64,000 nt of DNA. It comes from Sulfuritalea sp. (lineage in GTDB: Bacteria > Pseudomonadota > Gammaproteobacteria > Burkholderiales > Rhodocyclaceae). A model generated the notes under the pieces. That model was given only the letters and a program-made list of their open reading frames with translations. It had not been told where the DNA came from and searched no databases. Below, piece by piece: positions 1 to 64,000 of this stretch. A program made the translations under genes and the position numbers. Every line of letters begins with the position of its first letter. The stretch's first letter is position 1. Location of the stretch: NCBI GenBank assembly GCA_022842325.1, contig JALHPU010000005.1:62001-126000 (forward strand), read 5' to 3'.

Positions 1-187
1 ATTCCGCTTCGCGGCATGACGGTGCATCCGCAGCGGTGACCAACTGCAGGTGCATATCGAACTCGGAATAGACCGCGCTGAAGCCCTGCAGTGGCGCTGG
101 CGCCACCAACTGCGTACGCCCCCCGGGGGAGGTGGCGCAGGCCGCAAGAAAAAACACCGAAAGCAGGCAGCACAGAAAGCGTGGCAT
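1..187 (-). CDS. Lipoprotein N-terminus, possibly M48-family metalloprotease (truncated by window edge)
   Basis: Reading the minus strand from an ATG at 185-187 gives an open frame of 62 codons that runs off the window. It opens with a hydrophobic signal ending in a lipobox (FFLAAC), so the product is probably a lipoprotein. After the cysteine comes TSPGGRTQLV, which resembles the start of secreted M48 zinc metalloproteases, where a G-R-x-Q-L string follows the lipobox. The catalytic HExxH region would lie outside the window, so the family call is inference from a short stretch. The gene lies 47 bases downstream of gltX on the same strand. Confidence 0.5.
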   Translation of the reverse strand, partial: MPRFLCCLLSVFFLAACATSPGGRTQLVAPAPLQGFSAVYSEFDMHLQLVTAADAPSCREAE

Positions 188-234
188 CGAATCTGACCCG
201 CTCTTGCTCGGAATCGGATAATTCCCGATTTGCT

Positions 235-1632
235 TCAGGCCGGCAATACCGCATCCAGACGCGCCAGCACGCGTTCGCGTCCCAGCACCTCCAGCACCGC
301 GTCGATCGAAGGCGATTGCGGCAATCCCAGCAGCGCCACTCGCAAGGGAATCGCCAATTGCGGCATCTTCAGCCCCGACTCGGCCGCAGTCTCCTTGACG
401 GCCTTGCCCAGATCGGCCGCATTCCATGCGCAGGCAGAGAGTCTCAGGCGCAAGGCGCCAAGTCCGCCAAGTGCGCCCTCGGTGAAATGCTGCGCGCGCA
501 TCTCGGATGACGGATTGGGGGGTATAAAAAAGGGATGCATGGCATCGGCCAGTTCATTCAGGTTGCCGACGCGATCACGGTAAAGTAAGGCCACACCAGC
601 CGCATCCGGGCCACCGGCAACCGCCACGCCCTGCCGGGCCAGGCGGCGTGTCGCCTCGTCGGCCAGCCGCTGCGGATCTGCCAGCTTGAGGTAATGGGCA
701 TTGAGCCAGTTCAGCTTCTCGGTATTGAACTGCGCGGCGGACGCCGTGATGTGGTCCAAGTCAAACCATTGCACGAACTGCTCCATGGCGAACACCTCTT
801 CATCGCCATGCGACCAGCCGAGGCGTGCCAGGTAATTCAGCACCGCCTCCGGCAGGTAGCCGTCCTCTTCGTACTGCATCACCGATACCGCGCCATGACG
901 CTTGGACAGTTTCTGACCGTCGTCGCCGAGGATCATCGACAAATGCGCGTACTGCGGCACCGGGGCGCCCAGCGCCTGCAGCAGATTGATCTGGCGCGGC
1001 GTGTTGTTCACATGGTCGTCGCCGCGAATCACATGCGTGATGTTCATGTCGCGATCATCGACCACGACGCAGAAATTGTAGGTCGGCGTGCCATCGGCGC
1101 GGGCGATGATGAAGTCATCGAGCTCGCTGTTGGCAAATTCGATGCGCCCCTTGACCTGATCCTGCCATGCCACCACGCCTTCGGTCGGGTTGCGGAAGCG
1201 TACTACCGGCGATACACCGGCGGGCGGCGGCGGCAGTACCTTGCCCGCTTCGGGACGCCAGCGCCCATCATAGCGTGGCTTTTCCTTGCGCGCCTCCTGC
1301 TCGGCGCGCAAGGCATCCAGTTCCTCTTTCGAGGTATAGCAGTGATAAGCAGTGCCAGCTGCCAGCATCTCGCCTATCACCTGGCGATAACGATCCATGC
1401 GCTGCATCTGATAGAACGGGCCTTCATCGTGCGCCAGTCCCAGCCACTGCATGCCGTCGATGATGGCCTGCACCGCCTCCGGCGTGGAGCGCGCCACATC
1501 GGTATCCTCGATGCGCAGGATGAATGCGCCGCCATGGCGACGGGCATAGGCCCAGGAAAACAGCGCCGTGCGAGCGCCGCCGATATGCAGGAAACCGGTG
1601 GGACTGGGGGCAAAGCGGGTGCGAACCGTCAT
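235..1632 (-). CDS. gltX: Glutamyl-tRNA synthetase
   Basis: This 465-residue class I aminoacyl-tRNA synthetase charges tRNA-Glu with glutamate in the cytoplasm. The HIGH-type ATP motif is seen as HIGG at residues 16-19, inside [13 protein letters not shown]. The KMSKS-type motif appears as KLSKRHG near residue 240. The length fits bacterial GltX. The C-terminal helical anticodon-binding part is present, so the gene is complete. The start is an ATG at 1630-1632. A tRNA-Val gene lies about 100 bases away on the other strand, and a lipoprotein gene follows on the same strand. Confidence 0.96.
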
Positions 1633-1686
1633 CGAATTTCAACGCTCGGATAAAGGTCTGGATTCTACGCCACGCGGCCAAGCCGA

Positions 1687-1716
1687 TTGACCGTGACCAT
1701 GGCTTTGTGGTTAAAT
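1687..1716 (+). promoter_or_regulatory. Sigma-70-type promoter for tRNA-Val
   Basis: TTGACC at 1687-1692 and TTAAAT at 1711-1716 are separated by 18 bases and end 15 bases before the tRNA. The match to the -35/-10 consensus and the position fit a tRNA promoter. Inferred by eye only. Confidence 0.55.
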
Positions 1717-1731
1717 TCGCCCCTCTTTCGC

Positions 1732-1806
1732 GGGCGGTTAACTCAGCGGTAGAGTGCCACCTTCACACGGTGGAAGCCACTGGTTCGATCCCAGTACCGC
1801 CCACCA
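1732..1806 (+). tRNA. tRNA-Val (anticodon CAC)
   Basis: The 75-base sequence folds as a cloverleaf. The acceptor stem pairs GGGCGGT with ACCGCCC. The anticodon stem CCACC/GGTGG encloses the loop TTCACAC, giving anticodon CAC, which reads GUG (valine). The T arm carries GGTTCGATCCC. The 3' CCA is encoded in the genome (1804-1806). It stands alone and is transcribed toward the AhpD-like gene. Confidence 0.95.
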
Positions 1807-1933
1807 TTACATTTGCATAAGAGCTAGCCAGTTGTCGATCGGCTTTGCATCGCCGGAAACCCAATTGGGACGGCGATTGGGGCAGGAAGGCCCATCGCAT
1901 TCCTGCAGGAGCGCATTCATTGCAGTCAGGCAA

Positions 1934-2449
1934 ATGAGCGGCAAACACCCCGACCCAGGCTTCCGGCGGAGAATCTACGCCAGCCCAATGGAGTTCGGCC
2001 GCGACTTGCGGCGCGTGCTAAGGAACTTTCGCACCGTTATTGCGCTGTCATCGAAGTCCGGAATCTCCGCCGGCTTTCGCGAGCGGATCATGCTTACGGT
2101 TACCGGCGTCAATCGCTGCCGTCATTGTGCATACGGCCATGAATTCCTGGCGCAGAAAGCCGGAATCACGAAAGCGGAAATCGCCGGACTGCTGACACAG
2201 GATCTGGCGAATTCCCCGGAGCGTGAGATCCCTGCCCTGCTCTTTGCGATTCACTGGGTCGAAGCTGGCGGCCTCCCAACCGAAGATGCCCGCTCCGCTC
2301 TGGAAGCAGGATACGGCATTGACCTCGCCCAGCAAATCGAAGTAGCGACCTTGCTGATCAACATCGGAAACCTGATCGGCAACACCTTCGACTATTTGCT
2401 CAGCCGGATAACACGCGGACGCTTCGGACTACTGCTCGGCGAACGTTGA
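1934..2449 (+). CDS. Carboxymuconolactone decarboxylase / AhpD-like protein
   Basis: The 171-residue protein has the CRHCAYGHEF motif (CxxC followed by H), the redox-active signature of the AhpD/CMD alkylhydroperoxidase-like family. Members of this family reduce peroxides, or use the fold for other thiol or decarboxylation chemistry. The all-helical character and the C-terminal NIGNLIGNTFDYLLSR region fit. I chose the ATG at 1934 because the open frame upstream runs through the tRNA gene. An ATG at 1988 is an alternative. The true substrate is unknown. The gene is convergent with the cyclase gene, 12 bases away. Confidence 0.8.
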   Translation: MSGKHPDPGFRRRIYASPMEFGRDLRRVLRNFRTVIALSSKSGISAGFRERIMLTVTGVNRCRHCAYGHEFLAQKAGITKAEIAGLLTQDLANSPEREIPALLFAIHWVEAGGLPTEDARSALEAGYGIDLAQQIEVATLLINIGNLIGNTFDYLLSRITRGRFGLLLGER

Positions 2450-2461
2450 AACACTGTCCGG

Positions 2462-3880
2462 CTAACCGCCGCTCCTTGATTTCAGGTGATGTCCGAGATG
2501 GCGGTCGGTCTTGATGCTGTGGTTGATGGTCCAGTCCATAAGTAGCAGCTTGATGCGGAATGCCAGGTAGACAGGGTTTTCCGACTCGGAGCCGATTTCC
2601 TCGCTCAGGCGCCGGAGATTGTCCTGGAAACGCCTGTGCTGGTGCGAGTGCTCGGCCGCGAATGCATAGCGCGACTCCTGCATCAGCGTCTCTTCCCTTG
2701 CAAACTGTTGTCGCGCGTCTTGCTCGATACGAGCCAGGACAGGCGCCGTGTCGCCGCCCCGTCCCTCGCGCACGGCCAATGCCAGGACATTGAGCTGGCT
2801 CAGCAAAATCCGGTGCTGGCTGTCGATATCGGCCACTCCGCAACTGTATTCCGCGCTCCAGGTCTGGGTCAGCTCGTTTTCCTCGATCCCTTCAGCATGA
2901 CCATTGCGCAAGTACTCGTCGCAACGATCCAGGTACAGGCGCGCCGGCGCATCGTCGGGAACTTCATCAAGGCATCGCACGAGCCGCGTGCGGGCGCGAA
3001 AGATGTCTCCGACAAAGTAGAAGGCCAGCGCTTCCTCGAACCGCTTGCGCGTGCGCAGCTTTGCAGCACGCATCAAAGGTGGATCGGCATCAAACACTTC
3101 GTAGACGGACTGCGCCTCCTGCTTGCCCTTGACCCGGTTACGCACCAGAAAGCGGATGGCATAGCGGCTCGGATCTTCCAGGCCGTGCAAGGTGTGCTCG
3201 CTGATGAGAAGCGGAACTCCATAAACCTTCGACATGGACTCGATGCGCGAGGCGAGATTCACTGCATCGCTGATCACCGTGCCTTCCATCCTGCCGATAC
3301 CGCCAACAGTCCCTAGCATGACGATGCCGGTATTGATGCCGATGCCGATGCGGATTGGCCGATAACCTGCCCGAGTGCGTCCCTTGTTATAGTTTTCCAG
3401 GCGATCGAGCATCGCCAGCGCACCCTTCACGGCGTCATCCGTGCCTTCCGGGAACAGCGCCATGATGGCATCACCGATGTACTTGTCGATCAGTCCCCGA
3501 AACGGGACGATCATCGGTTCCATCTGCGACAGGTAGGAATTCATGAAATCGAAGTTTTCCTGCGGCGTCATCGTCTCCGAAAGGCCGGTGAAGTCGCGAA
3601 TATCCGCGAACAGGATGGTCATCTTGCGTTCAGTCTGCATACCAAGACGAACATCTCGCACATTGTCTATGGACAGCAGGTGGAGCAATTCACCGGGCAC
3701 GAAACGGCCAAAGGCCTTTTCGGTGTCGGCCAGTTGCTCGCGAACACCGGCGAGTTCGACCTGAAGCCGTGCCACCTCCGCCTCCAGTGAAACAAGCTGC
3801 GCGTCAGGGAGTGATTGCTCGTTCAAGCGAATGACGTTTCGAATAGTTGGATCAAATCGTAGGCGGACATCGTCCGCCAA
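2462..3880 (-). CDS. Class III adenylate/guanylate cyclase fused to a hemerythrin-like domain
   Basis: The 472-residue protein is soluble, with no signal peptide or membrane segment. Residues about 30-57 form a short coiled coil. Residues about 85-265 are a class III nucleotide cyclase domain with metal-binding aspartates D93 (FADIRDF) and D137 (KYIGDAIM) and the motif SDAVNLASRIE. A linker of about 75 residues follows. Residues about 341-460 resemble a bacteriohemerythrin: H356 (DSQH), E396-E397, H411 and H415 (HxxxH), H454 and D459. The histidine normally found before F in the HFxxEE motif is Q392 here, so one of five iron-ligand histidines is missing. Oxygen- or redox-controlled cAMP/cGMP synthesis is an inference. 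Substrate specificity cannot be assigned by eye. Confidence 0.85.
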   Translation of the reverse strand: MADDVRLRFDPTIRNVIRLNEQSLPDAQLVSLEAEVARLQVELAGVREQLADTEKAFGRFVPGELLHLLSIDNVRDVRLGMQTERKMTILFADIRDFTGLSETMTPQENFDFMNSYLSQMEPMIVPFRGLIDKYIGDAIMALFPEGTDDAVKGALAMLDRLENYNKGRTRAGYRPIRIGIGINTGIVMLGTVGGIGRMEGTVISDAVNLASRIESMSKVYGVPLLISEHTLHGLEDPSRYAIRFLVRNRVKGKQEAQSVYEVFDADPPLMRAAKLRTRKRFEEALAFYFVGDIFRARTRLVRCLDEVPDDAPARLYLDRCDEYLRNGHAEGIEENELTQTWSAEYSCGVADIDSQHRILLSQLNVLALAVREGRGGDTAPVLARIEQDARQQFAREETLMQESRYAFAAEHSHQHRRFQDNLRRLSEEIGSESENPVYLAFRIKLLLMDWTINHSIKTDRHLGHHLKSRSGG

Positions 3881-3986
3881 ACGTGTGCTCGCCGCCTCGA
3901 TGACCGGGCCGCCCCGGCGCCCGGCAGAAGGCGCGTGCCCCTAGTGTAGCTTGTAGCGAAAGTTCAGGCGTACCTCGCCTGCCGGA

Positions 3987-6900
3987 CTATCCGACCAGAT
4001 GCAAGCGGTCGGCGCCGTCTGCCTCGGGAAACAGGGATCCCGTTTTTTGATTTTCCGCCAGCAGTTTGGCAAACTCCTCGGCGTTGACCCCCTGTGAAAA
4101 GCGATATCCCTGCAGTACGTCACAGCGGGCGCGACGCAGGAAACTCACCTGACCGGCAGATTCGACGCCTGCAGCAACAACCTTCAGATTCAGAGCGTGG
4201 CCCGTGGCGATGATGGTTCGAGTTATGGCAACCGCCTCAACGTCGTTGGGCGTATCCTGGATAAACGAACGGTCAATCTTGAGAGTGTCGATGGGGAAGC
4301 GGTTGAGGTAACTCAGGCTGGAATATCCCGTGCCGAAGTTGTCCATCGACAGCTTGATGCCCAAGTCACTGAACCGATGCAGCAGCGTCAAACCGGCGGG
4401 CGCATCGCGCATCAGCGTACCCTCGGAGATTTCCAAGTGGAGATGGTGCGCGTCGAAGGTCAGTTCCTTCATGACGGCATCGACCTTTTCCACCGCCCTT
4501 TCGTCCGCGATCTGCGCGGCACAATAGTTAACCGCGACGAAAAGTTCGCTGTCGAATTCCTTGCGCCACGCCGCATTGTCAGCCAGCGCGGTGCGCAGCA
4601 CCCAGTCACCCACCTGAACCGCAAGCCCGGCATCTTCCAGCATGGGAACAAAAAACTCCGGGCTGACATAGCCCGCTTCGGGCCTGAACCAGCGCAACAG
4701 GGCTTCCGCTCCGATGATGCGCCCGGTTTCGCTGGACACCATGGGTTGATAAAAAACCCTCAGTTCATCACGCTCGATTGCCCGGTGCAGTCGCTCCCTC
4801 ATGCGAATCTGATCGGACAACTTCTCGTTGGACTGCGGAAAGCGGTAGGTATTGCCGCCGGCTTCGGCGGCCAGGTACATCGCGGCATCCGCACTTTTTG
4901 TAAGTGCCTCGGCATCTTCCCCGTCTTTCGGATAGACACTGATGCCGACGCTGGCGGTGATGTACAACTCAGTGTTCCCTATATATAAGGCGCGCCCGAT
5001 TTCCCGCTGAATGCGGTTGGCCGCCGCCGCCGCGTCGTCCGTTGACAAAATATCGGACAGCACGATCGCGAACTCGTCGCCGCCCAGCCGCGCCACGCAA
5101 TTGCCGGTATCGACCGATGCCAGAAGCCGCGAGGAAATCTCCTGCAACAGCATGTCGCCGGCGCTGTGCCCGACCGATTTGTTGATTTGATCGAAGTGAT
5201 CAAGGTCGATCAGCATCAGCGCCATGAAGCGCTTGGTGCGCCCGGCCGCTATGATCGATTGCTCAAGCCGATCGCTGAACAGAATGCGATTGGGCAACGA
5301 CGTAAGGGCGTCGTAATGCGCGAGGAACTGCATCCGCTTCTTGATGGTCTTGTGCACGGTGATTTCAGAGAAAACCGCCACGTAATTGACTATTTCGCCG
5401 GCGTCATTCTTGACCGCACTCAGGTTCATCCATTCGACGATGACTTCGCCATCCTTTCGCCGGTTGCGAATCTCGCCGTGCCATTCGCCGCGGTTCATCA
5501 GCGAGCGCCACATGTTGTTGTAGAAGGCCTTGTCCTGCTGGCCTGAATTCAGAATGCTGGGGGTGTTGCCGGTGACTTCCTCGGCGGTATACCCGGTGAT
5601 CTCGGAAAACCGCCGATTGACCATCAGGATCTTGTTGTCGCGGTCGGTGATCATGACTCCTTCGGCACTATTCTCGAAGACATGAGCGGCCAGTTCCAGC
5701 TTGCGTTCCGCGATCTGCCTCGCCCGTTCCTGTTCCAGCGAATCGAGTGCATGCGAAAGATTCTCGGCCAGATTTGCAAGCAACCTCTGTTCCTCGGTAT
5801 CCGCCAAATCTTCGGTGAGGCCAACGATGCAGATTCCACCTGCAATTCTGCCTGCCACGCGCAAAGGCAGATGGGCCAGCCCGTGCGATTCGAAGCCCGA
5901 CGGACTATCTGCCAATGACCTGTCGCATTCCTCAAGCGATGTGAAGAAGGTGCTCTGTCCTGATTCAAATTGAAGCTTGTTGTCTGAGCCACTACTACCG
6001 TCGGTGCGCAATGCATCGGTTATGGAAGCCGCCAGTTCGGCATGCTCGCCAACCACGACCATCGACGGCAGTTCTTCGCTGTTCGAATACACCCATGCCA
6101 GCGGGAAGCCGCCAACCTTGTGGAGAATATCAACGGCTTCCTGTATCAGGGCCGGACTCTCCCTGGTTCGCAATATGGCTTCGTTGGCCTCGCTGACAAC
6201 TGCCAGAGTCCGGTTCAGGCGCAAAACATGACGCTGCGCTGCCTTTTGCCCGGTAACATCGAGCAGGGTGCCGACAATTCCACCCACTTCGGAGTGCGTC
6301 GTGGAGAAGACCGCCTTGAAGAACACGACGTCCTTTTCCACACCATCGGCGCACCTGACGCGGGCCTCATAGGTTTGCCTGCCCCGGCTTGCCAGCAGTT
6401 CCCTATCGGCCTTGTCGTAGATCTCGGCCAACTCGGGCGGAGCGATGTCATAGACCGTCTTGCCGATCATGGCTTCGCCGGTGGTGCCGTAGAAGTCTTC
6501 AAAGGCCTTGTTAACTCCTATGTAGCAAAGATTGGCATCCTTGAAAAAAACCGGTGTCGGAATGGCGGCGAGCAGTTGTTCGACAAAATTGAGGTTTTCG
6601 GTCAGCGCCTCGTCAAGGTGCTTGTGAGCCGTTATGTCTTCGCCGATTTCCAGGATGTGGGTTGGGTTTCCTTCCGTATCGAAAAGCGCGACCTTCTTGA
6701 GGTTTACCCAGTGGGCGCCCCCGCCCGGGATCTCGATAAACTGCTCGGGGATTTCTACAAGATTCCGTTCCTTGATCGCAGTCAGGTCCGTTTCAGCATC
6801 GCGCTGCGCCTGCTCGCCGTCAAACAGCCCATTGCTCGAAAGCCCAAGCAGTTGTGCCTTTGACTGCCCAAACATCGACTCCCCGGACCGATTTACGCGC

Positions 6901-7946
6901 ACCACTTTCATATCGGAAGCGCGCTTGAGAACGATCATGTTAGGGATGTGTTCAAAGATCGAGTCCAGCAATGCGTGCGAGTCTTGCAGCAGACTCTCTG
7001 TCTGCTTCCGGCGCTCGACCTCCGACTTCAGCGCCTCTTTATCCAGGGCCAACTGCAATGTCCGTAGCGCCACCTGTTCGCTCATTTCCGCGGAACGGCG
7101 AAACAAGAGATAGGTCAAAAGACTGACCAGAAGTCCCCCAGCAAGCAACAGCACCAGCTCGGTAAGCGCGATCGGCGGGGCATTCCAGCTGGCAGGCAGA
7201 CTCTCCCGCAAGTGGATTCTGTCTCCCTGCGGCAGGCGAATCGACTGTTCAATGGGGTTGTCACGCAAGCTGCCGCCGACGGTGAGGAGGCGTTTGCTTG
7301 TCTTTGTCGCGGCATGAAAATAGTCGAGACTGATGGAATAGCCTTGTCCTGCCAATTCATCGAGTTTCAGGGTTCTGGAAAGGTCGGCAAGTCTGATTGT
7401 GGCCGCCGCACGTCCCCAGGTCTGCAATTGCCCCTGCCCACGATCCACCTGCACCACCTGTGTCGCCACAAGGGATTCCACATCGATTGAAACAACCGGA
7501 GGTCCTTGGATGCGAAGAATTCCCTGTGCATTCGCAAACGGTGGCTGCTTGATGGCCACCGAGTGAGCGACCTGTAAGGAACCCATGCCAGCCCCATGCC
7601 GATCGAAATGGAGGCCGGGTTTCCCTTCTGGCGCTATTTCCAAGCTGCTAATAATTTCGTGAGCCTGAAAAATTCGCGATGCCGAGACGTCCCAGTGCCC
7701 TTGCACGCCCCCTGTAGCAAGCAGGGCCGGAGCAAGCATACCCTGCCTTACCAGACTCTCCAGCAAAGCTGCCCGAATACCCAGGTCACGGCCAGCATCC
7801 TGAGTTCGCGCTCCAAGCCCATGATGATCCCGTGTGTAATAGCTCCCCACAGGAATCACAAAAAGAATTCCGGCCAGTACCGCCAAGACCTGCGCACCGA
7901 GTCTGCCGGCGGCAAGTCTTCGAATGGTCCTTATCAAGTTTGGCAA
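3987..7946 (-). CDS. Membrane sensor with PAS/GAF/PAS, GGDEF (diguanylate cyclase) and degenerate EAL domain
   Basis: The protein has about 1319 residues. A first membrane segment lies near residues 18-35, followed by an unclassified periplasmic sensor region and a second segment near 260-282. Then come a coiled coil, two PAS domains, a GAF-like region, a third PAS, a GGDEF domain with intact RLGGDEF, and an EAL domain with EALLRW. In the EAL domain two metal-site positions differ from active enzymes: DDFGTG is DNFGTG (codons at 4338-4343) and EGVE is AGVE (4170-4172). Cyclic di-GMP hydrolysis is therefore doubtful, while diguanylate cyclase activity looks possible. No RxxD I-site precedes GGDEF. 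The start is uncertain. I prefer the TTG at 7946 with GGAA upstream; the frame stays open to a TTG at 8039. Confidence 0.9.
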   Translation of the reverse strand: MPNLIRTIRRLAAGRLGAQVLAVLAGILFVIPVGSYYTRDHHGLGARTQDAGRDLGIRAALLESLVRQGMLAPALLATGGVQGHWDVSASRIFQAHEIISSLEIAPEGKPGLHFDRHGAGMGSLQVAHSVAIKQPPFANAQGILRIQGPPVVSIDVESLVATQVVQVDRGQGQLQTWGRAAATIRLADLSRTLKLDELAGQGYSISLDYFHAATKTSKRLLTVGGSLRDNPIEQSIRLPQGDRIHLRESLPASWNAPPIALTELVLLLAGGLLVSLLTYLLFRRSAEMSEQVALRTLQLALDKEALKSEVERRKQTESLLQDSHALLDSIFEHIPNMIVLKRASDMKVVRVNRSGESMFGQSKAQLLGLSSNGLFDGEQAQRDAETDLTAIKERNLVEIPEQFIEIPGGGAHWVNLKKVALFDTEGNPTHILEIGEDITAHKHLDEALTENLNFVEQLLAAIPTPVFFKDANLCYIGVNKAFEDFYGTTGEAMIGKTVYDIAPPELAEIYDKADRELLASRGRQTYEARVRCADGVEKDVVFFKAVFSTTHSEVGGIVGTLLDVTGQKAAQRHVLRLNRTLAVVSEANEAILRTRESPALIQEAVDILHKVGGFPLAWVYSNSEELPSMVVVGEHAELAASITDALRTDGSSGSDNKLQFESGQSTFFTSLEECDRSLADSPSGFESHGLAHLPLRVAGRIAGGICIVGLTEDLADTEEQRLLANLAENLSHALDSLEQERARQIAERKLELAAHVFENSAEGVMITDRDNKILMVNRRFSEITGYTAEEVTGNTPSILNSGQQDKAFYNNMWRSLMNRGEWHGEIRNRRKDGEVIVEWMNLSAVKNDAGEIVNYVAVFSEITVHKTIKKRMQFLAHYDALTSLPNRILFSDRLEQSIIAAGRTKRFMALMLIDLDHFDQINKSVGHSAGDMLLQEISSRLLASVDTGNCVARLGGDEFAIVLSDILSTDDAAAAANRIQREIGRALYIGNTELYITASVGISVYPKDGEDAEALTKSADAAMYLAAEAGGNTYRFPQSNEKLSDQIRMRERLHRAIERDELRVFYQPMVSSETGRIIGAEALLRWFRPEAGYVSPEFFVPMLEDAGLAVQVGDWVLRTALADNAAWRKEFDSELFVAVNYCAAQIADERAVEKVDAVMKELTFDAHHLHLEISEGTLMRDAPAGLTLLHRFSDLGIKLSMDNFGTGYSSLSYLNRFPIDTLKIDRSFIQDTPNDVEAVAITRTIIATGHALNLKVVAAGVESAGQVSFLRRARCDVLQGYRFSQGVNAEEFAKLLAENQKTGSLFPEADGADRLHLVG

Positions 7947-8092
7947 TGAAATTCCAGAATATGAGAAAAAAACTGCAATGGATGAAACAAAGTAATTAAA
8001 GGGCAGGCGAATGAACGTCAAGCACACAACACCTGCCAAGGCATTGCCTGACGCGTTTACAGTGCTTCAAGCAAAATTGACGCCTAAAGTAA

Positions 8093-8116
8093 AAAAGGGG
8101 CGTTGTCGCCCCTTTT
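8093..8116 (-). terminator. Rho-independent terminator of the HiPIP gene
   Basis: AAAAGGGGCG (8093-8102) pairs perfectly with CGCCCCTTTT (8107-8116) around a 4-base loop. On the minus strand the hairpin is followed by a T run. It sits 22 bases past the HiPIP stop codon and separates it from the GGDEF gene. Confidence 0.85.
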
Positions 8117-8138
8117 CATCTTGAACCTGTGGAGGGTA

Positions 8139-8402
8139 TTAGCCCTTCTTGGCCCAAGCCACGCAGTAGCCCTTCGGAGATACTTCGGTGTCGCCCGGGA
8201 ATATCTTGCAGCCACCCATATCCGTGGCGGACTTGCCCGGAACGAACTGTACGCAGTTAGAACAGTTCTTTTCGCCCTCGGGCGAGTCCTTGTACTTCAT
8301 CGCCGAGCGCATAGCGTCGTTTTTCGCGGCGAGTGCGACCACGGGAATCATTGCCAAAGCGGCACCGCCCAGCTTGAGCATGTTGCGACGAGACTGATCC
8401 AT
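8139..8402 (-). CDS. hip: High-potential iron-sulfur protein (HiPIP), Tat-exported
   Basis: The 87-residue precursor begins with a twin-arginine signal (SRRNMLKLGGAALA), as expected for a cofactor protein exported folded. Cys47, Cys50, Cys65 and Cys80 give the C-x2-C-x14-C-x14-C spacing that binds one [4Fe-4S] cluster in HiPIPs. These are small periplasmic one-electron carriers that donate to oxidases or reaction centres. The gene is monocistronic, with its own terminator and an untranslated leader. A soluble periplasmic carrier fits the cytochrome-rich surroundings. The ATG at 8402 is preceded by GGAG. Confidence 0.95.
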   Translation of the reverse strand: MDQSRRNMLKLGGAALAMIPVVALAAKNDAMRSAMKYKDSPEGEKNCSNCVQFVPGKSATDMGGCKIFPGDTEVSPKGYCVAWAKKG

Positions 8403-8425
8403 TGTCTGATTTCTCCAGTAAAAGT

Positions 8426-8442
8426 CCTCCAGTTATTGGAGG
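8426..8442 (-). promoter_or_regulatory. Short hairpin in the HiPIP leader
   Basis: CCTCCA (8426-8431) and TGGAGG (8437-8442) form a perfect six-base inverted repeat with a five-base loop, 24 bases upstream of the hip start codon and within its presumed 5' leader. It could stabilise the message or be a protein site. No T run follows, so it is not a typical terminator. Confidence 0.3.
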
Positions 8443-8671
8443 CTGACCACAACTGTAGCAAAAATCATGTCAGGTCTTAATCCCTATCCTAAACAATGAT
8501 TTCGCCAGCAGGCAAACGGCCTTGCAGGGTCATATTGCGCCCGCATCGGAATCAAATGCTATATTTTTAGATAGCTATTATTAAAATATGGACTATTTAA
8601 GCAATTCATCGTGGCGAACCGTGTGGATGCGAGCGAGGCCAGGCTTGTCAATCTGCACCAACAAACTGCCG

Positions 8672-9148
8672 CTATTCACCCCGATCCCGATGAAGAACGG
8701 TAACGATGAGCTGATTGCGGGAATCGTAGGCAGTAAGCAATGCAACATTTGGCCTTCCCCTGACCGCAGTCGCAAGGATTGCGTAGAGGTACATCTGATC
8801 ATCATCGTCACCCGCGCCGATGAAAATGCGAATTGGCAAATGCGCATACTTCGGATGCGCACAGATCCTGCCAATATCCGTCACCAGTTTCTCGAGACTG
8901 AGGTGCCGGCCTTTCAGGCTATCAAGGCTGATGCTTATATTGATTTCGTCATAATGCTCCAGTCCGTCCCGATGGCGGCGCAGGCCATGACTGAAGCCAT
9001 CGAGGGTTATAACGTCCGAGAGGCGCTCACGAATATCGTCCTGCGCCATGGTCATGTCCGGACCATGCGGCTTGCTTGGCGTGCAGGCAGACAGGGCTGT
9101 CAGGACGCATACCATGGTTGCAATCGGTCGTAGTCTGTCCATTGTCAT
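8672..9148 (-). CDS. Uncharacterised lipoprotein
   Basis: The 158-residue product starts with a signal peptide ending in a lipobox (LTALSAC) and is otherwise hydrophilic, with an acidic GAGDDDD stretch near residue 115. I do not recognise the family. The start is taken as the ATG at 9148, since the residues before it would not belong to a signal peptide. It follows the triheme cytochrome gene on the same strand after about 110 bases and may share its transcript. No heme motif, catalytic motif or repeat is visible. The region between it and hip (8403-8671) is AT-rich near 8560-8590 and holds no gene I can support. Confidence 0.6.
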   Translation of the reverse strand: MTMDRLRPIATMVCVLTALSACTPSKPHGPDMTMAQDDIRERLSDVITLDGFSHGLRRHRDGLEHYDEINISISLDSLKGRHLSLEKLVTDIGRICAHPKYAHLPIRIFIGAGDDDDQMYLYAILATAVRGRPNVALLTAYDSRNQLIVTVLHRDRGE

Positions 9149-9256
9149 CCGGGCAAGTCTGGCAATTTGAAAAGTTTGTTCAACAAGGACTGTCGAAACA
9201 GACCTGACGAAACACAGGTACGGCAATCCCCCCGCTCTAGTTACCTCAACCCGTCT

Positions 9257-9886
9257 CTACCTGAGCGATGCTCCCTGGGGAACGCTGTGGCATCTTTCAC
9301 ATGAAAAAAACGTAATGAAGGCGACACGATCATGGCACATGCCGCAATATCGGCCGCGAAAAATCTCGCCCATGGAGACCGGATTTGCTCCCGTTTTGGC
9401 AATAAACGGTACCGGGTGGCAATTCGAGCAGTCCAGCCAAAGGGTATGCGACTGATGAGGAAATCGGACGTGGGGCATTTCCTTGGTGTTTTTCATCACT
9501 ATGTCAAGGTCGAGCACATTCATCTTGTCCCCTGCAGAAAGTCCCGCCCAGGGCGAAATGACGCCCGAACGCAGCGCCGCCATCCAATCCGGGAATCCGA
9601 TGGCATCGCGCTTCATGTATCGCGTTGCTTCGTCGATTCGTTGCAGCCGAAGGAAATCGGGATTGGCTTCGTCATGAATCGGATTTCGTTCCAGGGCAAG
9701 CCGCGCCGGATGCAATTCCTTGACTGGAGCATCGCGATCGCCACGGGGAGTTTCCTTGATCGGCGCGACGTTCGGCGCTGCCTTCAGAAATGCCAACGTG
9801 ATCTTTTCACCGGCGACGGCCGATACCGAAGCCAGCAGGACCAGCAATATCACAAAGCGCGCGCCAGCGGAACAAAGCGGATACAT
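9257..9886 (-). CDS. Periplasmic triheme c-type cytochrome (c7-like domain)
   Basis: The 209-residue precursor has a signal peptide ending near SAVAG and three CxxCH motifs (CSNCH, CGMCH, CERCH), all in the last 70 residues. The FPHQSHTLWLDCSNCH segment matches the type B triheme domain in the cytochromes at 46587-47144 and 48058-49062, including WLDC and the two histidines before it. The N-terminal half has no cysteines and may pack against a partner. Likely role: soluble periplasmic electron carrier. It is the last cytochrome gene of the propeller operon at 9.2-13.2 kb. Confidence 0.88.
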   Translation of the reverse strand: MYPLCSAGARFVILLVLLASVSAVAGEKITLAFLKAAPNVAPIKETPRGDRDAPVKELHPARLALERNPIHDEANPDFLRLQRIDEATRYMKRDAIGFPDWMAALRSGVISPWAGLSAGDKMNVLDLDIVMKNTKEMPHVRFPHQSHTLWLDCSNCHPVPFIAKTGANPVSMGEIFRGRYCGMCHDRVAFITFFSCERCHSVPQGASLR

Positions 9887-9953
9887 ACCGAGTACGTTTG
9901 CCCCGATGCCGACGCGCGCTGAAATAGCCTAGCTGGCGCGCAACAAATTCAGC

Positions 9954-11189
9954 CTACTTTCCGGGACGCAAATGCGCAACACCGCCATAGCTTCCGACCC
10001 AAAGCGAGCCATCCGGCGATGAAGTCATGGCAAATATATTGTTGGCAAACAATCCATCGGCTGTTGTCAGCGCCTTGGCGAATCTGCCATTCTGCCACCG
10101 CGTAAGGCCATTATTGGTACCGACCCAGAGTTCTCCTTTGGGATCGAGATGCAGCGCAAATACATGGTTTCCCGGCAAACCTTCGCTCGTCGTATAGCTC
10201 TGCCAGCGACGTCCGTCGAACCTCGAAACGCCGCCCCCCCAGGTGCCGGCCCAGACCTGACCCGCTGCATCGACCTCGAGCGCCACTATGTAGTTGGGGT
10301 TGTAGGCGACATCGACATCCTGCAGCCCCATTTCTTCCTTCTGTTTGGCATGATGCACCGACTGCTTACCAGGATCGTTCTTGAAGGCGATGTCCTTCTT
10401 CACCCGGTCATAGGACGCACCCATGCCCTTTGCATGGTTCCAGTTTTCCCAGCGACCTTTGGCGAAGCGCGCCATCCCGCCCTCGGTCGCAAGCCAGATG
10501 TCACCGTTACGACCTTCGGCAAGTCCATAGACCCAGTCATTGGGCAGTCCGCCCCTGGTGTTTTCTACGGTGTATAGCTCCCATTTCTTGCGATTGTCGA
10601 GGTCTCCGCCAACAACACGATTTGCACCAGACCAGGTTGCGATCCAGATATCCCCGTTTTTCGCCGTAATCACGTCGTAGACGAACGCGTCTCCGAGCCC
10701 TTCCGGGATGTTATAGGTCTGCCATTTTCCGGTTTTTTCATCCAGCAGCGACAAACCTCCACCATAAGTACCAACCGCAATTTTGTCCTTGACCTTGCCG
10801 ACGAAGAACATTCCATTGGACAACAAGCCATTCTTGGTGTCGAAGAGCTTGAAGCTGTCATCCTTTGTGTCATAACGCACCACGCCGCCCGAGGTACCGA
10901 CCCAAACGACTCCTCGATCGGTATACAGCGACTTGACATTCTTGTTGCCGACACGGAAATGAGTGAATTTTGCCGCCGGATCGACGGTCACTTTTCCTTC
11001 GCGAACCGTCGGTGGCAGCGGCGGATGCGGCGTACCCTGCGGAAGCTGGCCTGCGGCGGCCGGCGGCGGCGCGGACTGGACGCGTTGCGGTGGCGCATCT
11101 GCTGCGATCGAATCGAAAACCGAAGCCAGCAGCATAGGAATCAGCAGGACACGCCAAAGTGATTCTGTTTTACCGTTCAATGTATTCAT
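9954..11189 (-). CDS. Secreted beta-propeller protein with two-component-regulator propeller repeats
   Basis: The 411-residue product has a signal peptide ending near SIAAD, a proline-rich spacer, then many blade repeats of the form G-x-(L/I)-W-(V/I)-(G/A)-T, typical of Reg_prop repeats. These usually form the periplasmic sensor part of hybrid kinases, but here the propeller stands alone, with no membrane segment or kinase. Start: the ATG at 11189, which begins the signal peptide. It is 5 bases downstream of a paralogous propeller gene. Ligand unknown. Its position downstream of a two-component system suggests a sensing or scaffold role, which is inference. Confidence 0.8.
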   Translation of the reverse strand: MNTLNGKTESLWRVLLIPMLLASVFDSIAADAPPQRVQSAPPPAAAGQLPQGTPHPPLPPTVREGKVTVDPAAKFTHFRVGNKNVKSLYTDRGVVWVGTSGGVVRYDTKDDSFKLFDTKNGLLSNGMFFVGKVKDKIAVGTYGGGLSLLDEKTGKWQTYNIPEGLGDAFVYDVITAKNGDIWIATWSGANRVVGGDLDNRKKWELYTVENTRGGLPNDWVYGLAEGRNGDIWLATEGGMARFAKGRWENWNHAKGMGASYDRVKKDIAFKNDPGKQSVHHAKQKEEMGLQDVDVAYNPNYIVALEVDAAGQVWAGTWGGGVSRFDGRRWQSYTTSEGLPGNHVFALHLDPKGELWVGTNNGLTRWQNGRFAKALTTADGLFANNIFAMTSSPDGSLWVGSYGGVAHLRPGK

Positions 11190-11194
11190 GGTTT

Positions 11195-12259
11195 TCACTT
11201 TGTACCTATCCTGACCACACCGAGTTTCGTCCCAGCCCAAACATTGGCATCCGGGGTAAGCGCCAATGCGTAGACATTTTCATCGAGCAATCCTTCCTTT
11301 ACTCCGATCGTCGTCCAGGTCTTTCCGTCATAGCGGGATACACCCTTGTTGGTACCGAACCAGAACACGCCATTGCCATCCTGGGCCATCGAGTAGACGA
11401 TATTGCCGGCCAGGCCATCCTTGGTCGATAGGCTGGTCCACTTCTTGCCATCCCAGCGACTGACGCCGCCACCCCAGGATCCGGCCCAGATGCTGCCGTC
11501 CTTGGCCTCCATGATCGAAAAAATATAATTCGGGTTGTAAGACCCCATTCCCTGAACTTCGGTCGCAAGATCATGGCGCGACCGGGTGCCGAGGCCTGTG
11601 TTCGGACTCAGCGGCAGGGCTTCCGGATTGTCGGCTCCCAACCCGTCCTTGTGGGTCCAGGATTTCCATTTCTTGCCGTCGAACATCGAAACGCCACCTT
11701 CGGTGCCGAACCAGACACGTCCGTCTTTATCAACGGCAAGACCATAGACCCACTCGTTGATCAGTTCTTTCACGTAGGTGGTGAACTTTCCGGTTTTGAC
11801 GTTGAAGAGATTGGCTCCCGCCCAGGTGCCGATCCAGAGATTGCCGCTCTTGTCATTGGCAAAGGAATAGATCCAGTAATCGGCGAGTCCATGCATCGGA
11901 AAGTAGGTTTTCCACTTTCCGTCCTTGTAACGGGACGCGCCGCCGGCGTTGGTACCGAACCATTTATAACCCTGGGAATCGATACCCACCGCAAAAACAT
12001 ACTCGTTGGCGAGACCGTCATTGCGCGTAAAGGTACGACGTGGCGTGACGGTCTTGAGATCGATCTCCATCACACCAACGGAGGTGCCGACCCACAGTGA
12101 ATTCCCTGCCTTGTCATGCAGCAGGGAGCGAACATAAGTACCGTTTCCGGTCTCGAATCGATCTATCACCTTATCCTTGCCCTGCGCTACGACCGCAACA
12201 GGGGCAAGGCACAGACAGGTCGCAATAAGGGCAACCGCGCTACGAATGGACAAAAACAT
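11195..12259 (-). CDS. Secreted beta-propeller protein, paralogue of the next gene
   Basis: The 354-residue precursor has a signal peptide (LCLAPVAVVAQG) and repeated blade motifs such as NSLWVGTSVGV, YKWFGTNAGG, NLWIGTWAG, RVWFGTEGG and VFWFGTNKG. It shares blade order and the string ATEVQGMGSYNPNYI-like region with the gene at 9954-11189, so the pair looks like an old tandem duplication. The start is the ATG at 12259, with GGAG about 9 bases upstream. No catalytic residues are apparent. Probably periplasmic. Confidence 0.8.
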   Translation of the reverse strand: MFLSIRSAVALIATCLCLAPVAVVAQGKDKVIDRFETGNGTYVRSLLHDKAGNSLWVGTSVGVMEIDLKTVTPRRTFTRNDGLANEYVFAVGIDSQGYKWFGTNAGGASRYKDGKWKTYFPMHGLADYWIYSFANDKSGNLWIGTWAGANLFNVKTGKFTTYVKELINEWVYGLAVDKDGRVWFGTEGGVSMFDGKKWKSWTHKDGLGADNPEALPLSPNTGLGTRSRHDLATEVQGMGSYNPNYIFSIMEAKDGSIWAGSWGGGVSRWDGKKWTSLSTKDGLAGNIVYSMAQDGNGVFWFGTNKGVSRYDGKTWTTIGVKEGLLDENVYALALTPDANVWAGTKLGVVRIGTK

Positions 12260-12272
12260 TGGGAGAACTCCT

Positions 12273-12587
12273 TCAGCGTAGCGTTCGTGCATAGTGGAGA
12301 GCATCGAGGATTTCATCGTCCTTCAAAATTCCCATAAAGGGGGGCATTACGGTCTTGCCCATTTTCACGGACTGGACGAGCACCATATCCGGTTGCATCA
12401 GACGCTCTTTGGTAGCAAAACTGGGCGCCTGCTGTATCACCGGCACCCCGTTCAAGCCGTGGCACACGGAGCAATGCATGTTGTACACGCGCTGCCCCCG
12501 CAACAAGTCAAGCGCCAGAACGGTTTGCGGAACACTCGCGGCAAGCAGCCCCAGGCAGAGCGTTACAGTGGCGACCCTTGATCTCAT
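12273..12587 (-). CDS. Monoheme c-type cytochrome
   Basis: The 104-residue precursor has a signal peptide, one CSVCH heme motif (residues 39-43) and VMPPFMG near the C-terminus, which supplies a candidate methionine axial ligand. The size and layout are those of small class I cytochromes c. The ATG overlaps the stop codon of the Sel1 gene by four bases (ATGA), so translation is probably coupled. It is probably a periplasmic electron carrier. Confidence 0.88.
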   Translation of the reverse strand: MRSRVATVTLCLGLLAASVPQTVLALDLLRGQRVYNMHCSVCHGLNGVPVIQQAPSFATKERLMQPDMVLVQSVKMGKTVMPPFMGILKDDEILDALHYARTLR

Positions 12588-13246
12588 TGCTTGTCTCCTC
12601 GGCGACGCTTCTTGTCCCTGACACCCTTGAGGCCGGCGATCTTACGCTTGAGCTCATCTGCTTTTGCAGCATCGGGCGCCAGGCCAAATTCACCCGCCCG
12701 ATGCGCCTTCTCCAGAGCCTCGAGCGCCGGCATGAATCCATCATCGGCAGCCAGGGTAATCCATTTCAGCGCCTCGGATCCCTTGCGCTGTTCCTCGGTA
12801 ATCTCGAGTTCGCCGCGCAGATACGCCTGGGCCAGCGAACGAATGGCCAACTTGTGCCCCGCCTCGGCGGCGCGTGTTATCAGGACCTTCGCCTCCTTGA
12901 CATCCTTTTTCACGCCCTCCCCCGACCCCAGCATCGTGCCAAGACCAAATATTCCGTCCAGATTGCCGGAGGCGGCGGCCATCCTGTAATAGGCAACGGC
13001 TTCCTCGTCGGATTCGGCCGTATCAAGAATCGATGCCAGTATCACCTGAGCTTCGGCGTGCCCGGCATCCGCAGCCTTGCGCAGCAAAGGCATTGCCGTA
13101 ACGAAATCTGCCCGCCGGTAAGAAATCATTCCATTGGCAAAATCCTCCTCCGGCCCTGCATTCGCCGATCCCATGGCGACACCCATCATCAGTACAACTA
13201 CAACTACGGATCTCCAACACGCTCCGCACGACTTGATTCCAGTCAT
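12584..13246 (-). CDS. Sel1-repeat (tetratricopeptide-like) periplasmic protein
   Basis: The 220-residue product has a signal peptide (MGVAMGSANAG) and three to four Sel1-like helical repeats containing A-G-H-A-E-A, A-A-A-S-G-N and A-A-E-A-G-H segments. The tail is very basic (KKRRRGDK). Sel1 repeats mediate protein-protein contacts, so a scaffold or assembly role is the usual reading. A GAGGTGA ribosome site precedes the ATG at 13246. It is the first gene after the two-component system and overlaps the cytochrome gene by four bases. Confidence 0.78.
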   Translation of the reverse strand: MTGIKSCGACWRSVVVVVLMMGVAMGSANAGPEEDFANGMISYRRADFVTAMPLLRKAADAGHAEAQVILASILDTAESDEEAVAYYRMAAASGNLDGIFGLGTMLGSGEGVKKDVKEAKVLITRAAEAGHKLAIRSLAQAYLRGELEITEEQRKGSEALKWITLAADDGFMPALEALEKAHRAGEFGLAPDAAKADELKRKIAGLKGVRDKKRRRGDKQ

Positions 13247-13302
13247 TCAACTCACCTCATCAACTTCGATTCTGTCAGCATCGTCCAAAAGGGCCGACGC
13301 AC

Positions 13303-14670
13303 CTACGCCACTCCCAGGGACTCAAACTCCTCCAGTTTTCGGTAGAGACTGGAAAGGCCGATTTCCAGTTGCTGCGCGGCCGCCTTTCGGTCCCCGCCAC
13401 ATTCTTTCAGGACACGAAAAATGATATCAGCTTCGGCCCGCCGTACCTGATCGCGCAAGCTACCGCCCGGGGAATGCACTTGCTGTTCGCGGGCGGACTT
13501 ATTGCCCTGCATCGACAAGCCGGGAGGCAGGTCGCCGATAGTGATTCGCCCACCGTCGGCCATGATGAATGCGCGACCGATGACATTTTCAAGCTCACGT
13601 ACATTACCCGGCCATCGATACTCCAGCAGCAGTTCCTCTGCCGCCGGATCAAGCTCAATAGTGGTCTCACCCTTGATCTGTGCAGTCTGAAGGAAAAATC
13701 GGATCAGCCGTGGAATATCTTCGCCGCGATCCCGCAGCGGAGGAAGATCGATATGGAACTGCGAAATCCGGAAAAACAGGTCCTCGCGAAAGGTACCGGC
13801 GGCGACCATCGCCGAAAGATCCCGATTGGTCGCCACCACGATTCGCGTATCGACCTTGCGCAACTGCTCGCCGCCGACCGGGCGAATTTCCTTGTCCTCG
13901 ATGACATGCAACATCTTGGTCTGCATGTGCAGAGGCAATTCACCGATCTCATCCAGGAACAGCGTACCGGTATCGGCCTGTGCAAACAGACCCTTTCGTG
14001 CCTGGGCTGCCCCCGTGAAGGCTCCCTTGGTATGCCCAAAGAGCTCGCTCTCGAGCAGGTTCTCTGGGATGGCGCTGCAATTGACCGGAATGAATGGGGC
14101 TTCCGCACGCAAGCTCTGATCGTGGATGAACCTGGCCAGCACCCCTTTGCCGGTACCACTCTCTCCGGTGATCAGTACGGTATTGTCGATCACTGCGACG
14201 CGCGTGGCGAGCCGTTCGACGGCGGCCATGGCTGCGGAGGTGAACTTGAAACGAATGTTTTCCCGTTCGCCACTGACAAACTTTCGCAACGCGACGTTTT
14301 CAGCCTTCAAACCGAGCAGGGTCTGCGCCTGCCGCAGCCGGTAGAGAAGCTCTTCGCTGTCGATCGGCTTTACCATGTAGTCCATGGCACCGGCGCGCAA
14401 GGCCTCGACCGCAGTCTGCACCGATGCAAATGCCGTCACCATGATAAACAGCGTGGGAACGCCGGCGCTCTTCATGCTGCGAACCAGGTCGACCCCGTCG
14501 CCATCCTGCATCCTGATATCGCAGATCGCGACATCGATGTCACCGCGCACAAGTTTTGCGGCGGCATCCTTGACGCCAACCGCCATATCCACCGAATACC
14601 CGGCGCGACGTACCGTGGCTGCGATGATCTGCCGCAGGGCCAACTCGTCGTCGATGATCAGTACATGCAC
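13303..14670 (-). CDS. NtrC-family sigma-54-dependent response regulator
   Basis: The 455-residue protein has a receiver domain (residues 1-120) with the phospho-acceptor aspartate in AICDIRMQDGDG and the conserved lysine in VKPID. A AAA+ activator domain follows, with Walker A GESGTGKG, the sigma-54 contact motif GAFTGA, and Walker B LFLDEIGELP. A Fis-type helix-turn-helix lies at the C-terminus (KAAAQQLEIGLSSLYRKL). It should activate sigma-54 promoters when phosphorylated. The start is a GTG at 14670 with AGGAGA upstream, 10 bases after the kinase stop. The cognate kinase is the upstream gene. Targets are not visible; the downstream propeller/cytochrome operon is the obvious candidate. Confidence 0.93.
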   Translation of the reverse strand: MHVLIIDDELALRQIIAATVRRAGYSVDMAVGVKDAAAKLVRGDIDVAICDIRMQDGDGVDLVRSMKSAGVPTLFIMVTAFASVQTAVEALRAGAMDYMVKPIDSEELLYRLRQAQTLLGLKAENVALRKFVSGERENIRFKFTSAAMAAVERLATRVAVIDNTVLITGESGTGKGVLARFIHDQSLRAEAPFIPVNCSAIPENLLESELFGHTKGAFTGAAQARKGLFAQADTGTLFLDEIGELPLHMQTKMLHVIEDKEIRPVGGEQLRKVDTRIVVATNRDLSAMVAAGTFREDLFFRISQFHIDLPPLRDRGEDIPRLIRFFLQTAQIKGETTIELDPAAEELLLEYRWPGNVRELENVIGRAFIMADGGRITIGDLPPGLSMQGNKSAREQQVHSPGGSLRDQVRRAEADIIFRVLKECGGDRKAAAQQLEIGLSSLYRKLEEFESLGVA

Positions 14671-14680
14671 GCAGCTTCTC

Positions 14681-16213
14681 CTAATCCACCCCGTCTGCCG
14701 GAACCGGCAGCGTGATCTTCACCGTGGTGCCATGGCCCGGTACAGATTCGACTTGTATTTCACCACCATCCTGCTGCACAAGGTTGCGACACAACGACAA
14801 GCCAAGCCCCGAGCCTCGCCCCGGCGGTTTAGTCGTGAAATGTGGATCGAAGACCCTGCCGAGGTTCTCCGAAGCAATTCCCGGGCCATTGTCGACTATC
14901 GTAAGCATCACCGAAGCCCCGATCAGGCGGGTTCCAACCACGATCGTTGGCGCCAGTTGTTCCCGGCCTTCGAGCGCGTCGGCGGCGTTGATCAACAGAT
15001 TCATCAAGACTTGAACGATATGATCCGAAACAACAAACAGGGCCGGCAGGTCGCCGGCCAGTTCATGTTGCAGCGACACGCCGCGAAAACGCTTGTCGAA
15101 GCTGATGAAGGTGCAGGTACTCTTGACCAGGGTATTCAAATCCACGAATGCCGGCACCAGCGGGCGTTGTAGCGAAAACTCGCCGATCTGGCGCGTGATT
15201 GCCATCACGCGCCGCGCCTGCTCGAGAATCAGGTCGATTTGATGGTCGGCACGACGCCCCGGGTAAAGCCCCTGCTTTCTATCGCTGACCAGGCTTTCGG
15301 CAAGGCCAACGATGGCTGCCAACGGATTGTTGATTTCATGCGCGACGGCCGCCGCGAGCGATCCGACCGCGGCCATTTTCTCCGTATGGAAGCGCTGCTG
15401 GCGGCTCAATTCAAGCTCGCTTTCCCGCGATCGCAACTCCGCCTCCATGTCGTTTACCGCCGACATTAGCACGCCCAGTTCGTCATCACGCGTCACGGCG
15501 AGGGGGGCGCCCCGATAGCCTCTGACGATCTCACCGGCACGCTGCTTGACCAAGCCGATGTCTCGTGAAAGCCGCTTCAAAAAAAGGCTGCTGACACTGG
15601 CCACCATGGCAACTCCAAGAATCACCAGCACCAGGAACTCCATGGTCAAGCGACCGAAAACTTGCCGATAGCCCTCGATAACATTTCCCTTGCGGGCGCG
15701 CACTGCAGACGTCAGGCTATCCAGACGCAGCACCAGTTGATGAAATTCCTCCCGCAAATCAGCGATGGTGGCGCGGGATGGTTCGCGCTGCAACTCGGCA
15801 TTGAGTCGATTCAGGCGCTCGATGTGCCCACCGAGTTCCCCCCCATAGGCGGTTTCGATTGTCAGCAACTTCGACAACACACCATCGATCTCCAGCGCCA
15901 ATACCCTGGCTGCACCGGAAAGGTCCTCCGCGAGATAATTCTCATTGATGCTCAGAATTGCATGAGACACAACAAAATTCAGTGCGAGCTGGCGCTCTTC
16001 CTGACCATGGACGGCTTCGAGTTCATTCACGGCATCGAACAGCAAGCTGCGTTCCCAGGTGATCGCCGCAGTTGCCAAAATCATGAATACCACCAGTCCA
16101 GCGAGAATCCTCGACCCCTTTTGGGCAAAGCTTGTACCCCGCCGTTTCCCGAACCCGGGATCGGCTGACGGCTTCGCATCTTTGACTGCGGATTGGCCAG
16201 ATTGCAACATCAT
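14681..16213 (-). CDS. Membrane sensor histidine kinase
   Basis: The 510-residue protein has a membrane segment near residues 35-55, a periplasmic helical region of about 130 residues, and a second membrane segment (LVLVILGVAMVASVSSLF). A HAMP-type linker, a HisKA domain with AHEINNP, and a HATPase domain with NLLINAADALEG, DNGPGI and GSGLGLSL follow. It probably autophosphorylates the histidine in AHEINNP and passes the phosphate to the next gene's product. The N-terminal 30 residues are basic and cytoplasmic. The signal sensed is unknown. Confidence 0.93.
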   Translation of the reverse strand: MMLQSGQSAVKDAKPSADPGFGKRRGTSFAQKGSRILAGLVVFMILATAAITWERSLLFDAVNELEAVHGQEERQLALNFVVSHAILSINENYLAEDLSGAARVLALEIDGVLSKLLTIETAYGGELGGHIERLNRLNAELQREPSRATIADLREEFHQLVLRLDSLTSAVRARKGNVIEGYRQVFGRLTMEFLVLVILGVAMVASVSSLFLKRLSRDIGLVKQRAGEIVRGYRGAPLAVTRDDELGVLMSAVNDMEAELRSRESELELSRQQRFHTEKMAAVGSLAAAVAHEINNPLAAIVGLAESLVSDRKQGLYPGRRADHQIDLILEQARRVMAITRQIGEFSLQRPLVPAFVDLNTLVKSTCTFISFDKRFRGVSLQHELAGDLPALFVVSDHIVQVLMNLLINAADALEGREQLAPTIVVGTRLIGASVMLTIVDNGPGIASENLGRVFDPHFTTKPPGRGSGLGLSLCRNLVQQDGGEIQVESVPGHGTTVKITLPVPADGVD

Positions 16214-16310
16214 CGCGACTGATGGTCGATAGTCAGATTGGACAGGATGGCAGGTAGAATCATAAAAAATGAGTCATTTTGCTGCAAAGCTTCTCAACAA
16301 GGAATTTTCG

Positions 16311-16871
16311 ATGCCCTCCAGATGGGTTGTCTCACTCGCCTTGCTTCTCGCCACTCTGCCCGCGGCGCCGGTCTGCGCGTCCCCGCTCGACGATGCGCTC
16401 AAGGCACTTGAGGCGGGCAACAGCCCGAAAGCGGTAGAAGTGCTGGTGAAACTCGCCAACGAGGGCAACTCTCTCGCCCAGTTTCGCTTGGGCGGTCTCT
16501 ATTATCACGGCCATGGCGTCACGGAAGACGAAAACATGGCCATCTACTGGTGGAAAAAATCGGCGGCCAACGGCAACGCCGAAGCCATGTACCAGATCGC
16601 GCATGCCTACCTGTTCGGCAACATGGCTGCGCGCAGCGTAGCCGATCCCGACCGCGAAGCCGCCATCTGGTACTTTCAGGCTGCCAGCGCCGGACATGCC
16701 GAAGCAGCCTATACCCTGGGCTTGCTGTTCCTCGCCGGCAAGGGCGTCGTCGAAGACCGCAATGAAGCCATCCGCTGGTTTCGCAGCGCTTCCAACAAGG
16801 GTCACGCCGAAGCACGCAAGGCGCTGGAAACCGCCGAAAAATCCGCTCCGCGCTCCAAGCCGCGACGCTGA
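16311..16871 (+). CDS. Sel1-repeat periplasmic protein
   Basis: The 186-residue product has a signal peptide (LLLATLPAAPVCASP) and about four Sel1 repeats with the pattern A-x-x-G-x-x-x-A-x-x-x-L-G-x-x-Y/F, for example AQFRLGGLYYHGHGV and AAYTLGLLFLAGKGV. It probably acts as a periplasmic interaction scaffold. The start is the ATG at 16311, with AAGGA at 16299-16303; the frame also opens upstream at 16269, but that stretch is not signal-like. It is transcribed divergently from the histidine kinase and is convergent with ccmI. Confidence 0.8.
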   Translation: MPSRWVVSLALLLATLPAAPVCASPLDDALKALEAGNSPKAVEVLVKLANEGNSLAQFRLGGLYYHGHGVTEDENMAIYWWKKSAANGNAEAMYQIAHAYLFGNMAARSVADPDREAAIWYFQAASAGHAEAAYTLGLLFLAGKGVVEDRNEAIRWFRSASNKGHAEARKALETAEKSAPRSKPRR

Positions 16872-16917
16872 CGGAGCTGCGGCCGGCGCACGGTCCCGAT
16901 GCACGGTGCGAGCGGCC

Positions 16918-18156
16918 TCACTTAACTACAGCGCCGATCGTCACCACCACGCCGCTGGCGCCCACCGCTACCGGCGCCGAAAAACCTTCAAAATCGCCGG
17001 GCTTGGCCAGTGCCTCACCAGTGCGCGACACGCGCGCCCCGATAAGTACCGATTTGGCCGATGACAAACGCACATTGGGCGCCATCGACATCGAATCATC
17101 GAGCTTGAACGAGTATGGCAGTTGGGCGCCATCGACCCGTGCCATTGCCAGCGGAATCCTCGATCCATCGACGGCGCGGGCGAAGACGAACAAGGTTCCG
17201 TCCGCCGGAAGTTTGCCAGCCAGTCCCGGCGCAAGCACCACCATTCCGGACACCGCCGCCGGACCCGATGCCACCGGCGGTGAACCGACCGGACCGCCGG
17301 CTTGCACCACTGGTGCACCCATCCTGCGCTGGGCATCGGCGATGCTGTTGCCGATGCTCTGGGCAACCTTGGAATCCGGCGGCACCACCGTCAGTATGGT
17401 GCGCCAGGACTCGATGGCCGCATTGAAGTCGCCGCGCTCGAACGCCGCCGAGCCCTGCAGGGCAAGCGACTTTACATGCCGCGGATCGATGCTCAGTGCA
17501 CGGGCAATGATCTTTTCCGGTTCGCCGCTCAGCCGGCGTCCCTGTGCCATGGCCGTAATATCGGCATAATCGGCAAGCAGATTGGCGTTCGGCGGCAGCA
17601 GCACGGTCGCCCGCCCGAAGGCCGCAGCGGCCTCTGCATAGCGCCCCAGAGTTCCATACGAACGGCCCAGCATCAACCAGCCTTCGCCATCATCTGGATT
17701 AGTCTGCAAGCGCTCTGCCAGCTTATCTGCCATGGCCTGGATCAACTGCGGCGTCAGGGCATGGCTGCCGGGTTCCGCTGCGGCTTGCGGCTTCAGCGCA
17801 TCAGGTGTGCCGAGCTTGAAATACAGTCCGACCACCAAAGCCGGCATGGCCAGACCGAGGACGGCGGCCAGCGCGAGTTTTCGTCCTGTCCGCGAGTAGG
17901 CCGCCGAACGGCTGGCGGCGCCATCTTCGAGGGCACGGCGCTCAAGCTCCGCCTGTTCCTCGACGAACATTGCCGAGTCGAGCAAGCCATCCTTGCGCTG
18001 ATCTTCGAGATCGCTCATCTGATCACGCAAAACCGCAATGCTGAGCGCCCGCGAGCTGCCGATCTGGCGCTCGCGATCCTTCAGCAGCAAGGGCAGCAGG
18101 ACCAGTGCCAGCACCGCCAGTGTCAACGCCGCGGCAACTGCAACGAATGTGCTCAT
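16918..18156 (-). CDS. ccmI: Cytochrome c biogenesis protein CcmI
   Basis: The 412-residue protein has a membrane segment at residues 5-25, a cytoplasmic loop with the leucine-rich helix LRDQMSDLEDQRKDGLL typical of CcmI, and a second membrane segment near residues 92-112. A periplasmic TPR region (residues about 140-270) and a C-terminal domain follow. CcmI presents unfolded apocytochrome to the CcmF/H heme lyase in System I maturation. Its ATG overlaps the ccmH stop by four bases. It is the last gene of the ccmF-G-H-I run. Confidence 0.92.
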   Translation of the reverse strand: MSTFVAVAAALTLAVLALVLLPLLLKDRERQIGSSRALSIAVLRDQMSDLEDQRKDGLLDSAMFVEEQAELERRALEDGAASRSAAYSRTGRKLALAAVLGLAMPALVVGLYFKLGTPDALKPQAAAEPGSHALTPQLIQAMADKLAERLQTNPDDGEGWLMLGRSYGTLGRYAEAAAAFGRATVLLPPNANLLADYADITAMAQGRRLSGEPEKIIARALSIDPRHVKSLALQGSAAFERGDFNAAIESWRTILTVVPPDSKVAQSIGNSIADAQRRMGAPVVQAGGPVGSPPVASGPAAVSGMVVLAPGLAGKLPADGTLFVFARAVDGSRIPLAMARVDGAQLPYSFKLDDSMSMAPNVRLSSAKSVLIGARVSRTGEALAKPGDFEGFSAPVAVGASGVVVTIGAVVK

Positions 18157-18647
18157 GAGCGATCACCTTCGCGCTTACCCAACAACTCTACGGCTTGCTG
18201 GTGTTCATTCTCGGTGAGTTCCCTGGTCGTCTGGGCGCCACGCTTGCGCAGCTTCAGCACCAGGAAAATCAGGCTCAGGATCAGCAGCAGGAAGGGGCCG
18301 CCCCAGAGCAGCCAGGTGGTGCTCTTCACCGGCGGCCGATACAGGACGAAATCGCCATAGCGCTGAACCATGAACTCGATGATCTCCTTGTCGTTCTTGC
18401 CGGCCCGCACCATGTCGCGAATCTCGCGCTTCATGTCGGTGGAAAACGAGGACTGGGAATCGGCAATGCTTTGCCCCATGCAGGTGAGGCAGCGCAGTTC
18501 TTCGGCGAGTTTATTGACCCGCGCCTCCACCACCGGATCGCCGACTGGCTGGGCAATCCCCTCGGCCGCCAATGCCGGCTGCAGCCCGACCGCCAGCAGC
18601 ATCGCGACCAGGAAACGCCGTAGCGTCAGCGCCGACTGTTGCGCCAT
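18153..18647 (-). CDS. ccmH: Cytochrome c biogenesis thiol oxidoreductase subunit CcmH
   Basis: The protein has about 164 residues: a signal peptide, then LRCLTCMGQSIADSQ, the LRCxxC active site of CcmH, and a C-terminal membrane segment (LLWGGPFLLLILSLIFLVL) with a basic end. CcmH keeps the CxxCH cysteines of apocytochromes reduced for heme attachment. I chose the ATG at 18647. A TTG at 18683 is possible and would overlap ccmG by 14 bases. The order ccmF-ccmG-ccmH-ccmI is canonical. Confidence 0.92.
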   Translation of the reverse strand: MAQQSALTLRRFLVAMLLAVGLQPALAAEGIAQPVGDPVVEARVNKLAEELRCLTCMGQSIADSQSSFSTDMKREIRDMVRAGKNDKEIIEFMVQRYGDFVLYRPPVKSTTWLLWGGPFLLLILSLIFLVLKLRKRGAQTTRELTENEHQQAVELLGKREGDRS

Positions 18648-18669
18648 TGCGCCGCAGGATGTGATTCGA

Positions 18670-19200
18670 TCAACCACGCGCAAGCTCCTCCGCCAGCGGC
18701 AGTATCTTGGTCTTCAACGCCTCCGCGGTAACCGGGCCGATGTGCTTGTAGCGAATCATCCCGTTCTTGTCGATCAGAAAGGTTTCCGGCACGCCATAGA
18801 CACCGAAGTCGATGCCCACCCTGCCGTCGGCATCGACCGCGGAAACCAGATAGGGATCGCCGCCATGCTGCGTCAGCCAGGTGATTGCCGCCGCGCGCTC
18901 GTCCTTGTAGTTGAGGCCGATGATGGGAATCCTGTTCTGTTGCTGCAGATCGATCAGTACCGGATGTTCCTGGCGGCAGGAGACGCACCACGAGGCCCAG
19001 ACGTTGAGCAGCCAGACCTTGCCGCGCATGTCTTCGGGCGAGATGAACTTGTCGCTGGCCTGCAACTGCGCCAGACGGAAGGACGGCACCGGCTTGCCGA
19101 TCAGCGGCGAGGGAACCTCGCGCGGATTCAGCCGCAATCCGGCAGCCAGAAAGCCGGCAAGAACGATAAAAATTGCCAGGGGGAAAAGAAAACGTCGCAT
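18670..19200 (-). CDS. ccmG: Thiol:disulfide interchange protein CcmG/DsbE
   Basis: The 176-residue thioredoxin-like protein has an N-terminal membrane anchor (FPLAIFIVLAGFLAAGL) and the active site WASWCVSCRQEHP. The GVYGVPETFLID segment with its cis-proline is typical of CcmG/DsbE. It passes reductant to CcmH or to apocytochrome heme-binding cysteines in the periplasm. The ATG at 19200 has a perfect AAGGAG five bases upstream, which decides the start. It sits 10 bases after ccmF. Confidence 0.94.
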   Translation of the reverse strand: MRRFLFPLAIFIVLAGFLAAGLRLNPREVPSPLIGKPVPSFRLAQLQASDKFISPEDMRGKVWLLNVWASWCVSCRQEHPVLIDLQQQNRIPIIGLNYKDERAAAITWLTQHGGDPYLVSAVDADGRVGIDFGVYGVPETFLIDKNGMIRYKHIGPVTAEALKTKILPLAEELARG

Positions 19201-19209
19201 CAAGACTCC

Positions 19210-21186
19210 TTAAACCGTAACAGCGGAACTGGTGTCCGCAACATCGGCACGCTGCCGAATCCGGTATCTGCGATCGGACGCCGCCAGCACGCCACCCAGG
19301 GCCATCAGCAGACAGCCGACCCAGATCCAACTCACCAATGGCTTGTGCTGAACGCGCACAATCCACGAAACATTATCGACCGGCTCACCCAGCGAGACAT
19401 ACAGATCGCGAAATACATTGGTATCGATGGCCGCCTCGGTCATCGGCATTTTCTGCACCAGATACATGCGCTTCTCCGGATGCATCACCGTCACCGGCTT
19501 GCCATCGCGACTCACATTGACCGTGGCGCGAGCCGCCACATAGTTGGGGCCGCGCACTTCGCCGATTGCCATCAACTGGAACTCGTACCCCCCCGCCAAG
19601 GCTTTTTCACCGGGCTGCATTTTCACCTCGCTGGCGGTCTCGTAGCCCTTCACCATGCTGACGCCGAGAATGAACACGCCGATGCCGACATGGGCCAGCA
19701 ACATGCCCCATTTCGCCAGCGGCACCGATGCCAGCCGCTGACCGATCGACGCATTGCCGCCGCGTTCACGCAGGTGTTCGACCAGCACGGTGACGCTCGA
19801 TGCGATTGCCCAGAAGCCAAGCAGCAGGCCGAAGGCCAGTACCGGCGCCCAGCGCCCCAGCTGCAGCGGCAGCGCAATCGCCGCCAGCAACGCAAAGCCA
19901 ACGGCCCAGCGCAGATGCGGCCAGAAGTCGATAAAGCGCGCCTGCTTCCAGCGCGCGAAGGGCCCGAGCCCCATCAACAGCACCAGCGGCGCCATGAGGG
20001 GAAAGAAAACCGCCTCAAAGTAAGGCGGTCCGACGGACACCTTGCCCAGGCCCAGTGCATCGAGAAACAGCGGGTAAAGCGTGCCGAGAAACACCGCACC
20101 CGCGGCGACCACCAGCAGCACGTTGTTAACCAGCAGGAAAGTCTCACGCGACCACAACTCGAATTTGCCGCCCAGCCCCACCGACGGTGCCCTCCATGCG
20201 TACAGCAGCAGCGAAATACCGATCACCGCGACCAGGAAGCCCAGTATGAACACGCCGCGCTTGGGATCGGTGGCGAAGGCATGCACCGAGGTCAGCACAC
20301 CGGAGCGAACCAGGAATGTCCCCAGCAGCGAGAGGGAAAACGCCATGATGGCGAGCAGCACGGTCCAATTCTTGAATCCGCCGCGCTTCTCGGTCACCGC
20401 CAGGGAATGGATCAGCGCCGTACCGATCAGCCAGGGCATGAACGAAGCGTTCTCCACCGGGTCCCAGAACCACCAGCCACCCCAGCCCAATTCGTAATAC
20501 GCCCACCAGGAGCCGATGGCGATTCCCAAAGTCAGGAACAGCCAGGCTACGGTGGTCCACGGCCGCGACCAGCGCGCCCAGGCCGCATCCAGCCGGCCGG
20601 AGATCAGCGCCGAGATGGCGAAGGCAAAGGCCACGGCGAAGCCTACATAGCCGATATACAGCAGCGGCGGATGGATCGCCATGCCGGGGTCCTGCAGCAG
20701 CGGATTCAGGTCGCGACCATCGACGGCGGCCGGCAGCAGGCGTTCGAAGGGATTGGAGGTCAGCAGCAGGAACAGCACGAAACCGACCGTGATCAGGCCC
20801 ATCACGCCCAGCGCATTGGCCACGGTTTGCAGCGGCAGGCGCTGGCTGAAAGCCGCCACCGCCACCGTCCACACCGAAAGGATGAATACCCACAACAGCA
20901 TCGAGCCTTCATGTCCGCCCCAGACCGCGGTCACCTTGTAGAACATGGGCAACATCGAGTTCGAATTCTGTGCGACGTAGAGCACCGAGAAATCGTTGCC
21001 GACGAAGGCCGTCACCAGGCAGGCAAAGGCGGTCAGCATCACCAGGAACTGGGCCGCGGCCGCCGGTCGTGCCACGCTCATCAGGCGTACGTCGCCGCGC
21101 AAGCTGCCGACAATGGGCACGATGCCCTGCACCAGCGCCACCGCCAGCGCCAGAATCAGGGAAAACTGGCCAAGTTCAGGAAACAT
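19210..21186 (-). CDS. ccmF: Heme lyase CcmF
   Basis: The 658-residue polytopic membrane protein carries the tryptophan-rich WWD motif GWGGWWFWDPVENASFMPWL, which presents heme. The length and multi-helix pattern match CcmF, the catalytic subunit that ligates heme to CxxCH cysteines in System I. Start: the ATG at 21186. The System I genes for heme export and chaperoning (ccmA, B, C, D, E) are not in this window, so the set here is only the ligation half. Directly upstream lie a TPR gene and a heme-copper-oxidase-like gene. Confidence 0.95.
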   Translation of the reverse strand: MFPELGQFSLILALAVALVQGIVPIVGSLRGDVRLMSVARPAAAAQFLVMLTAFACLVTAFVGNDFSVLYVAQNSNSMLPMFYKVTAVWGGHEGSMLLWVFILSVWTVAVAAFSQRLPLQTVANALGVMGLITVGFVLFLLLTSNPFERLLPAAVDGRDLNPLLQDPGMAIHPPLLYIGYVGFAVAFAFAISALISGRLDAAWARWSRPWTTVAWLFLTLGIAIGSWWAYYELGWGGWWFWDPVENASFMPWLIGTALIHSLAVTEKRGGFKNWTVLLAIMAFSLSLLGTFLVRSGVLTSVHAFATDPKRGVFILGFLVAVIGISLLLYAWRAPSVGLGGKFELWSRETFLLVNNVLLVVAAGAVFLGTLYPLFLDALGLGKVSVGPPYFEAVFFPLMAPLVLLMGLGPFARWKQARFIDFWPHLRWAVGFALLAAIALPLQLGRWAPVLAFGLLLGFWAIASSVTVLVEHLRERGGNASIGQRLASVPLAKWGMLLAHVGIGVFILGVSMVKGYETASEVKMQPGEKALAGGYEFQLMAIGEVRGPNYVAARATVNVSRDGKPVTVMHPEKRMYLVQKMPMTEAAIDTNVFRDLYVSLGEPVDNVSWIVRVQHKPLVSWIWVGCLLMALGGVLAASDRRYRIRQRADVADTSSAVTV

Positions 21187-21267
21187 TCGATTACTCCGCG
21201 TGCAGGTTAGGTTGCGTGGAAATGCATTTTCTGACCGGTAGCCCATAGGCAAGCTGCGTGCCAGCGA

Positions 21268-21831
21268 CTACTTCGACTCTGCCCTGGGCAGAGCGTCCTT
21301 CCTCAGCCGCTCCCGCCATTCCCACACTGCCGCCTCACCCTGGCGACGGAAAGGATCATCCTGCTTCGCCCGGTGCAGCCAGGCTTCCATCGACTCCAGC
21401 GCCCCGCGGTAGTCGCCCAGGCCTTCGTAGGCCTCGGCCATGCCGTAATAGGCATTCAGCTGGTTGCGATTGAGTTCGGTCGCACCGTCGAAAAAATCAA
21501 GGGCCTCCTTATAGCGCTTCTGGCCGAGCATGGCAAACCCCATGTTGGCGTGGGCTTCCGGCATCTTAGGCGCCAGTTGCAACACGCGGTGAAAGGCGGT
21601 CATGGCATGGTCATATTGTTTGGAGTGCAGCATGATCACGCCCTGCTTGAAGCGCAGGTCGATCTCTTCCTTGCGCTTGGCGTCGACATGGGCCTGCAGG
21701 TCGGGACGATCGGGACCATTGATCCACCGGTCGAGCAGATAACCGCCGCCCACCACCAGCAATACCGTGACGACCAGACCGACGATCCGCAGATCCCGCC
21801 CACGCCGACCCGATAGCAGCGTCTCAGCCAT
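21268..21831 (-). CDS. Membrane-anchored TPR protein
   Basis: The 187-residue protein has one N-terminal membrane segment (IVGLVVTVLLVVGGGYLL) and two to three TPR units (for example MTAFHRVLQLAPKMPEAHANMGFA). TPR proteins next to CcmF, such as CcmI and NrfG, usually bind apocytochrome C-termini, so a chaperone role in cytochrome maturation is a reasonable inference. The ATG at 21831 overlaps the end of the upstream gene by eight bases, so the two are co-transcribed. Confidence 0.82.
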   Translation of the reverse strand: MAETLLSGRRGRDLRIVGLVVTVLLVVGGGYLLDRWINGPDRPDLQAHVDAKRKEEIDLRFKQGVIMLHSKQYDHAMTAFHRVLQLAPKMPEAHANMGFAMLGQKRYKEALDFFDGATELNRNQLNAYYGMAEAYEGLGDYRGALESMEAWLHRAKQDDPFRRQGEAAVWEWRERLRKDALPRAESK

Positions 21832-23197
21832 GGCGCGCCACCCGCAATGCAACGCCCGGCCACAACTGGCGCAGCACCAGGTACAGGAACATCAGGATGC
21901 CCAGCGTGGCCAGCGTGCCGCCCAGCCCGAGAAACACCCGCGACACGGTTTCGACGCTGAATTCGACGCCGACATTGCCCGCCATCTTGCGCGGCGCCCC
22001 CATCAGGCCGGCGCCGGCCAGGCCGGACATCATCATCAGGATGCCATAGCCGTAGAGCCGCAACTGAAGCCCGATGCGCGGCTGCGGCGGCATGGCATGA
22101 CCCAGCAGCGGCAGCACGCCATAGGTCAGCCCCATGAAGGCCAGCGTCACCGCACCGATAGTGCCGTGATAATGGGCAGTGACCAGCGTCGTCTGGCCAT
22201 CGATGATCGTGCCGAGTATGACCCCGCAGACCAGCAGCAGCAAAGAAAGCGCCAGACCGGTGGCCGGCACCGCCCCGAGGCGCCAATGCAGCACCAGCAG
22301 CAGGCAGCCCAGAAACAGCGGCACTTCCCAACTGGTCCATTGCATCACCCAGGTGAAGGCGGCGAAATATTCGGTACTGGCCGGCCCCAGGACCAGCAGC
22401 ACGGGCGCCGCGAATGCCGGCGCCGCGCCCAGCAGCAACAGCCACTTGAGCCGGCGCGCGGATGGCAAGTCCAGCGATGGCGCGCACAGGCCGAGCCAGG
22501 CCAGCATCATCAGGGTGGTCAGGCAGAACTGCCAGATATGGCCGGGGCCCCAGAACAGGGTTTCGAACAGCGCGTGACCCGAAAGGGATGCGGACACCTG
22601 CCACCAGGTCACGGCCAGCACCGCCAGCGCAATCAATACCACCGTCGCGGCAAGCCACAATCCAAACTGCAAGACCTCGTCCCGGGCATCATGCGAAGAG
22701 TCGGCGCCGGCGGGACGCCGAAGATCCACTGCCCGATTTGCGAACGGCCATTCCGCGAATGCAGCCGATGCGCTGACCAGCACCGCAAGCCCGTAGATCA
22801 CCAGCCCCGCTAGGAATACCGGGCTGTCAAGCACCGGCATGTAGTTGCTCATGATCGGGCGCACCACGCCCAGGGCGGGAGAAATCGCCATCAGAAGGGC
22901 GCCCAGCGCCACCAGCACCAGCGCAGTCCACCCCCACGTTCCCGGCGCCCGCCGCGCCGCCAGGCTCCAGAGCATGCCGGCAAAGGCCATGCACCAGACC
23001 CATTGCGAAAGATCGACATGCAGCGTCAGCGCCACGTGATAGAACTCGGTTCCGGGAAACAGCGCCCCCAGGCCGGGGACGCGCGCCATGACGATCAGGA
23101 TGGCGAACAGGCTCGAGGCCGCCACGGCGGCCGTGGCCAGCACCAACCAGCCCAAGGCGAGTTGCGCCGACGCATCGTGGCGGTGCGGCGGCAGCAT
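21824..23197 (-). CDS. Heme-copper-oxidase-like subunit I membrane protein lacking the helix VII histidine pair
   Basis: The protein has about 457 residues and about 12 membrane helices. It resembles heme-copper oxidase / NO reductase subunit I: LTLHVDLSQWVW (helix II low-spin heme histidine), WGPGHIWQF (helix VI) and TAHYHGTIGAVTLAFMG (helix X histidines). The adjacent histidine pair of helix VII, needed for CuB or FeB, is absent; the matching stretch reads EYFAAFTWVMQW. Catalytic oxygen or NO reduction is therefore uncertain. It lies between ccsA and a TPR gene ahead of ccmF, with no subunit II nearby. A role in heme handling or redox during cytochrome maturation is possible but unproven. 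Start: ATG 23197, with TTG 23212 as alternative. Confidence 0.7.
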   Translation of the reverse strand: MLPPHRHDASAQLALGWLVLATAAVAASSLFAILIVMARVPGLGALFPGTEFYHVALTLHVDLSQWVWCMAFAGMLWSLAARRAPGTWGWTALVLVALGALLMAISPALGVVRPIMSNYMPVLDSPVFLAGLVIYGLAVLVSASAAFAEWPFANRAVDLRRPAGADSSHDARDEVLQFGLWLAATVVLIALAVLAVTWWQVSASLSGHALFETLFWGPGHIWQFCLTTLMMLAWLGLCAPSLDLPSARRLKWLLLLGAAPAFAAPVLLVLGPASTEYFAAFTWVMQWTSWEVPLFLGCLLLVLHWRLGAVPATGLALSLLLLVCGVILGTIIDGQTTLVTAHYHGTIGAVTLAFMGLTYGVLPLLGHAMPPQPRIGLQLRLYGYGILMMMSGLAGAGLMGAPRKMAGNVGVEFSVETVSRVFLGLGGTLATLGILMFLYLVLRQLWPGVALRVARHG

Positions 23198-23225
23198 GCT
23201 CTCCAGTCTCAAGGCCTGTTCATCC

Positions 23226-24041
23226 TCATACCGCGCCCTTGTGCGGCGATTCCGAAATGAAGGGAATGCCGAAAAAGGTCAGGAAGGCGAAGACGAACAC
23301 CCCCAGAATCATCCAGGAACCGATTACCGGTGAGCTTTTCATGGTCAAACGCCAATGCAAGGCGAATGCCAGCATGATCCATGTAATGAAGGACCATGTC
23401 TCCAGCGGATCCCAAGCCCAGTAGCGGCCCCAGGCATCCTGCGCCCAGATTGCGCCGGAAATCAGCATCAGGGTCTGGAAAATGATGCCCAAAGCCATGA
23501 AGCGGTACGCCAGGTCGTCGAGGCGTTCGTCGGCCGGCAAACTGGCGAAGCGCGACATGCCGATCCCGGCGCAGCGCAGCAGAATCACGCCGGCCATCCC
23601 AACCGCCACCAGCACCGTGCCGAGAAACACCTTGCCCAAGCCGACATGGATGTACAGCCAGGGTGTGCGGAAGGTTTGCGGAAAGTGGCCCTCGTGGGTG
23701 CTGGACAAGGCCATCCAGCCCAGCATGACGAAAATGATCGGCATCACCACCGCCGCCGTGCCGCGGATCGGCGGGTAGCGCCAATAGGCGATGGCGAAGA
23801 TCAGGCCGAAGCTCCAGACATTGCTGGCGAGGATCTCGAACATGGTAATGAAGGGACCATGCCCCAGGCGTTCCCAGCGCAAGCCCAGCGATACGCCGAG
23901 CAAGGCCAGGCCCAGGATCAGGCTGCCGAGCACGAAGCGATGCGGGGCCTTCTTCAGCACCACGCCGAAAATCGCCACCACGCCGGAGAGCACGTAGGCC
24001 ACTACCGCCACCCAGAGGATTTGCAGTTCCCGTTGTTCCAT
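23226..24041 (-). CDS. ccsA: CcsA/CcsB-family cytochrome c biogenesis protein (System II-like)
   Basis: The 271-residue protein has about eight hydrophobic helices. It carries the tryptophan-rich heme motif WGRYWAWDPLETWSF, typical of CcsA-type heme-handling proteins, plus histidines in LSSTHEGHF and IHVGLGK that could be heme ligands. CcsA works with ResB (CcsB/Ccs1) in System II. Here it begins the run that continues into the HCO-like, TPR and ccmF-G-H-I genes, so it may instead partner CcmF. The ATG at 24041 opens the run, divergent from a diheme cytochrome gene. Confidence 0.88.
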   Translation of the reverse strand: MEQRELQILWVAVVAYVLSGVVAIFGVVLKKAPHRFVLGSLILGLALLGVSLGLRWERLGHGPFITMFEILASNVWSFGLIFAIAYWRYPPIRGTAAVVMPIIFVMLGWMALSSTHEGHFPQTFRTPWLYIHVGLGKVFLGTVLVAVGMAGVILLRCAGIGMSRFASLPADERLDDLAYRFMALGIIFQTLMLISGAIWAQDAWGRYWAWDPLETWSFITWIMLAFALHWRLTMKSSPVIGSWMILGVFVFAFLTFFGIPFISESPHKGAV

Positions 24042-24138
24042 GGCGCAATGTCACCAGTTCGCAGATTCGACGCGGGACGCGTCGGCCACCACGGACAGCC
24101 GGTAAAATACTGTTACTGCTTCTCTCGGGATCATCGTT

Positions 24139-24771
24139 ATGGCAAAGAATTCATCAACCCGAAGCGTCGGGAAAGCGTGCTTTGGCACCTGGCTAGTGAC
24201 CGCGGCATTGCTGTTCGGTTCCACCGCAAGCGGCGTCCTGGGAGCCGAAAGCACAGAAATCACCCGCAATTGTAACGAATGCCACGGCACCGATGGACTT
24301 GGCTTCAAGCCGGGCTTGCCGCACCTCAATGGCCAACCCGAGCATCTGTTGACAAGCATGATCAATGCCTTTCGGCAGGGCACGCGGCCGACCAAGGTAA
24401 AAATGCATCGCGACATCCCCGATGCCGACGTTACACCGCTGGCCAAACACTATTCACAGCAGAAGGCACAGCGCCCAAAGTCAGCCACCAACCCGGAATT
24501 CGTCGCCCGCGGCGAAACCGTCCATCTTAAGCGCTGCGCCGACTGTCACGTCGACAACGGACGCGATTCGGACAAGGAGGCGCCACTAATGGCGGCCCAG
24601 GACCTGAACTACCTGATCGAACAAACGCTGGCCTTCAAGACCGGGGTGCGGAAGTTTCCCTTCCTAATGGACGGCGCCTACAAGGATCTGACCGACGATG
24701 ACCTGACTGCCGCCGCCCACTTCTTTGCCGCGCAGGAGCAGGAGATTCCGAAGAAGCGCCGGCGCCGCTAA
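24139..24771 (+). CDS. Diheme c-type cytochrome (cytochrome c4 family)
   Basis: The 210-residue precursor has a signal peptide (AALLFGSTASGVLGAE) and two CxxCH motifs (CNECH, CADCH) in two similar halves, as in cytochrome c4. The GLPHLNGQPEHLLTSMINAFRQGTR region matches the family. The methionine near RKFPFLMDGAY could be an axial ligand. Its end overlaps the convergent resB gene by four bases. It sits between the two System II-like genes on the opposite strand. Periplasmic electron transfer is likely. Confidence 0.88.
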   Translation: MAKNSSTRSVGKACFGTWLVTAALLFGSTASGVLGAESTEITRNCNECHGTDGLGFKPGLPHLNGQPEHLLTSMINAFRQGTRPTKVKMHRDIPDADVTPLAKHYSQQKAQRPKSATNPEFVARGETVHLKRCADCHVDNGRDSDKEAPLMAAQDLNYLIEQTLAFKTGVRKFPFLMDGAYKDLTDDDLTAAAHFFAAQEQEIPKKRRRR

Positions 24772-25796
24772 TCGGGCTGCCAGGGGCGCAGCGAGAACTT
24801 GCTCCAGAAATGCCAGCCCAGCGCCAGCACCGCCAGGGCGCACGCAGCCAGCAGCCAGGGCATGGTCCAGTCGTAAAACACGTTGTAGCCCATCCAGGTG
24901 GTCAAGCCAACATAGACCAGACGACCCGCGGGAATCAACACCGATTCACCCGGTTTCAAAATTGCGATACGCCAGAAAAAATCGACGGTCACATCGTGGC
25001 GGTCCGGTAGACGAAAATGACTCGTAGTCTCCGGGTCAATAAGTTGCTCGGGTATGTTCAGCGCAACGCGAAGGTCGTCTGTTCCCAAGCGCCATCTCGC
25101 CTGTTGTTCACTTTTGTTGGCCGGATAGCTGGGAAAGCTGACCGAACCCAGTTCCGCTTTGCCCCCATGGGGTTCCCAGCGGAACAAGGCGGCAAATCCC
25201 TTGTTCGACGAGGTGTAGAAACGGTAACCGCGGATCACCAGCGGCACCTGGTCGCCGATTTCCATGGTGCGCGGTATGCCCATCTCGTCGCGCCAGCGCA
25301 CCTGATTCACGGTCGCATCCCGCTGCAAGCCTGGCTTGTACTCGATGCGGAAACCGAGATTCTCGAAATGCACAAAATCCTTTGCGCCCCAGTGCCAGGG
25401 CCCGGCCTGGATGCGATCCATGCCAAGGTGCTCGCCGCCCGTCACCACTTCGGTGGTGGCCCGCAGATAAGTCAGCCGGCCCATGGCCACCAGCACGATG
25501 ACGGCGAACAAGGCCAGGTGAAAGACCAGCAAGGGCAGTTGTTGCCGGAATGCCCTGTTGGTCACCATCGCCGCAAGAAGGTTGATCGACAGCATCGACA
25601 GGGGCAGGACCAGGGGCAAGGTCGCATCGGCCTCGCTCGCACGCTCGTAGATATAGGCGACCGCGATAAGCAGCAGCAGCAGGCTTCCCAGGGTCAGGCG
25701 CAGGGACGCGAGGATCGCCAGCGGGCCGCGCTTGACCGATTCGTCAGAACGCTCGCCGTTCGCGACAACAGGCGAGGGCTGGCGATCAGTACGCAA
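24768..25796 (-). CDS. resB: ResB-like cytochrome c biogenesis protein
   Basis: The protein has about 342 residues, with two N-terminal membrane segments (LTLGSLLLLLIAVAYIYE and later LPLLVFHLALFAVIVLVAMG), a large periplasmic region, and a C-terminal segment (WLLAACALAVLALGW). This is the ResB/Ccs1 layout. ResB and CcsA form the System II heme transporter/synthetase. I chose a TTG start at 25796 because AAGGAG lies eight bases upstream; a GTG at 25880 would add 28 hydrophilic residues. ResB and CcsA are separated by a cytochrome gene on the other strand. Confidence 0.85.
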   Translation of the reverse strand: MRTDRQPSPVVANGERSDESVKRGPLAILASLRLTLGSLLLLLIAVAYIYERASEADATLPLVLPLSMLSINLLAAMVTNRAFRQQLPLLVFHLALFAVIVLVAMGRLTYLRATTEVVTGGEHLGMDRIQAGPWHWGAKDFVHFENLGFRIEYKPGLQRDATVNQVRWRDEMGIPRTMEIGDQVPLVIRGYRFYTSSNKGFAALFRWEPHGGKAELGSVSFPSYPANKSEQQARWRLGTDDLRVALNIPEQLIDPETTSHFRLPDRHDVTVDFFWRIAILKPGESVLIPAGRLVYVGLTTWMGYNVFYDWTMPWLLAACALAVLALGWHFWSKFSLRPWQPD

Positions 25797-25994
25797 GGTG
25801 CTTTCTCCTTCCTGAGTCCGGATACCGAGCTTCAATCCAGCAGTAGACCGGGCATCGATATTGTCGCCATTGCGCGGCACGCTCCACGGACGCCACTACC
25901 GATAGGGCATCGTGGCGGAAATGGCGCATTCGAACCAGCGGCGGCAACGGGTGTCACCAATATAGCCGATACCGGTGCAGATCAGCGGATAGCA

Positions 25995-28900
25995 CTAACG
26001 CGCCAGCCGATGCTTCACGCGCGAACCCGCCGCATGAAAGTATTTGTAGCGATACAGCGCGTCAAGTCCGTGGCAATCCACGCACAGACTGTAGTCGCTG
26101 GCGTTGCGCAGGAAGCTGGAAAGCGAGTCTCCCTCCTCATTGCGCCCGTCGCCCGCTTCGGGCTTGGTCGCTTTCCACTGGTGCGGATTGTGGCACGTCG
26201 GGCAGGTAACAACGCCGGATTTGTTGCGCTTCCCATCGGGACCGAAGATCGGGTAGCTGGTTTCATTCCTCGGGCCCTGGCGTGGCCGGCGCTCGCTGCC
26301 CGTGACCGTCACACGCGCCGGATGATTGCCCTTGAACGGCTGCATGTGCGCCGCCAGCCGACCGTCGCTGTGACAGGAGCGGCACAAGGTTTCCGCCCGA
26401 TCGCCTGTCGGCCCCGGTTTGCGCGCCCACATCAACAGCTTGTCGGGCGACTGGTGCGGCAAATGGCACTGACCGCAGACACCCGATTCGGCGACTGTCT
26501 GGCCAAGCAGATTGGTCTCGCCGCCGGCCGTCACTGCCAGATCGTGGGCAGTCCCCTTGACCCGCGCCTTGTCGCCATGACATTCCGCGCACAGGTCGGA
26601 CGACGGCGCCGCCGCTTGGCGCAGGAAGCTGTCGCGCGCGTCGCCCTCAACTTTGGCGCCAACACCGGAGCTGCTGGTCGGATCGCTGGGCTTCCACTGG
26701 TGCGGATCGTGGCAGGTGGAACAGCTGACCACGCCGCGCGCCGCGTCTTTCCTGCCATCGGCGGCAAACAGCGGCAGGTTTGGCGTGGCGCCGATCTTCT
26801 TTGGATCAACGCCGAGCGGATGATCGTTCGGGCCGGTCAGCTTGCGCGCGGCGGCACCCCCGGTCTGGTGGCAACTGGTGCAACGCTTTTCGATGTCGTC
26901 GCGGCCTGCGCCACTGGGGCGGGCCCACATTTTCGAGCCGGCGCCGTTGTGTGGCAGGTGGCAGGCGCCGCAGACGCCGGTTTCGGCTGCGGTTTTGCCC
27001 AGCGAGTTGGTCGCCGCCGGCGCCGATATCTGCAGGTTGTGCTTGGACAGATTGACCGCCGCCTTGTCCGTGTGGCAATTGCCGCACAAGGCAGCGCTCT
27101 TGTCAAAAGGAATGCGCAGGAAGCGCGACTCGCCGCTTCCCTTGACGTCCTTCGGATGAACTCCAGGGTTGGGCTGCGACGTAGTCGACCATTGGTGCGG
27201 ATCGTGGCAGGTGCCGCAGGTGACGTTGCCACCCTCGGCGGCCGGCGCGCCCGTTTCGTCATGCAGCGGCAGCGGCAGCGGCGGCTTGCCGTCAGCGGTC
27301 GTCCGGCCTTGCCAGGCTCCGGGCCGGGCGGTGATTCCCAGATTCGTGATCGGTACTCCCGTCGGGTGGCTCTGGCCACCGATCAGCTTGTCGTGGGCAA
27401 TGCCTTGGACATCGTGACAACCGAGACAGGTTGACGCCACCGGATCGACGCCAAGTTTCAAACCGCGCGCCCACATGCGCGGACCCCGGCCGTTATGCGG
27501 CAAATGGCAATTCGCGCAAGGCCCGGCTTCGGCCGCTGTTTTGCCGAGGACATTCTTTTCACCGGGAGCCATTTTCGCCAGGTCGTGCTTGGTGTTGAGG
27601 ATGCCATTCTTGTTGGTGTGGCATTGCAGGCAGAGTCCGGCATCTGACGTATGCGAGCGCCGCAGGAATTTGTTTTCGGGGCCAGAGGGATCGCCGGGTC
27701 GCGACAGCGCTTCGGGGTTTTTCGCGTCCCACTGGTGCGGATCGTGGCAACTGGCGCAGGTGACGCGTCCCTGACCGTCGCCGCGGGTCTTGACGCCCTC
27801 GACGCTGTAACCGGGCAGATCCACGGGGCCGGGAAGCCGCGCCATGTCCCGCCCGACGGGGTGGCTGTGCTGGCCTGTCTGCTTTTTCTCGGCCAGGCCG
27901 CCACTGCGATGGCAGCCTGTGCATAGCGCCGCCATAGGTTCGGAATTCGGGTCCACCGCTCGCGCCCACATTTTGGGTCCCTGACCGCCATGCGGCAGAT
28001 GGCAAGCGCTGCATACGCCCCCTGCTTCGACCTCCTGGCTGCGGACGTTCTTCAGCATCGGGTCGGTCAGTATCATGTTGTGCTTGCTGTTGACCACCTT
28101 GCGCTGGTCGACGTGGCAGGAGACGCATAGCGCTCCTTGCGGATTTCTGGCGACCAGCAGCTTTGCAGACTTTTCGGCCAGGTGCGGACGGTGGCAAGTC
28201 TGGCAGACCACGGTGCCGCCGGTTCCCAGCCGGCCGCCGGCTTCGAGCATACTGGCAGGAATCACCGCCTTGTCTGGCTTGACATTAACCGGATGCGTTC
28301 CCTGCCGTCCGGCCTGGGCGCGGTCACGGGCGTAGCGGTCGCCGTGGCACTGCCCGCAGAGCTCGGAATTCTCGTTCTTCATCACCAGCATCTTGCTCTC
28401 CGGCGCACCGTGGGGGCGATGGCAGGACTGGCAAGTAACATTGCCATTTTCACCGAGCTTCCCGCCCGCAGCCTGGAGGCCAAGCGGCACGTCCTTGACC
28501 GGTTTGAATACCGGGTGATTGCCTTCCTGCGGCCCAGTGCTGCGTTCGAGATGGCAGGCGACGCACAGCGCCGAATCCTGGTTGCGCATGCGCAGGAAAA
28601 TACCGGACATCTTCTTCTCGTCCCAGCCCACGGCATGGGCGGTGTGGCAAGTGCCGCAATACACCTTGCCATCATCGTTGAGCGGGAACAACGGTTTGCC
28701 ATCCTTCGACGGAATTTTCACCTTGGCCGACGGCACGACGCCGGTCGGGTGGAAATGCTGGCGATTGGTGAAGGAAGAACGCGAGTCGCGGACGAAGCCG
28801 TCGTGGCAGGAAATACACATCCGCTCGGTGCTGACCACATCCTGTTTGCCGCTGGCGACCACCGGCTTGGGGTTATACGGGATCAGGGGCGTGGCGCCGG

Positions 28901-29045
28901 CGCGATTGAACTCGGACAGCCACATCACATGGCAGATCGAGCATTCGCGATTGGCCGAGACCTCTCGCGCCGCCTCCGCCACGGTCGGCGTCAGGAACAC
29001 CGCCAGGATCCATCCGAGCCGGTACAGCCAGCTAGCGTAGGGCAT
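25995..29045 (-). CDS. 24-heme c-type cytochrome with tandem tetraheme modules
   Basis: The 1016-residue precursor has a signal peptide (residues 1-25) and 24 CxxCH motifs by direct count; the first is at residues 35-39 and the last is CVDCH at 988-992. Hemes 7-22 fall into repeated four-heme units. In three of them the first heme reads CxxCHDPHQW, and these lie at residues 430, 610 and 775. A partial copy starts at 948. Each unit also has FLR, LCxxCH, KHDL, CxxCHLPH and MWAR. Bis-histidine ligation is likely from the many extra histidines. No membrane segment follows the signal. It probably acts in the periplasm or outside the cell as a long electron wire. It is the last gene of its operon and overlaps the NHL gene by 14 bases. 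Confidence 0.94.
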   Translation of the reverse strand: MPYASWLYRLGWILAVFLTPTVAEAAREVSANRECSICHVMWLSEFNRAGATPLIPYNPKPVVASGKQDVVSTERMCISCHDGFVRDSRSSFTNRQHFHPTGVVPSAKVKIPSKDGKPLFPLNDDGKVYCGTCHTAHAVGWDEKKMSGIFLRMRNQDSALCVACHLERSTGPQEGNHPVFKPVKDVPLGLQAAGGKLGENGNVTCQSCHRPHGAPESKMLVMKNENSELCGQCHGDRYARDRAQAGRQGTHPVNVKPDKAVIPASMLEAGGRLGTGGTVVCQTCHRPHLAEKSAKLLVARNPQGALCVSCHVDQRKVVNSKHNMILTDPMLKNVRSQEVEAGGVCSACHLPHGGQGPKMWARAVDPNSEPMAALCTGCHRSGGLAEKKQTGQHSHPVGRDMARLPGPVDLPGYSVEGVKTRGDGQGRVTCASCHDPHQWDAKNPEALSRPGDPSGPENKFLRRSHTSDAGLCLQCHTNKNGILNTKHDLAKMAPGEKNVLGKTAAEAGPCANCHLPHNGRGPRMWARGLKLGVDPVASTCLGCHDVQGIAHDKLIGGQSHPTGVPITNLGITARPGAWQGRTTADGKPPLPLPLHDETGAPAAEGGNVTCGTCHDPHQWSTTSQPNPGVHPKDVKGSGESRFLRIPFDKSAALCGNCHTDKAAVNLSKHNLQISAPAATNSLGKTAAETGVCGACHLPHNGAGSKMWARPSGAGRDDIEKRCTSCHQTGGAAARKLTGPNDHPLGVDPKKIGATPNLPLFAADGRKDAARGVVSCSTCHDPHQWKPSDPTSSSGVGAKVEGDARDSFLRQAAAPSSDLCAECHGDKARVKGTAHDLAVTAGGETNLLGQTVAESGVCGQCHLPHQSPDKLLMWARKPGPTGDRAETLCRSCHSDGRLAAHMQPFKGNHPARVTVTGSERRPRQGPRNETSYPIFGPDGKRNKSGVVTCPTCHNPHQWKATKPEAGDGRNEEGDSLSSFLRNASDYSLCVDCHGLDALYRYKYFHAAGSRVKHRLAR
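26205..28214 (-). repeat. Intragenic tandem repeats encoding tetraheme modules
   Basis: Within the 24-heme gene about 2 kb encode four successive four-heme units of roughly 150-180 codons (hemes 7-10, 11-14, 15-18, 19-22). The CHDPHQW, CHLPH and MWAR landmarks recur at similar spacing. The copies are diverged at DNA level, so the duplication is old. Boundaries are approximate and taken from the protein. Confidence 0.7.
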
Positions 29046-29961
29046 GGGCCGAGACCTTGTTGGCGAGCATTTCCACTACATACAGTCTGTCGTCACCGTC
29101 GATGGCGAGCCCCACCGGGGCGTTGAAACGGCGAGGCCGACCGGCCTCGCCAAGGACATGCAACAAACGGTAGCTTGTGTCGAAGACCTGGATCACATCC
29201 ATGTAGGAATCGCTGACGTAGACATAGCCGCGGCTGTCAAGGGCGACGCCCTTGGGGCGGAAGAACTGCCCCGGCAGGACACCCCAGCCGCCGACGCGAT
29301 AGCCGCGCCGGCCTTCGCCGTCGAAGACCTGAACGCGTGTATTGAGGACATCGACGACGTAGAGCAGTCCTTTGGGCGACAAGGCCATGGTTGCCGGATA
29401 GCGGAACTCGAAGTCGGATACGCCTTCGCCGCCCCACTGACGCAACAACTGACCCGAGGCCGAAAAAGCCATGACCTTGTGGTTGTTGTTGCCGGTAACA
29501 AACAGGGTTTTCCCCTGGCCGTCCGGCTCGACGTCGATCGGCCGCACCGGCTTGCCGTTCTCGCTTACGGGAAAGGCGCTGAGAAAGCCGCCGCCGGCAT
29601 CGAACACCTGGATGCGGTGATTGCCCGTATCGGCTACATAGACGCGGCCCTGGGCGTCGGTGCCGATGCCGACCGGATCGCGAAATTCGCCGCGCCCGGC
29701 GCCCTGATGCCCGAAACGGAACAGGTATTGCCCCGTGTTCGAGAAAGCGACGATGCGGTGATTACCCCCATCGACGACATACACCCGCCCGCCGCTGCCG
29801 ACGGCGACATCGGTCGGCAGCGCCAGGGCACCGGCACCGCCGCCACTGAAGTCGAACAGTTGACGAACGGTCGCGGTCGGGATGCCCTGGGCCAGCGCGA
29901 TGGTCGCCTGGAGGGCGAACAGCGCCGCAACAAAAAACCTACTTGCCCGACGACGTCGCAT
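29032..29961 (-). CDS. Secreted NHL-repeat beta-propeller protein
   Basis: The 309-residue precursor has a basic start and a signal peptide (FFVAALFALQATIALAQG). About six NHL repeats follow, with the pattern P-x-x-(V/I)-A-(V/L)-x-x-x-G-x-(V/L)-Y-V-x-D-x-x-N-x-R-(I/V)-x-x-F. Examples are RVYVVDGGNHRIVAF and RVYVADTGNHRIQVF. NHL propellers bind partners and are common beside multiheme cytochromes. Start: the ATG at 29961. It overlaps the triheme gene upstream by 23 bases and the 24-heme gene downstream by 14, so it is made from the same message. Confidence 0.9.
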   Translation of the reverse strand: MRRRRASRFFVAALFALQATIALAQGIPTATVRQLFDFSGGGAGALALPTDVAVGSGGRVYVVDGGNHRIVAFSNTGQYLFRFGHQGAGRGEFRDPVGIGTDAQGRVYVADTGNHRIQVFDAGGGFLSAFPVSENGKPVRPIDVEPDGQGKTLFVTGNNNHKVMAFSASGQLLRQWGGEGVSDFEFRYPATMALSPKGLLYVVDVLNTRVQVFDGEGRRGYRVGGWGVLPGQFFRPKGVALDSRGYVYVSDSYMDVIQVFDTSYRLLHVLGEAGRPRRFNAPVGLAIDGDDRLYVVEMLANKVSAHALR

Positions 29962-31045
29962 CGCCCACCCCCGCCGCGGGAAAGGCCTTGGTCGGCGGCT
30001 TGAAGGAGTTGGCCCACCAGGTCCGCGGATCACGTTTCATCTCCTCGCTCAAGGTGATCGGATGTTGCGGTCCGAGCAGCGTCTCCTTCTTCAGATCGGA
30101 AATCCCTTTCTCGAACATCGTCGGCAGATAGAACTCGCGATACTTCTGCACGATGCCGACGATGTTGACGTTGGTAACGGCGGCGATCCGCTTTTCGGAA
30201 AATCCCAGTTCGCGGAAAGGGATGAAGCTTTCGCCCTCCTCGGCGTGACACCGGCTGCAGAAGCGTCCGACCGGGTTGATCAGCTTGTGGAAGGACTTCT
30301 TCACCGACTCGCGATCGAGTTCCGAGAGCTTGTCGCGAACCTTGAGGTATTCCTGAGCGTCCGGCTCATCCTCGGGAATTTCGAGAAGCCGCTCCTTGCC
30401 GTCGACCAACTGGTAGGTGACAATTTTCGAGAAGAAATCGTCGGTTTTCAGCAGTTCGCCGCTCTTCGGATCGACGTCGGTACCAAAGGGTTTCCCCTTG
30501 ACCTCGACGCCGGAATAATTGAGCCAGCGTCGCCGGGTCGAGGCTTCGGGCACCTTGGTTTCGTCGAAGTGGCAGGTATGACAACCGATGAACTGGGTGT
30601 GCATGTTGAGCAGGGTGCGCACCATCGGCTTCTTGGAATGCGGGAAGTCGCCATGGCAGAAGAAGCATACGGGTCGCTTTCCCGGGCTCCATGGATCGGT
30701 CGCCGGCATGTTGTGAAAGTGCTTGAGGCGCTCGCTACGTCGCTCGGCGTCGAGCTTGGAAACGATTTTCGGCGGCTCGACCGCCGGGGAAACCCTGGCG
30801 AACAGGCTCCAGACCCAGGACACCAGCAAGACGCCGATGGTCGCCCAGAGCAGCAGGGACGACGTCAGCCAGGCCCAGATCGGATGGCTGCGACGCTGGC
30901 CGACAATGCTGAAAAGATCGTCGCGAACAGGTCCGGAAATGCGCGCCTTGTGATCGACGATCACCAGCAGGGCGATCATCAGGCAGACAAACAACAGGAC
31001 CGCCAGGACCACAGTGATGTGTTGCATCGCAAGCAATTGGCTCAT
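29939..31045 (-). CDS. Inner-membrane-anchored triheme c-type cytochrome
   Basis: The 368-residue protein has two N-terminal membrane segments (VVLAVLLFVCLMIALLVIV and LLLWATIGVLLVSWVWSLF). A periplasmic domain with three CxxCH motifs follows: CFFCH, CHTCH and CSRCH. It is not NapC-like, since that family has four hemes and a single anchor. Placed directly after the cytochrome b and small peptide genes, it probably forms part of the same membrane quinone-oxidoreductase complex. Start ATG 31045; ATG 31027 is an alternative. Confidence 0.85.
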   Translation of the reverse strand: MSQLLAMQHITVVLAVLLFVCLMIALLVIVDHKARISGPVRDDLFSIVGQRRSHPIWAWLTSSLLLWATIGVLLVSWVWSLFARVSPAVEPPKIVSKLDAERRSERLKHFHNMPATDPWSPGKRPVCFFCHGDFPHSKKPMVRTLLNMHTQFIGCHTCHFDETKVPEASTRRRWLNYSGVEVKGKPFGTDVDPKSGELLKTDDFFSKIVTYQLVDGKERLLEIPEDEPDAQEYLKVRDKLSELDRESVKKSFHKLINPVGRFCSRCHAEEGESFIPFRELGFSEKRIAAVTNVNIVGIVQKYREFYLPTMFEKGISDLKKETLLGPQHPITLSEEMKRDPRTWWANSFKPPTKAFPAAGVGDATSSGK

Positions 31046-31063
31046 GCTGAAACCTCATCGAAT

Positions 31064-31177
31064 TCATTGGGTAAGGGTCAGCCAGATGATGGCCATCCCG
31101 ATTGCCGTACACACCAGAACAGCCAGCAGCGAGCCATAGGCGATCAGCTTCTGCCAGCCATTGAGCGGTGCGATCAT
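31064..31177 (-). CDS. 37-residue single-span membrane peptide
   Basis: An ATG at 31175-31177 opens a 37-codon frame ending in TGA at 31064-31066. The peptide starts MIAPLNGWQKLIAYG and continues as one hydrophobic helix (LLAVLVCTAIGMAIIWL). The ATG overlaps the cytochrome b stop codon by four bases (ATGA), which argues for coupled translation and against chance. The next gene starts 18 bases later. It is probably a small subunit that stabilises the cytochrome b / triheme complex. I know of no family name. Confidence 0.75.
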   Translation of the reverse strand: MIAPLNGWQKLIAYGSLLAVLVCTAIGMAIIWLTLTQ

Positions 31178-32127
31178 GCCGGCTGTTCCCGCAGTTGGCC
31201 GGCCTCAGGCGGCCCAGCGGACACGTCCTGGGCAATCCGCCGCGTCAGCAGCATTTCGCGCAGGATGCGTTTTTCTTCGGGCACTTCGACGAGACAACGC
31301 AGATACTCGAGGAAGTGCTCCTCGATCTGGTGCTCGCGCGTGATGCGGCCGGTGAGGAAAGTCCATTGCATCGGGAAGCGTCCCGGCGCCAGATGAACGT
31401 TGTACCAGTGCCAGAAGGCTATCGCCAGCAGCGCCAGCAGCGCCTCGTGCGGGTGCGACAGGCGCATCATCTCCTGGAAGTAGCCGGCCACCGCGACGGG
31501 CAGGATGCTCGCCCATACGTCGGGAAACAGGAAGGCCGAGCCGGAAACAATCATCACCGAATTGCCGAAGGCCGCGGCAAAGTAATGGATCTTCTGCTTG
31601 TACATGAACTTGTCCATCTCCGGCCGGCAGGCGCGCTTGCCGGCGAAGTAAAGCACGTCCTGGCGAAAGTCGATGATGTCTTTCGGTTGCGGCACGATCG
31701 TCCGTTTCAGATCGAAGCGCCCCTGGCGATGCAGAAACCAGCTGCCGAGCGCCAGGGTCAGGACGTGGTACACCATGGACGCGATCATGGTCACGGCGAG
31801 CGTGCGATGAATGATCCGCGTCACTTCAATGCCGCCCAGCAGCTCATTGAACGGCTGCGCCCAGAAGGCGCCGAAGTAATGCACCGGCATGCCCGTGAAG
31901 GCAAGCAGCAGGAAGGTGGTAAAGGTCAGCAGATGCTGGATGCGGATGTGAATCGAATAGCGCGGCAGATCGCCGATCGGGTTTGAATCGACGTTCTTCT
32001 GCAGCAGGACGCGATCATCCGGCATCATCGCGATCACTTCCTCGATCTCGCGGATGTCTTGCGGCGTGCTTCGGTTGTCGCGCAGCGAGCGCTCCAGGAC
32101 GGTGCGTGCCTCGTCGGTCAATATCAT
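31174..32127 (-). CDS. Cytochrome b membrane subunit (b561/FdhI-like)
   Basis: The 317-residue protein has a cytoplasmic N-terminus of about 60 residues, then four membrane helices. Histidines stand at the expected places for b-heme ligation: RIQHLLTF, RIIHRTLAV with MVYHVLTL, and AFWHWYNVHLAP. The layout resembles di-heme cytochrome b subunits of formate dehydrogenase or hydrogenase, which exchange electrons with the quinone pool. No dehydrogenase subunit lies nearby; multiheme c-type cytochromes take that place. It probably couples quinol or quinone to the octaheme and triheme proteins. Confidence 0.88.
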   Translation of the reverse strand: MILTDEARTVLERSLRDNRSTPQDIREIEEVIAMMPDDRVLLQKNVDSNPIGDLPRYSIHIRIQHLLTFTTFLLLAFTGMPVHYFGAFWAQPFNELLGGIEVTRIIHRTLAVTMIASMVYHVLTLALGSWFLHRQGRFDLKRTIVPQPKDIIDFRQDVLYFAGKRACRPEMDKFMYKQKIHYFAAAFGNSVMIVSGSAFLFPDVWASILPVAVAGYFQEMMRLSHPHEALLALLAIAFWHWYNVHLAPGRFPMQWTFLTGRITREHQIEEHFLEYLRCLVEVPEEKRILREMLLTRRIAQDVSAGPPEAGQLREQPA

Positions 32128-32133
32128 GATGTG

Positions 32134-33294
32134 TTATCTCCATTTCCAGAAAGGTTTGGCGGTGACGGCGGCGGGTTCGCCATCCGTGGCGATGCGTTCG
32201 CGTCCGCGCCGAGAATAGCGCCACCAGGAACTGCCGCCGCGGAAGCGCCAGCCGACGCCGTCGCGACGACGTCCGAGCGTTTCAAAGCCGGCAAGGCCGA
32301 CGAGACCGATCAGTGCCATGTCGCCCATCAGCGTGTAAATGATGTTGGCGTAATGAACAAAGGGGTTGTCGTCCTTGCGATCGGTGGGATGGGGGTCGAT
32401 GGAGGCGTAGCTCTTGTCCGCCGAGGTATGACAGCGCTTGCAGGTTTCGACGCGCTTGTCGGCGTGCACCGGCGACTTGGGATCGCGCGAACTGCGGATG
32501 TCATGCACGCTCAGGTAGTAATTCGCCGAATCGGCGTGACAGTCGAGGCAGTTGGCGGGTTTGGTGGTGCCATAGCGCGTGAGCTTGCCGTGAAAGCTGT
32601 TCATGTAGGACTCCACGGCGAAGGGAAACTTGCGGCCGAGTTCCTTGCCGGCCTTTTTCGCCTCCTTCTGGTGCCGTTCGACCAGTTGCTGGTCGTTGTG
32701 GCAGTTGCCGCAAAGCTGGACGATCTCCTGCGAGGAACGCTTGACTTCGCGAATGCGCCGGCTGGTATGGTCGTACCACTTGTTCACGAACTTGGGGTCT
32801 TCGTGGCAGACCACGCAGCGGTCGGTGATCTGTTTTGGCAGCGCCTTTTCCGACGGGTTGTAGATCGGGTTGGTGTGGCAGGTGGTGCAGTAGGGCTTGT
32901 CGCCGTCGAGCCCCGCCGTCGACTTGTCGCGCCCGTGCACGCTGCGCTTGAAGGCGTCTTCGATCTGCTTGTGGCTGAATGGCCTGCCGGTCGAGGGGTT
33001 CTTAACCAGATGGCAGTCCTGGGCGCAATTGACGCCCTCGGAGACCGGCTTGTGCGGCAATTCCTTAATGTAGTTGTGGCAGTCGCGGCAGGGAACATTG
33101 CGATGGACGGTCTTCGAGAACACTTCCGGCATGATGTAGTAGGACTTCTGCACGCCGTCCTCGGTGACACGTCCCATCTTCGGATACTTGTGGCACATCA
33201 GGCACGCCTCGTCGTCCTCGAAACTCCAGGCGCTGCCAATCTGCATCAGCAGCGCCAGGAAAATTACGCCTGCGGTTTTCCATATTTTCCTCAT
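32134..33294 (-). CDS. Membrane-anchored octaheme c-type cytochrome with one CxxxCH motif
   Basis: The 386-residue protein has a signal peptide (VIFLALLMQIGSAWS). It has seven CxxCH motifs (CLMCH, CRDCH, CTTCH, CVVCH, CGNCH, CLDCH, CKRCH) and one unusual CAQDCH (CxxxCH). A membrane helix follows near the C-terminus (TLMGDMALIGLVGLAGF) with a basic tail. The fold class is unclear; there is no lysine-type CxxCK motif, so NrfA is unlikely. The start is the ATG at 33294; a TTG lies 15 bases upstream. It ends 6 bases before the cytochrome b gene and is probably its periplasmic partner. Confidence 0.9.
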   Translation of the reverse strand: MRKIWKTAGVIFLALLMQIGSAWSFEDDEACLMCHKYPKMGRVTEDGVQKSYYIMPEVFSKTVHRNVPCRDCHNYIKELPHKPVSEGVNCAQDCHLVKNPSTGRPFSHKQIEDAFKRSVHGRDKSTAGLDGDKPYCTTCHTNPIYNPSEKALPKQITDRCVVCHEDPKFVNKWYDHTSRRIREVKRSSQEIVQLCGNCHNDQQLVERHQKEAKKAGKELGRKFPFAVESYMNSFHGKLTRYGTTKPANCLDCHADSANYYLSVHDIRSSRDPKSPVHADKRVETCKRCHTSADKSYASIDPHPTDRKDDNPFVHYANIIYTLMGDMALIGLVGLAGFETLGRRRDGVGWRFRGGSSWWRYSRRGRERIATDGEPAAVTAKPFWKWR

Positions 33295-33339
33295 GGCCTT
33301 CTTCCTCAAGATGCTTCGAAATTGTTCCCTGGCGCCGCC

Positions 33340-34359
33340 TCACAGGTTGTGGCAAACGCTGCAGATGCGATCTCCCGGCTCCCCGGTCCGCAGGCGTTTT
33401 GGCCTGTCGGCGCCCTTGTCGGCACGCTGCCAGACCTGAACGCCGCGTTCGTGAGGGTTGTGGCAGGTGGCGCAGACAAGCTTTTCGTTGGTCGGATCGA
33501 GCGGCAGAATCACGCTACGCCGGTCTTCGCTTTCCTTCATGAAGTCGAGGACCCACGGGCTGGGCTGGGAAAGGTGCCATCTGCCGCCTGGATGCGGTTT
33601 CGGCGGATGGCAGCCGGCGCACAGCAGGGTCAGGTCTTCGCTGACGGTGAAGGTGACGTCGCGGATACTCTTCACTTCGCGCCGGTTCGGCACGACGTTG
33701 TGGCAGACGATGCACATCTGCTCGTTCAGTTCGCCTTCGTCGCTGATCTGGTCGTGCGGGTTCAGGCGTTCGTAGTGCGTGGGGTTGTGGCAGGAATAGC
33801 AAAGCGTGGTGCGCTCCGCGTAGGGACCATCGCGGAAAAAATGCGGGTTGGCCTGACGCTCCTGGCGTCGTTCGGGAAGGCACTGCGCCTTCAAGTCATG
33901 GCAGGAAATGCAGGTGATGACGCCGCCGCCGCGTTTCAATGCCTGGCGCAGATCTTCATTCATCCGGTTGCGCTTCTCCGGCGACGGCACCATGCCGACA
34001 GCGTGAATGTAGTTGTGCGCCGAGATCGAGTCATGGCAGGTCTGGCACAGGCGGTTGATATCGCGATCGCGCAGCGCCGTACCGCGTGCCGTGGGTTTTC
34101 CGAGGTGGCAGGCGGGGCAACCGTCATCGGTCCAGTGCGGGCTGGGCACGTCGGCCACCCCGATCCTTGCCTGAGAAAGCAGTTCGGCGATCGCCTCGGG
34201 CTTGGCCAGCAGTTCACGACGCCCCGGTTTCGGCGCGGACGCCGTGGCGATCTGACGCTGGCCGCTTGGCTCGGCTGCCAGCGGCGGGGTGTCGAACAAA
34301 AACCCCGCGGCGAGCGCAAGCAGCATGCCGGCACCCAGGTAGCGAGCCCTTAACGCCAT
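33340..34359 (-). CDS. Periplasmic octaheme c-type cytochrome
   Basis: The 339-residue precursor has a signal peptide (GMLLALAAGFLFDTPPLAA) and eight CxxCH motifs: CPACH, CQTCH, CISCH, CYSCH, CIVCH, CAGCH, CATCH and CSVCH. It ends three residues after the last motif's histidine-asparagine pair. No membrane anchor follows. It differs from the neighbouring octaheme in heme spacing. Its ATG overlaps the end of the PQQ-propeller gene by 10 bases. Probably an electron relay between the inner-membrane complex and the 24-heme protein. Confidence 0.9.
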   Translation of the reverse strand: MALRARYLGAGMLLALAAGFLFDTPPLAAEPSGQRQIATASAPKPGRRELLAKPEAIAELLSQARIGVADVPSPHWTDDGCPACHLGKPTARGTALRDRDINRLCQTCHDSISAHNYIHAVGMVPSPEKRNRMNEDLRQALKRGGGVITCISCHDLKAQCLPERRQERQANPHFFRDGPYAERTTLCYSCHNPTHYERLNPHDQISDEGELNEQMCIVCHNVVPNRREVKSIRDVTFTVSEDLTLLCAGCHPPKPHPGGRWHLSQPSPWVLDFMKESEDRRSVILPLDPTNEKLVCATCHNPHERGVQVWQRADKGADRPKRLRTGEPGDRICSVCHNL

Positions 34360-35441
34360 GCACTGACCTCGCCGCCAACGGTCGCTACATACAACATTCG
34401 ATTCGCCAGCGTCGGCTGCCCGAAGACCGGCCCGGAGACGGCGATCTGCCAGACGGTGCGACCGCTGGCCATCTCAATGCCCAGAACCTTGCCTGGGTGG
34501 ACACCAATCGCACCAATGCCATTGGCGCCCACTGCCGGTCCGTGTCGCAATTCGCCGCCGAGGTCGCGCGACCAGACGACGACGCCATCGTCGGTGCGCA
34601 GTGCGTACAAGGTGCCGCTGCGCGCGGCGATATAGACCAGCGATTCGACAATCACCGCGCTACCCTGCGGCCATTCGTCAAGCTGGGTGCGCCAGACTAT
34701 GCGGCCATCGCGGGTATCAATGGAATACAGCCCGCGATCATAGGCGCCGACGTAGATGCGTCCGCGGGCTACCAAAGGCGGACCATAGATTGAGCTGCGC
34801 AGAACTGTCTGCCAGACTCGCTGGCCGGTTTGCCTCGAAACTGCGTGCAGTACCCCGTTCTTGGCGCCGATGTAAACGTGCTGCCGATCAAGTCCGGGAG
34901 AGGCGTAGAGGCCGCCGTACTTGTAATCGCTGGCGAAATACTTCCACCCGACGGCGCCGTCGGTCGCCCTCACGGCATACAGGTTGAAGTCGTTGCTGCC
35001 GAAATAGACGACTCCGTCGTCGGCAATCGGCGAAGAGAGAACGGCCCCCTCCGTGATGATTTCCCAACGCCGCTTGCCACTGCGACGGTCGAGCGCGGTT
35101 ACCCGGCCGTCCTTGGCGGCAACCACGACAACATCGCCGACCAGCAGCGGTGTCGCCGAGATGACGCCTCCGGCGGCAAAAGTCCATTGCTCGCGCCCCG
35201 AGTTAACATCGAGCGCCCTGATTTGCTGGTCGTGCGCAACAACGAAGACTGACCGCTCGTCGGCGACCGGAGACGCGTAGATGGCGGCATCCAGCCGGGT
35301 GCGCCAAAGTTGTTGCGGCGAGCTTGGCGCCCCGTCGACGGTTTGCGAGGTGTGGCCCGGATCCGCTCCGAGCATGCTCCAGTCGGCCGCATTTGCAGGC
35401 AGATGAAGCATCATGACCAGGATGAAAATAACAACTGCCAA
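34350..35441 (-). CDS. Secreted PQQ-type beta-propeller repeat protein
   Basis: The 363-residue precursor has a short signal peptide (VIFILVMMLHLPANAADW) and about seven WD/PQQ-like blades of the form G-x-(V/L)-Y-(V/F)-G-(S/A)-x-D-x-x-L-Y-A-(V/L)-x-x-x-x-G-x-x-x-W. The shape resembles BamB or quinoprotein propellers. Catalytic PQQ-dehydrogenase residues are not evident, so a structural or docking role is more likely. It starts the operon that runs to the 24-heme gene. The start TTG at 35441 has a purine-rich GGGGGTAGG directly upstream and is somewhat uncertain. Confidence 0.85.
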   Translation of the reverse strand: MAVVIFILVMMLHLPANAADWSMLGADPGHTSQTVDGAPSSPQQLWRTRLDAAIYASPVADERSVFVVAHDQQIRALDVNSGREQWTFAAGGVISATPLLVGDVVVVAAKDGRVTALDRRSGKRRWEIITEGAVLSSPIADDGVVYFGSNDFNLYAVRATDGAVGWKYFASDYKYGGLYASPGLDRQHVYIGAKNGVLHAVSRQTGQRVWQTVLRSSIYGPPLVARGRIYVGAYDRGLYSIDTRDGRIVWRTQLDEWPQGSAVIVESLVYIAARSGTLYALRTDDGVVVWSRDLGGELRHGPAVGANGIGAIGVHPGKVLGIEMASGRTVWQIAVSGPVFGQPTLANRMLYVATVGGEVSAWR

Positions 35442-35453
35442 CCTACCCCCGAA

Positions 35454-35500
35454 TATATCGTCGGCAAGATGTTTACCGGCTTGAATTATATCGCCGGCAA
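35454..35500. promoter_or_regulatory. Direct repeat upstream of the cytochrome operon
   Basis: TATATCGTCGGCAA (35454-35467) and TATATCGCCGGCAA (35487-35500) match at 13 of 14 positions and are spaced 33 bases apart, about three helical turns. They lie just upstream of the first gene of the 26-35 kb operon, where a regulator would bind. Protein unknown. Confidence 0.35.
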
Positions 35501-35673
35501 AACATGCGCACTGCGCTCATCCACGATCCGAAGGTATCGTGCGTCGACTATTCGAGCAACTGTTGACTTGAATCAAATTACGCGGAATTGCTAAACCGTG
35601 GTATCGCCAGCCCTGTTCCTCTGAATTCGGCGGCATTGCCAGAGGTGAAGCGTCCGCGGATAGCCAAGGATAC

Positions 35674-36495
35674 TCAGGGTCGTGCGCTTGAAACTCCTGT
35701 CCTTTGAAAATTCCTTGCGAGGCGCAACCCAACGAAGGACGAGCGATAGTCCGGGCGATCGTCGTAGCGATTGGAGGCGCGGGCGCAGGTCTCCCAGCGA
35801 TGCCAACTGCCGCCCCGATTGACCCGATGGACACCCGAACTTGGCCCGATCGGGTTGTCGGTCGGTGATTCAAAGTAATAATTTTCCTTATACCAGTCCT
35901 GCACCCACTCCCATACATTTCCGGACATATCGTACAAACCGAAACCGTTTGCCGCCTTCTGGCCTACGGGATGAGTAGTATCGCCGCTGTTGAGATTAAT
36001 CCAGGCAACCGTCTGCGGATCGTTCCCCCCGCAATACTTTTGATCTGGCACGCCGCCACGACACGCGTACTCCCACTCCGCCTCGGTCGGCAACCGATAG
36101 ACATATCCATCCCTTCGCGCATTCAACAAACCAATAAACCTCTGCGCATCGTCCCAGGACACCTGCTCCACGGGACAATTCTCCCCGCATGGAAAGTGGG
36201 ACGGATTGTTCCCCATGATCTCCCGCCACTCCCCCTGCTTTACCTCGTACTTCCCGATCTCAAAACCCTTCAAACATACCTTATGCACCGGATACTCTTG
36301 GGTGAAACTACTGGTGTTGCTCCCCATCTGAAAACACCCCTCGGGGACAGTCACGAACTCGGAATACCCCCCCCCCGCGACACCTACGTCCCGGATGGGG
36401 AGAGACTGTGCATTGACAATTCCCGTCGCGACATGCGCAGTCAACAAGCCCCCTACCAGCAACCAAGACAGTTTTCCCGCTTGTTCTTTATACAT
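35674..36495 (-). CDS. Secreted formylglycine-generating-enzyme-like (SUMF1) protein
   Basis: The 273-residue precursor has a signal peptide (LLVGGLLTAHVATGIVNAQS), then an FGE/sulfatase-modifying-factor domain: MVTVPEG-like opening, PVHKVCLKGFEIGKYEVKQGEW, LPTEAEWEYACRGG, SGNVWEWVQDWY and RVNRGGSW. In true FGE a copper-binding cysteine pair follows GGS. Here only one is seen (GGSWHRWETC), so formylglycine chemistry is doubtful. GGGAGG six bases before the ATG at 36495 decides the start. Similar proteins with other roles are widespread. Confidence 0.85.
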   Translation of the reverse strand: MYKEQAGKLSWLLVGGLLTAHVATGIVNAQSLPIRDVGVAGGGYSEFVTVPEGCFQMGSNTSSFTQEYPVHKVCLKGFEIGKYEVKQGEWREIMGNNPSHFPCGENCPVEQVSWDDAQRFIGLLNARRDGYVYRLPTEAEWEYACRGGVPDQKYCGGNDPQTVAWINLNSGDTTHPVGQKAANGFGLYDMSGNVWEWVQDWYKENYYFESPTDNPIGPSSGVHRVNRGGSWHRWETCARASNRYDDRPDYRSSFVGLRLARNFQRTGVSSARP

Positions 36496-36718
36496 CTTGA
36501 GCCTCCCTCTATTTTTCGTTTTCCAAGCCATCGGCATTATGCCGCAAACAAAAGTCGGCGCTGGCGAGACGGCGCTAGCAAGCGGGTACTCATGGGGTTG
36601 ACGAAAACAGGCACAGAACCGTCGATTGGCTGGGCGCCGTGCTCGCCGTTGGTTTCTTGTGCATCGGAATCCCACCGTAGCCGTCGCCGCCAGCAATGCC
36701 AAATACCTTCATTCTGGG

Positions 36719-39079
36719 TTAGTTCCCTGTAACAACATTTTGCCGGAAGCGATTTGCGGCGCGATCCCGCGCTTGTTGCATGTCGGTCGTCGCGCGTGCG
36801 AGATTGTGGCGCGCTTCGTCGAAGGTCGGTGCGGCGGCGAGGGCCTCGCGAAAGTGCTCGACCGCCTGGTCAAGGCGTCCAGTGCGGACGAGGATAATGC
36901 CGAGATTGTTGTGTGCCTCCGCCGAGCGGGGGTCGCGGCGCAGCGCTTCGCGGTATTCGCCCGCGGCCTGGTCGAGCAGACCCTGTGCGGCCAGCGCCGA
37001 CGCGAGGCCGACACGCGCAGGCGCGGAATCCGGACGGATTTCGATCGCTCGGCGAGAATGCGCAACGGCTTGCGCGAAGCGGTCGGTGTTGAGCAAGGCA
37101 ATGGCAAGATTGTAATGGGCGTTGAATTCGTCCGGCTGTTGCGCGAGCAGCGCCTCGTATTCCCGGATCGCTGCGTCAAAGCGTTCCTGCCGCAGGTACA
37201 GATTGGCGAGTTCGCCGCGCGCCTCGGGCAGCCCGGGGACGAGGTGCAAGGCGGCGTCGAGTTCGCTGCGCGCATCCTCGATCCGGTCCATGCGGAGGAG
37301 TACGGCGGCGTACTGCACGCGCGCATGCGCATCGTCCGGATGCTGCCGCACCAGGTCCGCGTAGGCTGCAGCAGCATCGGCGTCGCGGCCGAGCTTTTCG
37401 GACAGGCGGGCAATATCGCTAAACGCCGCGATGCGCCGGTAGTAGCCGATAGCCTCCTCCGGCTTGTTGCGCCGCTCCGACGACATGGCCAACAACAGCA
37501 ACGTGTCTTTCTGTTCGTGCCCGTACATGTCGAGGGCGCGCAACAGCAGCGCGTGAGCTTCTTCCAGCCTGCCCGCCCAGCCGAACAGGCGGCCCAGGTG
37601 CTGGATGGCGTCGGCGTGGTCGGTCTGGTTCAGACGCGCCAGCACCTTTTGCGTCACCTGCGCCTGCGCTTTTGCGTCCCACTCCGGCGCGTAGCGCAGG
37701 ACGCCGTCACGATTCAGCGCTTCGATCAGCGCCAGGGCTAGCAAGCGGTTGACTTCGATAGTGGGGTGCACATGGTCGAGAAACAGTTCGTTGCCGGGAA
37801 TGCGGTGGCCAAGACGACGCTCATTTTCGTCCTCCACCAGGCGAATGAAATCAACCAGCGGGAGTTTCTGCGCCGCGGCCACGCTGCGCACCGCGGTCTG
37901 CATAGAGGACAATGCCCGCAACGGACAAACATCCTCGTCCACGGCGCGCTGGAATGACCGCTTCGCGGCTTCAAAGCGGCTCATCCCAAGTAGCGCCCGG
38001 CCCAACAGAAAATGCGTCTCCGCATACCGCGAATCCAGCGCGAGGGCTGATTCAAAGGCGACCGCTGCCTCATCCAGCGCCCCGCGATCCAGTGCCTGCC
38101 GGCCGCGCGCGTCCAGCGCGCTCCAGCGCGACAGGTCCTCAGGCGTCATACTTTCCCGGTGCTCGCTCTTGAACGGTGAAATATCTTTCATATTGACCGG
38201 CGGCGTCACCATGACGACGCGCGCGCCGGCCGCGCGGCCAATCGCCGCCATGCGGGCCAGATTCCAGCCGAAGTGCTCGACAATCCGACCCGCCAGGCCA
38301 TCGTCTCGATGGTAGTCCTGCGGCCCGATGGACTGGGCGAGTCGCTCGTTAACCATCGCCGGCAATGTGTAGCGGCTGCGATCCGCCAGGCCAACTCTGC
38401 GGATCGCAGTATCCATCGCGGTGTAGAGCCGGGTGCGAGCAAGCAAGGCGGCGCCCTCGAGAACCGGGGAAGGCAGTTCGCGCAGCGGAGCATAGCTGCG
38501 CTGCTCGACGAATTCGTTCTGTGCCGAGAGGACGATGAACACATCCGGCTCGTGGCGCGCCAGTTCCTCCATCAAGGCGGCTTCGCGGTAGCTCGCATAG
38601 CTGATACCGCCGGCGTTGATCAATTCCCAGCGCCGGCTGGGATCGGCGACCGGCAGCATCTCGCGCAGCCAGCCGCAGAAGGAGGTGGCGTCGCGATAGG
38701 GATTGCCGTAGGTGGTAGAGCCGCCCATACAGAATATCCGCACGGTATTGCTCGCCTTGCGCTTGGGAAAGCTTTGCCGGTTGAAGTGACCCAGTTTGTC
38801 ATGGGCGGTCTCCATTATCACCGTGCCATCGGGTTGCGTTTTCTCGACAAACAATGGCAGGCTGGCGGCAAATCCGACGAAGGGATCGTCGGTCGCCAGG
38901 CGGGGCGCCACGCCGGCAACGGACAACGCCAGTTCCGCCAGCACGAGACTGAGGCCGACCACCAATATGCCGAACAAGGCCTTTTTCCACACCGGCAGTC
39001 GTGCCGCGGCGGCCAAGTCTTGCGCATGCTGCGCCGACCGCCCGTTGCCGGGGGTTATGTCGCGCTTAAAAAAGCGCAT
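36719..39079 (-). CDS. SGNH-hydrolase-like protein with C-terminal TPR repeats
   Basis: The 786-residue protein has an N-terminal membrane anchor (ALFGILVVGLSLVLAELALSV). An SGNH/GDSL-like domain follows with GGSTTYG near residue 120, a SAQNEF motif and the late LDHVHPT segment, where the catalytic D and H are expected. A long run of TPR units fills the C-terminal 350 residues. Such proteins may remove or transfer acyl groups on surface glycans. It overlaps the DUF5989 gene by 14 bases and follows the carbamoyltransferase, a gene trio seen elsewhere. Substrate unknown. Confidence 0.83.
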   Translation of the reverse strand: MRFFKRDITPGNGRSAQHAQDLAAAARLPVWKKALFGILVVGLSLVLAELALSVAGVAPRLATDDPFVGFAASLPLFVEKTQPDGTVIMETAHDKLGHFNRQSFPKRKASNTVRIFCMGGSTTYGNPYRDATSFCGWLREMLPVADPSRRWELINAGGISYASYREAALMEELARHEPDVFIVLSAQNEFVEQRSYAPLRELPSPVLEGAALLARTRLYTAMDTAIRRVGLADRSRYTLPAMVNERLAQSIGPQDYHRDDGLAGRIVEHFGWNLARMAAIGRAAGARVVMVTPPVNMKDISPFKSEHRESMTPEDLSRWSALDARGRQALDRGALDEAAVAFESALALDSRYAETHFLLGRALLGMSRFEAAKRSFQRAVDEDVCPLRALSSMQTAVRSVAAAQKLPLVDFIRLVEDENERRLGHRIPGNELFLDHVHPTIEVNRLLALALIEALNRDGVLRYAPEWDAKAQAQVTQKVLARLNQTDHADAIQHLGRLFGWAGRLEEAHALLLRALDMYGHEQKDTLLLLAMSSERRNKPEEAIGYYRRIAAFSDIARLSEKLGRDADAAAAYADLVRQHPDDAHARVQYAAVLLRMDRIEDARSELDAALHLVPGLPEARGELANLYLRQERFDAAIREYEALLAQQPDEFNAHYNLAIALLNTDRFAQAVAHSRRAIEIRPDSAPARVGLASALAAQGLLDQAAGEYREALRRDPRSAEAHNNLGIILVRTGRLDQAVEHFREALAAAPTFDEARHNLARATTDMQQARDRAANRFRQNVVTGN

Positions 39080-39218
39080 AGATGAAAGGCGCCAGGCTGC
39101 TGGTCTGGACGAACGCGATCAGCCCACCGACCAGCGCCAGCAGAAACACGATAGGCGCAAGCCAGTACTTCTTGCAGTAGCGCAGGAACAGCCAGAGGTC
39201 GCGCAATAATTCGAACAT
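39066..39218 (-). CDS. DUF5989-like 50-residue membrane protein
   Basis: The frame from the ATG at 39216-39218 to the TAA at 39066-39068 encodes 50 residues: MFELLRDLWLFLRYCKKYWL, then a hydrophobic helix and a short tail SSLAPFIYALF. This matches my memory of the small DUF5989 proteins encoded beside carbamoyltransferases. Its ATG shares one base with the carbamoyltransferase stop (TGATG). Its end overlaps the SGNH gene by 14 bases, so the three are co-translated. Function unknown. Confidence 0.82.
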   Translation of the reverse strand: MFELLRDLWLFLRYCKKYWLAPIVFLLALVGGLIAFVQTSSLAPFIYALF

Positions 39219-41203
39219 CAGAAAGGCTGCCTCATGCTGGTGGGAGTATCGGAGGCAACCCGATAGCTTGATCGTTTAGGATCAAAGCCGAGTGCCAGTG
39301 GATTGCGACCCATCGCTCGTGAAATCCATCCCGCCGGGACGATCACGAGAAAATATATCGACCCCAGAATCAACCTGGTCTGCGCGCGGGCCAAGGCCGC
39401 GACCAGCCTGCCGCGCAGCGAGGGCTTAACGGCGGGTGCTACTGCGGGCGCGGCAGGAAAATTCGGCTGCGCTTTCCGCTCCAGCAGGTAATCGCCGATC
39501 ACCAGACAATCCAGACCTAGGTTCATGAAACAGTGGAAAGCCTCGGCGGGCGAATTGACAATTGGTTCGTCGGGACCGTTGAACGAGGTATTGAGCAGAA
39601 CCGGAACGCCGGTCATCGCCCCGAACCGTTCCAGCAACCGGTGGAACCGGGGCTGGTGTGCGCGGGACACCGTCTGCAAGCGGGCCGAGCCGTCCACGTG
39701 GGTGACTGCCGCCAACACCGGTTTGCCCGGCAACGGCGGCCGCACGTTTTCGGCGAAGCTCATATAAGGACTCGGCAAGCTGACGCCGAAGTGCTCCATG
39801 GCCCGTTCCTCGATGACCGCCGCAGCGAACGGACGGAAAGTCTCGCGGCGCTTGACCTGCTGGTTCAGCCGCTCGCGCATTGCTGCAGTGCGCGGATCGG
39901 CGAGGATCGAGCGCGCACCCAAGGCGCGCGGGCCGAATTCCATGCGGCCGTCGAACCAGCCTATGGCTTCGCCTTCAAGCAGTCGCCTGGCCACCGTTTC
40001 CAGCAGATCCGCTTCGTCGAGGCGCTCATAGCGCGCGCCCAGCCCTTCAAGACAGGCGACCACTGCCGGCTCGTCATAGGCCGGGCCGAGCAGTGCGGCG
40101 CCCATGTCATCCCGCGTCGGCACGCTGCGCGGCCGGCCGAAATGCTGGTGCCACGCCGCCAGCGCGGCACCGACTGCGCCTCCCGCGTCGCCGGCGGCCG
40201 GTTGTACCCAGATACGGCTGAACGGTCCTTCGCGGCGCAAGCGACCGGCGGCGACGCAATTCAGCGCGACGCCGCCGGCCAGACACAGATTCTCCACTGC
40301 CAGTTCGCGGTGCGCGGCGGCGGCCAGTCGCAGCAGGATTTCCTCGCTAACGCGCTGGATCGAGCACGCGATATCTTTCTCGCGCTGGGTGATCGGCGCA
40401 CCTGGCAAGCGTGGCGGGCCACCGAACAGTGTGCAGAAGCGCTCGTTCACCATCGCCAGACCGACCGCGAAATCGAAATAATTGAGCTGCAAGCGGAAAC
40501 TCCCGTCCGGCTTCAGGTCCACCAGCCGCGACAGAATGATTTCGGCATAGCGTGGGGTGCCATAGGGCGCCAGGCCCATCAGCTTGTATTCGTCGGCATT
40601 GACGCGGAAACCGCAGAACTGCGTAAATGCCGCGTAGAGCAGCCCCAGCGAATGCGGGAAGCGCAACTCCCAACACGGCGCGAGGTCCTGGCCTTCGCCG
40701 TGCCACAGCGAAGTCGTCGCCCATTCGCCGACGCCATCCACGCAAAGCACGGCGGCGCGGTCGAAGGGGCTGGGGAAAAACGCCGACGCGGCGTGGGATT
40801 GGTGATGCGCGCAGAACAGCAGCGGCGGCAGTTCGGCGACGCTACAGCCAGCGGCAGCGGCCAACGCCTCGCGCAGGATGCGTTTCAGTGGCAGTTTTTC
40901 CTTTAGGAAGGCCTGCATCGTGACAATGAAGGCACTCGCGCCGCGAGGCGCCAGGGCCATATGGGTCTCGAGCAGACGGTCGAACTTCTGGATGGGCTTG
41001 TCGTAAAAGACGATGGCATCGAGACTGGGCAGCCCGTTGCCCCACTCGCGCAGGCAGTAACGGATGGCGTCGGCGGGGAAACTCGCATCGAATTTCAGTC
41101 GCGAGAAGCGTTCCTGCTGCGCGGCCGCAACCACACGGCCATCAACCACCAAGGCGGCAGCGCTGTCGTGGTAATAGGCGGATATTCCGAGCAGGGCAGC
41201 CAT
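39218..41203 (-). CDS. Carbamoyltransferase (NodU/CmcH/TobZ family)
   Basis: The 661-residue protein has the N-terminal Kae1-like domain with GISAYYHDSAAALVVDG and ERFSRLKFDASFP, and SHAASAFFPSPF. GGVALNC and GRMEFGPRALGARSIL follow, then the C-terminal segment TSFNGPDEPIVNSPAEA. This family transfers a carbamoyl group from carbamoyl phosphate, via carbamoyl-AMP, to hydroxyls on sugars or antibiotics. The Fe and ATP site histidines (CAHHQSHAASA) are present. The acceptor here is unknown. A surface glycan is likely, given the SGNH neighbour. Confidence 0.93.
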   Translation of the reverse strand: MAALLGISAYYHDSAAALVVDGRVVAAAQQERFSRLKFDASFPADAIRYCLREWGNGLPSLDAIVFYDKPIQKFDRLLETHMALAPRGASAFIVTMQAFLKEKLPLKRILREALAAAAGCSVAELPPLLFCAHHQSHAASAFFPSPFDRAAVLCVDGVGEWATTSLWHGEGQDLAPCWELRFPHSLGLLYAAFTQFCGFRVNADEYKLMGLAPYGTPRYAEIILSRLVDLKPDGSFRLQLNYFDFAVGLAMVNERFCTLFGGPPRLPGAPITQREKDIACSIQRVSEEILLRLAAAAHRELAVENLCLAGGVALNCVAAGRLRREGPFSRIWVQPAAGDAGGAVGAALAAWHQHFGRPRSVPTRDDMGAALLGPAYDEPAVVACLEGLGARYERLDEADLLETVARRLLEGEAIGWFDGRMEFGPRALGARSILADPRTAAMRERLNQQVKRRETFRPFAAAVIEERAMEHFGVSLPSPYMSFAENVRPPLPGKPVLAAVTHVDGSARLQTVSRAHQPRFHRLLERFGAMTGVPVLLNTSFNGPDEPIVNSPAEAFHCFMNLGLDCLVIGDYLLERKAQPNFPAAPAVAPAVKPSLRGRLVAALARAQTRLILGSIYFLVIVPAGWISRAMGRNPLALGFDPKRSSYRVASDTPTSMRQPF

Positions 41204-41338
41204 GGTTTCAGTTGGGAATTGGATCGAAGAATCGGGATCACCGACAACTTGCCGGGCGTGCCGTGGAAGTCCTCGCGGTGTCTTTTTTCGCCATCACGCC
41301 AGGCCGCGGCCCGATACAGGATCGACTCGCAGGAAGAC

Positions 41339-44143
41339 TTACGGCGGGCTGCCGCACATGGTCCGCATCCAGCCTCTTCCGCTGCCCGTTGAATTAGTCG
41401 TACTCCCCTGATTGTTGGCAATAATGGGAACGCCCAGCGTCGACGTTCCGCAGGAGGTGTCCTGCCAGTTGCCGGCCCGTGCAAAGGTCCGGATCTTGTT
41501 TTTGGCTTCGAGATAGTAGGGAGCCTTGGTGTAGTTGTTGCTGTTGCCGCCTATCGCAACTTGATTGCTGCTGCCAGGGGCAAACCCGGCTTCTTCCCCA
41601 ACGTCGTTCAGATTGACCAGCAGGGACTTGTTCTTCCAGCCGTGGGGCACGGCGATGTGACACCATGTGCATTGGATTGCGCCGACCCTGTTTACGTGGA
41701 GTTGATGCAGGTTTCCGTCCGGCCCAGCAAAGCCAGTAGAACTGGTCGGGTTGTGGCACTTGAGGCAAAGCGGCGTCGAGGAGCTTGAGCTGTCCTTGGT
41801 CCACGTCCCCTTGAGGATGAAGGGATTCGCCGAGCCGTGCGGCCCCCAGGGATTCCCGGCACCGGTTGCGGTATTCGTGCCATCGGGAATCACCGATGTG
41901 GTACTGGTCACGTTGCTGCCGTGGCAATCGCTGCAATACATGGTCTGGGTTCCCACGGCAGCGCTCCAGGGAGTCCTGAAAGCGTTTGTGGCGTTCATCC
42001 CTCCACGCTTGGCGGCAGTGCGCCCGGTGGAGCGCATCACCGGGTGCCAGGAGCGATGGTTGTTGTTGTTGTAGCCGATCGCCCCGGCATCGGTGCCGAG
42101 GTTGACCGCCGTCGTCGCCGTGGATTCGTCGGCATGACTGTCCGGCGCCTGGTATTCCTTGGCCTGATCGGTGTATTGGGTCAGGGCATTGCCCACCCCC
42201 GGAGTCGCCACCGTGCCGGCCGGGGTCTGTCCGCGCCGGGAGGCGGCGGCTCTCAGGTTCGGCGGCGTGGTAAATCCGTAGGTGGAGTGGCACTTGAAGC
42301 AAACCTGATACTCGCGCGTGACGAAGCCCTTGGTGTCCATGGCATTGAACGCCATGCCGCCGACCGTGGCCCCGGTGGTGTTGAGCGGCATCACGGTGCT
42401 CACCGTCTCGCTGCCGGGGTCACCGCGCCGCACCGTGTAGTTGCTCGCCGAGGAATGGAAGGAATTGCTGCCGTAGCTCGGCTCGACGCCCCAGGTGCCG
42501 CGCAGCACGCCGGACGCCACGTTGGTGTGGGTCATCGCCGTATCGGTGTGCTCATGCGTGCCGCCCTGCGTGTCGCCCGCCCCGCTCAGATTGCCGGCAT
42601 TGCCGAAGAACAGCTTGAACTTCACCACCCGATGCGGATTGTGGCAATCGGTGCACTCGACATGGCGGTTGGTGGCGGTGGTGCCCAGCAGCGCCCGGCT
42701 TTCGACCAGGTCGGCGCCGCACTTGTCGTTGCTGGCGGCGGAACAGTTGGAGCCGCTGGTCGGCAGACCATTGACCACGCCGCCGGCATACCCGTCGTTG
42801 AAGCCGGCCCTGCCGCTGCCGGGGTCGTGCATTTCCACGCCGCCGGCATCCTGGTCGGCCGAGGCGATCGGCATGCGATAGCCATTGACGATGTTGAAGT
42901 CGGTCCGTATGTCCGGCACCGAGGTCGACGTCGAAAGAATGCTGTTGGCTGCGTCACGATGGCATTGGTAACAGGTTTCTTCCAGCGCGGAACTGCCGCC
43001 GGCCTTGAATCCGCCCAGGTACAGCGCGGTGCCAGGCGTGGCATCGGTGCCCTCGCGCAGCAGGCGGCGTGAGCCGGTGACGGTATGGGTGTCGTGGCAA
43101 TTCAGGCAGGACGCCTGCCAGACCTGGATGTTGGCGGGGAAACCGCGCGTGGTCGCCGCTGCCGCGCGATAGGTCTGCGTCGCCACCTGGCTGTTGGCGT
43201 GCGCCGAGTAATTCCACGAATTGCCGCCCATGCCTTGCAAGCCCTTGTCATGGCAGGCCAGGCAGATGATGTTGCCGCTGTCGCCATATATTGGCTGACC
43301 ATCGACATAGGTGGGCTGTACGGTCTGCACCCGGGGACGGCGCAGGAACTTGATATTGCCCTCGTTGGCCAGATCGCTCGCATCGCCCTTGAGGTGGGGA
43401 TCGTGGCAGGTCGTGCATTGCACCTGACCCGCGCCCGATGTCCCGGTGGGTTCCAGCGGCAGCACCGGGCGGCTGGTGGACTGCCCCGCCAGGCGCTTGC
43501 CGAACAGCGGATACGTCGTATTGATCATGATGGTCGACTGCTGGCTGGCATTCGGCGCGCGGAGTTCGCCATCCCGGCTGGCCAGCGCGGCGTCGTAAGT
43601 CACCGAAATCGGATGGTCGTTGGTCAGGTCGAAGCCGCTCGTCTGCCCCAGCACGCCGGCGCCGATGTTGCGCGTGTAGCCGGTGGTCGTGCCGCTACCG
43701 CCGGGCATGACGCCGCCGGCGCCGGTATTCGCCACGCCGATGGTGGCCGGATTGTTTACGCCGCGCAGCACGCGCACGCTGCCCAACGCCATCGCGCCAT
43801 CGTGGCAGGAAAGGCAGAGCTTGGAACTGCCCATCGGCTGATCCAGGGATGCGCTCCTGATCGTCTCCGCGTCGAGCGAGTTCGACGTATAGACCGTATA
43901 AGTCTTGGCCGCCAGCGTCTTGTTCCACAGCGGTGTCTGCGAGGTATCGGCGCCGTGCGGCGTGTGGCAGAAGACGCAGACTTCGCTTTCCCCCGCCGCC
44001 TTGACGGTCCCGGGACCGGTGGACGACAGGTTGTGCAGCGTACTGCGCACATCGGAGGTGCGCGCCGCGTAGACAGGGTCGACCAGTCGCGGCAACAGCA
44101 GAAAGCACGCCACCAACACTGCCGACAGGCGTCCGCTACTCAT
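41339..44143 (-). CDS. Large 11-heme c-type cytochrome (undecaheme)
   Basis: The 934-residue precursor has a signal peptide (LVACFLLLPRLVDPVYA) and 11 CxxCH motifs by count: CVFCH (56-60), CLSCH, CTTCH, CLACH, CLNCH, CYQCH, CTDCH, CFKCH, CSDCH, CLKCH and CTWCH. The first 250 residues share CVFCHTPH, PLWNK, CLSCHDG, NDHPI and CHDPH with the two tetraheme cytochromes at 53349 and 55610. Later parts are Ser/Thr/Gly/Asn-rich, as in exposed proteins. No membrane helix follows the signal. It is probably a cell-surface electron-transfer protein. It is the last gene of the second cytochrome operon and overlaps the NHL lipoprotein gene by eight bases. Confidence 0.92.
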   Translation of the reverse strand: MSSGRLSAVLVACFLLLPRLVDPVYAARTSDVRSTLHNLSSTGPGTVKAAGESEVCVFCHTPHGADTSQTPLWNKTLAAKTYTVYTSNSLDAETIRSASLDQPMGSSKLCLSCHDGAMALGSVRVLRGVNNPATIGVANTGAGGVMPGGSGTTTGYTRNIGAGVLGQTSGFDLTNDHPISVTYDAALASRDGELRAPNASQQSTIMINTTYPLFGKRLAGQSTSRPVLPLEPTGTSGAGQVQCTTCHDPHLKGDASDLANEGNIKFLRRPRVQTVQPTYVDGQPIYGDSGNIICLACHDKGLQGMGGNSWNYSAHANSQVATQTYRAAAATTRGFPANIQVWQASCLNCHDTHTVTGSRRLLREGTDATPGTALYLGGFKAGGSSALEETCYQCHRDAANSILSTSTSVPDIRTDFNIVNGYRMPIASADQDAGGVEMHDPGSGRAGFNDGYAGGVVNGLPTSGSNCSAASNDKCGADLVESRALLGTTATNRHVECTDCHNPHRVVKFKLFFGNAGNLSGAGDTQGGTHEHTDTAMTHTNVASGVLRGTWGVEPSYGSNSFHSSASNYTVRRGDPGSETVSTVMPLNTTGATVGGMAFNAMDTKGFVTREYQVCFKCHSTYGFTTPPNLRAAASRRGQTPAGTVATPGVGNALTQYTDQAKEYQAPDSHADESTATTAVNLGTDAGAIGYNNNNHRSWHPVMRSTGRTAAKRGGMNATNAFRTPWSAAVGTQTMYCSDCHGSNVTSTTSVIPDGTNTATGAGNPWGPHGSANPFILKGTWTKDSSSSSTPLCLKCHNPTSSTGFAGPDGNLHQLHVNRVGAIQCTWCHIAVPHGWKNKSLLVNLNDVGEEAGFAPGSSNQVAIGGNSNNYTKAPYYLEAKNKIRTFARAGNWQDTSCGTSTLGVPIIANNQGSTTNSTGSGRGWMRTMCGSPP

Positions 44144-45218
44144 TCTCGCTGCCTCCGCCGAGGAACTGGAACACTGCGATTCGGCTGTTCATCATGTCCG
44201 CCACATAGACCCGGTTGCGTGCATCGATCCAGACCCCGGAGGGAAGATGAAACTGCCCGGCGCTGAATCCGACCCCGCCCAGGGGCATCAGGAATTGCCC
44301 GAGACGGTTGTAGATCAGCAAATAATCGAAATAGGACTCGACCACATACACATTGTCCTCGCTGTCCACTGCGACGCCCTTCGGCCGGGAAAGGTCGCCG
44401 ATGAACATGCCACGCTTGCCGATGGTGCCAAGGTAGCTGCCGCTAGCGGTCGAAAACACCTGGACGCGCGCATTCATGGTATCGGTAACGTAGAGCTTTT
44501 CATTGGCGACCGCGATATGTGTCGGAAAGTTGAATTCGCCCGGCCCGTCACCGCGCGTACCCAGTTCTGCAAGCAATAATCCTTCCAGATTGAAGATCTT
44601 GACCTGATGCGCGGACGCATCGGCGACATACAGCTTGCGCGCAAGCGGATCGTAGGCGACGCCGTTGGGACGGTCGAGGTGGTCCTTGCCGATGCTGGGA
44701 AGCGTCTGGCCATCCGGACCGAGACGGGCCACCAGCCCGAGATCCGCGTCAGCGACGAACGTCTGGCCGTCCGGTCCGATGGCGATCCCCACCGGGCTGA
44801 CGAAGTCGACCAGGCCTTCGGCCTTGGACCAGACTTTCACTTCGGGCACGGTTTCGTCGAACATGAACACTGCGCCGCGACCGATGTCGGTGACGTAAAC
44901 ACGACCCCTGTTATCCACGGCGCCGGATTGCGGGCGGTCGAGCACCATGGGTGGTGCCGGACCGGCGATGATGTCGAGCACCCGGAAAATGCTGTTGACC
45001 ACGCCCTCGCCGAACTCTTCGGGCCGATGGATGTTGGTCTCCCCGCGAAGTTCGCCCAGATAGACATAGCGCGGTACTTCGCCGTCGCTTGCAGGCGGGA
45101 ACATCAGGCGCCGGGTTTCCACGGTGCCATCAAGGCCCATGGAAAACACCGGCTTCTCGCGCAGACTGGAGCAAGCGGCGAGACAAAATGACAGCAAGGC
45201 CAGAATAAAAAATCTCAT
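44136..45218 (-). CDS. NHL-repeat lipoprotein
   Basis: The 360-residue precursor ends its signal in a lipobox (LLSFCLAACSS), then forms about six NHL blades such as GRVYVTDIGRGAVFMF, RKLYVADASAHQVKIF and EKLYVTDTMNARVQVF. It is anchored to a membrane by lipid and may face the cytochromes. It resembles the lipoprotein at 54439-55569. The start is the ATG at 45218; a longer frame exists upstream but is not signal-like. It directly precedes the undecaheme gene with an 8-base overlap. Confidence 0.88.
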   Translation of the reverse strand: MRFFILALLSFCLAACSSLREKPVFSMGLDGTVETRRLMFPPASDGEVPRYVYLGELRGETNIHRPEEFGEGVVNSIFRVLDIIAGPAPPMVLDRPQSGAVDNRGRVYVTDIGRGAVFMFDETVPEVKVWSKAEGLVDFVSPVGIAIGPDGQTFVADADLGLVARLGPDGQTLPSIGKDHLDRPNGVAYDPLARKLYVADASAHQVKIFNLEGLLLAELGTRGDGPGEFNFPTHIAVANEKLYVTDTMNARVQVFSTASGSYLGTIGKRGMFIGDLSRPKGVAVDSEDNVYVVESYFDYLLIYNRLGQFLMPLGGVGFSAGQFHLPSGVWIDARNRVYVADMMNSRIAVFQFLGGGSENE

Positions 45219-45284
45219 GTATTTGCAGCTGTAAGGGTCATGGGCGAAACCTTGCATCCCCGGGTCCGATTGCCTCGTGCGGGT

Positions 45285-46241
45285 TCATTTTCGATGCCGA
45301 CGAATCCTGAATGCGGCGACGGTGCGGCTGGCTCCATCCGCAACGTACATCATGCCACCGGAAACCGAAATTTGATCGGGGGCGAGCAGATTGAGTTCCG
45401 TTGCCGGAATGGTTTCCAGCCCCCCCTGGAAAACCCGCGAGATGCTTCTGTCGAAACCATCGAGTACATAAATTTCTCCTGCATCGGCGACGAGCGCCTT
45501 CGGCAGCCGAATCTGCCCCGCAGCCAGTTGTCGCACCAGGCGTCCGGCACGCCACTCGCTGACGCATCGGCATTTGGCGTCGGCAATCAGCAAGCTGTCA
45601 CCGAAAATTGCCATCGGGCCGGCGGCAGGAACGTCAAGATGCGCCAGCGCCATGCGACCCAGCGGCTCGATTTGATCCACCACGCTCCACATGGCATCGA
45701 CGGCGAACACGCGACCGCTCGAGCCGTCGACCGCGAAATCGAGATAACGACTGCTCGGCACCCGTGGATGCATAGCCGGTTGCGGACGACCGTCCAGGCC
45801 GTAGCGTTGAATCTCGCCACGCATGGCGTCGAGCACATACAGCGTGCCGTCGGGCGAACTGCGCAACAGGCTGCCGGCAGCGATCCTCACCCCAGGCAAC
45901 GCGTGCATCAAGCCGCTGTTGCGCTCATAGCGAAACAAGCGTCGATGGCCCGCATCGGCAATGTAGATCGACCCCAGGCTGGCCACCACGGCCACCGGGA
46001 ACATGAAGGGAAGATAAGTCTCCCGCCCCCCCGGCAAGGGATAGCCGGTGCCATCGGCCTTGTCGGTCAGGGTCGCACCGGTGATGCCGAACGCCGGTTC
46101 CAGCCAATGCTCGGCTCTGGCGCGTGCCAGCGCCGTGCCGCCACAACCGACTATTGCCAGTGCGCCGGCGAGCGCCGCGCCGCGCAGGAGAAAGGCGCGG
46201 CGACTACCAGCGCCCGGGACCGCCGGTTTCATGACCGCCAT
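45285..46241 (-). CDS. NHL-like beta-propeller with twin-arginine lipoprotein signal
   Basis: The 318-residue product starts with a twin-arginine-like signal (SRRAFLLRGAALAGALAIVGCG) that also has a lipobox-like cysteine. Tat export of a lipoprotein is therefore possible. The rest has propeller blades such as GSIYIADAGHRRLFRY and GEIYVLDGFDRSISRVF. Heme motifs are absent. The ATG at 46241 has AGGA upstream and overlaps the end of the triheme gene. It lies between two NHL/cytochrome genes of the operon, so it is probably a docking or structural partner. Confidence 0.78.
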   Translation of the reverse strand: MAVMKPAVPGAGSRRAFLLRGAALAGALAIVGCGGTALARARAEHWLEPAFGITGATLTDKADGTGYPLPGGRETYLPFMFPVAVVASLGSIYIADAGHRRLFRYERNSGLMHALPGVRIAAGSLLRSSPDGTLYVLDAMRGEIQRYGLDGRPQPAMHPRVPSSRYLDFAVDGSSGRVFAVDAMWSVVDQIEPLGRMALAHLDVPAAGPMAIFGDSLLIADAKCRCVSEWRAGRLVRQLAAGQIRLPKALVADAGEIYVLDGFDRSISRVFQGGLETIPATELNLLAPDQISVSGGMMYVADGASRTVAAFRIRRHRK

Positions 46242-46587
46242 AGATTCCTGTGGGCAAGCCGCGCTTGCCGGAGTGACACAAATCGCATTTATCGGGCGCC
46301 CAGGCTATGTCGCCATTGTGACAGGCGCCGCAGAAGCGCCCCTCGACAATGTCGGCCATCGTGAAATCATTGCTGCCAACGCGCATCTTGAAGCCAAGTT
46401 CGGCATGGCAAACCTTGCAACGAAAGCGGATGCGGTGGAACCAATGGGGAAACACCACCGGCCGTACGCCCTCCTTTTCCGAACGTCGGTTCAGCACCAC
46501 GTCCGCATACTCGGCCGCTGCCGGCGGTACCTCGCCGGCCAAGGCCACCAACAGCAGCAGCAGGATTCGGGCCTGGCGTGCAGCCAT
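46204..46587 (-). CDS. Periplasmic triheme c-type cytochrome, type A
   Basis: The 127-residue precursor has a signal peptide (RILLLLLVALAGEVPPAAA) and three CxxCH motifs: CKVCH, CGACH and CDLCH. It contains FPHWFHRIRFRCKVCHAELGFK and FCGACHNGDIAW, nearly the same as the gene at 49075-49485, so the two are paralogues. Histidines before CKVCH can serve as distal ligands. The ATG at 46587 overlaps the upstream stop by one base (TGATG). The length and spacing recall small c7-type cytochromes. Confidence 0.87.
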   Translation of the reverse strand: MAARQARILLLLLVALAGEVPPAAAEYADVVLNRRSEKEGVRPVVFPHWFHRIRFRCKVCHAELGFKMRVGSNDFTMADIVEGRFCGACHNGDIAWAPDKCDLCHSGKRGLPTGIYGGHETGGPGRW

Positions 46588-47144
46588 CACCGCGGTGGCA
46601 CCGCACCGGGCGGAATCGCGATCGGCAATGTCGGCCTCAGCACGTTCCCCGGCCGCGCCACGCTGTGGCAACGAAAACATTCGGTCAAGGGAAAGGCCAC
46701 CGCGCCATGGCATACGCCGCACTGCTCACCCTCGAGGATGGCCAGCATGGAGAACTGGTTGGCGCCCGCCTCGGCCTTGAACAAATGATCATGGCAATTG
46801 GCGCAATCCAGCCACTGGGTATGCTGGCGATGCGGAAACCTGACGATGGGCATGCCACCCTTCAGGTTGAGCAGGACATCCGAGTCATAGACCCGAATCT
46901 TGGTGTCGGGACGAATGCTGGCGCGCGGATTGATTTCGCTTTTCTCCAGAGCCTGAACCCAGCGCACCATGTTTCCGGCGTTGTCCGGGGTCAGTTTAGA
47001 AAGCGCCGCGCCGGGCTCCTGCAATTCTTTCACACCGGGACCGCGGGGATCGTGAATGCCATCCTTGCGCAGCGTCTCCCAACCCTGGGCCTGGACGGAA
47101 AAGCTCGCCAAAACCGCAACAGCGGCGGCGAGCCCAATGCGCAT
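46587..47144 (-). CDS. Periplasmic triheme c-type cytochrome, type B
   Basis: The 185-residue precursor has a signal peptide (AAAVAVLASFSVQAQ) and three CxxCH motifs in the last 85 residues: CANCH, CGVCH and CFRCH. It shares GIHDP, WVQALEKSEINPR, FPHRQHTQWLDCANCH and CGVCHGAVAFPLTEC with the C-terminal domain of the gene at 48058-49062, and a WLDC segment with the gene at 9257-9886. It is probably an electron carrier between the inner and outer membranes. The start at 47144 sits 4 bases after the helical-protein gene. Confidence 0.87.
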   Translation of the reverse strand: MRIGLAAAVAVLASFSVQAQGWETLRKDGIHDPRGPGVKELQEPGAALSKLTPDNAGNMVRWVQALEKSEINPRASIRPDTKIRVYDSDVLLNLKGGMPIVRFPHRQHTQWLDCANCHDHLFKAEAGANQFSMLAILEGEQCGVCHGAVAFPLTECFRCHSVARPGNVLRPTLPIAIPPGAVPPR

Positions 47145-47148
47145 GGCT

Positions 47149-48045
47149 TTATCCAGGGATATAAATACCCGCATTGCGAATTGCGCGCACCAGCTCCGCG
47201 GTTGAATCCTCCAGCAGTTTGACCGCCTCGTCGTAGGCTTTGCGCGATGCTGCATCATCTGCCTTGATCCGCATTTCCTGTGCCTTGGAAAGATAGGCCT
47301 GAATCATGTCCCCGCTCGCCTTCTTGTCATCGACCAGCACTTTGATCAGCATCTGGTGCGTATTGTTCCGGTCGATTTCGTAGTGGTATTCCTCTTCCTT
47401 GTTGGCGAAGTTGAGCGAGCGCGTCAAGGTATCGCCGCTGCGCAGGCTGGTCAGGCCGGCTTTGGCCACCAGGTAGCCGCGGTCGATTTCAGTGCGCGCC
47501 TCCTTGAACTTGCGTTCCTTCGCCAAAGCTGCACCTGCTGCAATCGATTTTTCGATCTGCGCCACCGTGCCGGCGACACCCTTGGCGGCTTTCTCGTCCG
47601 AAACCCGCTTGTAGGCACCGAGCAAGGCCTGCACACTTTCCAGTTGCAGCAGGTAATCGTTCTCAAGCTTTTTCACGGACACTTCTTCCGGCGCGGCGAA
47701 GCGGACGGCATCGAAAAAGGTCGAACGCGACTCGGCCAGCAAAGCCGAAGCCTTTTCGAGATTACCCTGCTCCAGCGCGGCCTTGGCGGCACGATGCAAC
47801 TCGCGCGCTCGGTCACGGCGCTGCATGGCTTCGGGCGCCTTGCTCGACTCAATCTGACGCGCAGCCGAAGAGCTTTCCAGCAGTTTTGCGACAGAATCGA
47901 GATTCGACGACAGTTGTCCCTTGTCGATCTTGTTACCGGCCAGTCGCGACGCGGCGGTTTCGGGCGTGGCCGCAGGCGTGGTGGTCTGTGCCAGCACTAA
48001 AGCAGAGAACATGACGGGAATCAGCAGGAAAACAAACTTGTTCAT
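47149..48045 (-). CDS. Periplasmic helical protein of unknown function
   Basis: The 298-residue precursor has a signal peptide (FVFLLIPVMFSALVLAQ). The rest is predicted to be almost all helix and coiled coil, with no cysteine: long charged runs such as DRARELHRAAKAALEQGNLE and EARTEIDRGYLVAKAGL. I do not recognise the family. It sits centrally between cytochromes of types A/B (49075, 48058 on one side and 46587, 46204 on the other). That position suggests a spacer, chaperone or scaffold for them. Confidence 0.75.
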   Translation of the reverse strand: MNKFVFLLIPVMFSALVLAQTTTPAATPETAASRLAGNKIDKGQLSSNLDSVAKLLESSSAARQIESSKAPEAMQRRDRARELHRAAKAALEQGNLEKASALLAESRSTFFDAVRFAAPEEVSVKKLENDYLLQLESVQALLGAYKRVSDEKAAKGVAGTVAQIEKSIAAGAALAKERKFKEARTEIDRGYLVAKAGLTSLRSGDTLTRSLNFANKEEEYHYEIDRNNTHQMLIKVLVDDKKASGDMIQAYLSKAQEMRIKADDAASRKAYDEAVKLLEDSTAELVRAIRNAGIYIPG

Positions 48046-48057
48046 GATTGGGCCTCT

Positions 48058-49062
48058 TTACTTCGCCGGCGCCGCAGCCGCCTGCGCCGGACGGGTGTCC
48101 TTCTTCTTCGAATGGCATAGGCGGCACTCTGAAACCGGGAACGCCACCTTGCCGTGACAGACGCCGCACTTTTCTCCCAGCAGGATCGCGGCCATGCTGA
48201 TTGCATTGGCACCTTTCTGCGGAGTGAAAATCGCCGGATGGCAATTCGAGCAGTCGAGCCACTCGGTGTGCTGCTTGTGCGGGTAGACCACATCGGGCAT
48301 CGATCCCTTGACCTCACGCACGATATTGAGGTCGACGATCACCGGAGTGGCATTCGGGTCCTGTTTGTCCCAGCGCGGATTGATCTTCCCCTCCTCGATG
48401 GCCTTGACCCAATTAACGCGATTGCCGACCAGACTTTTCGGCAAGGGTCCATAGGCCGCCAACGGCGCCATCAGGGCCATCGTCCCGTCGTTGGCCGGAT
48501 CGTGGATGCCATCTTCGGCGGGAGGGGGATTGCGCTTGCCGATCGGCTTCAACAGACGGTTGAAGGAATTGATGTCGGCCGATGACGCGCCGGATGTATT
48601 CGAGGACACATCGACTGGAGCGGATGCTGCGGCAGGTACTGCAGCCACGGCAGGTACGGCCACTTGCGCCGCAGGAGCCGGAGCGGCCACGGTCGCCGCG
48701 GGTTTTGCCGGAGCGACGGCCGCAGCAGCCGGCGCCGGCTTGGCGGCACTGCCTTTGACGGCAGCCAGCATGTAATCCACCGCCGCCTTGACGTCGCCAT
48801 CCGACGCGCCGGTGTTGCCGCCCTTGGCCGGCATGCCCTTGGGTGTACCCTTCAGAGCGCTGGTGTACAAACGCGCCGTGCCGGCGGCAATGCGCGGCTG
48901 CCAGTCCGCGGCGTTGCCGAGCCGTGGCGCACCGGCAATTCCTGCCGCGTGACAGACTGCACAGGTCTTGGCGTAAAGATCCTTGCCGACGTCGGCCGCA
49001 ATTGCAGAAGCGGCCCAAAGCAACGAGGCCAGCGCGGGAAGAACAATTCGTTCGATTTTCAT
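48058..49062 (-). CDS. Tetraheme cytochrome: c5-like monoheme domain fused to a type B triheme domain
   Basis: The 334-residue precursor has a signal peptide. It then has a class I/c5-like monoheme domain with CAVCH and KGMPAKGGN (candidate methionine), an Ala/Pro-rich linker of about 60 residues, and a C-terminal triheme domain with CSNCH, CGVCH and CRLCH. The C-terminal domain matches the type B cytochrome at 46587. The linker is long and flexible, which would let the monoheme domain swing between partners. The closest monoheme relative here is the c5-like gene at 56603. Confidence 0.88.
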   Translation of the reverse strand: MKIERIVLPALASLLWAASAIAADVGKDLYAKTCAVCHAAGIAGAPRLGNAADWQPRIAAGTARLYTSALKGTPKGMPAKGGNTGASDGDVKAAVDYMLAAVKGSAAKPAPAAAAVAPAKPAATVAAPAPAAQVAVPAVAAVPAAASAPVDVSSNTSGASSADINSFNRLLKPIGKRNPPPAEDGIHDPANDGTMALMAPLAAYGPLPKSLVGNRVNWVKAIEEGKINPRWDKQDPNATPVIVDLNIVREVKGSMPDVVYPHKQHTEWLDCSNCHPAIFTPQKGANAISMAAILLGEKCGVCHGKVAFPVSECRLCHSKKKDTRPAQAAAAPAK

Positions 49063-49074
49063 GATCGCGCGTCC

Positions 49075-49485
49075 TTATTTCTTTTGAAGCGCTGCAGGAG
49101 CAAGTTTCTGGATCGTGCTTTCGTGCACCTGGGTCGGCGTACCCGGTTTGGCCGAATGACACAGATTGCAGTTCTCGACCGACCAGGCGAGTTCGCCGTT
49201 GTGGCAGGCGCCACAGAACTGGCCGTCGATGATCTTCACCATGTTGATCTCGTTGCCACCCGCCTTGAACTTGAAGCCGAGGTCGGCATGACAAACCTTG
49301 CAGCGAAAGCGCACGCGATGAAACCAGTGCGGGAAGATCGCCGGCCGCATGCCCGCTGCGTCGGAATAGTTATTCATCACGATATCGCCGTATTCGGCAT
49401 GCGCCTCATCGACATCGACCATCAGCACCGCGACCAGCGCCAATACGACCAGCAGCAATCGCCGCCAGATAGATTTTTCTGACAT
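49075..49485 (-). CDS. Periplasmic triheme c-type cytochrome, type A
   Basis: The 136-residue precursor has a signal peptide (RLLLVVLALVAVLMVDVDEAHA) and CKVCH, CGACH and CNLCH. It is a clear paralogue of the gene at 46204-46587, sharing FPHWFHRVRFRCKVCH and FCGACHNGELAW. GAGGA precedes the ATG at 49485 and decides the start. It ends 12 bases before the type B fusion gene at 48058, so A and B types are produced together. Confidence 0.87.
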   Translation of the reverse strand: MSEKSIWRRLLLVVLALVAVLMVDVDEAHAEYGDIVMNNYSDAAGMRPAIFPHWFHRVRFRCKVCHADLGFKFKAGGNEINMVKIIDGQFCGACHNGELAWSVENCNLCHSAKPGTPTQVHESTIQKLAPAALQKK

Positions 49486-49536
49486 GATTTTCCTCTTTGC
49501 AAACCCAGGGCGGAAGTTTAGCCCACAGAACATCGC

Positions 49537-51852
49537 TTACCAGCGTCCGTCGAAAAAACCGTCGAACTCACGGTTAACGGAGCCGAAGATAGAAGCACTT
49601 TTCCTGCCAGCCTGTTCGATCATGGCGTGATTCAGACGAAATGTCAGGCGACCTATCCTGTAATCCAGCAATTGCTGAAACGAAAAGCTTTGCTGCGCCT
49701 GATTGCCGAGCGGGTCTGAGCCGACCAACCGGGTGCTGGACTGGCTGTTGATCCAGAGCACGCTGGCGTTGTAATTCAGATTGCGGATCGAGAATGGACT
49801 GCTGTGCGCATAGCCAAGACTGAAACTGCCGCTCGTCTGGCTCTGGTTGTCATTGCTTAGCAGACCATTGACCACTTCCTGCTGTGCGTTGGTACCGACG
49901 AAGTTCTGGCTCCAGTTCAGGTTGGCATTGGCCGTCAGCGCCGCCCTGGAACTGATCTGGTACTGCCCGTTGCCCACCAGATTCATGTTGCGATAGTGAT
50001 TGTTTCCCGATTGCCCGGTACTGATGTTGTCGGAGAAGTTAGCACTCAGGCTGACCGTCAGGGCCTCGCCATAGCCCGCACGCCAGGCCGCACCAAGACT
50101 GTGCGACAGCGCCGTCGCCGGCCCCGCCTGGGTCTGGTTATAGGACAGGATCTGACCGGCATTCAGATTCAGGGCCTGGGCTTCGCTGATCACGAGTGTC
50201 CGCGTCAGGTTGTGACCGGCCGAGGTGCTGAGGCCAACAGAGTTGCCACCCTGGGTGGCGACGTTGCCGCTCAAGCCAGCGCCGAGGTTCCAGCCGTAAC
50301 TGTAATCCCCGAACTTGCGCGGGTCACCCGTATACGAGGCGTTAGCGCCTGCCCCCCCCGAGGTGACACGACCAACGACCGAGGATGTCGAGGCCACGAA
50401 GGCATTCCCCGACGCCGACAGGTTATTGCTGAAGCGGTAACTGGTGGCCAGGTTTGCGGCCAGAGTCTGCTGACTCATGACCTCGTCCGCCAGAATGATT
50501 TGCGTCTGCGTGAAACTGCCGCCACCGGTCAGGGTCAGCGGCAGATCCTCAATTGGTCGCCAGATAAAATTGGTGGCCGCGAGCAGAACCCTTGAATCAT
50601 TGCGGGCCAGGGTGTCACCGACGAACTGGTCGCGCCGCGTGCTGGCCAGGGCAAGGGTATTGCCAATGCTGAGATCTTCATGAACCGTCCAACTGTGGCT
50701 GGCATTTGCGTTCAGCAGGCGTGACGTCTGGCCGCCAAGATCACTGGTGGACGGCGTGAAGGCCAGACTGGCATTCAGGCTGTGATCACCTTCCAGATAA
50801 TGATCCGGATCGAAAACCCGTCGCGCCGAGAAACTGCCGTTGAGGGAGGAGTTCTGGCTGGTGCTGGTGCCACTTACATAGCTGTTGCGGTTGTAACTGG
50901 CGCTATAAGTATCGCCGACCTCCGTCCGATACTGCTGACGCAAGCCGAGGGATGTGTTGGTGGTGGGCGCCCGGTTCTCCCCGGCCCGCGATTCCGACGT
51001 CCCGTGATTGAAGGTTGCGCTGAAGGGGAAACGACTGACCGGGAAGACATTGACACTACCGCCGAAATTGAGTCCGCTGCTGTCACTCTTCACTACCGGC
51101 CCGCTCGCTGGGGTGAACGTGCTATCGGTGGAATTCATCCCGAAAACTCCCGACCATTGGGCGATGTAAGGCGCACCAATGAAACTGTTGGCCTGGACGT
51201 TCAATGTGTTGTGGATGCTCAGGCTCTTCGCGCCGTCATCGGAACCAAAATAATTGCCGCTGCTACCGGAATTTCCTACCCAGCGGATCGGCGCCATCAC
51301 CCAGGTTTCGCCGCTCAAATCCGGGAGTCCGGAATCCGCGGACTTTGCCGTACCGGTTGCCGGCCGTTCAGCGCCCGCGGGGGCGCGCCGCGCGCCCGCC
51401 ACCGCTGGTGTCGGATCGAAGGGCACCGGCGCTTCGGGTTGGTCCGGTCCGTCGCCCGAATCGCCATCCCTGCCGCGCCCCGAAGGAGTGGCTCGGCCCT
51501 CCGCCGCTGCGCGCGCTGCGCGCGCAGCGCGGAATGTGCGCGACGGGGAGCCGGTGGCCGGCGCAGTTGCCGCCGGCTGCAGCAAGATCGTCAGGGACAG
51601 GCGAACTGGACCCTCTGCCACGGCGGGACGCCATGCATCGCGTGCCGGCTTGCGTCGCTCGGACTTGCGCCGTTCGCCAAGTTGCAACGACAGCCGCAAG
51701 GCCGGCGGTGCGTCGCTCAGGCCTGGCGCCAGCCCGCTTCTCGACGCGGTGTCAGCGGCCCAGGCCTCACCGCTGCAAATTGCGCCGCCCAAGGCGCCGG
51801 CCAGCAAGCGCCAGAGTTGCGCGCGGCGAAAGGTCGGCTGACCATTCCTCAC
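49537..51852 (-). CDS. Outer-membrane beta-barrel protein, candidate porin partner for cytochromes
   Basis: The 771-residue precursor has a signal peptide (LLAGALGGAICSGEAWAAD). A low-complexity Arg/Ala/Pro-rich region lies at residues about 50-175. A barrel region of about 590 residues follows, with many alternating-hydrophobic strands and Asn/Ser/Thr turns. It ends in aromatic tryptophan (FFDGRW), as barrel proteins do. There is no CxxCH. Lying beside trihemes and multihemes, it could be the porin of a porin-cytochrome conduit, but its sequence does not allow me to assign the MtrB family. The start is GTG at 51852. Strand count and barrel function are unproven. Confidence 0.75.
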   Translation of the reverse strand: MRNGQPTFRRAQLWRLLAGALGGAICSGEAWAADTASRSGLAPGLSDAPPALRLSLQLGERRKSERRKPARDAWRPAVAEGPVRLSLTILLQPAATAPATGSPSRTFRAARAARAAAEGRATPSGRGRDGDSGDGPDQPEAPVPFDPTPAVAGARRAPAGAERPATGTAKSADSGLPDLSGETWVMAPIRWVGNSGSSGNYFGSDDGAKSLSIHNTLNVQANSFIGAPYIAQWSGVFGMNSTDSTFTPASGPVVKSDSSGLNFGGSVNVFPVSRFPFSATFNHGTSESRAGENRAPTTNTSLGLRQQYRTEVGDTYSASYNRNSYVSGTSTSQNSSLNGSFSARRVFDPDHYLEGDHSLNASLAFTPSTSDLGGQTSRLLNANASHSWTVHEDLSIGNTLALASTRRDQFVGDTLARNDSRVLLAATNFIWRPIEDLPLTLTGGGSFTQTQIILADEVMSQQTLAANLATSYRFSNNLSASGNAFVASTSSVVGRVTSGGAGANASYTGDPRKFGDYSYGWNLGAGLSGNVATQGGNSVGLSTSAGHNLTRTLVISEAQALNLNAGQILSYNQTQAGPATALSHSLGAAWRAGYGEALTVSLSANFSDNISTGQSGNNHYRNMNLVGNGQYQISSRAALTANANLNWSQNFVGTNAQQEVVNGLLSNDNQSQTSGSFSLGYAHSSPFSIRNLNYNASVLWINSQSSTRLVGSDPLGNQAQQSFSFQQLLDYRIGRLTFRLNHAMIEQAGRKSASIFGSVNREFDGFFDGRW

Positions 51853-52050
51853 GGAGCACTCTTGCGCAAAGCAGGGACTGGCGTCATCCTGGAAATCTCG
51901 AATTAGCTAAGCAGAACACAGACAACGCGGGCGCAAAGAACGCGCCACCCGGATGAATCGCCCCTTTCCAAGGCACGCGCCGCTCGCGGCAATCCCACTC
52001 TGCGACTCCGTAAAGCCTGGTTGCAGTGCTTGCGAAATAGCACTGCCATT

Positions 52051-52073
52051 GTAGGACAGACTTCAGTCTGCCT
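52051..52073. repeat. REP-like palindromic element
   Basis: GTAG followed by an imperfect palindrome (GGACAGACT/AGTCTGCC around TC) lies in the 231-base gap between the barrel and PPIase genes. GTAG-headed small palindromes are typical of REP elements. Only one copy is seen in the window, so it is a candidate. Confidence 0.4.
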
Positions 52074-52083
52074 TGCCCGCCTT

Positions 52084-53109
52084 TTACTTCGCTGACGCAG
52101 GCGCCGCTGGCGGTTCGTGGATCACGATACTCGCCGTGCCCCTGAGCTTGACCACCAAATCCTGCCAGGCCTTTTCTTTGCGCTCACGGTGCAACAAGTC
52201 CGCGGCGCGCTCGGCGACCCGGCTGAATTCCTGCAACTTGGGCGGAATCCTGTCATCCAGGCGAAATACTCCAACGCCCTGCAGCATTTGAATCGGCTCG
52301 CTCACCTCGCCGGCCTTGAACTGATCGACCTTCGCCTGCAGGGCTTCGGGCAGCATGCCCCGGTGCAGGTAGCCCATGTCGCCGCCTTGCTCGGCGCTGC
52401 CGTCCTTGGATGCCATGCGCGCCAGTTCGCCAAAATCGGCGCCGCCCCGAATACGCCGCACGATGCCTTCCGCCTCCCGCATCGCCGCGTCCCACACCGG
52501 CTGTGCCGAAGACGGATCGACCGCCAGCAGAATGGTATGCAGTCGAACTTTCTCGGGTTCGGTAAACAGCGCAGGCCGGGCCGCGTAGAACGCCTTGACC
52601 TCCTCGGCACTGGGTGCGGGAACATCGCGCACCACCTGCTCCAGCCGACTCAGCCGGTCTTGCTGATCCAACTGCTGGCGCAGGCCGGGCAGCATCGCTT
52701 CACGACTTTTCTGCCAGTTGGGATTGGATGCGTAGCGCTGATCGTAGACCTGGATCTGCTTTTCGACCTCCGCACTGTCGGCGGCGATGCCGCGGCGCTC
52801 GATCTCCTCGAGAAACAGGATACGATCGATCAGCTTGTCGCTGACCTCCTTGCGTGCCTGCACCAGTTGCTCCTGCGGCACCTGGCCGTGATAAAACTTC
52901 TGCCGCAGGAACGTCGCATAGGCGGAGTGAAACTCGGCCTGGGTCACCGGTTTGCCATTGACCGTCGCGTACAGCGGCAGGACGGTAGCCGCCGCTGGAG
53001 TGGCCGCCGCCGCAACCGGCTTGACCGCTTGTGCAAAAGCGATGGGGAATGACAAGCATGTCGCCAACACGATGCCGGCCACGGCCGACCCGCCATTTTT
53101 CAATTTCAT
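52084..53109 (-). CDS. Periplasmic peptidyl-prolyl cis-trans isomerase (SurA/parvulin type)
   Basis: The 341-residue precursor has a signal peptide (VLATCLSFPIAFAQA), then a SurA-like N-terminal helical domain with VNGKPVTQAEF and QVPQEQLVQARKEVSDKLI. A parvulin domain lies at residues about 190-300 (VRLHTILLAV, GGADFGELARMASKDGSAEQGGDMGYLHRGML). The C-terminus is a helix with a Pro/Ala tail. It probably folds exported barrel or cytochrome proteins. It precedes the barrel gene with a 231-base gap and follows a terminator-like hairpin. Confidence 0.9.
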   Translation of the reverse strand: MKLKNGGSAVAGIVLATCLSFPIAFAQAVKPVAAAATPAAATVLPLYATVNGKPVTQAEFHSAYATFLRQKFYHGQVPQEQLVQARKEVSDKLIDRILFLEEIERRGIAADSAEVEKQIQVYDQRYASNPNWQKSREAMLPGLRQQLDQQDRLSRLEQVVRDVPAPSAEEVKAFYAARPALFTEPEKVRLHTILLAVDPSSAQPVWDAAMREAEGIVRRIRGGADFGELARMASKDGSAEQGGDMGYLHRGMLPEALQAKVDQFKAGEVSEPIQMLQGVGVFRLDDRIPPKLQEFSRVAERAADLLHRERKEKAWQDLVVKLRGTASIVIHEPPAAPASAK

Positions 53110-53240
53110 TTCTCACCTTTCCTGTATTGCTGCGCACGACCGCAGCATGCTCGAGAATCATTTCAAAAACAGCCATGATACCCCGTGGCGATGGCCCACT
53201 GCCGCTCGCCCCGCGCAAGACTCACCCCGTTACGGATAAG

Positions 53241-53273
53241 AAAAAAGCCCCGAGGTTTCCCTGGGGGCCTTTC
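53241..53273 (-). terminator. Rho-independent terminator after the tetraheme gene
   Basis: GCCCCGAGG and CCTGGGGGC form a nine-base stem with one mismatch. On the minus strand it is followed by a T-rich run (TTTTTTC). It lies about 80 bases past the stop codon of the tetraheme gene at 53349. It may set a lower level for the PPIase and barrel genes downstream. Confidence 0.7.
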
Positions 53274-53348
53274 TCTCGCTCAGGAGCTAGGGAGTCGCTT
53301 ACCGGCCTCAGATCTCGCCTTGACGCTGCCCCTCCCGTTCAGACTGAC

Positions 53349-54233
53349 TTACTTGTTGTGGCAGGTAAGGCACACCGCGCTGCCCGCATTGGAAACCCGC
53401 AGGAAGGTGGGGTTCGCACTGGAATGCGGATCATGGCAGGAGCCGCACTCGACCGAGGGGTAGGTACCGGCTCCCAGACCACCGTTCGCGGGGAAGGCGC
53501 GGTTATAAAGAATCATGTCGGTCTTCTGACGCCCGGCCACGGCGGTAAGGTTTTCAACCCAGAAAACCGTCTGACCACCGATCGAAGCGTTTGACGGTGC
53601 TCTGAAGTCGACATCCTGGCATAAAGCACCCGGGGTTGTTGTACCCGGACCGCCGCCGCAATACTGTATGCCGATCGGATGGTCGTTGCTCAGGTCCCGC
53701 CCCAGCATCGACAGCGTGGTCGCCGCGTTGGTCATTTGACCGGCGGCATTGGAATTCCCACCCGCTGCCCAGGTGTAGGCCAAGCCGCCAGTTCCACCGC
53801 CGGTTACGTCGTAACCGCCGGAACCCGGCGCATTCAGGATGTTGTCCATCGCCTGCGTGCCGTCATGGCAGGACAGACAGGCCAGCGACACCGAACCGAT
53901 GCTCAGGTTACCCGCCTGACCGTCGTTGGCGAGAACCGCATCCATGGTCGAGGAGGATGAGTACGTGGTGAAAGCCGTTGCACTTCCGGTATTGAGCCGC
54001 TTGTTCCACAAGGGTACGCCCGCCGTGGACACATCCGCCGCGTGCGGGGTGTGGCAGAACACGCAAATCTCGGCGGTGCCGGCGGTGACATTGGTTACGC
54101 CTGGGTTGCCCGCCGTCGTCCCGAGGTTGTGCCTGGTGTTGGTGACTTGCGCAATGGCGACCGATGCGCCGAAGGCCATGACCGCCGCCAACAGCCATCT
54201 CGCCGTACGGCCTGTTTCTTTTCCGATTCTCAT
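53349..54233 (-). CDS. Small tetraheme c-type cytochrome, OmcE-like candidate filament subunit
   Basis: The 294-residue precursor has a signal peptide (AAVMAFGASVAIAQ) and four CxxCH motifs: CVFCH, CLSCH, CGSCH and CLTCH. The whole protein contains exactly eight histidines: four in the heme motifs and four others (TRHNL, TPHAAD, NDHPIG, DPHSS). This is the exact number for four bis-histidine hemes. The region between hemes 2 and 3 is Gly/Ser/Asn-rich, and two extra cysteines could form a disulfide. The layout recalls OmcE of Geobacter, a polymerising tetraheme cytochrome, from memory. AAGGAG precedes the ATG at 54233. It is probably secreted and surface-associated. Confidence 0.9.
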   Translation of the reverse strand: MRIGKETGRTARWLLAAVMAFGASVAIAQVTNTRHNLGTTAGNPGVTNVTAGTAEICVFCHTPHAADVSTAGVPLWNKRLNTGSATAFTTYSSSSTMDAVLANDGQAGNLSIGSVSLACLSCHDGTQAMDNILNAPGSGGYDVTGGGTGGLAYTWAAGGNSNAAGQMTNAATTLSMLGRDLSNDHPIGIQYCGGGPGTTTPGALCQDVDFRAPSNASIGGQTVFWVENLTAVAGRQKTDMILYNRAFPANGGLGAGTYPSVECGSCHDPHSSANPTFLRVSNAGSAVCLTCHNK

Positions 54234-54419
54234 GACCTGCTCCTTTTTTACCTGGGTGTAATGTGATAACTTGCCTCGCCAGAACTAAAGCAGCTTCCAT
54301 GCCAAGCTTATGCCCTCGTTCATATCAAGGCTTCATGGCCAAAGGGCCTAGCAAGTCAGCGAGGAATGCCAACTTTGCCACACAGGAGTCCTCCTCGAAT
54401 CCCGGAAACAAGAAAGCAC

Positions 54420-54437
54420 TTTCCCAATATAGGGAAA
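54420..54437. other. Perfect inverted repeat TTTCCC/GGGAAA
   Basis: TTTCCC (54420-54425) and GGGAAA (54432-54437) flank a six-base AATATA centre, one base past the end of the NHL lipoprotein gene. There is no long T run, so it may be an operator, processing site or weak terminator between the NHL and tetraheme genes. Confidence 0.35.
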
Positions 54438-54438
54438 A

Positions 54439-55569
54439 TTACTGCGCAGCCTTGCTCGCGCCCGGCCCGCGTCCGAGGTAGCCTTCGCTTTCTTTCATGG
54501 CGTGGGGGCGAAACACGTCGATCCGCGCAAACCATTGATCCACGAAATAAATCCGGCCATCCTCGTCGACCGCGATGCCCGATGGCAGCATGTACCCGCC
54601 GGGTTTGTCCTGCTCCGAGCGATCGCCGATGAACATCAGCAGTTCGCCGTCCGGGGTGAATATCTGAAAATTGCCGAAGGCCGTATCGGCGACATAGACG
54701 TTGCCATCCCGATCGGTGGCGATTTCCTTGGGTCGGGCGAAGTTGCCGAGCTGCTTGCCGGCCGCGCCGAAGCTCTTGATGAACTTGGCGTCCTTGTCAA
54801 AAATCTGCACGCGGAAATTGCCGCCGTCGACTACGTAGATCCGCCCATCCTTGCCCAGGGCAACGTCGCGCGGCAGATTGAACTCGCCCGGCCCGGTGCC
54901 GCGTTTGCCGATATCGAACAAATGCTCGCCCGTAACACCATTGAATACCCTGACCCGGTGCTGGTCCGAACTGACGCCGCCAATATCGACCACATAGACC
55001 TTGTCGCCACTCTCGGTCACCGTCACGCTCGACAGGCGGTCGAACATCTTGGGGCCACCGAATTTGCGCAGGAACTTGCCTTCGTTGTCGAAGACGACGA
55101 TGCGCTTTTGCGTCGCATCCGCGACGTAGAGATTGCCGGCGCCATCGACGTCGATGCCCAGCGGCTTGGCGATGCGGCCCTCGCCATCCTCGTCACCGAT
55201 CCGGTAGTACCTTTTGCCGGGCACGTCGAACACCTTCACCGCCCTGCCGACCGAGTCGGAGACAAATATCTTGCCCTTGTGCACCACGATCGCATACGGC
55301 TTGGACAGTCGCTCGGCGCGCTCGTCCGAGGTTCCGGTCAATACCCGCTTCAGCGCCGATTGATCGGCCTCCGGCACGACATCGGTACTGGCGCGAATCG
55401 CGCGTTCGTACACGAAACGGGGCTCATCCGGCGGCTCCGGGTAAACCAGCGAGCGGGCAGCCCGCCCGATCTGGTCGATGTCGCGCTTTTGCACCGTCAC
55501 GCAGGCGCTCAGGCCCAGAATACACAGCAACAGTACTACCCGCGTCAGGGCACGAACTTGCGTCTTCAT
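54439..55569 (-). CDS. NHL-repeat lipoprotein
   Basis: The 376-residue precursor has a lipobox (LCILGLSACVT) and six NHL-type blades, for example GKIFVSDSVGRAVKVF, GNLYVADATQKRIVVF, GRIYVVDGGNFRVQIF and GNVYVADTAFGNFQIF. It parallels the lipoprotein at 44136-45218. The blade loops hold many D and G residues; there is no heme motif. Located between two tetraheme genes on the same strand, it may hold or guide the cytochrome at the membrane, as propeller proteins often accompany surface cytochromes. Start ATG 55569. Confidence 0.9.
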   Translation of the reverse strand: MKTQVRALTRVVLLLCILGLSACVTVQKRDIDQIGRAARSLVYPEPPDEPRFVYERAIRASTDVVPEADQSALKRVLTGTSDERAERLSKPYAIVVHKGKIFVSDSVGRAVKVFDVPGKRYYRIGDEDGEGRIAKPLGIDVDGAGNLYVADATQKRIVVFDNEGKFLRKFGGPKMFDRLSSVTVTESGDKVYVVDIGGVSSDQHRVRVFNGVTGEHLFDIGKRGTGPGEFNLPRDVALGKDGRIYVVDGGNFRVQIFDKDAKFIKSFGAAGKQLGNFARPKEIATDRDGNVYVADTAFGNFQIFTPDGELLMFIGDRSEQDKPGGYMLPSGIAVDEDGRIYFVDQWFARIDVFRPHAMKESEGYLGRGPGASKAAQ

Positions 55570-55609
55570 CCATCGACTCCTTGGTCCAGATATTTATAAA
55601 GGATAGCGC

Positions 55610-56401
55610 TTATTTGTCGTGGCAGGTCAAACACAATTGGCTACCCGCGGCAGAAACCCGCAGGAAGGTTTCCGTCTTGGTATGCGGATCGTGACAACTG
55701 CTGCACTCGATGTGCGGCACCGCCATGCCGGATTCCATGCCGGGATCGCTGCTGTTGACGCGCCCATACAGCGGCAGATCGTTGCGCGTGCGACGCGCAG
55801 TGACGCCATTGCGCGACACCCAGAAGACCGCACGATTCTCGACCACTCCTTCGCTGGCCTCGCGAAAATCCTCAACGGAAAGCAGATGCCGGGCGGTACG
55901 AAACGGCGTCGAGGAGTCTGCTTTCGGTATCACGATGGCGCCGCTCGGCGCCGAGTGTCTAAGCGCACCGCGATATGGAACGCCAAACGGATGATCCCTG
56001 GAGGTCGAGCTGATCGTCAAAGCCTGATTGGAGTCGTGACAGGACAGGCATGCCATCGATTGCGAACCGACCGAGGGCTTGCCCAAGCCGAGCCGCCCAA
56101 TGTCATCATAGATGGTAAAGACGAAGCCGTCGACAAGGGACTTCTTCTGCCAGCGCGGAGTCATGGCGCCGCCAGCTCCGTCCGCTCCGAGCGGAAGATC
56201 CCCCTCCTCGTTCAGCGGGGTATGACAAAACACGCAGACCTGCTTTTCGCTGACGCTCTTGTCGCGGGACCTGATCATGTTGTGCGGGGTTTCGCGGACG
56301 TCGCCCGACGCCTGCGCGGCCAACAGAAGGGCACCGAGGCCGACGAGCAGCGATGCGATGATGCTCCGCATCGGGCGGGAAAGCGATCGATATACCTTCA
56401 T
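55610..56401 (-). CDS. Tetraheme c-type cytochrome, paralogue of the 53349 gene
   Basis: The 263-residue precursor has a signal peptide (IIASLLVGLGALLLAAQASG) and CVFCH, CLSCH, CSSCH and CLTCH in the same order and frame as in the gene at 53349. The distal-histidine sequence after CVFCH is TPL rather than TPH, and there are ten histidines in all. So it is a diverged copy. DHPFG and CHDPH are kept. No membrane helix follows. It is probably a periplasmic or surface partner. The ATG at 56401 starts the leftward run that continues to 41339. Confidence 0.9.
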   Translation of the reverse strand: MKVYRSLSRPMRSIIASLLVGLGALLLAAQASGDVRETPHNMIRSRDKSVSEKQVCVFCHTPLNEEGDLPLGADGAGGAMTPRWQKKSLVDGFVFTIYDDIGRLGLGKPSVGSQSMACLSCHDSNQALTISSTSRDHPFGVPYRGALRHSAPSGAIVIPKADSSTPFRTARHLLSVEDFREASEGVVENRAVFWVSRNGVTARRTRNDLPLYGRVNSSDPGMESGMAVPHIECSSCHDPHTKTETFLRVSAAGSQLCLTCHDK

Positions 56402-56602
56402 TTTTCAACACGCAGTTCGGCGGAGGAGCCACCACCGCCGCCACAACCAATCGGGCGAACCAGCGCCGTGGGGTAAAGCCATGGCAACACAACCGCGCAA
56501 GTTGCCGGTTGCTGACAAATCTGCATGTGTTCGCGCTGCGGCATCAATAAGTCAATTTTCATTTGTCATTAAACCAAACCTGCCGCATATGCTGTATCCG
56601 GC

Positions 56603-56980
56603 CTAGCGCCTTTTCGCCACCCGCGCCTGACCCGTCTGGCCGGTAATCGCTTCGAGCATGTAATCCAGGCCTGCGGCCGCCTGCTCATCGGAAATCGACG
56701 CATTGCCGCCCTTCGGCGGCATGCCGCCCTTGCCACGCAGCACCGCATTCAGCAACGCTTGCCGTCCGAGGGACAAGCGCGGCTCCCACTCGGTCTGATT
56801 GTCAACCCGCGGCGCCATCGCCACGCCATGGACATGGCACAAAGCACAGTTCTGCACAAATACTTCGCGTCCGGTTGACCTGTCTGCTGCCACCGCGACA
56901 CCATCCGCGAGTCCGAGCGAAATCATCCACATGGCCAGCGGAGTCAAAACCAGTAGAAGTCGAATTCCAACCGAACCCAT
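56603..56980 (-). CDS. Monoheme c-type cytochrome (cytochrome c5-like)
   Basis: The 125-residue precursor has a signal peptide and one CALCH motif, with KGGMPPKGGNASISDEQ downstream providing a likely methionine ligand. This is the same domain as the N-terminal part of the fusion at 48058. A basic tail (ARVAKRR) ends it. Start: ATG 56980. It lies on the same strand as the tetraheme gene, about 200 bases upstream of it. It is probably a periplasmic carrier. Confidence 0.87.
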   Translation of the reverse strand: MGSVGIRLLLVLTPLAMWMISLGLADGVAVAADRSTGREVFVQNCALCHVHGVAMAPRVDNQTEWEPRLSLGRQALLNAVLRGKGGMPPKGGNASISDEQAAAGLDYMLEAITGQTGQARVAKRR

Positions 56981-57172
56981 TTTAGTATGCAATGCCTCCA
57001 CGACCTGCCGGAAACCAGCCAATGACGCAGACTTGTTTAGAGATAAAGTTACGCAAGAATCACACCAGACCAATTTTCAGGCGCGATACCTGCTTCCGCG
57101 ATTGCGGCAGGGCATGAATTGGCTCTACCATGTACGCCTTGTGCAAACAAATCCACGGAGCACTGCTCGGCC

Positions 57173-58249
57173 ATGACTGTCACCCCGTTGCAACATTTAG
57201 GTTTTATTGCCAGGATCGTTTTCGCTGCCCTTGCCTTTGGGGCGATTGTTCCTGCTGCGGCTCTGGCCGGCAAGCACGACGCCAAAGGTGCCGAGTCAAG
57301 GCCCGACGCGATTTACCACAATTACTGCTCGGTCTGCCACGGTGACCGGGGTGACGGCCGCAGTCGGGCAAGAAACAGCCTGAATCCACCGCCGCGAGAC
57401 TTCACCGCCGCCGGCGAATTGAACCGTGAGACCATGATCATCATTACCGCGCACGGAAAATCGGGAACTGCAATGGTCGGCTGGAAAACCCAGCTTAGCG
57501 CGGCGGAGATCGAGGGAGTGGTTGACTACATTCGCCAAACTTTTATGGTCGTCGCGCTGGATCCCCGACTGCAGCGCGGCAAGGCAGTCTATGCCCAGAA
57601 CTGCATTGCCTGCCACGGCGCGCAAGGGCAGGGCAGCAGTCTGCCGATCGGCGGCTCGAAACCGGCACGCGATCTGGCGTCACCTCAGGCGCGGGCGGAA
57701 CTGACCCGCGAACGCATGATCTCTTCGGTAACAATGGGTCGTGCCGGAACGGCGATGGCGGGATTTGGCGGTCGCCTGCCGGCACCTGATATCGAGGCCG
57801 TGGTTGATTACGTGCGCAGCGCCATCATGGTGCCGCATACCGAAATCTCCGGCACCGATGCCCACGCCGGGCGAAAGGGATCCCAAGTCCCTGCCAAGAA
57901 GGCCTCTGGCGCCGACATGAAACAACCCATGCCCAACGGACTAAAAGGCGACGCGGTTGCCGGCGGCCGCTTTTATATGGCGAACTGTGCGACTTGCCAT
58001 GGCGCCAAAGGCGACGGCAAGGGACCCCGTGCCTACTTCATCATGCCGAAACCGCGGAATTTCGTCGATCCGGCCTACAGTTCGGGGGCCAACCGGCCGG
58101 CTATCTTCGCCACAACCTCGGTCGGCCGCCTTGGCACGGAAATGCCTGCATGGAACAAGGTACTTACCGACCAGGAAATCGCCAACGTATCGGAGTTCGT
58201 CTTTCAGCGTTTCATTTTGCCGCGACAGAAACAACCCAAGATCAAGTAG
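57173..58249 (+). CDS. Triheme c-type cytochrome (three monoheme domains)
   Basis: The 358-residue precursor has a signal peptide (IVFAALAFGAIVPAAALAG) and three class I cytochrome c domains, each with one motif: CSVCH, CIACH and CATCH. Each domain repeats the pattern HGxxGxG ... GTAM ... I/V-x-x-V-x-D/E-Y/F-(V/I)-R. GTAM/GTEM segments supply candidate methionine ligands. A Lys/Ala/Ser linker separates domains two and three. It is divergent from the c5-like gene and heads a plus-strand run of four cytochrome/protease genes. Confidence 0.9.
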   Translation: MTVTPLQHLGFIARIVFAALAFGAIVPAAALAGKHDAKGAESRPDAIYHNYCSVCHGDRGDGRSRARNSLNPPPRDFTAAGELNRETMIIITAHGKSGTAMVGWKTQLSAAEIEGVVDYIRQTFMVVALDPRLQRGKAVYAQNCIACHGAQGQGSSLPIGGSKPARDLASPQARAELTRERMISSVTMGRAGTAMAGFGGRLPAPDIEAVVDYVRSAIMVPHTEISGTDAHAGRKGSQVPAKKASGADMKQPMPNGLKGDAVAGGRFYMANCATCHGAKGDGKGPRAYFIMPKPRNFVDPAYSSGANRPAIFATTSVGRLGTEMPAWNKVLTDQEIANVSEFVFQRFILPRQKQPKIK

Positions 58250-58255
58250 TTGCAT

Positions 58256-59233
58256 ATGAAGGTACGTGCCATCGCCGCCGTTCTGGCGGCGTTGTCTCTT
58301 CCAACCAGCGCGACTCCCGTGCCCGACGTGATGGCCGAGGGCCGCGCGATTTACAACTTCCGCTGCTATTTTTGTCACGGCTATTCGGGCAATGCGAAAA
58401 CCGTCGCTGCCAGCTTTCTGGCTCCGCCCCCGACAGACTTCACAAAGGCGTCGGAGACCAGTTTGCCGGAAGCGAAAATCATCGCCACTGTGCAGACCGG
58501 CAGGCCCGGAACGGCGATGAAGTCATTCAGCTCGATATTGTCGGATAAAGAGACGCGTTCCGTGGCGCGCTTTGTCTTTGACGAGTTTGTCGTCAGGAAG
58601 GCTGCCAACACCCAATACCATACGGCTGAAAACGGTTGGCCGAATCATGAGCGCTACCGCATGGCCTTCCCGTTTGCGACCGGTGAAATTCCTCTCGCGC
58701 AACCCTGGGAAACGCTTAGCGCAGAGCAAGCGCGTGGCAAGCGGCTGTTTCTCGAAACCTGCGTCACCTGCCACGACCGCGGCGCCCCGGCGACTCAGGA
58801 TCTGCCATGGGAGGCCCGCCCGCTCTCCTACCCACGCAACAACTTTTCATACACGGTCCCGCAAAAGGTCGATGCCACGACCAGCGCCAGTCCCTATGCG
58901 CTGCACGATATCCCGCCGAAGCTGAAACGCCTGACCCGGACGGAAAGAAAGGGCGAGAAACTGTTTCAGTCAAACTGCGCCTTCTGTCACGCCGCGGACG
59001 GGACCGGCAAGAACTGGATCGGCAGCTTTCTCGAACCGCATCCACGCAACCTGCGCGATGCCGAGTTCATGAGTCGCATCACGCGGCAGCACTTCGTCGG
59101 CATAGTCCGCGAAGGCTTGCCTGACACCTCGATGCCTGCCTGGAAAAATGTGCTGTCCGCAGCGGAAATAGAGTCCGTTGCGGATTACGTCAATCGGGCT
59201 TTCCACCCGCTGCATAAAGCGCCGACGAAATAA
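58256..59233 (+). CDS. Triheme c-type cytochrome (three monoheme domains)
   Basis: The 325-residue precursor has a short signal peptide (AIAAVLAALSLPTSATP) and three cytochrome c domains with CYFCH, CVTCH and CAFCH. The first and third resemble those of the upstream gene (GTAM and TSMPAW segments). The middle domain, with CVTCHDRGAPATQDLPW, is different. The ATG at 58256 lies 6 bases after the upstream stop, so the two are coexpressed. It is probably a periplasmic partner of that cytochrome. Confidence 0.9.
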   Translation: MKVRAIAAVLAALSLPTSATPVPDVMAEGRAIYNFRCYFCHGYSGNAKTVAASFLAPPPTDFTKASETSLPEAKIIATVQTGRPGTAMKSFSSILSDKETRSVARFVFDEFVVRKAANTQYHTAENGWPNHERYRMAFPFATGEIPLAQPWETLSAEQARGKRLFLETCVTCHDRGAPATQDLPWEARPLSYPRNNFSYTVPQKVDATTSASPYALHDIPPKLKRLTRTERKGEKLFQSNCAFCHAADGTGKNWIGSFLEPHPRNLRDAEFMSRITRQHFVGIVREGLPDTSMPAWKNVLSAAEIESVADYVNRAFHPLHKAPTK

Positions 59234-59336
59234 GGGTCCGGGCCGCCAACTTTGGCCAGAATCACTCTCGACCACCCTCATTGCCGAGGCAGGCAAAGGG
59301 CATTCGCATGAAACCATTCGTCGAGATTGCACAATA

Positions 59337-60146
59337 ATGCTCCGCGCAAAGCTTGCGACCAAAGTTGCCGCCGAAGCATTGACCGTAATCTTCTTGGTGA
59401 CCGGCTGTGCCGTGCGCGGTTTGCAGGAGGAGCGCGACCTGTCGCGTCCCCGCGGCGACAGCGCAGCATCTTCCCACGGCGAGATCGCAGTCTGGCGTCT
59501 GGACGAATTGGCAAAGCTTGACCAGGCGGTGATCCTGCTGCGCGACCAGCAAGGTATCCATGGAACTGTCGAAACAAGGCTGCTGCAACGCATTCATGCA
59601 ACCGGAGAGCGGATCGTGCGGGCAGCCGGCGATGGCTCGAAGCCAGAGATTGTGATACTGGCATCCCTCTCGGTCAATGCCTTCGCCTATTTCAATGGCA
59701 CCCAGCCGACAATTGCATTGAGTCTGGGCATGATCCGCCTGCTCTCCGGCGACGAGGATGCCTGGGCCGCACTGCTCGGTCATGAACTTGCCCACCTTCG
59801 GCTCGATCACATCCGGGCGATGCAGGACCGTCGCGAAAAAGCCGAAGTCACCAGTTCCGTCGCCGGAGCGATCCTGTCAGTGATCGGATTGCCCTTCGCC
59901 AGCATCGCCGCCGATGCGACCACCGCGTTGGCCGAGCGCGCCTACAGCCGCGGCGATGAACGCGAAGCAGACCGCGTCGGGCTGCAATACATGCGCCAGG
60001 CAGGCTTTGCCGACGCCGGGGCCATCAGCCTGCAGCAACGTCTGCTGACAACTCGCGGTAGCGCTCCTATTCCTTTCTTGAGTACCCATCCCAGCGGCGA
60101 AGATCGGATCGAGCAACTTCGGCAATTGATGCGCAATGGCGACTGA
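59337..60146 (+). CDS. M48-family metalloprotease lipoprotein
   Basis: The 269-residue precursor has a lipobox (VIFLVTGCAV). A zinc protease domain follows with HELAHLRLDH (HExxH) near residue 150 and the third ligand glutamate in GDEREADRVGLQYM. These are the M48 hallmarks seen in BepA/LoiP-type outer-membrane quality-control proteases. It could trim or clear misfolded barrel or cytochrome proteins. The start is the ATG at 59337; the open frame upstream is not signal-like. It lies between two cytochrome genes. Confidence 0.9.
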   Translation: MLRAKLATKVAAEALTVIFLVTGCAVRGLQEERDLSRPRGDSAASSHGEIAVWRLDELAKLDQAVILLRDQQGIHGTVETRLLQRIHATGERIVRAAGDGSKPEIVILASLSVNAFAYFNGTQPTIALSLGMIRLLSGDEDAWAALLGHELAHLRLDHIRAMQDRREKAEVTSSVAGAILSVIGLPFASIAADATTALAERAYSRGDEREADRVGLQYMRQAGFADAGAISLQQRLLTTRGSAPIPFLSTHPSGEDRIEQLRQLMRNGD

Positions 60147-60209
60147 AGCACTGGAACAGGGATCGATTCTGATCCAGAATGGTGGCTCACACCGACGGGG
60201 GACCACGCG

Positions 60210-60818
60210 ATGAGGTTGGCATTGAAATGGATGATGGCACTGCTTGCCGTTGCCGCAACGTGCAGCGCTGCCTCAGCCACCACCAGTTCAAAACGCATCA
60301 ACGACATCGTCAACACTCGCTGCAGCACATGTCACGGCCCGACGGGGCAGAGTTCGAATGCGGAGTTTCCAAAACTGGCGGGGCAGAATGCCGATTATCT
60401 GATTCGACAAATGTTCAATTTCAAGAGTCGGGCGCGCAAGAGCAATGAAATGGAAAAGGAGATGGCCGGCCTTTCGGGCAACGATATCGAGGAACTGGCG
60501 AGCTATTTCAGCCTTCAGCAACTGGTACCGGTGCCCCGGCAGGACAAGGCTCTGATCGAAGCCGGGCGCAGCTTATATATGGCGGGGGATCCGGAAAGGG
60601 GAATTTCGGCCTGTGCCGTCTGTCACGGACCCAAAGCACGTGGCGGGAAACTGTTGCCCCGCCTCGCCGGGCAACATGCCAAATATCTGGAACTGCAGTT
60701 GCGCAATTTTTTGGAACACTCTCGCACCACGGACCAGATGTTGATGCATTCAGTCGCATCGAAAATGACTGATGACGAGATATTGGCTGTCAGTTATTTT
60801 CTATCGGGTCTGGACTGA
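60210..60818 (+). CDS. Diheme cytochrome c4-family protein
   Basis: The 202-residue precursor has a signal peptide (MMALLAVAATCSAASA) and two domains, each with one heme motif (CSTCH, CAVCH) and the c4 landmarks FPKLAGQNADYLIRQM and LPRLAGQHAKYLELQL. The methionines near KEMAGLS and HSVASKM are candidate axial ligands. Cytochrome c4 transfers electrons between bc1-type complexes and oxidases in the periplasm. It is related to, but distinct from, the gene at 24139. Confidence 0.93.
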   Translation: MRLALKWMMALLAVAATCSAASATTSSKRINDIVNTRCSTCHGPTGQSSNAEFPKLAGQNADYLIRQMFNFKSRARKSNEMEKEMAGLSGNDIEELASYFSLQQLVPVPRQDKALIEAGRSLYMAGDPERGISACAVCHGPKARGGKLLPRLAGQHAKYLELQLRNFLEHSRTTDQMLMHSVASKMTDDEILAVSYFLSGLD

Positions 60819-60853
60819 GCTGACCCGAACCGTTCATTCCGGATAACGCCAGC

Positions 60854-61345
60854 ATGAAAACCCTGCTCATCGTGTACCACTCGATGACTGGCGGTACCGA
60901 ACAAATGACGCGCGCCGCAGCGGATGGTGCAGCTGCTGAAAACGGCGTATCGGTGCGTCGTTTGCACGCCTCCGTGGCCCAGGCGGATGACGTAATCGAT
61001 GCCGATGCCTATGTCTTTGCCACACCGGAGAACCTGGCGGCGATCTCGGGGCTGATGAAGGATTTCTTCGATCGCTGCTATTACCCGGCACTCGACCGGA
61101 TCAACGGCCGGCCTTATGCAACGCTGATCTGTGCCGGCAGCGACGGACAAAATGCCGCGCGGCAGATCGGGCGCATCGCCACCGGCTGGCGCCTGCGGCC
61201 GATTGCAGAAGCACTGATCGTCTGTACTCGCGCGCAGACACCCGAGCAGATACTTGCACCGAAAACTATCGACGCGGTTGATCTGCTGCGCTGCAAGGAA
61301 CTGGGAATCACTCTGGCGACTGGGCTCGCCTTGGGCGTATTCTGA
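60854..61345 (+). CDS. Flavodoxin-like / NAD(P)H-dependent FMN reductase-like protein
   Basis: The 163-residue cytoplasmic protein starts KTLLIVYHSMTGGTEQMTRA, a flavodoxin-fold phosphate-binding loop. The FATPENLAAISGLMKDFFDRCYY segment places it among flavodoxin-like quinone or FMN reductases rather than true flavodoxin. FMN binding is expected. The gene is the last on the plus strand before a terminator-like hairpin. Its substrate and partner are unknown. Confidence 0.8.
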   Translation: MKTLLIVYHSMTGGTEQMTRAAADGAAAENGVSVRRLHASVAQADDVIDADAYVFATPENLAAISGLMKDFFDRCYYPALDRINGRPYATLICAGSDGQNAARQIGRIATGWRLRPIAEALIVCTRAQTPEQILAPKTIDAVDLLRCKELGITLATGLALGVF

Positions 61346-61362
61346 GGAGGGACAAAGACAAA

Positions 61363-61381
61363 CCCCGGCACACCGCCGGGG
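61363..61381. terminator. GC-rich hairpin between convergent genes
   Basis: CCCCGGC (61363-61369) and GCCGGGG (61375-61381) form a perfect seven-base stem with a five-base loop. It lies between the flavodoxin-like gene and lysC, which converge. On the minus strand the hairpin is followed by a T-rich stretch, so it best fits lysC, and may serve both. Confidence 0.65.
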
Positions 61382-61416
61382 CTGGTCTGGACAAAACGGA
61401 AAGCGGCGAGCGAGTG

Positions 61417-62655
61417 TCAGGCCGGCTGATCGAGCTCGAAGGCCCGATGCAGTACCCGCACCGCCAGTTCGAGATATTTCTCGTCGACCACCACCGAAAT
61501 CTTGATCTCGGAAGTCGAAATCATCTGGATGTTGATGCCTTCCTCGGCCAGGGTGCGAAACATCTTGCTGGCAACGCCGGGATGGGACCGCATGCCGACG
61601 CCGACGGCGGATACCTTGCAGATCTTGTTGTCGCCCTCGATGGCGCGCGCGCCGATGTGCGGTTTGATCTGATCTTCCAGAAGCTTCTTGGTACGGGCGA
61701 ACTCACTGCGATTGACCGTAAAGGAAAAGTCAGTGGTGCCATCGTGACCGACGTTCTGAATGATCATGTCGACATCGATGTTGGCATCGGCGATCGGCCC
61801 GAGGATCTGGTAGGCGATGCCGGGGCGGTCGGGCACGCCGAGCACGGTAAGCTTGGCCTCGTCGCGGTTGAAGGCGATGCCGGAAATGATCGGTTGTTCC
61901 ATGTTGGTGTCTTCCTCAAGAGTGATGAGCGTGCCGCTGGTCTCCTGTCCCTCCTCCTCGAAGCTGGAGAGCACGCGCAGCTTGACCTTGTACTTGCCGG
62001 CGAATTCGACGGAGCGGATCTGCAGCACCTTGGAGCCGAGGCTGGCCATTTCGAGCATTTCCTCGAAGGTGATGCGCTCCAGCTTTCTCGCTTCCGGCAC
62101 GATGCGCGGATCGGTGGTATAGACGCCGTCGACGTCGGTGTAGATCTGGCATTCGTCTGCCGTCAGCGCCGCCGCCAGCGCCACCGCCGAGGTATCCGAG
62201 CCGCCGCGGCCCAGTGTCGTGATGTTGCCGTCGGCATCGACACCCTGGAAGCCGGCGACGATGATCACGGCGTCGTCGTCGAGGTCGCGCCGGATATTGG
62301 CGTCGTCGATCTCGAGAATCCGTGCCTTGGTGAAGGTACTGTCGGTAAGTACCTTTACCTGGCCGCCGGTGTAGCTCTTGGCCTTGAGACCGAGATCCCT
62401 GATCGCCATTGCCAGCAGGGCGATGGTGACCTGCTCGCCGGTGGAAATCATCACATCGAGTTCGCGGGCGTCGGGCTGCGGCGAAACATCCTTGGCCAGA
62501 GCGATCAGGCGATTGGTTTCACCGCTCATGGCGGAAACCACCACCACCAGTTGATGTCCCTGAGCTTTCCAGCGCGCGACCCGCTTGGCGACATTGCGAA
62601 TGCGATCGGGCGAACCCATCGATGTGCCGCCGTATTTCTGAACAATCAAAGCCAT
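61417..62655 (-). CDS. lysC: Aspartokinase
   Basis: The 412-residue enzyme phosphorylates aspartate in the first step of lysine, threonine and methionine synthesis. KYGGTSMGS starts the kinase domain; the substrate and ATP sites are seen at GRGGSDTSAVALAA and TDVDGVYTTDPRI. Two ACT domains (residues about 265-410) mediate feedback control. The length fits the single-chain bacterial form. The gene is complete, with its ATG at 62655. It does not belong to the electron-transfer locus. Confidence 0.96.
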   Translation of the reverse strand: MALIVQKYGGTSMGSPDRIRNVAKRVARWKAQGHQLVVVVSAMSGETNRLIALAKDVSPQPDARELDVMISTGEQVTIALLAMAIRDLGLKAKSYTGGQVKVLTDSTFTKARILEIDDANIRRDLDDDAVIIVAGFQGVDADGNITTLGRGGSDTSAVALAAALTADECQIYTDVDGVYTTDPRIVPEARKLERITFEEMLEMASLGSKVLQIRSVEFAGKYKVKLRVLSSFEEEGQETSGTLITLEEDTNMEQPIISGIAFNRDEAKLTVLGVPDRPGIAYQILGPIADANIDVDMIIQNVGHDGTTDFSFTVNRSEFARTKKLLEDQIKPHIGARAIEGDNKICKVSAVGVGMRSHPGVASKMFRTLAEEGINIQMISTSEIKISVVVDEKYLELAVRVLHRAFELDQPA

Positions 62656-62781
62656 TGCTGTGCTCAGTCAGTTGGAAAACCATAGATTTTACCTGATAGT
62701 CGCCGGCACCAAACGAAGCATCCGGCAATAACCATTGCACAGGTCAAGTTATACCTACGTACTAATGTCACAACAATTTTC

Positions 62782-62810
62782 TTGTATGGCGAAACGATTT
62801 GTCCTATAGT
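62782..62810 (+). promoter_or_regulatory. Sigma-70-type promoter of the HTH regulator
   Basis: TTGTAT (62782-62787) and TATAGT (62805-62810) are exactly 17 bases apart in the AT-rich gap between lysC and the regulator gene. It would give a leader of about 80 bases. Confidence 0.6.
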
Positions 62811-62843
62811 TCGATGCATATTACTTCGGTAATAGTCCCTCGG

Positions 62844-62874
62844 GTCCGGATTATCCCGTTGTACTTACCCGGAC
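62844..62874. promoter_or_regulatory. Inverted repeat, possible operator
   Basis: GTCCGG (62844-62849) and CCGGAC (62869-62874) form an inverted repeat with arm centres about 25 bases apart, downstream of the likely promoter and 25 bases before the regulator start codon. It could be an autoregulatory site of the HTH protein. Confidence 0.35.
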
Positions 62875-62898
62875 ATAATAATTTCATGGAGCAAGCAG

Positions 62899-63192
62899 AT
62901 GAAAGCAAACAGCAAAATCGAAGCCCGCGATATCCGTCGCAAGCTGGGCATGAATCAACAGCAGTTCTGGTCGCAACTGGGTGTGACCCAGAGCGGCGGC
63001 TCGCGTTACGAGAGCGGTCGCAACATGCCGCGGCCGGTGCAGCAGCTGCTGCGTCTGGTCCATGTCGAACAGATCGACATCCAGAAAATCAGGCGCGAAG
63101 ATTACGAAGTCGTCGAGTATCTGCGCGCGGCAAAGCCGGCCCTGTTCAAGGATCTGAAAAAGGAAGCCAAGGCCGCCGCCAAGGGCAAATAA
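62899..63192 (+). CDS. Small XRE-like helix-turn-helix transcriptional regulator
   Basis: The 97-residue protein has an XRE-type helix-turn-helix near residues 15-45 (RRKLGMNQQQFWSQLGVTQSGGSRYESGR) and a C-terminal part rich in Lys and Ala. The SRYESGR segment is a common marker of this fold. It has no ligand domain, so it may act as a stand-alone repressor. GGAG lies upstream of the ATG at 62899. It is transcribed divergently from lysC. Targets are unknown. Confidence 0.82.
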   Translation: MKANSKIEARDIRRKLGMNQQQFWSQLGVTQSGGSRYESGRNMPRPVQQLLRLVHVEQIDIQKIRREDYEVVEYLRAAKPALFKDLKKEAKAAAKGK

Positions 63193-63211
63193 GAAACCTG
63201 GCGCTCCGGCC

Positions 63212-64000
63212 TCACGGACTGACGCGCACGGCCAGGCCGAGTTTGCGGATCGGCCCGGCCGCCTGTTCCAGCCACGCCGCATCGAGGCGCCCCAAGCGGG
63301 GCGCCTCTTTTTGCAGCGACGGTCGGGCCAGGCTATAGAGATGCACTCCAGCCAATGTTTGGGCTAGAGGTGCCAGCAGGGCTAGATAGGCCCGGAATTC
63401 CTGCGCCAGAGGTGGCTCACCATCAAGCCGGAAAAGGCAGGTCTGAATCCAGGTCGGGGCCAGACCTGCGCAGCACGCCAGCCGTCTTGCGACGACTTCA
63501 GGCCGTGCACGCGTGCCGTTGATACGCGCCATTCCGGCTGCCGTGCCGGCATCCAGCTTGAACCAGACTTCACCCCCGGCGCGGCCGATTTGCGCAATTC
63601 CTGATTGCACGTACTTGCGATCCAGCAGGCTGCCATTCGTGATCAGCCGGATGACCACGCTGTCAGTCAGGCCATAGCTTGCAAGGGTTCTTTCTACGAT
63701 GCCCACCGTTGTGGAAAATTCGGCGGCACTGGTCGGCTCGCCATTGCCTGAAAACGCCACATCCACCAGACGGCGCGCTCCTGCGGGCACGCGCGCCGTC
63801 ATGAAGTCGCCGGTAATGGCCGCGTGCAGGAAGTCATTCAGTTCCTGCTCGAGCAAACCCAGGTCAATCGGTGGTGGCCCGCCGCGCTTGAGATCCGGCA
63901 CCTGGCAATAAATGCAGCGCCAGTTGCAGGCATTGTTCGGATTTAGATTGATGCCGATCGACACTCCGCCCGCCCGGCGCGAAATCACCGGATAGACGTA
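63212..64000 (-). CDS. Radical SAM protein (5' truncated by window edge)
   Basis: The frame enters from beyond the window, in phase through YVYPVISRRAGG, and continues for about 262 codons. CNWRCIYC gives the CxxxCxxC cluster motif of radical SAM enzymes, followed by FSGNGEPTSAAEF (the SAM-binding G-x-G-E-P motif). A GTG at 63988 could be mistaken for the start, but upstream codons are in frame. Substrate unknown; the family includes many small-molecule and RNA modifiers. It converges with the HTH gene. Confidence 0.85.
   Translation of the reverse strand, partial: YVYPVISRRAGGVSIGINLNPNNACNWRCIYCQVPDLKRGGPPPIDLGLLEQELNDFLHAAITGDFMTARVPAGARRLVDVAFSGNGEPTSAAEFSTTVGIVERTLASYGLTDSVVIRLITNGSLLDRKYVQSGIAQIGRAGGEVWFKLDAGTAAGMARINGTRARPEVVARRLACCAGLAPTWIQTCLFRLDGEPPLAQEFRAYLALLAPLAQTLAGVHLYSLARPSLQKEAPRLGRLDAAWLEQAAGPIRKLGLAVRVSP

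Follow-up and report, generated by a model that had tools for sequence, protein, structure and literature searches.

UetA, an OmcE-family tetraheme cytochrome in a Uet-type gene cluster of Sulfuritalea sp., is a candidate subunit of an extracellular heme wire

Results

The tetraheme gene and its neighbors

The window analyzed here is a stretch of 64,000 nucleotides from Sulfuritalea sp. (contig JALHPU010000005.1, positions 62,001 to 126,000 of the forward strand), and coordinates refer to it unless another contig or locus is named. The gene under study has an uninterrupted reading frame on the minus strand (54233-53349), and its product has 294 residues; the plus strand contains stops at 53349-54233. 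It is annotated as a UetA-type, presumably extracellular, tetraheme c-type cytochrome of the OmcE family, on the basis of homology and of eight ligand histidines that are invariant in the alignment described below. The four CxxCH motifs are found at residues 57, 119, 263 and 288, and the histidines of the whole protein number eight (residues 35, 61, 64, 123, 185, 267, 270 and 292). The translated frame thereby bears out a preliminary description of this DNA, which had counted four histidines in CxxCH motifs and four elsewhere. The same description had placed one histidine near the mature N-terminus. By eye the protein begins with a typical signal peptide, and a putative cut after AIA28 would make His35 residue 7 of the mature protein, in agreement with that claim. 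Searches of Pfam and NCBIfam returned only doubled-CxxCH or related multiheme motifs near the C-terminus. Two non-heme cysteines, Cys192 and Cys205, are jointly present in 58 and jointly absent in 23 of 81 aligned sequences, and likely form a disulfide.

UetA is part of a long row of genes on the minus strand. Upstream of it, the order runs from a monoheme class-I cytochrome c (56603-57073; profile match) through a second OmcE-like tetraheme protein, for which we coin the name UetA2 (55610-56401; recognized by ligand alignment, with CHTPL in place of CHTPH), to an NHL propeller with a lipobox pattern, LSAC, directly upstream of UetA (54439-55569; NHL 2.9e-26). Downstream follow a UetB-like PPIC-type peptidyl-prolyl isomerase (PPIase) of 341 residues (52084-53109; Pfam Rotamase 1.2e-14), a heme-free protein of 771 residues (49537-51852), a UetD-like triheme c7 cytochrome (49075-49533; Cytochrome_C7 1.2e-14, TIGR04257), a UetE-like cytochrome with one class-I c domain and a triheme c7 domain (48058-49062; domain matches), a UetF-like heme-free protein (47149-48045), a UetG-like triheme c7 cytochrome (46587-47258) and a further one (46204-46722), both identified by profile matches, a UetH-like NHL propeller (45285-46241; NHL 1.1e-6), a UetI-like NHL propeller with the lipobox pattern LAAC (44136-45257; NHL 6.4e-26), and finally a UetJ-like undecaheme cytochrome of 934 residues with 11 CxxCH motifs and an N-terminal OmcE match (41339-44143). 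On the plus strand, the cluster is bordered by a conserved pair of divergent genes for class-I cytochromes c with several domains each (57119-58249 and 58250-59233). Propeller and PPIase genes had been expected next to the cytochrome gene in the preliminary description, and the Pfam matches confirm both neighbors.

The 771-residue protein had no Pfam match and no match in the PDB better than E 0.1; its position and the published content of Uet clusters make it a candidate UetC-like outer-membrane beta-barrel. The UetF-like protein, for which Pfam gave no match, is encoded where Ca. Tenderia has the TPR protein Tel_16525. Triheme c7 genes within 46204-49533 score above the cut-off of the NCBIfam family TIGR04257, which carries the name 'nanowire_3heme'.

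Two other loci on the minus strand of the window were noted. Directly downstream of UetJ, 35674-41203 encodes carbamoyltransferase-like, TPR and formylglycine-generating-enzyme-like proteins, named from reading only, which are possible modifiers of surface glycans. A second multiheme locus at 25995-34359 comprises a 1016-residue cytochrome with 24 CxxCH motifs, an NHL-like gene, a triheme protein, seven- and eight-heme cytochromes, and a cytochrome b561-like membrane protein that falls below the Pfam cut-off; it is possibly another electron-transfer conduit.

Conservation and identity of the cluster

Among relatives with sufficient flanking sequence, the PPIase gene lies directly downstream of UetA, on the same strand, in 76 of 76, and an NHL gene directly upstream in 67 of 75. 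The wider surroundings were compared by counting same-strand homologues in those 50 of the 80 loci whose sequence extends 9 kb or more from UetA in each direction. The PPIase, three c7 genes and the c+c7 gene were each present in all 50 loci, the upstream NHL gene in 48, the UetI-type NHL lipoprotein in 48, UetF in 47 and the UetH-type NHL gene in 36; in the counts for c7 and NHL genes, paralogues can be matched to one another. A UetC homologue was found in 45 loci and some heme-free ORF of at least 500 residues within 4.5 kb in all 50, UetJ in 37 (a figure limited by flank), and UetA2 in 25. Each of the divergent class-I cytochromes accompanies UetA in 45 of the 50 loci, on the opposite strand, and the monoheme cytochrome c in 30, of which 28 have it on the same strand.

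Of 398 genomes sampled across the phylum, 23 matched UetA, one of them (G176) only in pieces, and all 23 also hold a UetJ-like frame of 544-1233 residues, counted as frames with their hemes uncounted. The distribution in a sample of relatives is patchy. At E 1e-10, matches were obtained in 14 of 41 genomes, in some cases solely to other members of the family; G035, for instance, has UetJ- and pentaheme-type matches and lacks UetA proper. The records of UetA loci are mostly titled Beta- and Gammaproteobacteria, and strains of Leptothrix, Dechloromonas and Aromatoleum are among the carriers. On a contig binned as Acidobacteria (locus L063, 3029-3901), the tree places a UetA nearly identical to that of the betaproteobacterial locus L059, the result of either transfer or a binning error.

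The cluster corresponds to Uet (undecaheme electron transfer), and the gene to UetA, an identity that rests on gene content and order. The content of Uet, a pathway of Ca. Tenderia electrophaga and Gallionella, is taken from excerpts of PMC10734462, and the Ca. Tenderia locus tags (trihemes Tel_16515, 16520 and 16530, TPR protein 16525, undecaheme 16545) from excerpts of PMC5371394; the genes of the window agree with both. Among the open-licence literature matches listed, the names UetA or UetJ occur in PMC10734462 and PMC13386937, with no whole-word match in PMC12575090; the main text of the two former papers does not contain 'OmcE'. PCC3 was also considered as the identity of the cluster. 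As excerpted from PMC5566968, it has a pair of multiheme cytochromes (MHCs) that each carry a very large number of hemes, along with an inner-membrane protein of five helices. It was rejected, Uet being the better fit.

UetA belongs to the OmcE family by sequence

UetA is clearly homologous to OmcE, the nanowire protein of Geobacter, and, judged by its sequence, a member of the OmcE family. A phmmer search of the PDB matched it to OmcE (7TFS) at E 9e-26, and a profile of the family did so at E 1.1e-40; the corresponding values for a second entry, 9yuq, were E 2e-21 and E 1e-38. The eight ligand histidines of UetA align one to one, and in the order of OmcE, with those of 7TFS, and likewise with 9yuq.

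AlphaFold models of the UetA monomer were too poor for ligand geometry, both with 66 sequences (pLDDT 55.0, pTM 0.41) and for the mature protein with 136 sequences (pLDDT 60.7, pTM 0.55). When the second, weak model was submitted to Foldseek, 7TFS ('Cryo-EM of the OmcE nanowires') was the only one of 34 listed matches below E 0.001 (E 2e-4, probability 0.99, TM 0.35/0.42, rmsd 12.1), the next having E 2.1. This match agrees with the sequence result and, because the model is weak, is not independent proof of the fold.

Eight ligand histidines are invariant

For the analysis of the ligands, UetA was aligned with the best 80 of 312 relatives from a scan of genome contigs, the start codons of the relatives being set by script. 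All eight histidines and all four CxxCH motifs are invariant in 81 of 81 sequences, among 51 invariant columns that include the eight ligand histidines and the eight heme cysteines. No further column contains histidine in at least 20% of the sequences of this alignment. Histidine counts of the whole proteins are 8 in 36 sequences, 9 in 22, 10 in 12, 11 in 8 and 12 in 3, and the extra histidines of the 45 relatives with 9-12 are unconserved. Since the eight are invariant throughout and five of them (35, 64, 185, 270 and 292) are not covered by the peptide patterns with which relatives were searched for, their conservation goes beyond chance.

A second, separately found set of 30 whole-genome loci gave the same picture. 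It comprises 25 complete tetraheme ORFs, 20 of them not identical to members of the first set, and the eight histidines are present in all 25. Five loci did not pass the filter. Two of them, L094 and L095, failed solely because of a spurious CxxCH upstream and do carry all eight histidines; the sequences of the other three are truncated or masked.

This accounting, extended below by pentaheme relatives, supports the earlier reading of four bis-histidine hemes, which need eight histidines. The count itself was rejected as evidence that proves a filament: ligation within one chain would require the same number, so eight histidines cannot separate intra-chain from inter-chain ligation. Four intra-chain bis-histidine hemes would indeed be fitted exactly by eight histidines in a soluble extracellular electron shuttle, yet we regard such a role for UetA as improbable in view of its OmcE homology, the conservation of the full ligand set including the N-terminal His-Asn, and the fixed place of its gene in a cluster that also encodes c7 proteins, UetJ and a candidate porin.

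UetA2, pentaheme relatives and the N-terminal module of UetJ

UetA2 keeps seven of the eight ligand histidines in 29 of 29 sequences. The exception is the position of His64, which is never histidine (0/29) and is occupied by Q in 11, T in 9, I in 3, L in 2, R in 2, E in 1 and M in 1. A search for a replacement ligand found no other histidine column filled in more than 11 of the 29, and no Met or Lys column above 85% in UetA2 with less than 30% in UetA. UetA2 may thus be either a chain end or a protein with one open or otherwise ligated heme. Since specialization thus exists in the family, UetA itself might not be a conductor, and might instead have a periplasmic function or be a dedicated oxidase or reductase with one labile ligand. 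We consider this highly improbable, since UetA, in contrast to its paralogue, keeps all eight ligands and the c7 trihemes of the same cluster would already serve periplasmic transfer.

The genome also holds, on another contig (C19, locus L086, 8433-9389), a pentaheme OmcE-like paralogue behind an NHL-like gene. Together with 16 matches from other genomes it makes up a set of 17 open frames of 310-485 residues that are unlinked to the cluster, and all 17 have five CxxCH motifs and ten invariant histidines. The ten are the eight of UetA, one in the new CxxCH motif and one before that motif; a further column has histidine in 9 of 17. One added heme comes with exactly two added invariant histidines, which supports the bis-histidine bookkeeping.

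Within residues 1 to about 320 of its 934, UetJ contains the motifs LHNL, CVFCHTPH, CLSCHDG, NDHP, CTTCHDPH and CLACHDK, and residues 15-254 match OmcE 7TFS at E 1.6e-18. The loci yielded 50 UetJ-type fragments; after removal of seven that had fewer than three hemes, the remaining 43 were aligned with the UetJ of the window. The first seven ligand histidines of the module are present in 44 of 44 sequences, and the heme-4 histidine in 35 of 35, nine fragments ending earlier. The N-terminus of UetJ is thus an OmcE/UetA-like tetraheme module, and a candidate for the base of a wire. No description of UetJ with such a module was found among the matches listed from the open-licence literature. In a tree of 106 rows, from which every second UetA row and nine cut UetJ rows were left out, the UetJ modules form one group (100/100) and UetA2 another (100/100), and UetA needs two changes; the deeper branching order is unsure because the joining branches are long.

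Discussion

Which histidine may cross the subunit border

If UetA forms a filament, one of its histidines would be expected to ligate a heme in the neighboring subunit. In OmcS we take this ligand to be His16. Residue 16 of OmcS, in the numbering of the profile alignment, is the CHxxH histidine directly after heme 1, and its counterpart in UetA is His64, not His35; by comparison with OmcS, His64 is at least as good a candidate as His35. Both His35 and His64 (in CHTPH) are accordingly treated as candidates for the cross-subunit donor.

The preliminary description had stated that an N-terminal histidine is known to ligate a heme in the next subunit of OmcE/OmcS-type filaments. Inter-subunit ligation by histidine in OmcE and OmcS is reported in excerpts of PMC9473688, PMC12954529, PMC12307469 and PMC12203936, and that part of the statement stands; according to the last of these, a histidine of the adjacent subunit ligates heme 2 in OmcE and heme 5 in OmcS. 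The excerpts of all four papers leave the OmcE residue unnamed, and His35 is not accepted as a known cross-subunit ligand. The excerpts also differ on the superposition of the OmcE hemes, which are matched to hemes 3-6 of OmcS in PMC12203936 and to the first four in PMC9473688.

A proposed extracellular wire

We propose, with a probability of roughly 0.6, that UetA is an OmcE-family tetraheme protein which polymerizes extracellularly to give a linear heme wire, and that this wire connects to a conduit in the outer membrane. UetA would be exported, its folding aided by the PPIase UetB and perhaps by the NHL propellers, and the subunits would then stack outside the cell so that the heme wire is insulated. 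Each of the four hemes would take two of the eight invariant histidines, the second histidine of one heme coming from the next subunit, with His35 and His64 as the two leading candidates. The wire may be coupled to a conduit made up of the UetC barrel and the undecaheme UetJ, and the triheme cytochromes UetD/E/G would carry electrons across the periplasm. As to the direction of flow, the genome contains a RuBisCO gene (E 2e-137), which favors electron uptake by a lithoautotroph; assembly contamination is 5.15%, and the RuBisCO contig is possibly a contaminant.

Excerpts of PMC12977616 report that homologues of the wire former OmcS in Geobacter need not form wires, and the homology of UetA to a wire former therefore does not prove a wire. 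UetA might instead combine the OmcE fold and an extracellular location with a single docking on UetJ/UetC, comparable to that of MtrC on MtrAB, and serve as the outermost redox surface without polymerizing. The description of Uet as a porin-MHC complex (excerpts of PMC10734462), the UetJ-like frame in every UetA-positive genome of that sample and the point that homologues of a wire former need not form wires would agree with this arrangement, but we find it doubtful: OmcE, the nearest named homologue of solved structure, forms a filament, the eight ligand histidines, including the one that crosses the border in OmcE, are kept throughout the alignment, and UetJ already has a UetA-like module of its own. 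Of the preliminary description's candidate filament subunit, the family assignment is upheld by sequence, and filament formation by UetA is retained as the leading hypothesis on grounds of homology.

A more specific and tentative version of the polymerizing wire has three parts. UetA would form the shaft. UetJ, with its module and seven remaining hemes, would be a built-in base through which the heme chain runs on from the outer-membrane conduit into the wire. UetA2 would form the end: a terminator, should His64 donate across the subunit border, or a tip with an open, reactive heme, should His64 ligate within its own chain. If true, this arrangement would explain both the anchoring and the termination of a cytochrome nanowire.

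According to excerpts of PMC12307469, the secretion and membrane anchoring of cytochrome nanowires are still speculative, and those of PMC13194489 describe the physiological role of cytochrome filaments as disputed. Here, one cluster joins an OmcE-type subunit, a module-bearing undecaheme protein, a candidate barrel, a PPIase and putatively periplasmic trihemes, and this combination is conserved in most of the 50 loci. If UetA polymerizes, wires are likely to be part of Uet-type electron transfer, and UetJ offers a concrete model of how they are anchored.

Comparison with known systems

OmcE of Geobacter sulfurreducens (7TFS) and UetA are homologous in two stretches that jointly hold all four heme motifs, and both proteins end directly after heme 4. 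They differ in length (232 against 294 residues) and in the cysteines, as OmcE has none at the position aligned with Cys192, and the Cys205 region is unaligned with it. The comparison with OmcE covers the protein alone; the gene of UetA shares its cluster with genes for c7 cytochromes, an undecaheme cytochrome and a candidate porin. The entry 9yuq, a 'Putative multiheme cytochrome c' of 218 residues with 16 chains in one PDB entry, resembles UetA in sequence; it is absent from the 34 Foldseek matches listed, and its code was found in none of the papers searched.

OmcS matches the UetA family profile weakly, through its CxxCH stretches (E 2.4e-4), and has six hemes against the four of UetA; with a match limited to these short stretches, and with four hemes in UetA, the OmcS family was rejected for it. 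The octaheme OmcZ family was rejected on the four heme motifs of UetA, and OmcZ is absent among the three PDB matches of UetA at E up to 10 and the three profile matches at E up to 1. The osc operon of G. sulfurreducens, as excerpted from PMC13194489, groups wire genes with companions for which functions in folding and secretion have been proposed.

The whole cluster resembles Uet. In the excerpted description the tetraheme protein, the PPIase, the barrel candidate, the trihemes, the NHL pair and the undecaheme UetJ with 11 CxxCH motifs are as found here, and their order matches. Compared with that description, the Sulfuritalea cluster has in addition the c7 gene at 46204-46722, the upstream NHL gene and the second tetraheme cytochrome.
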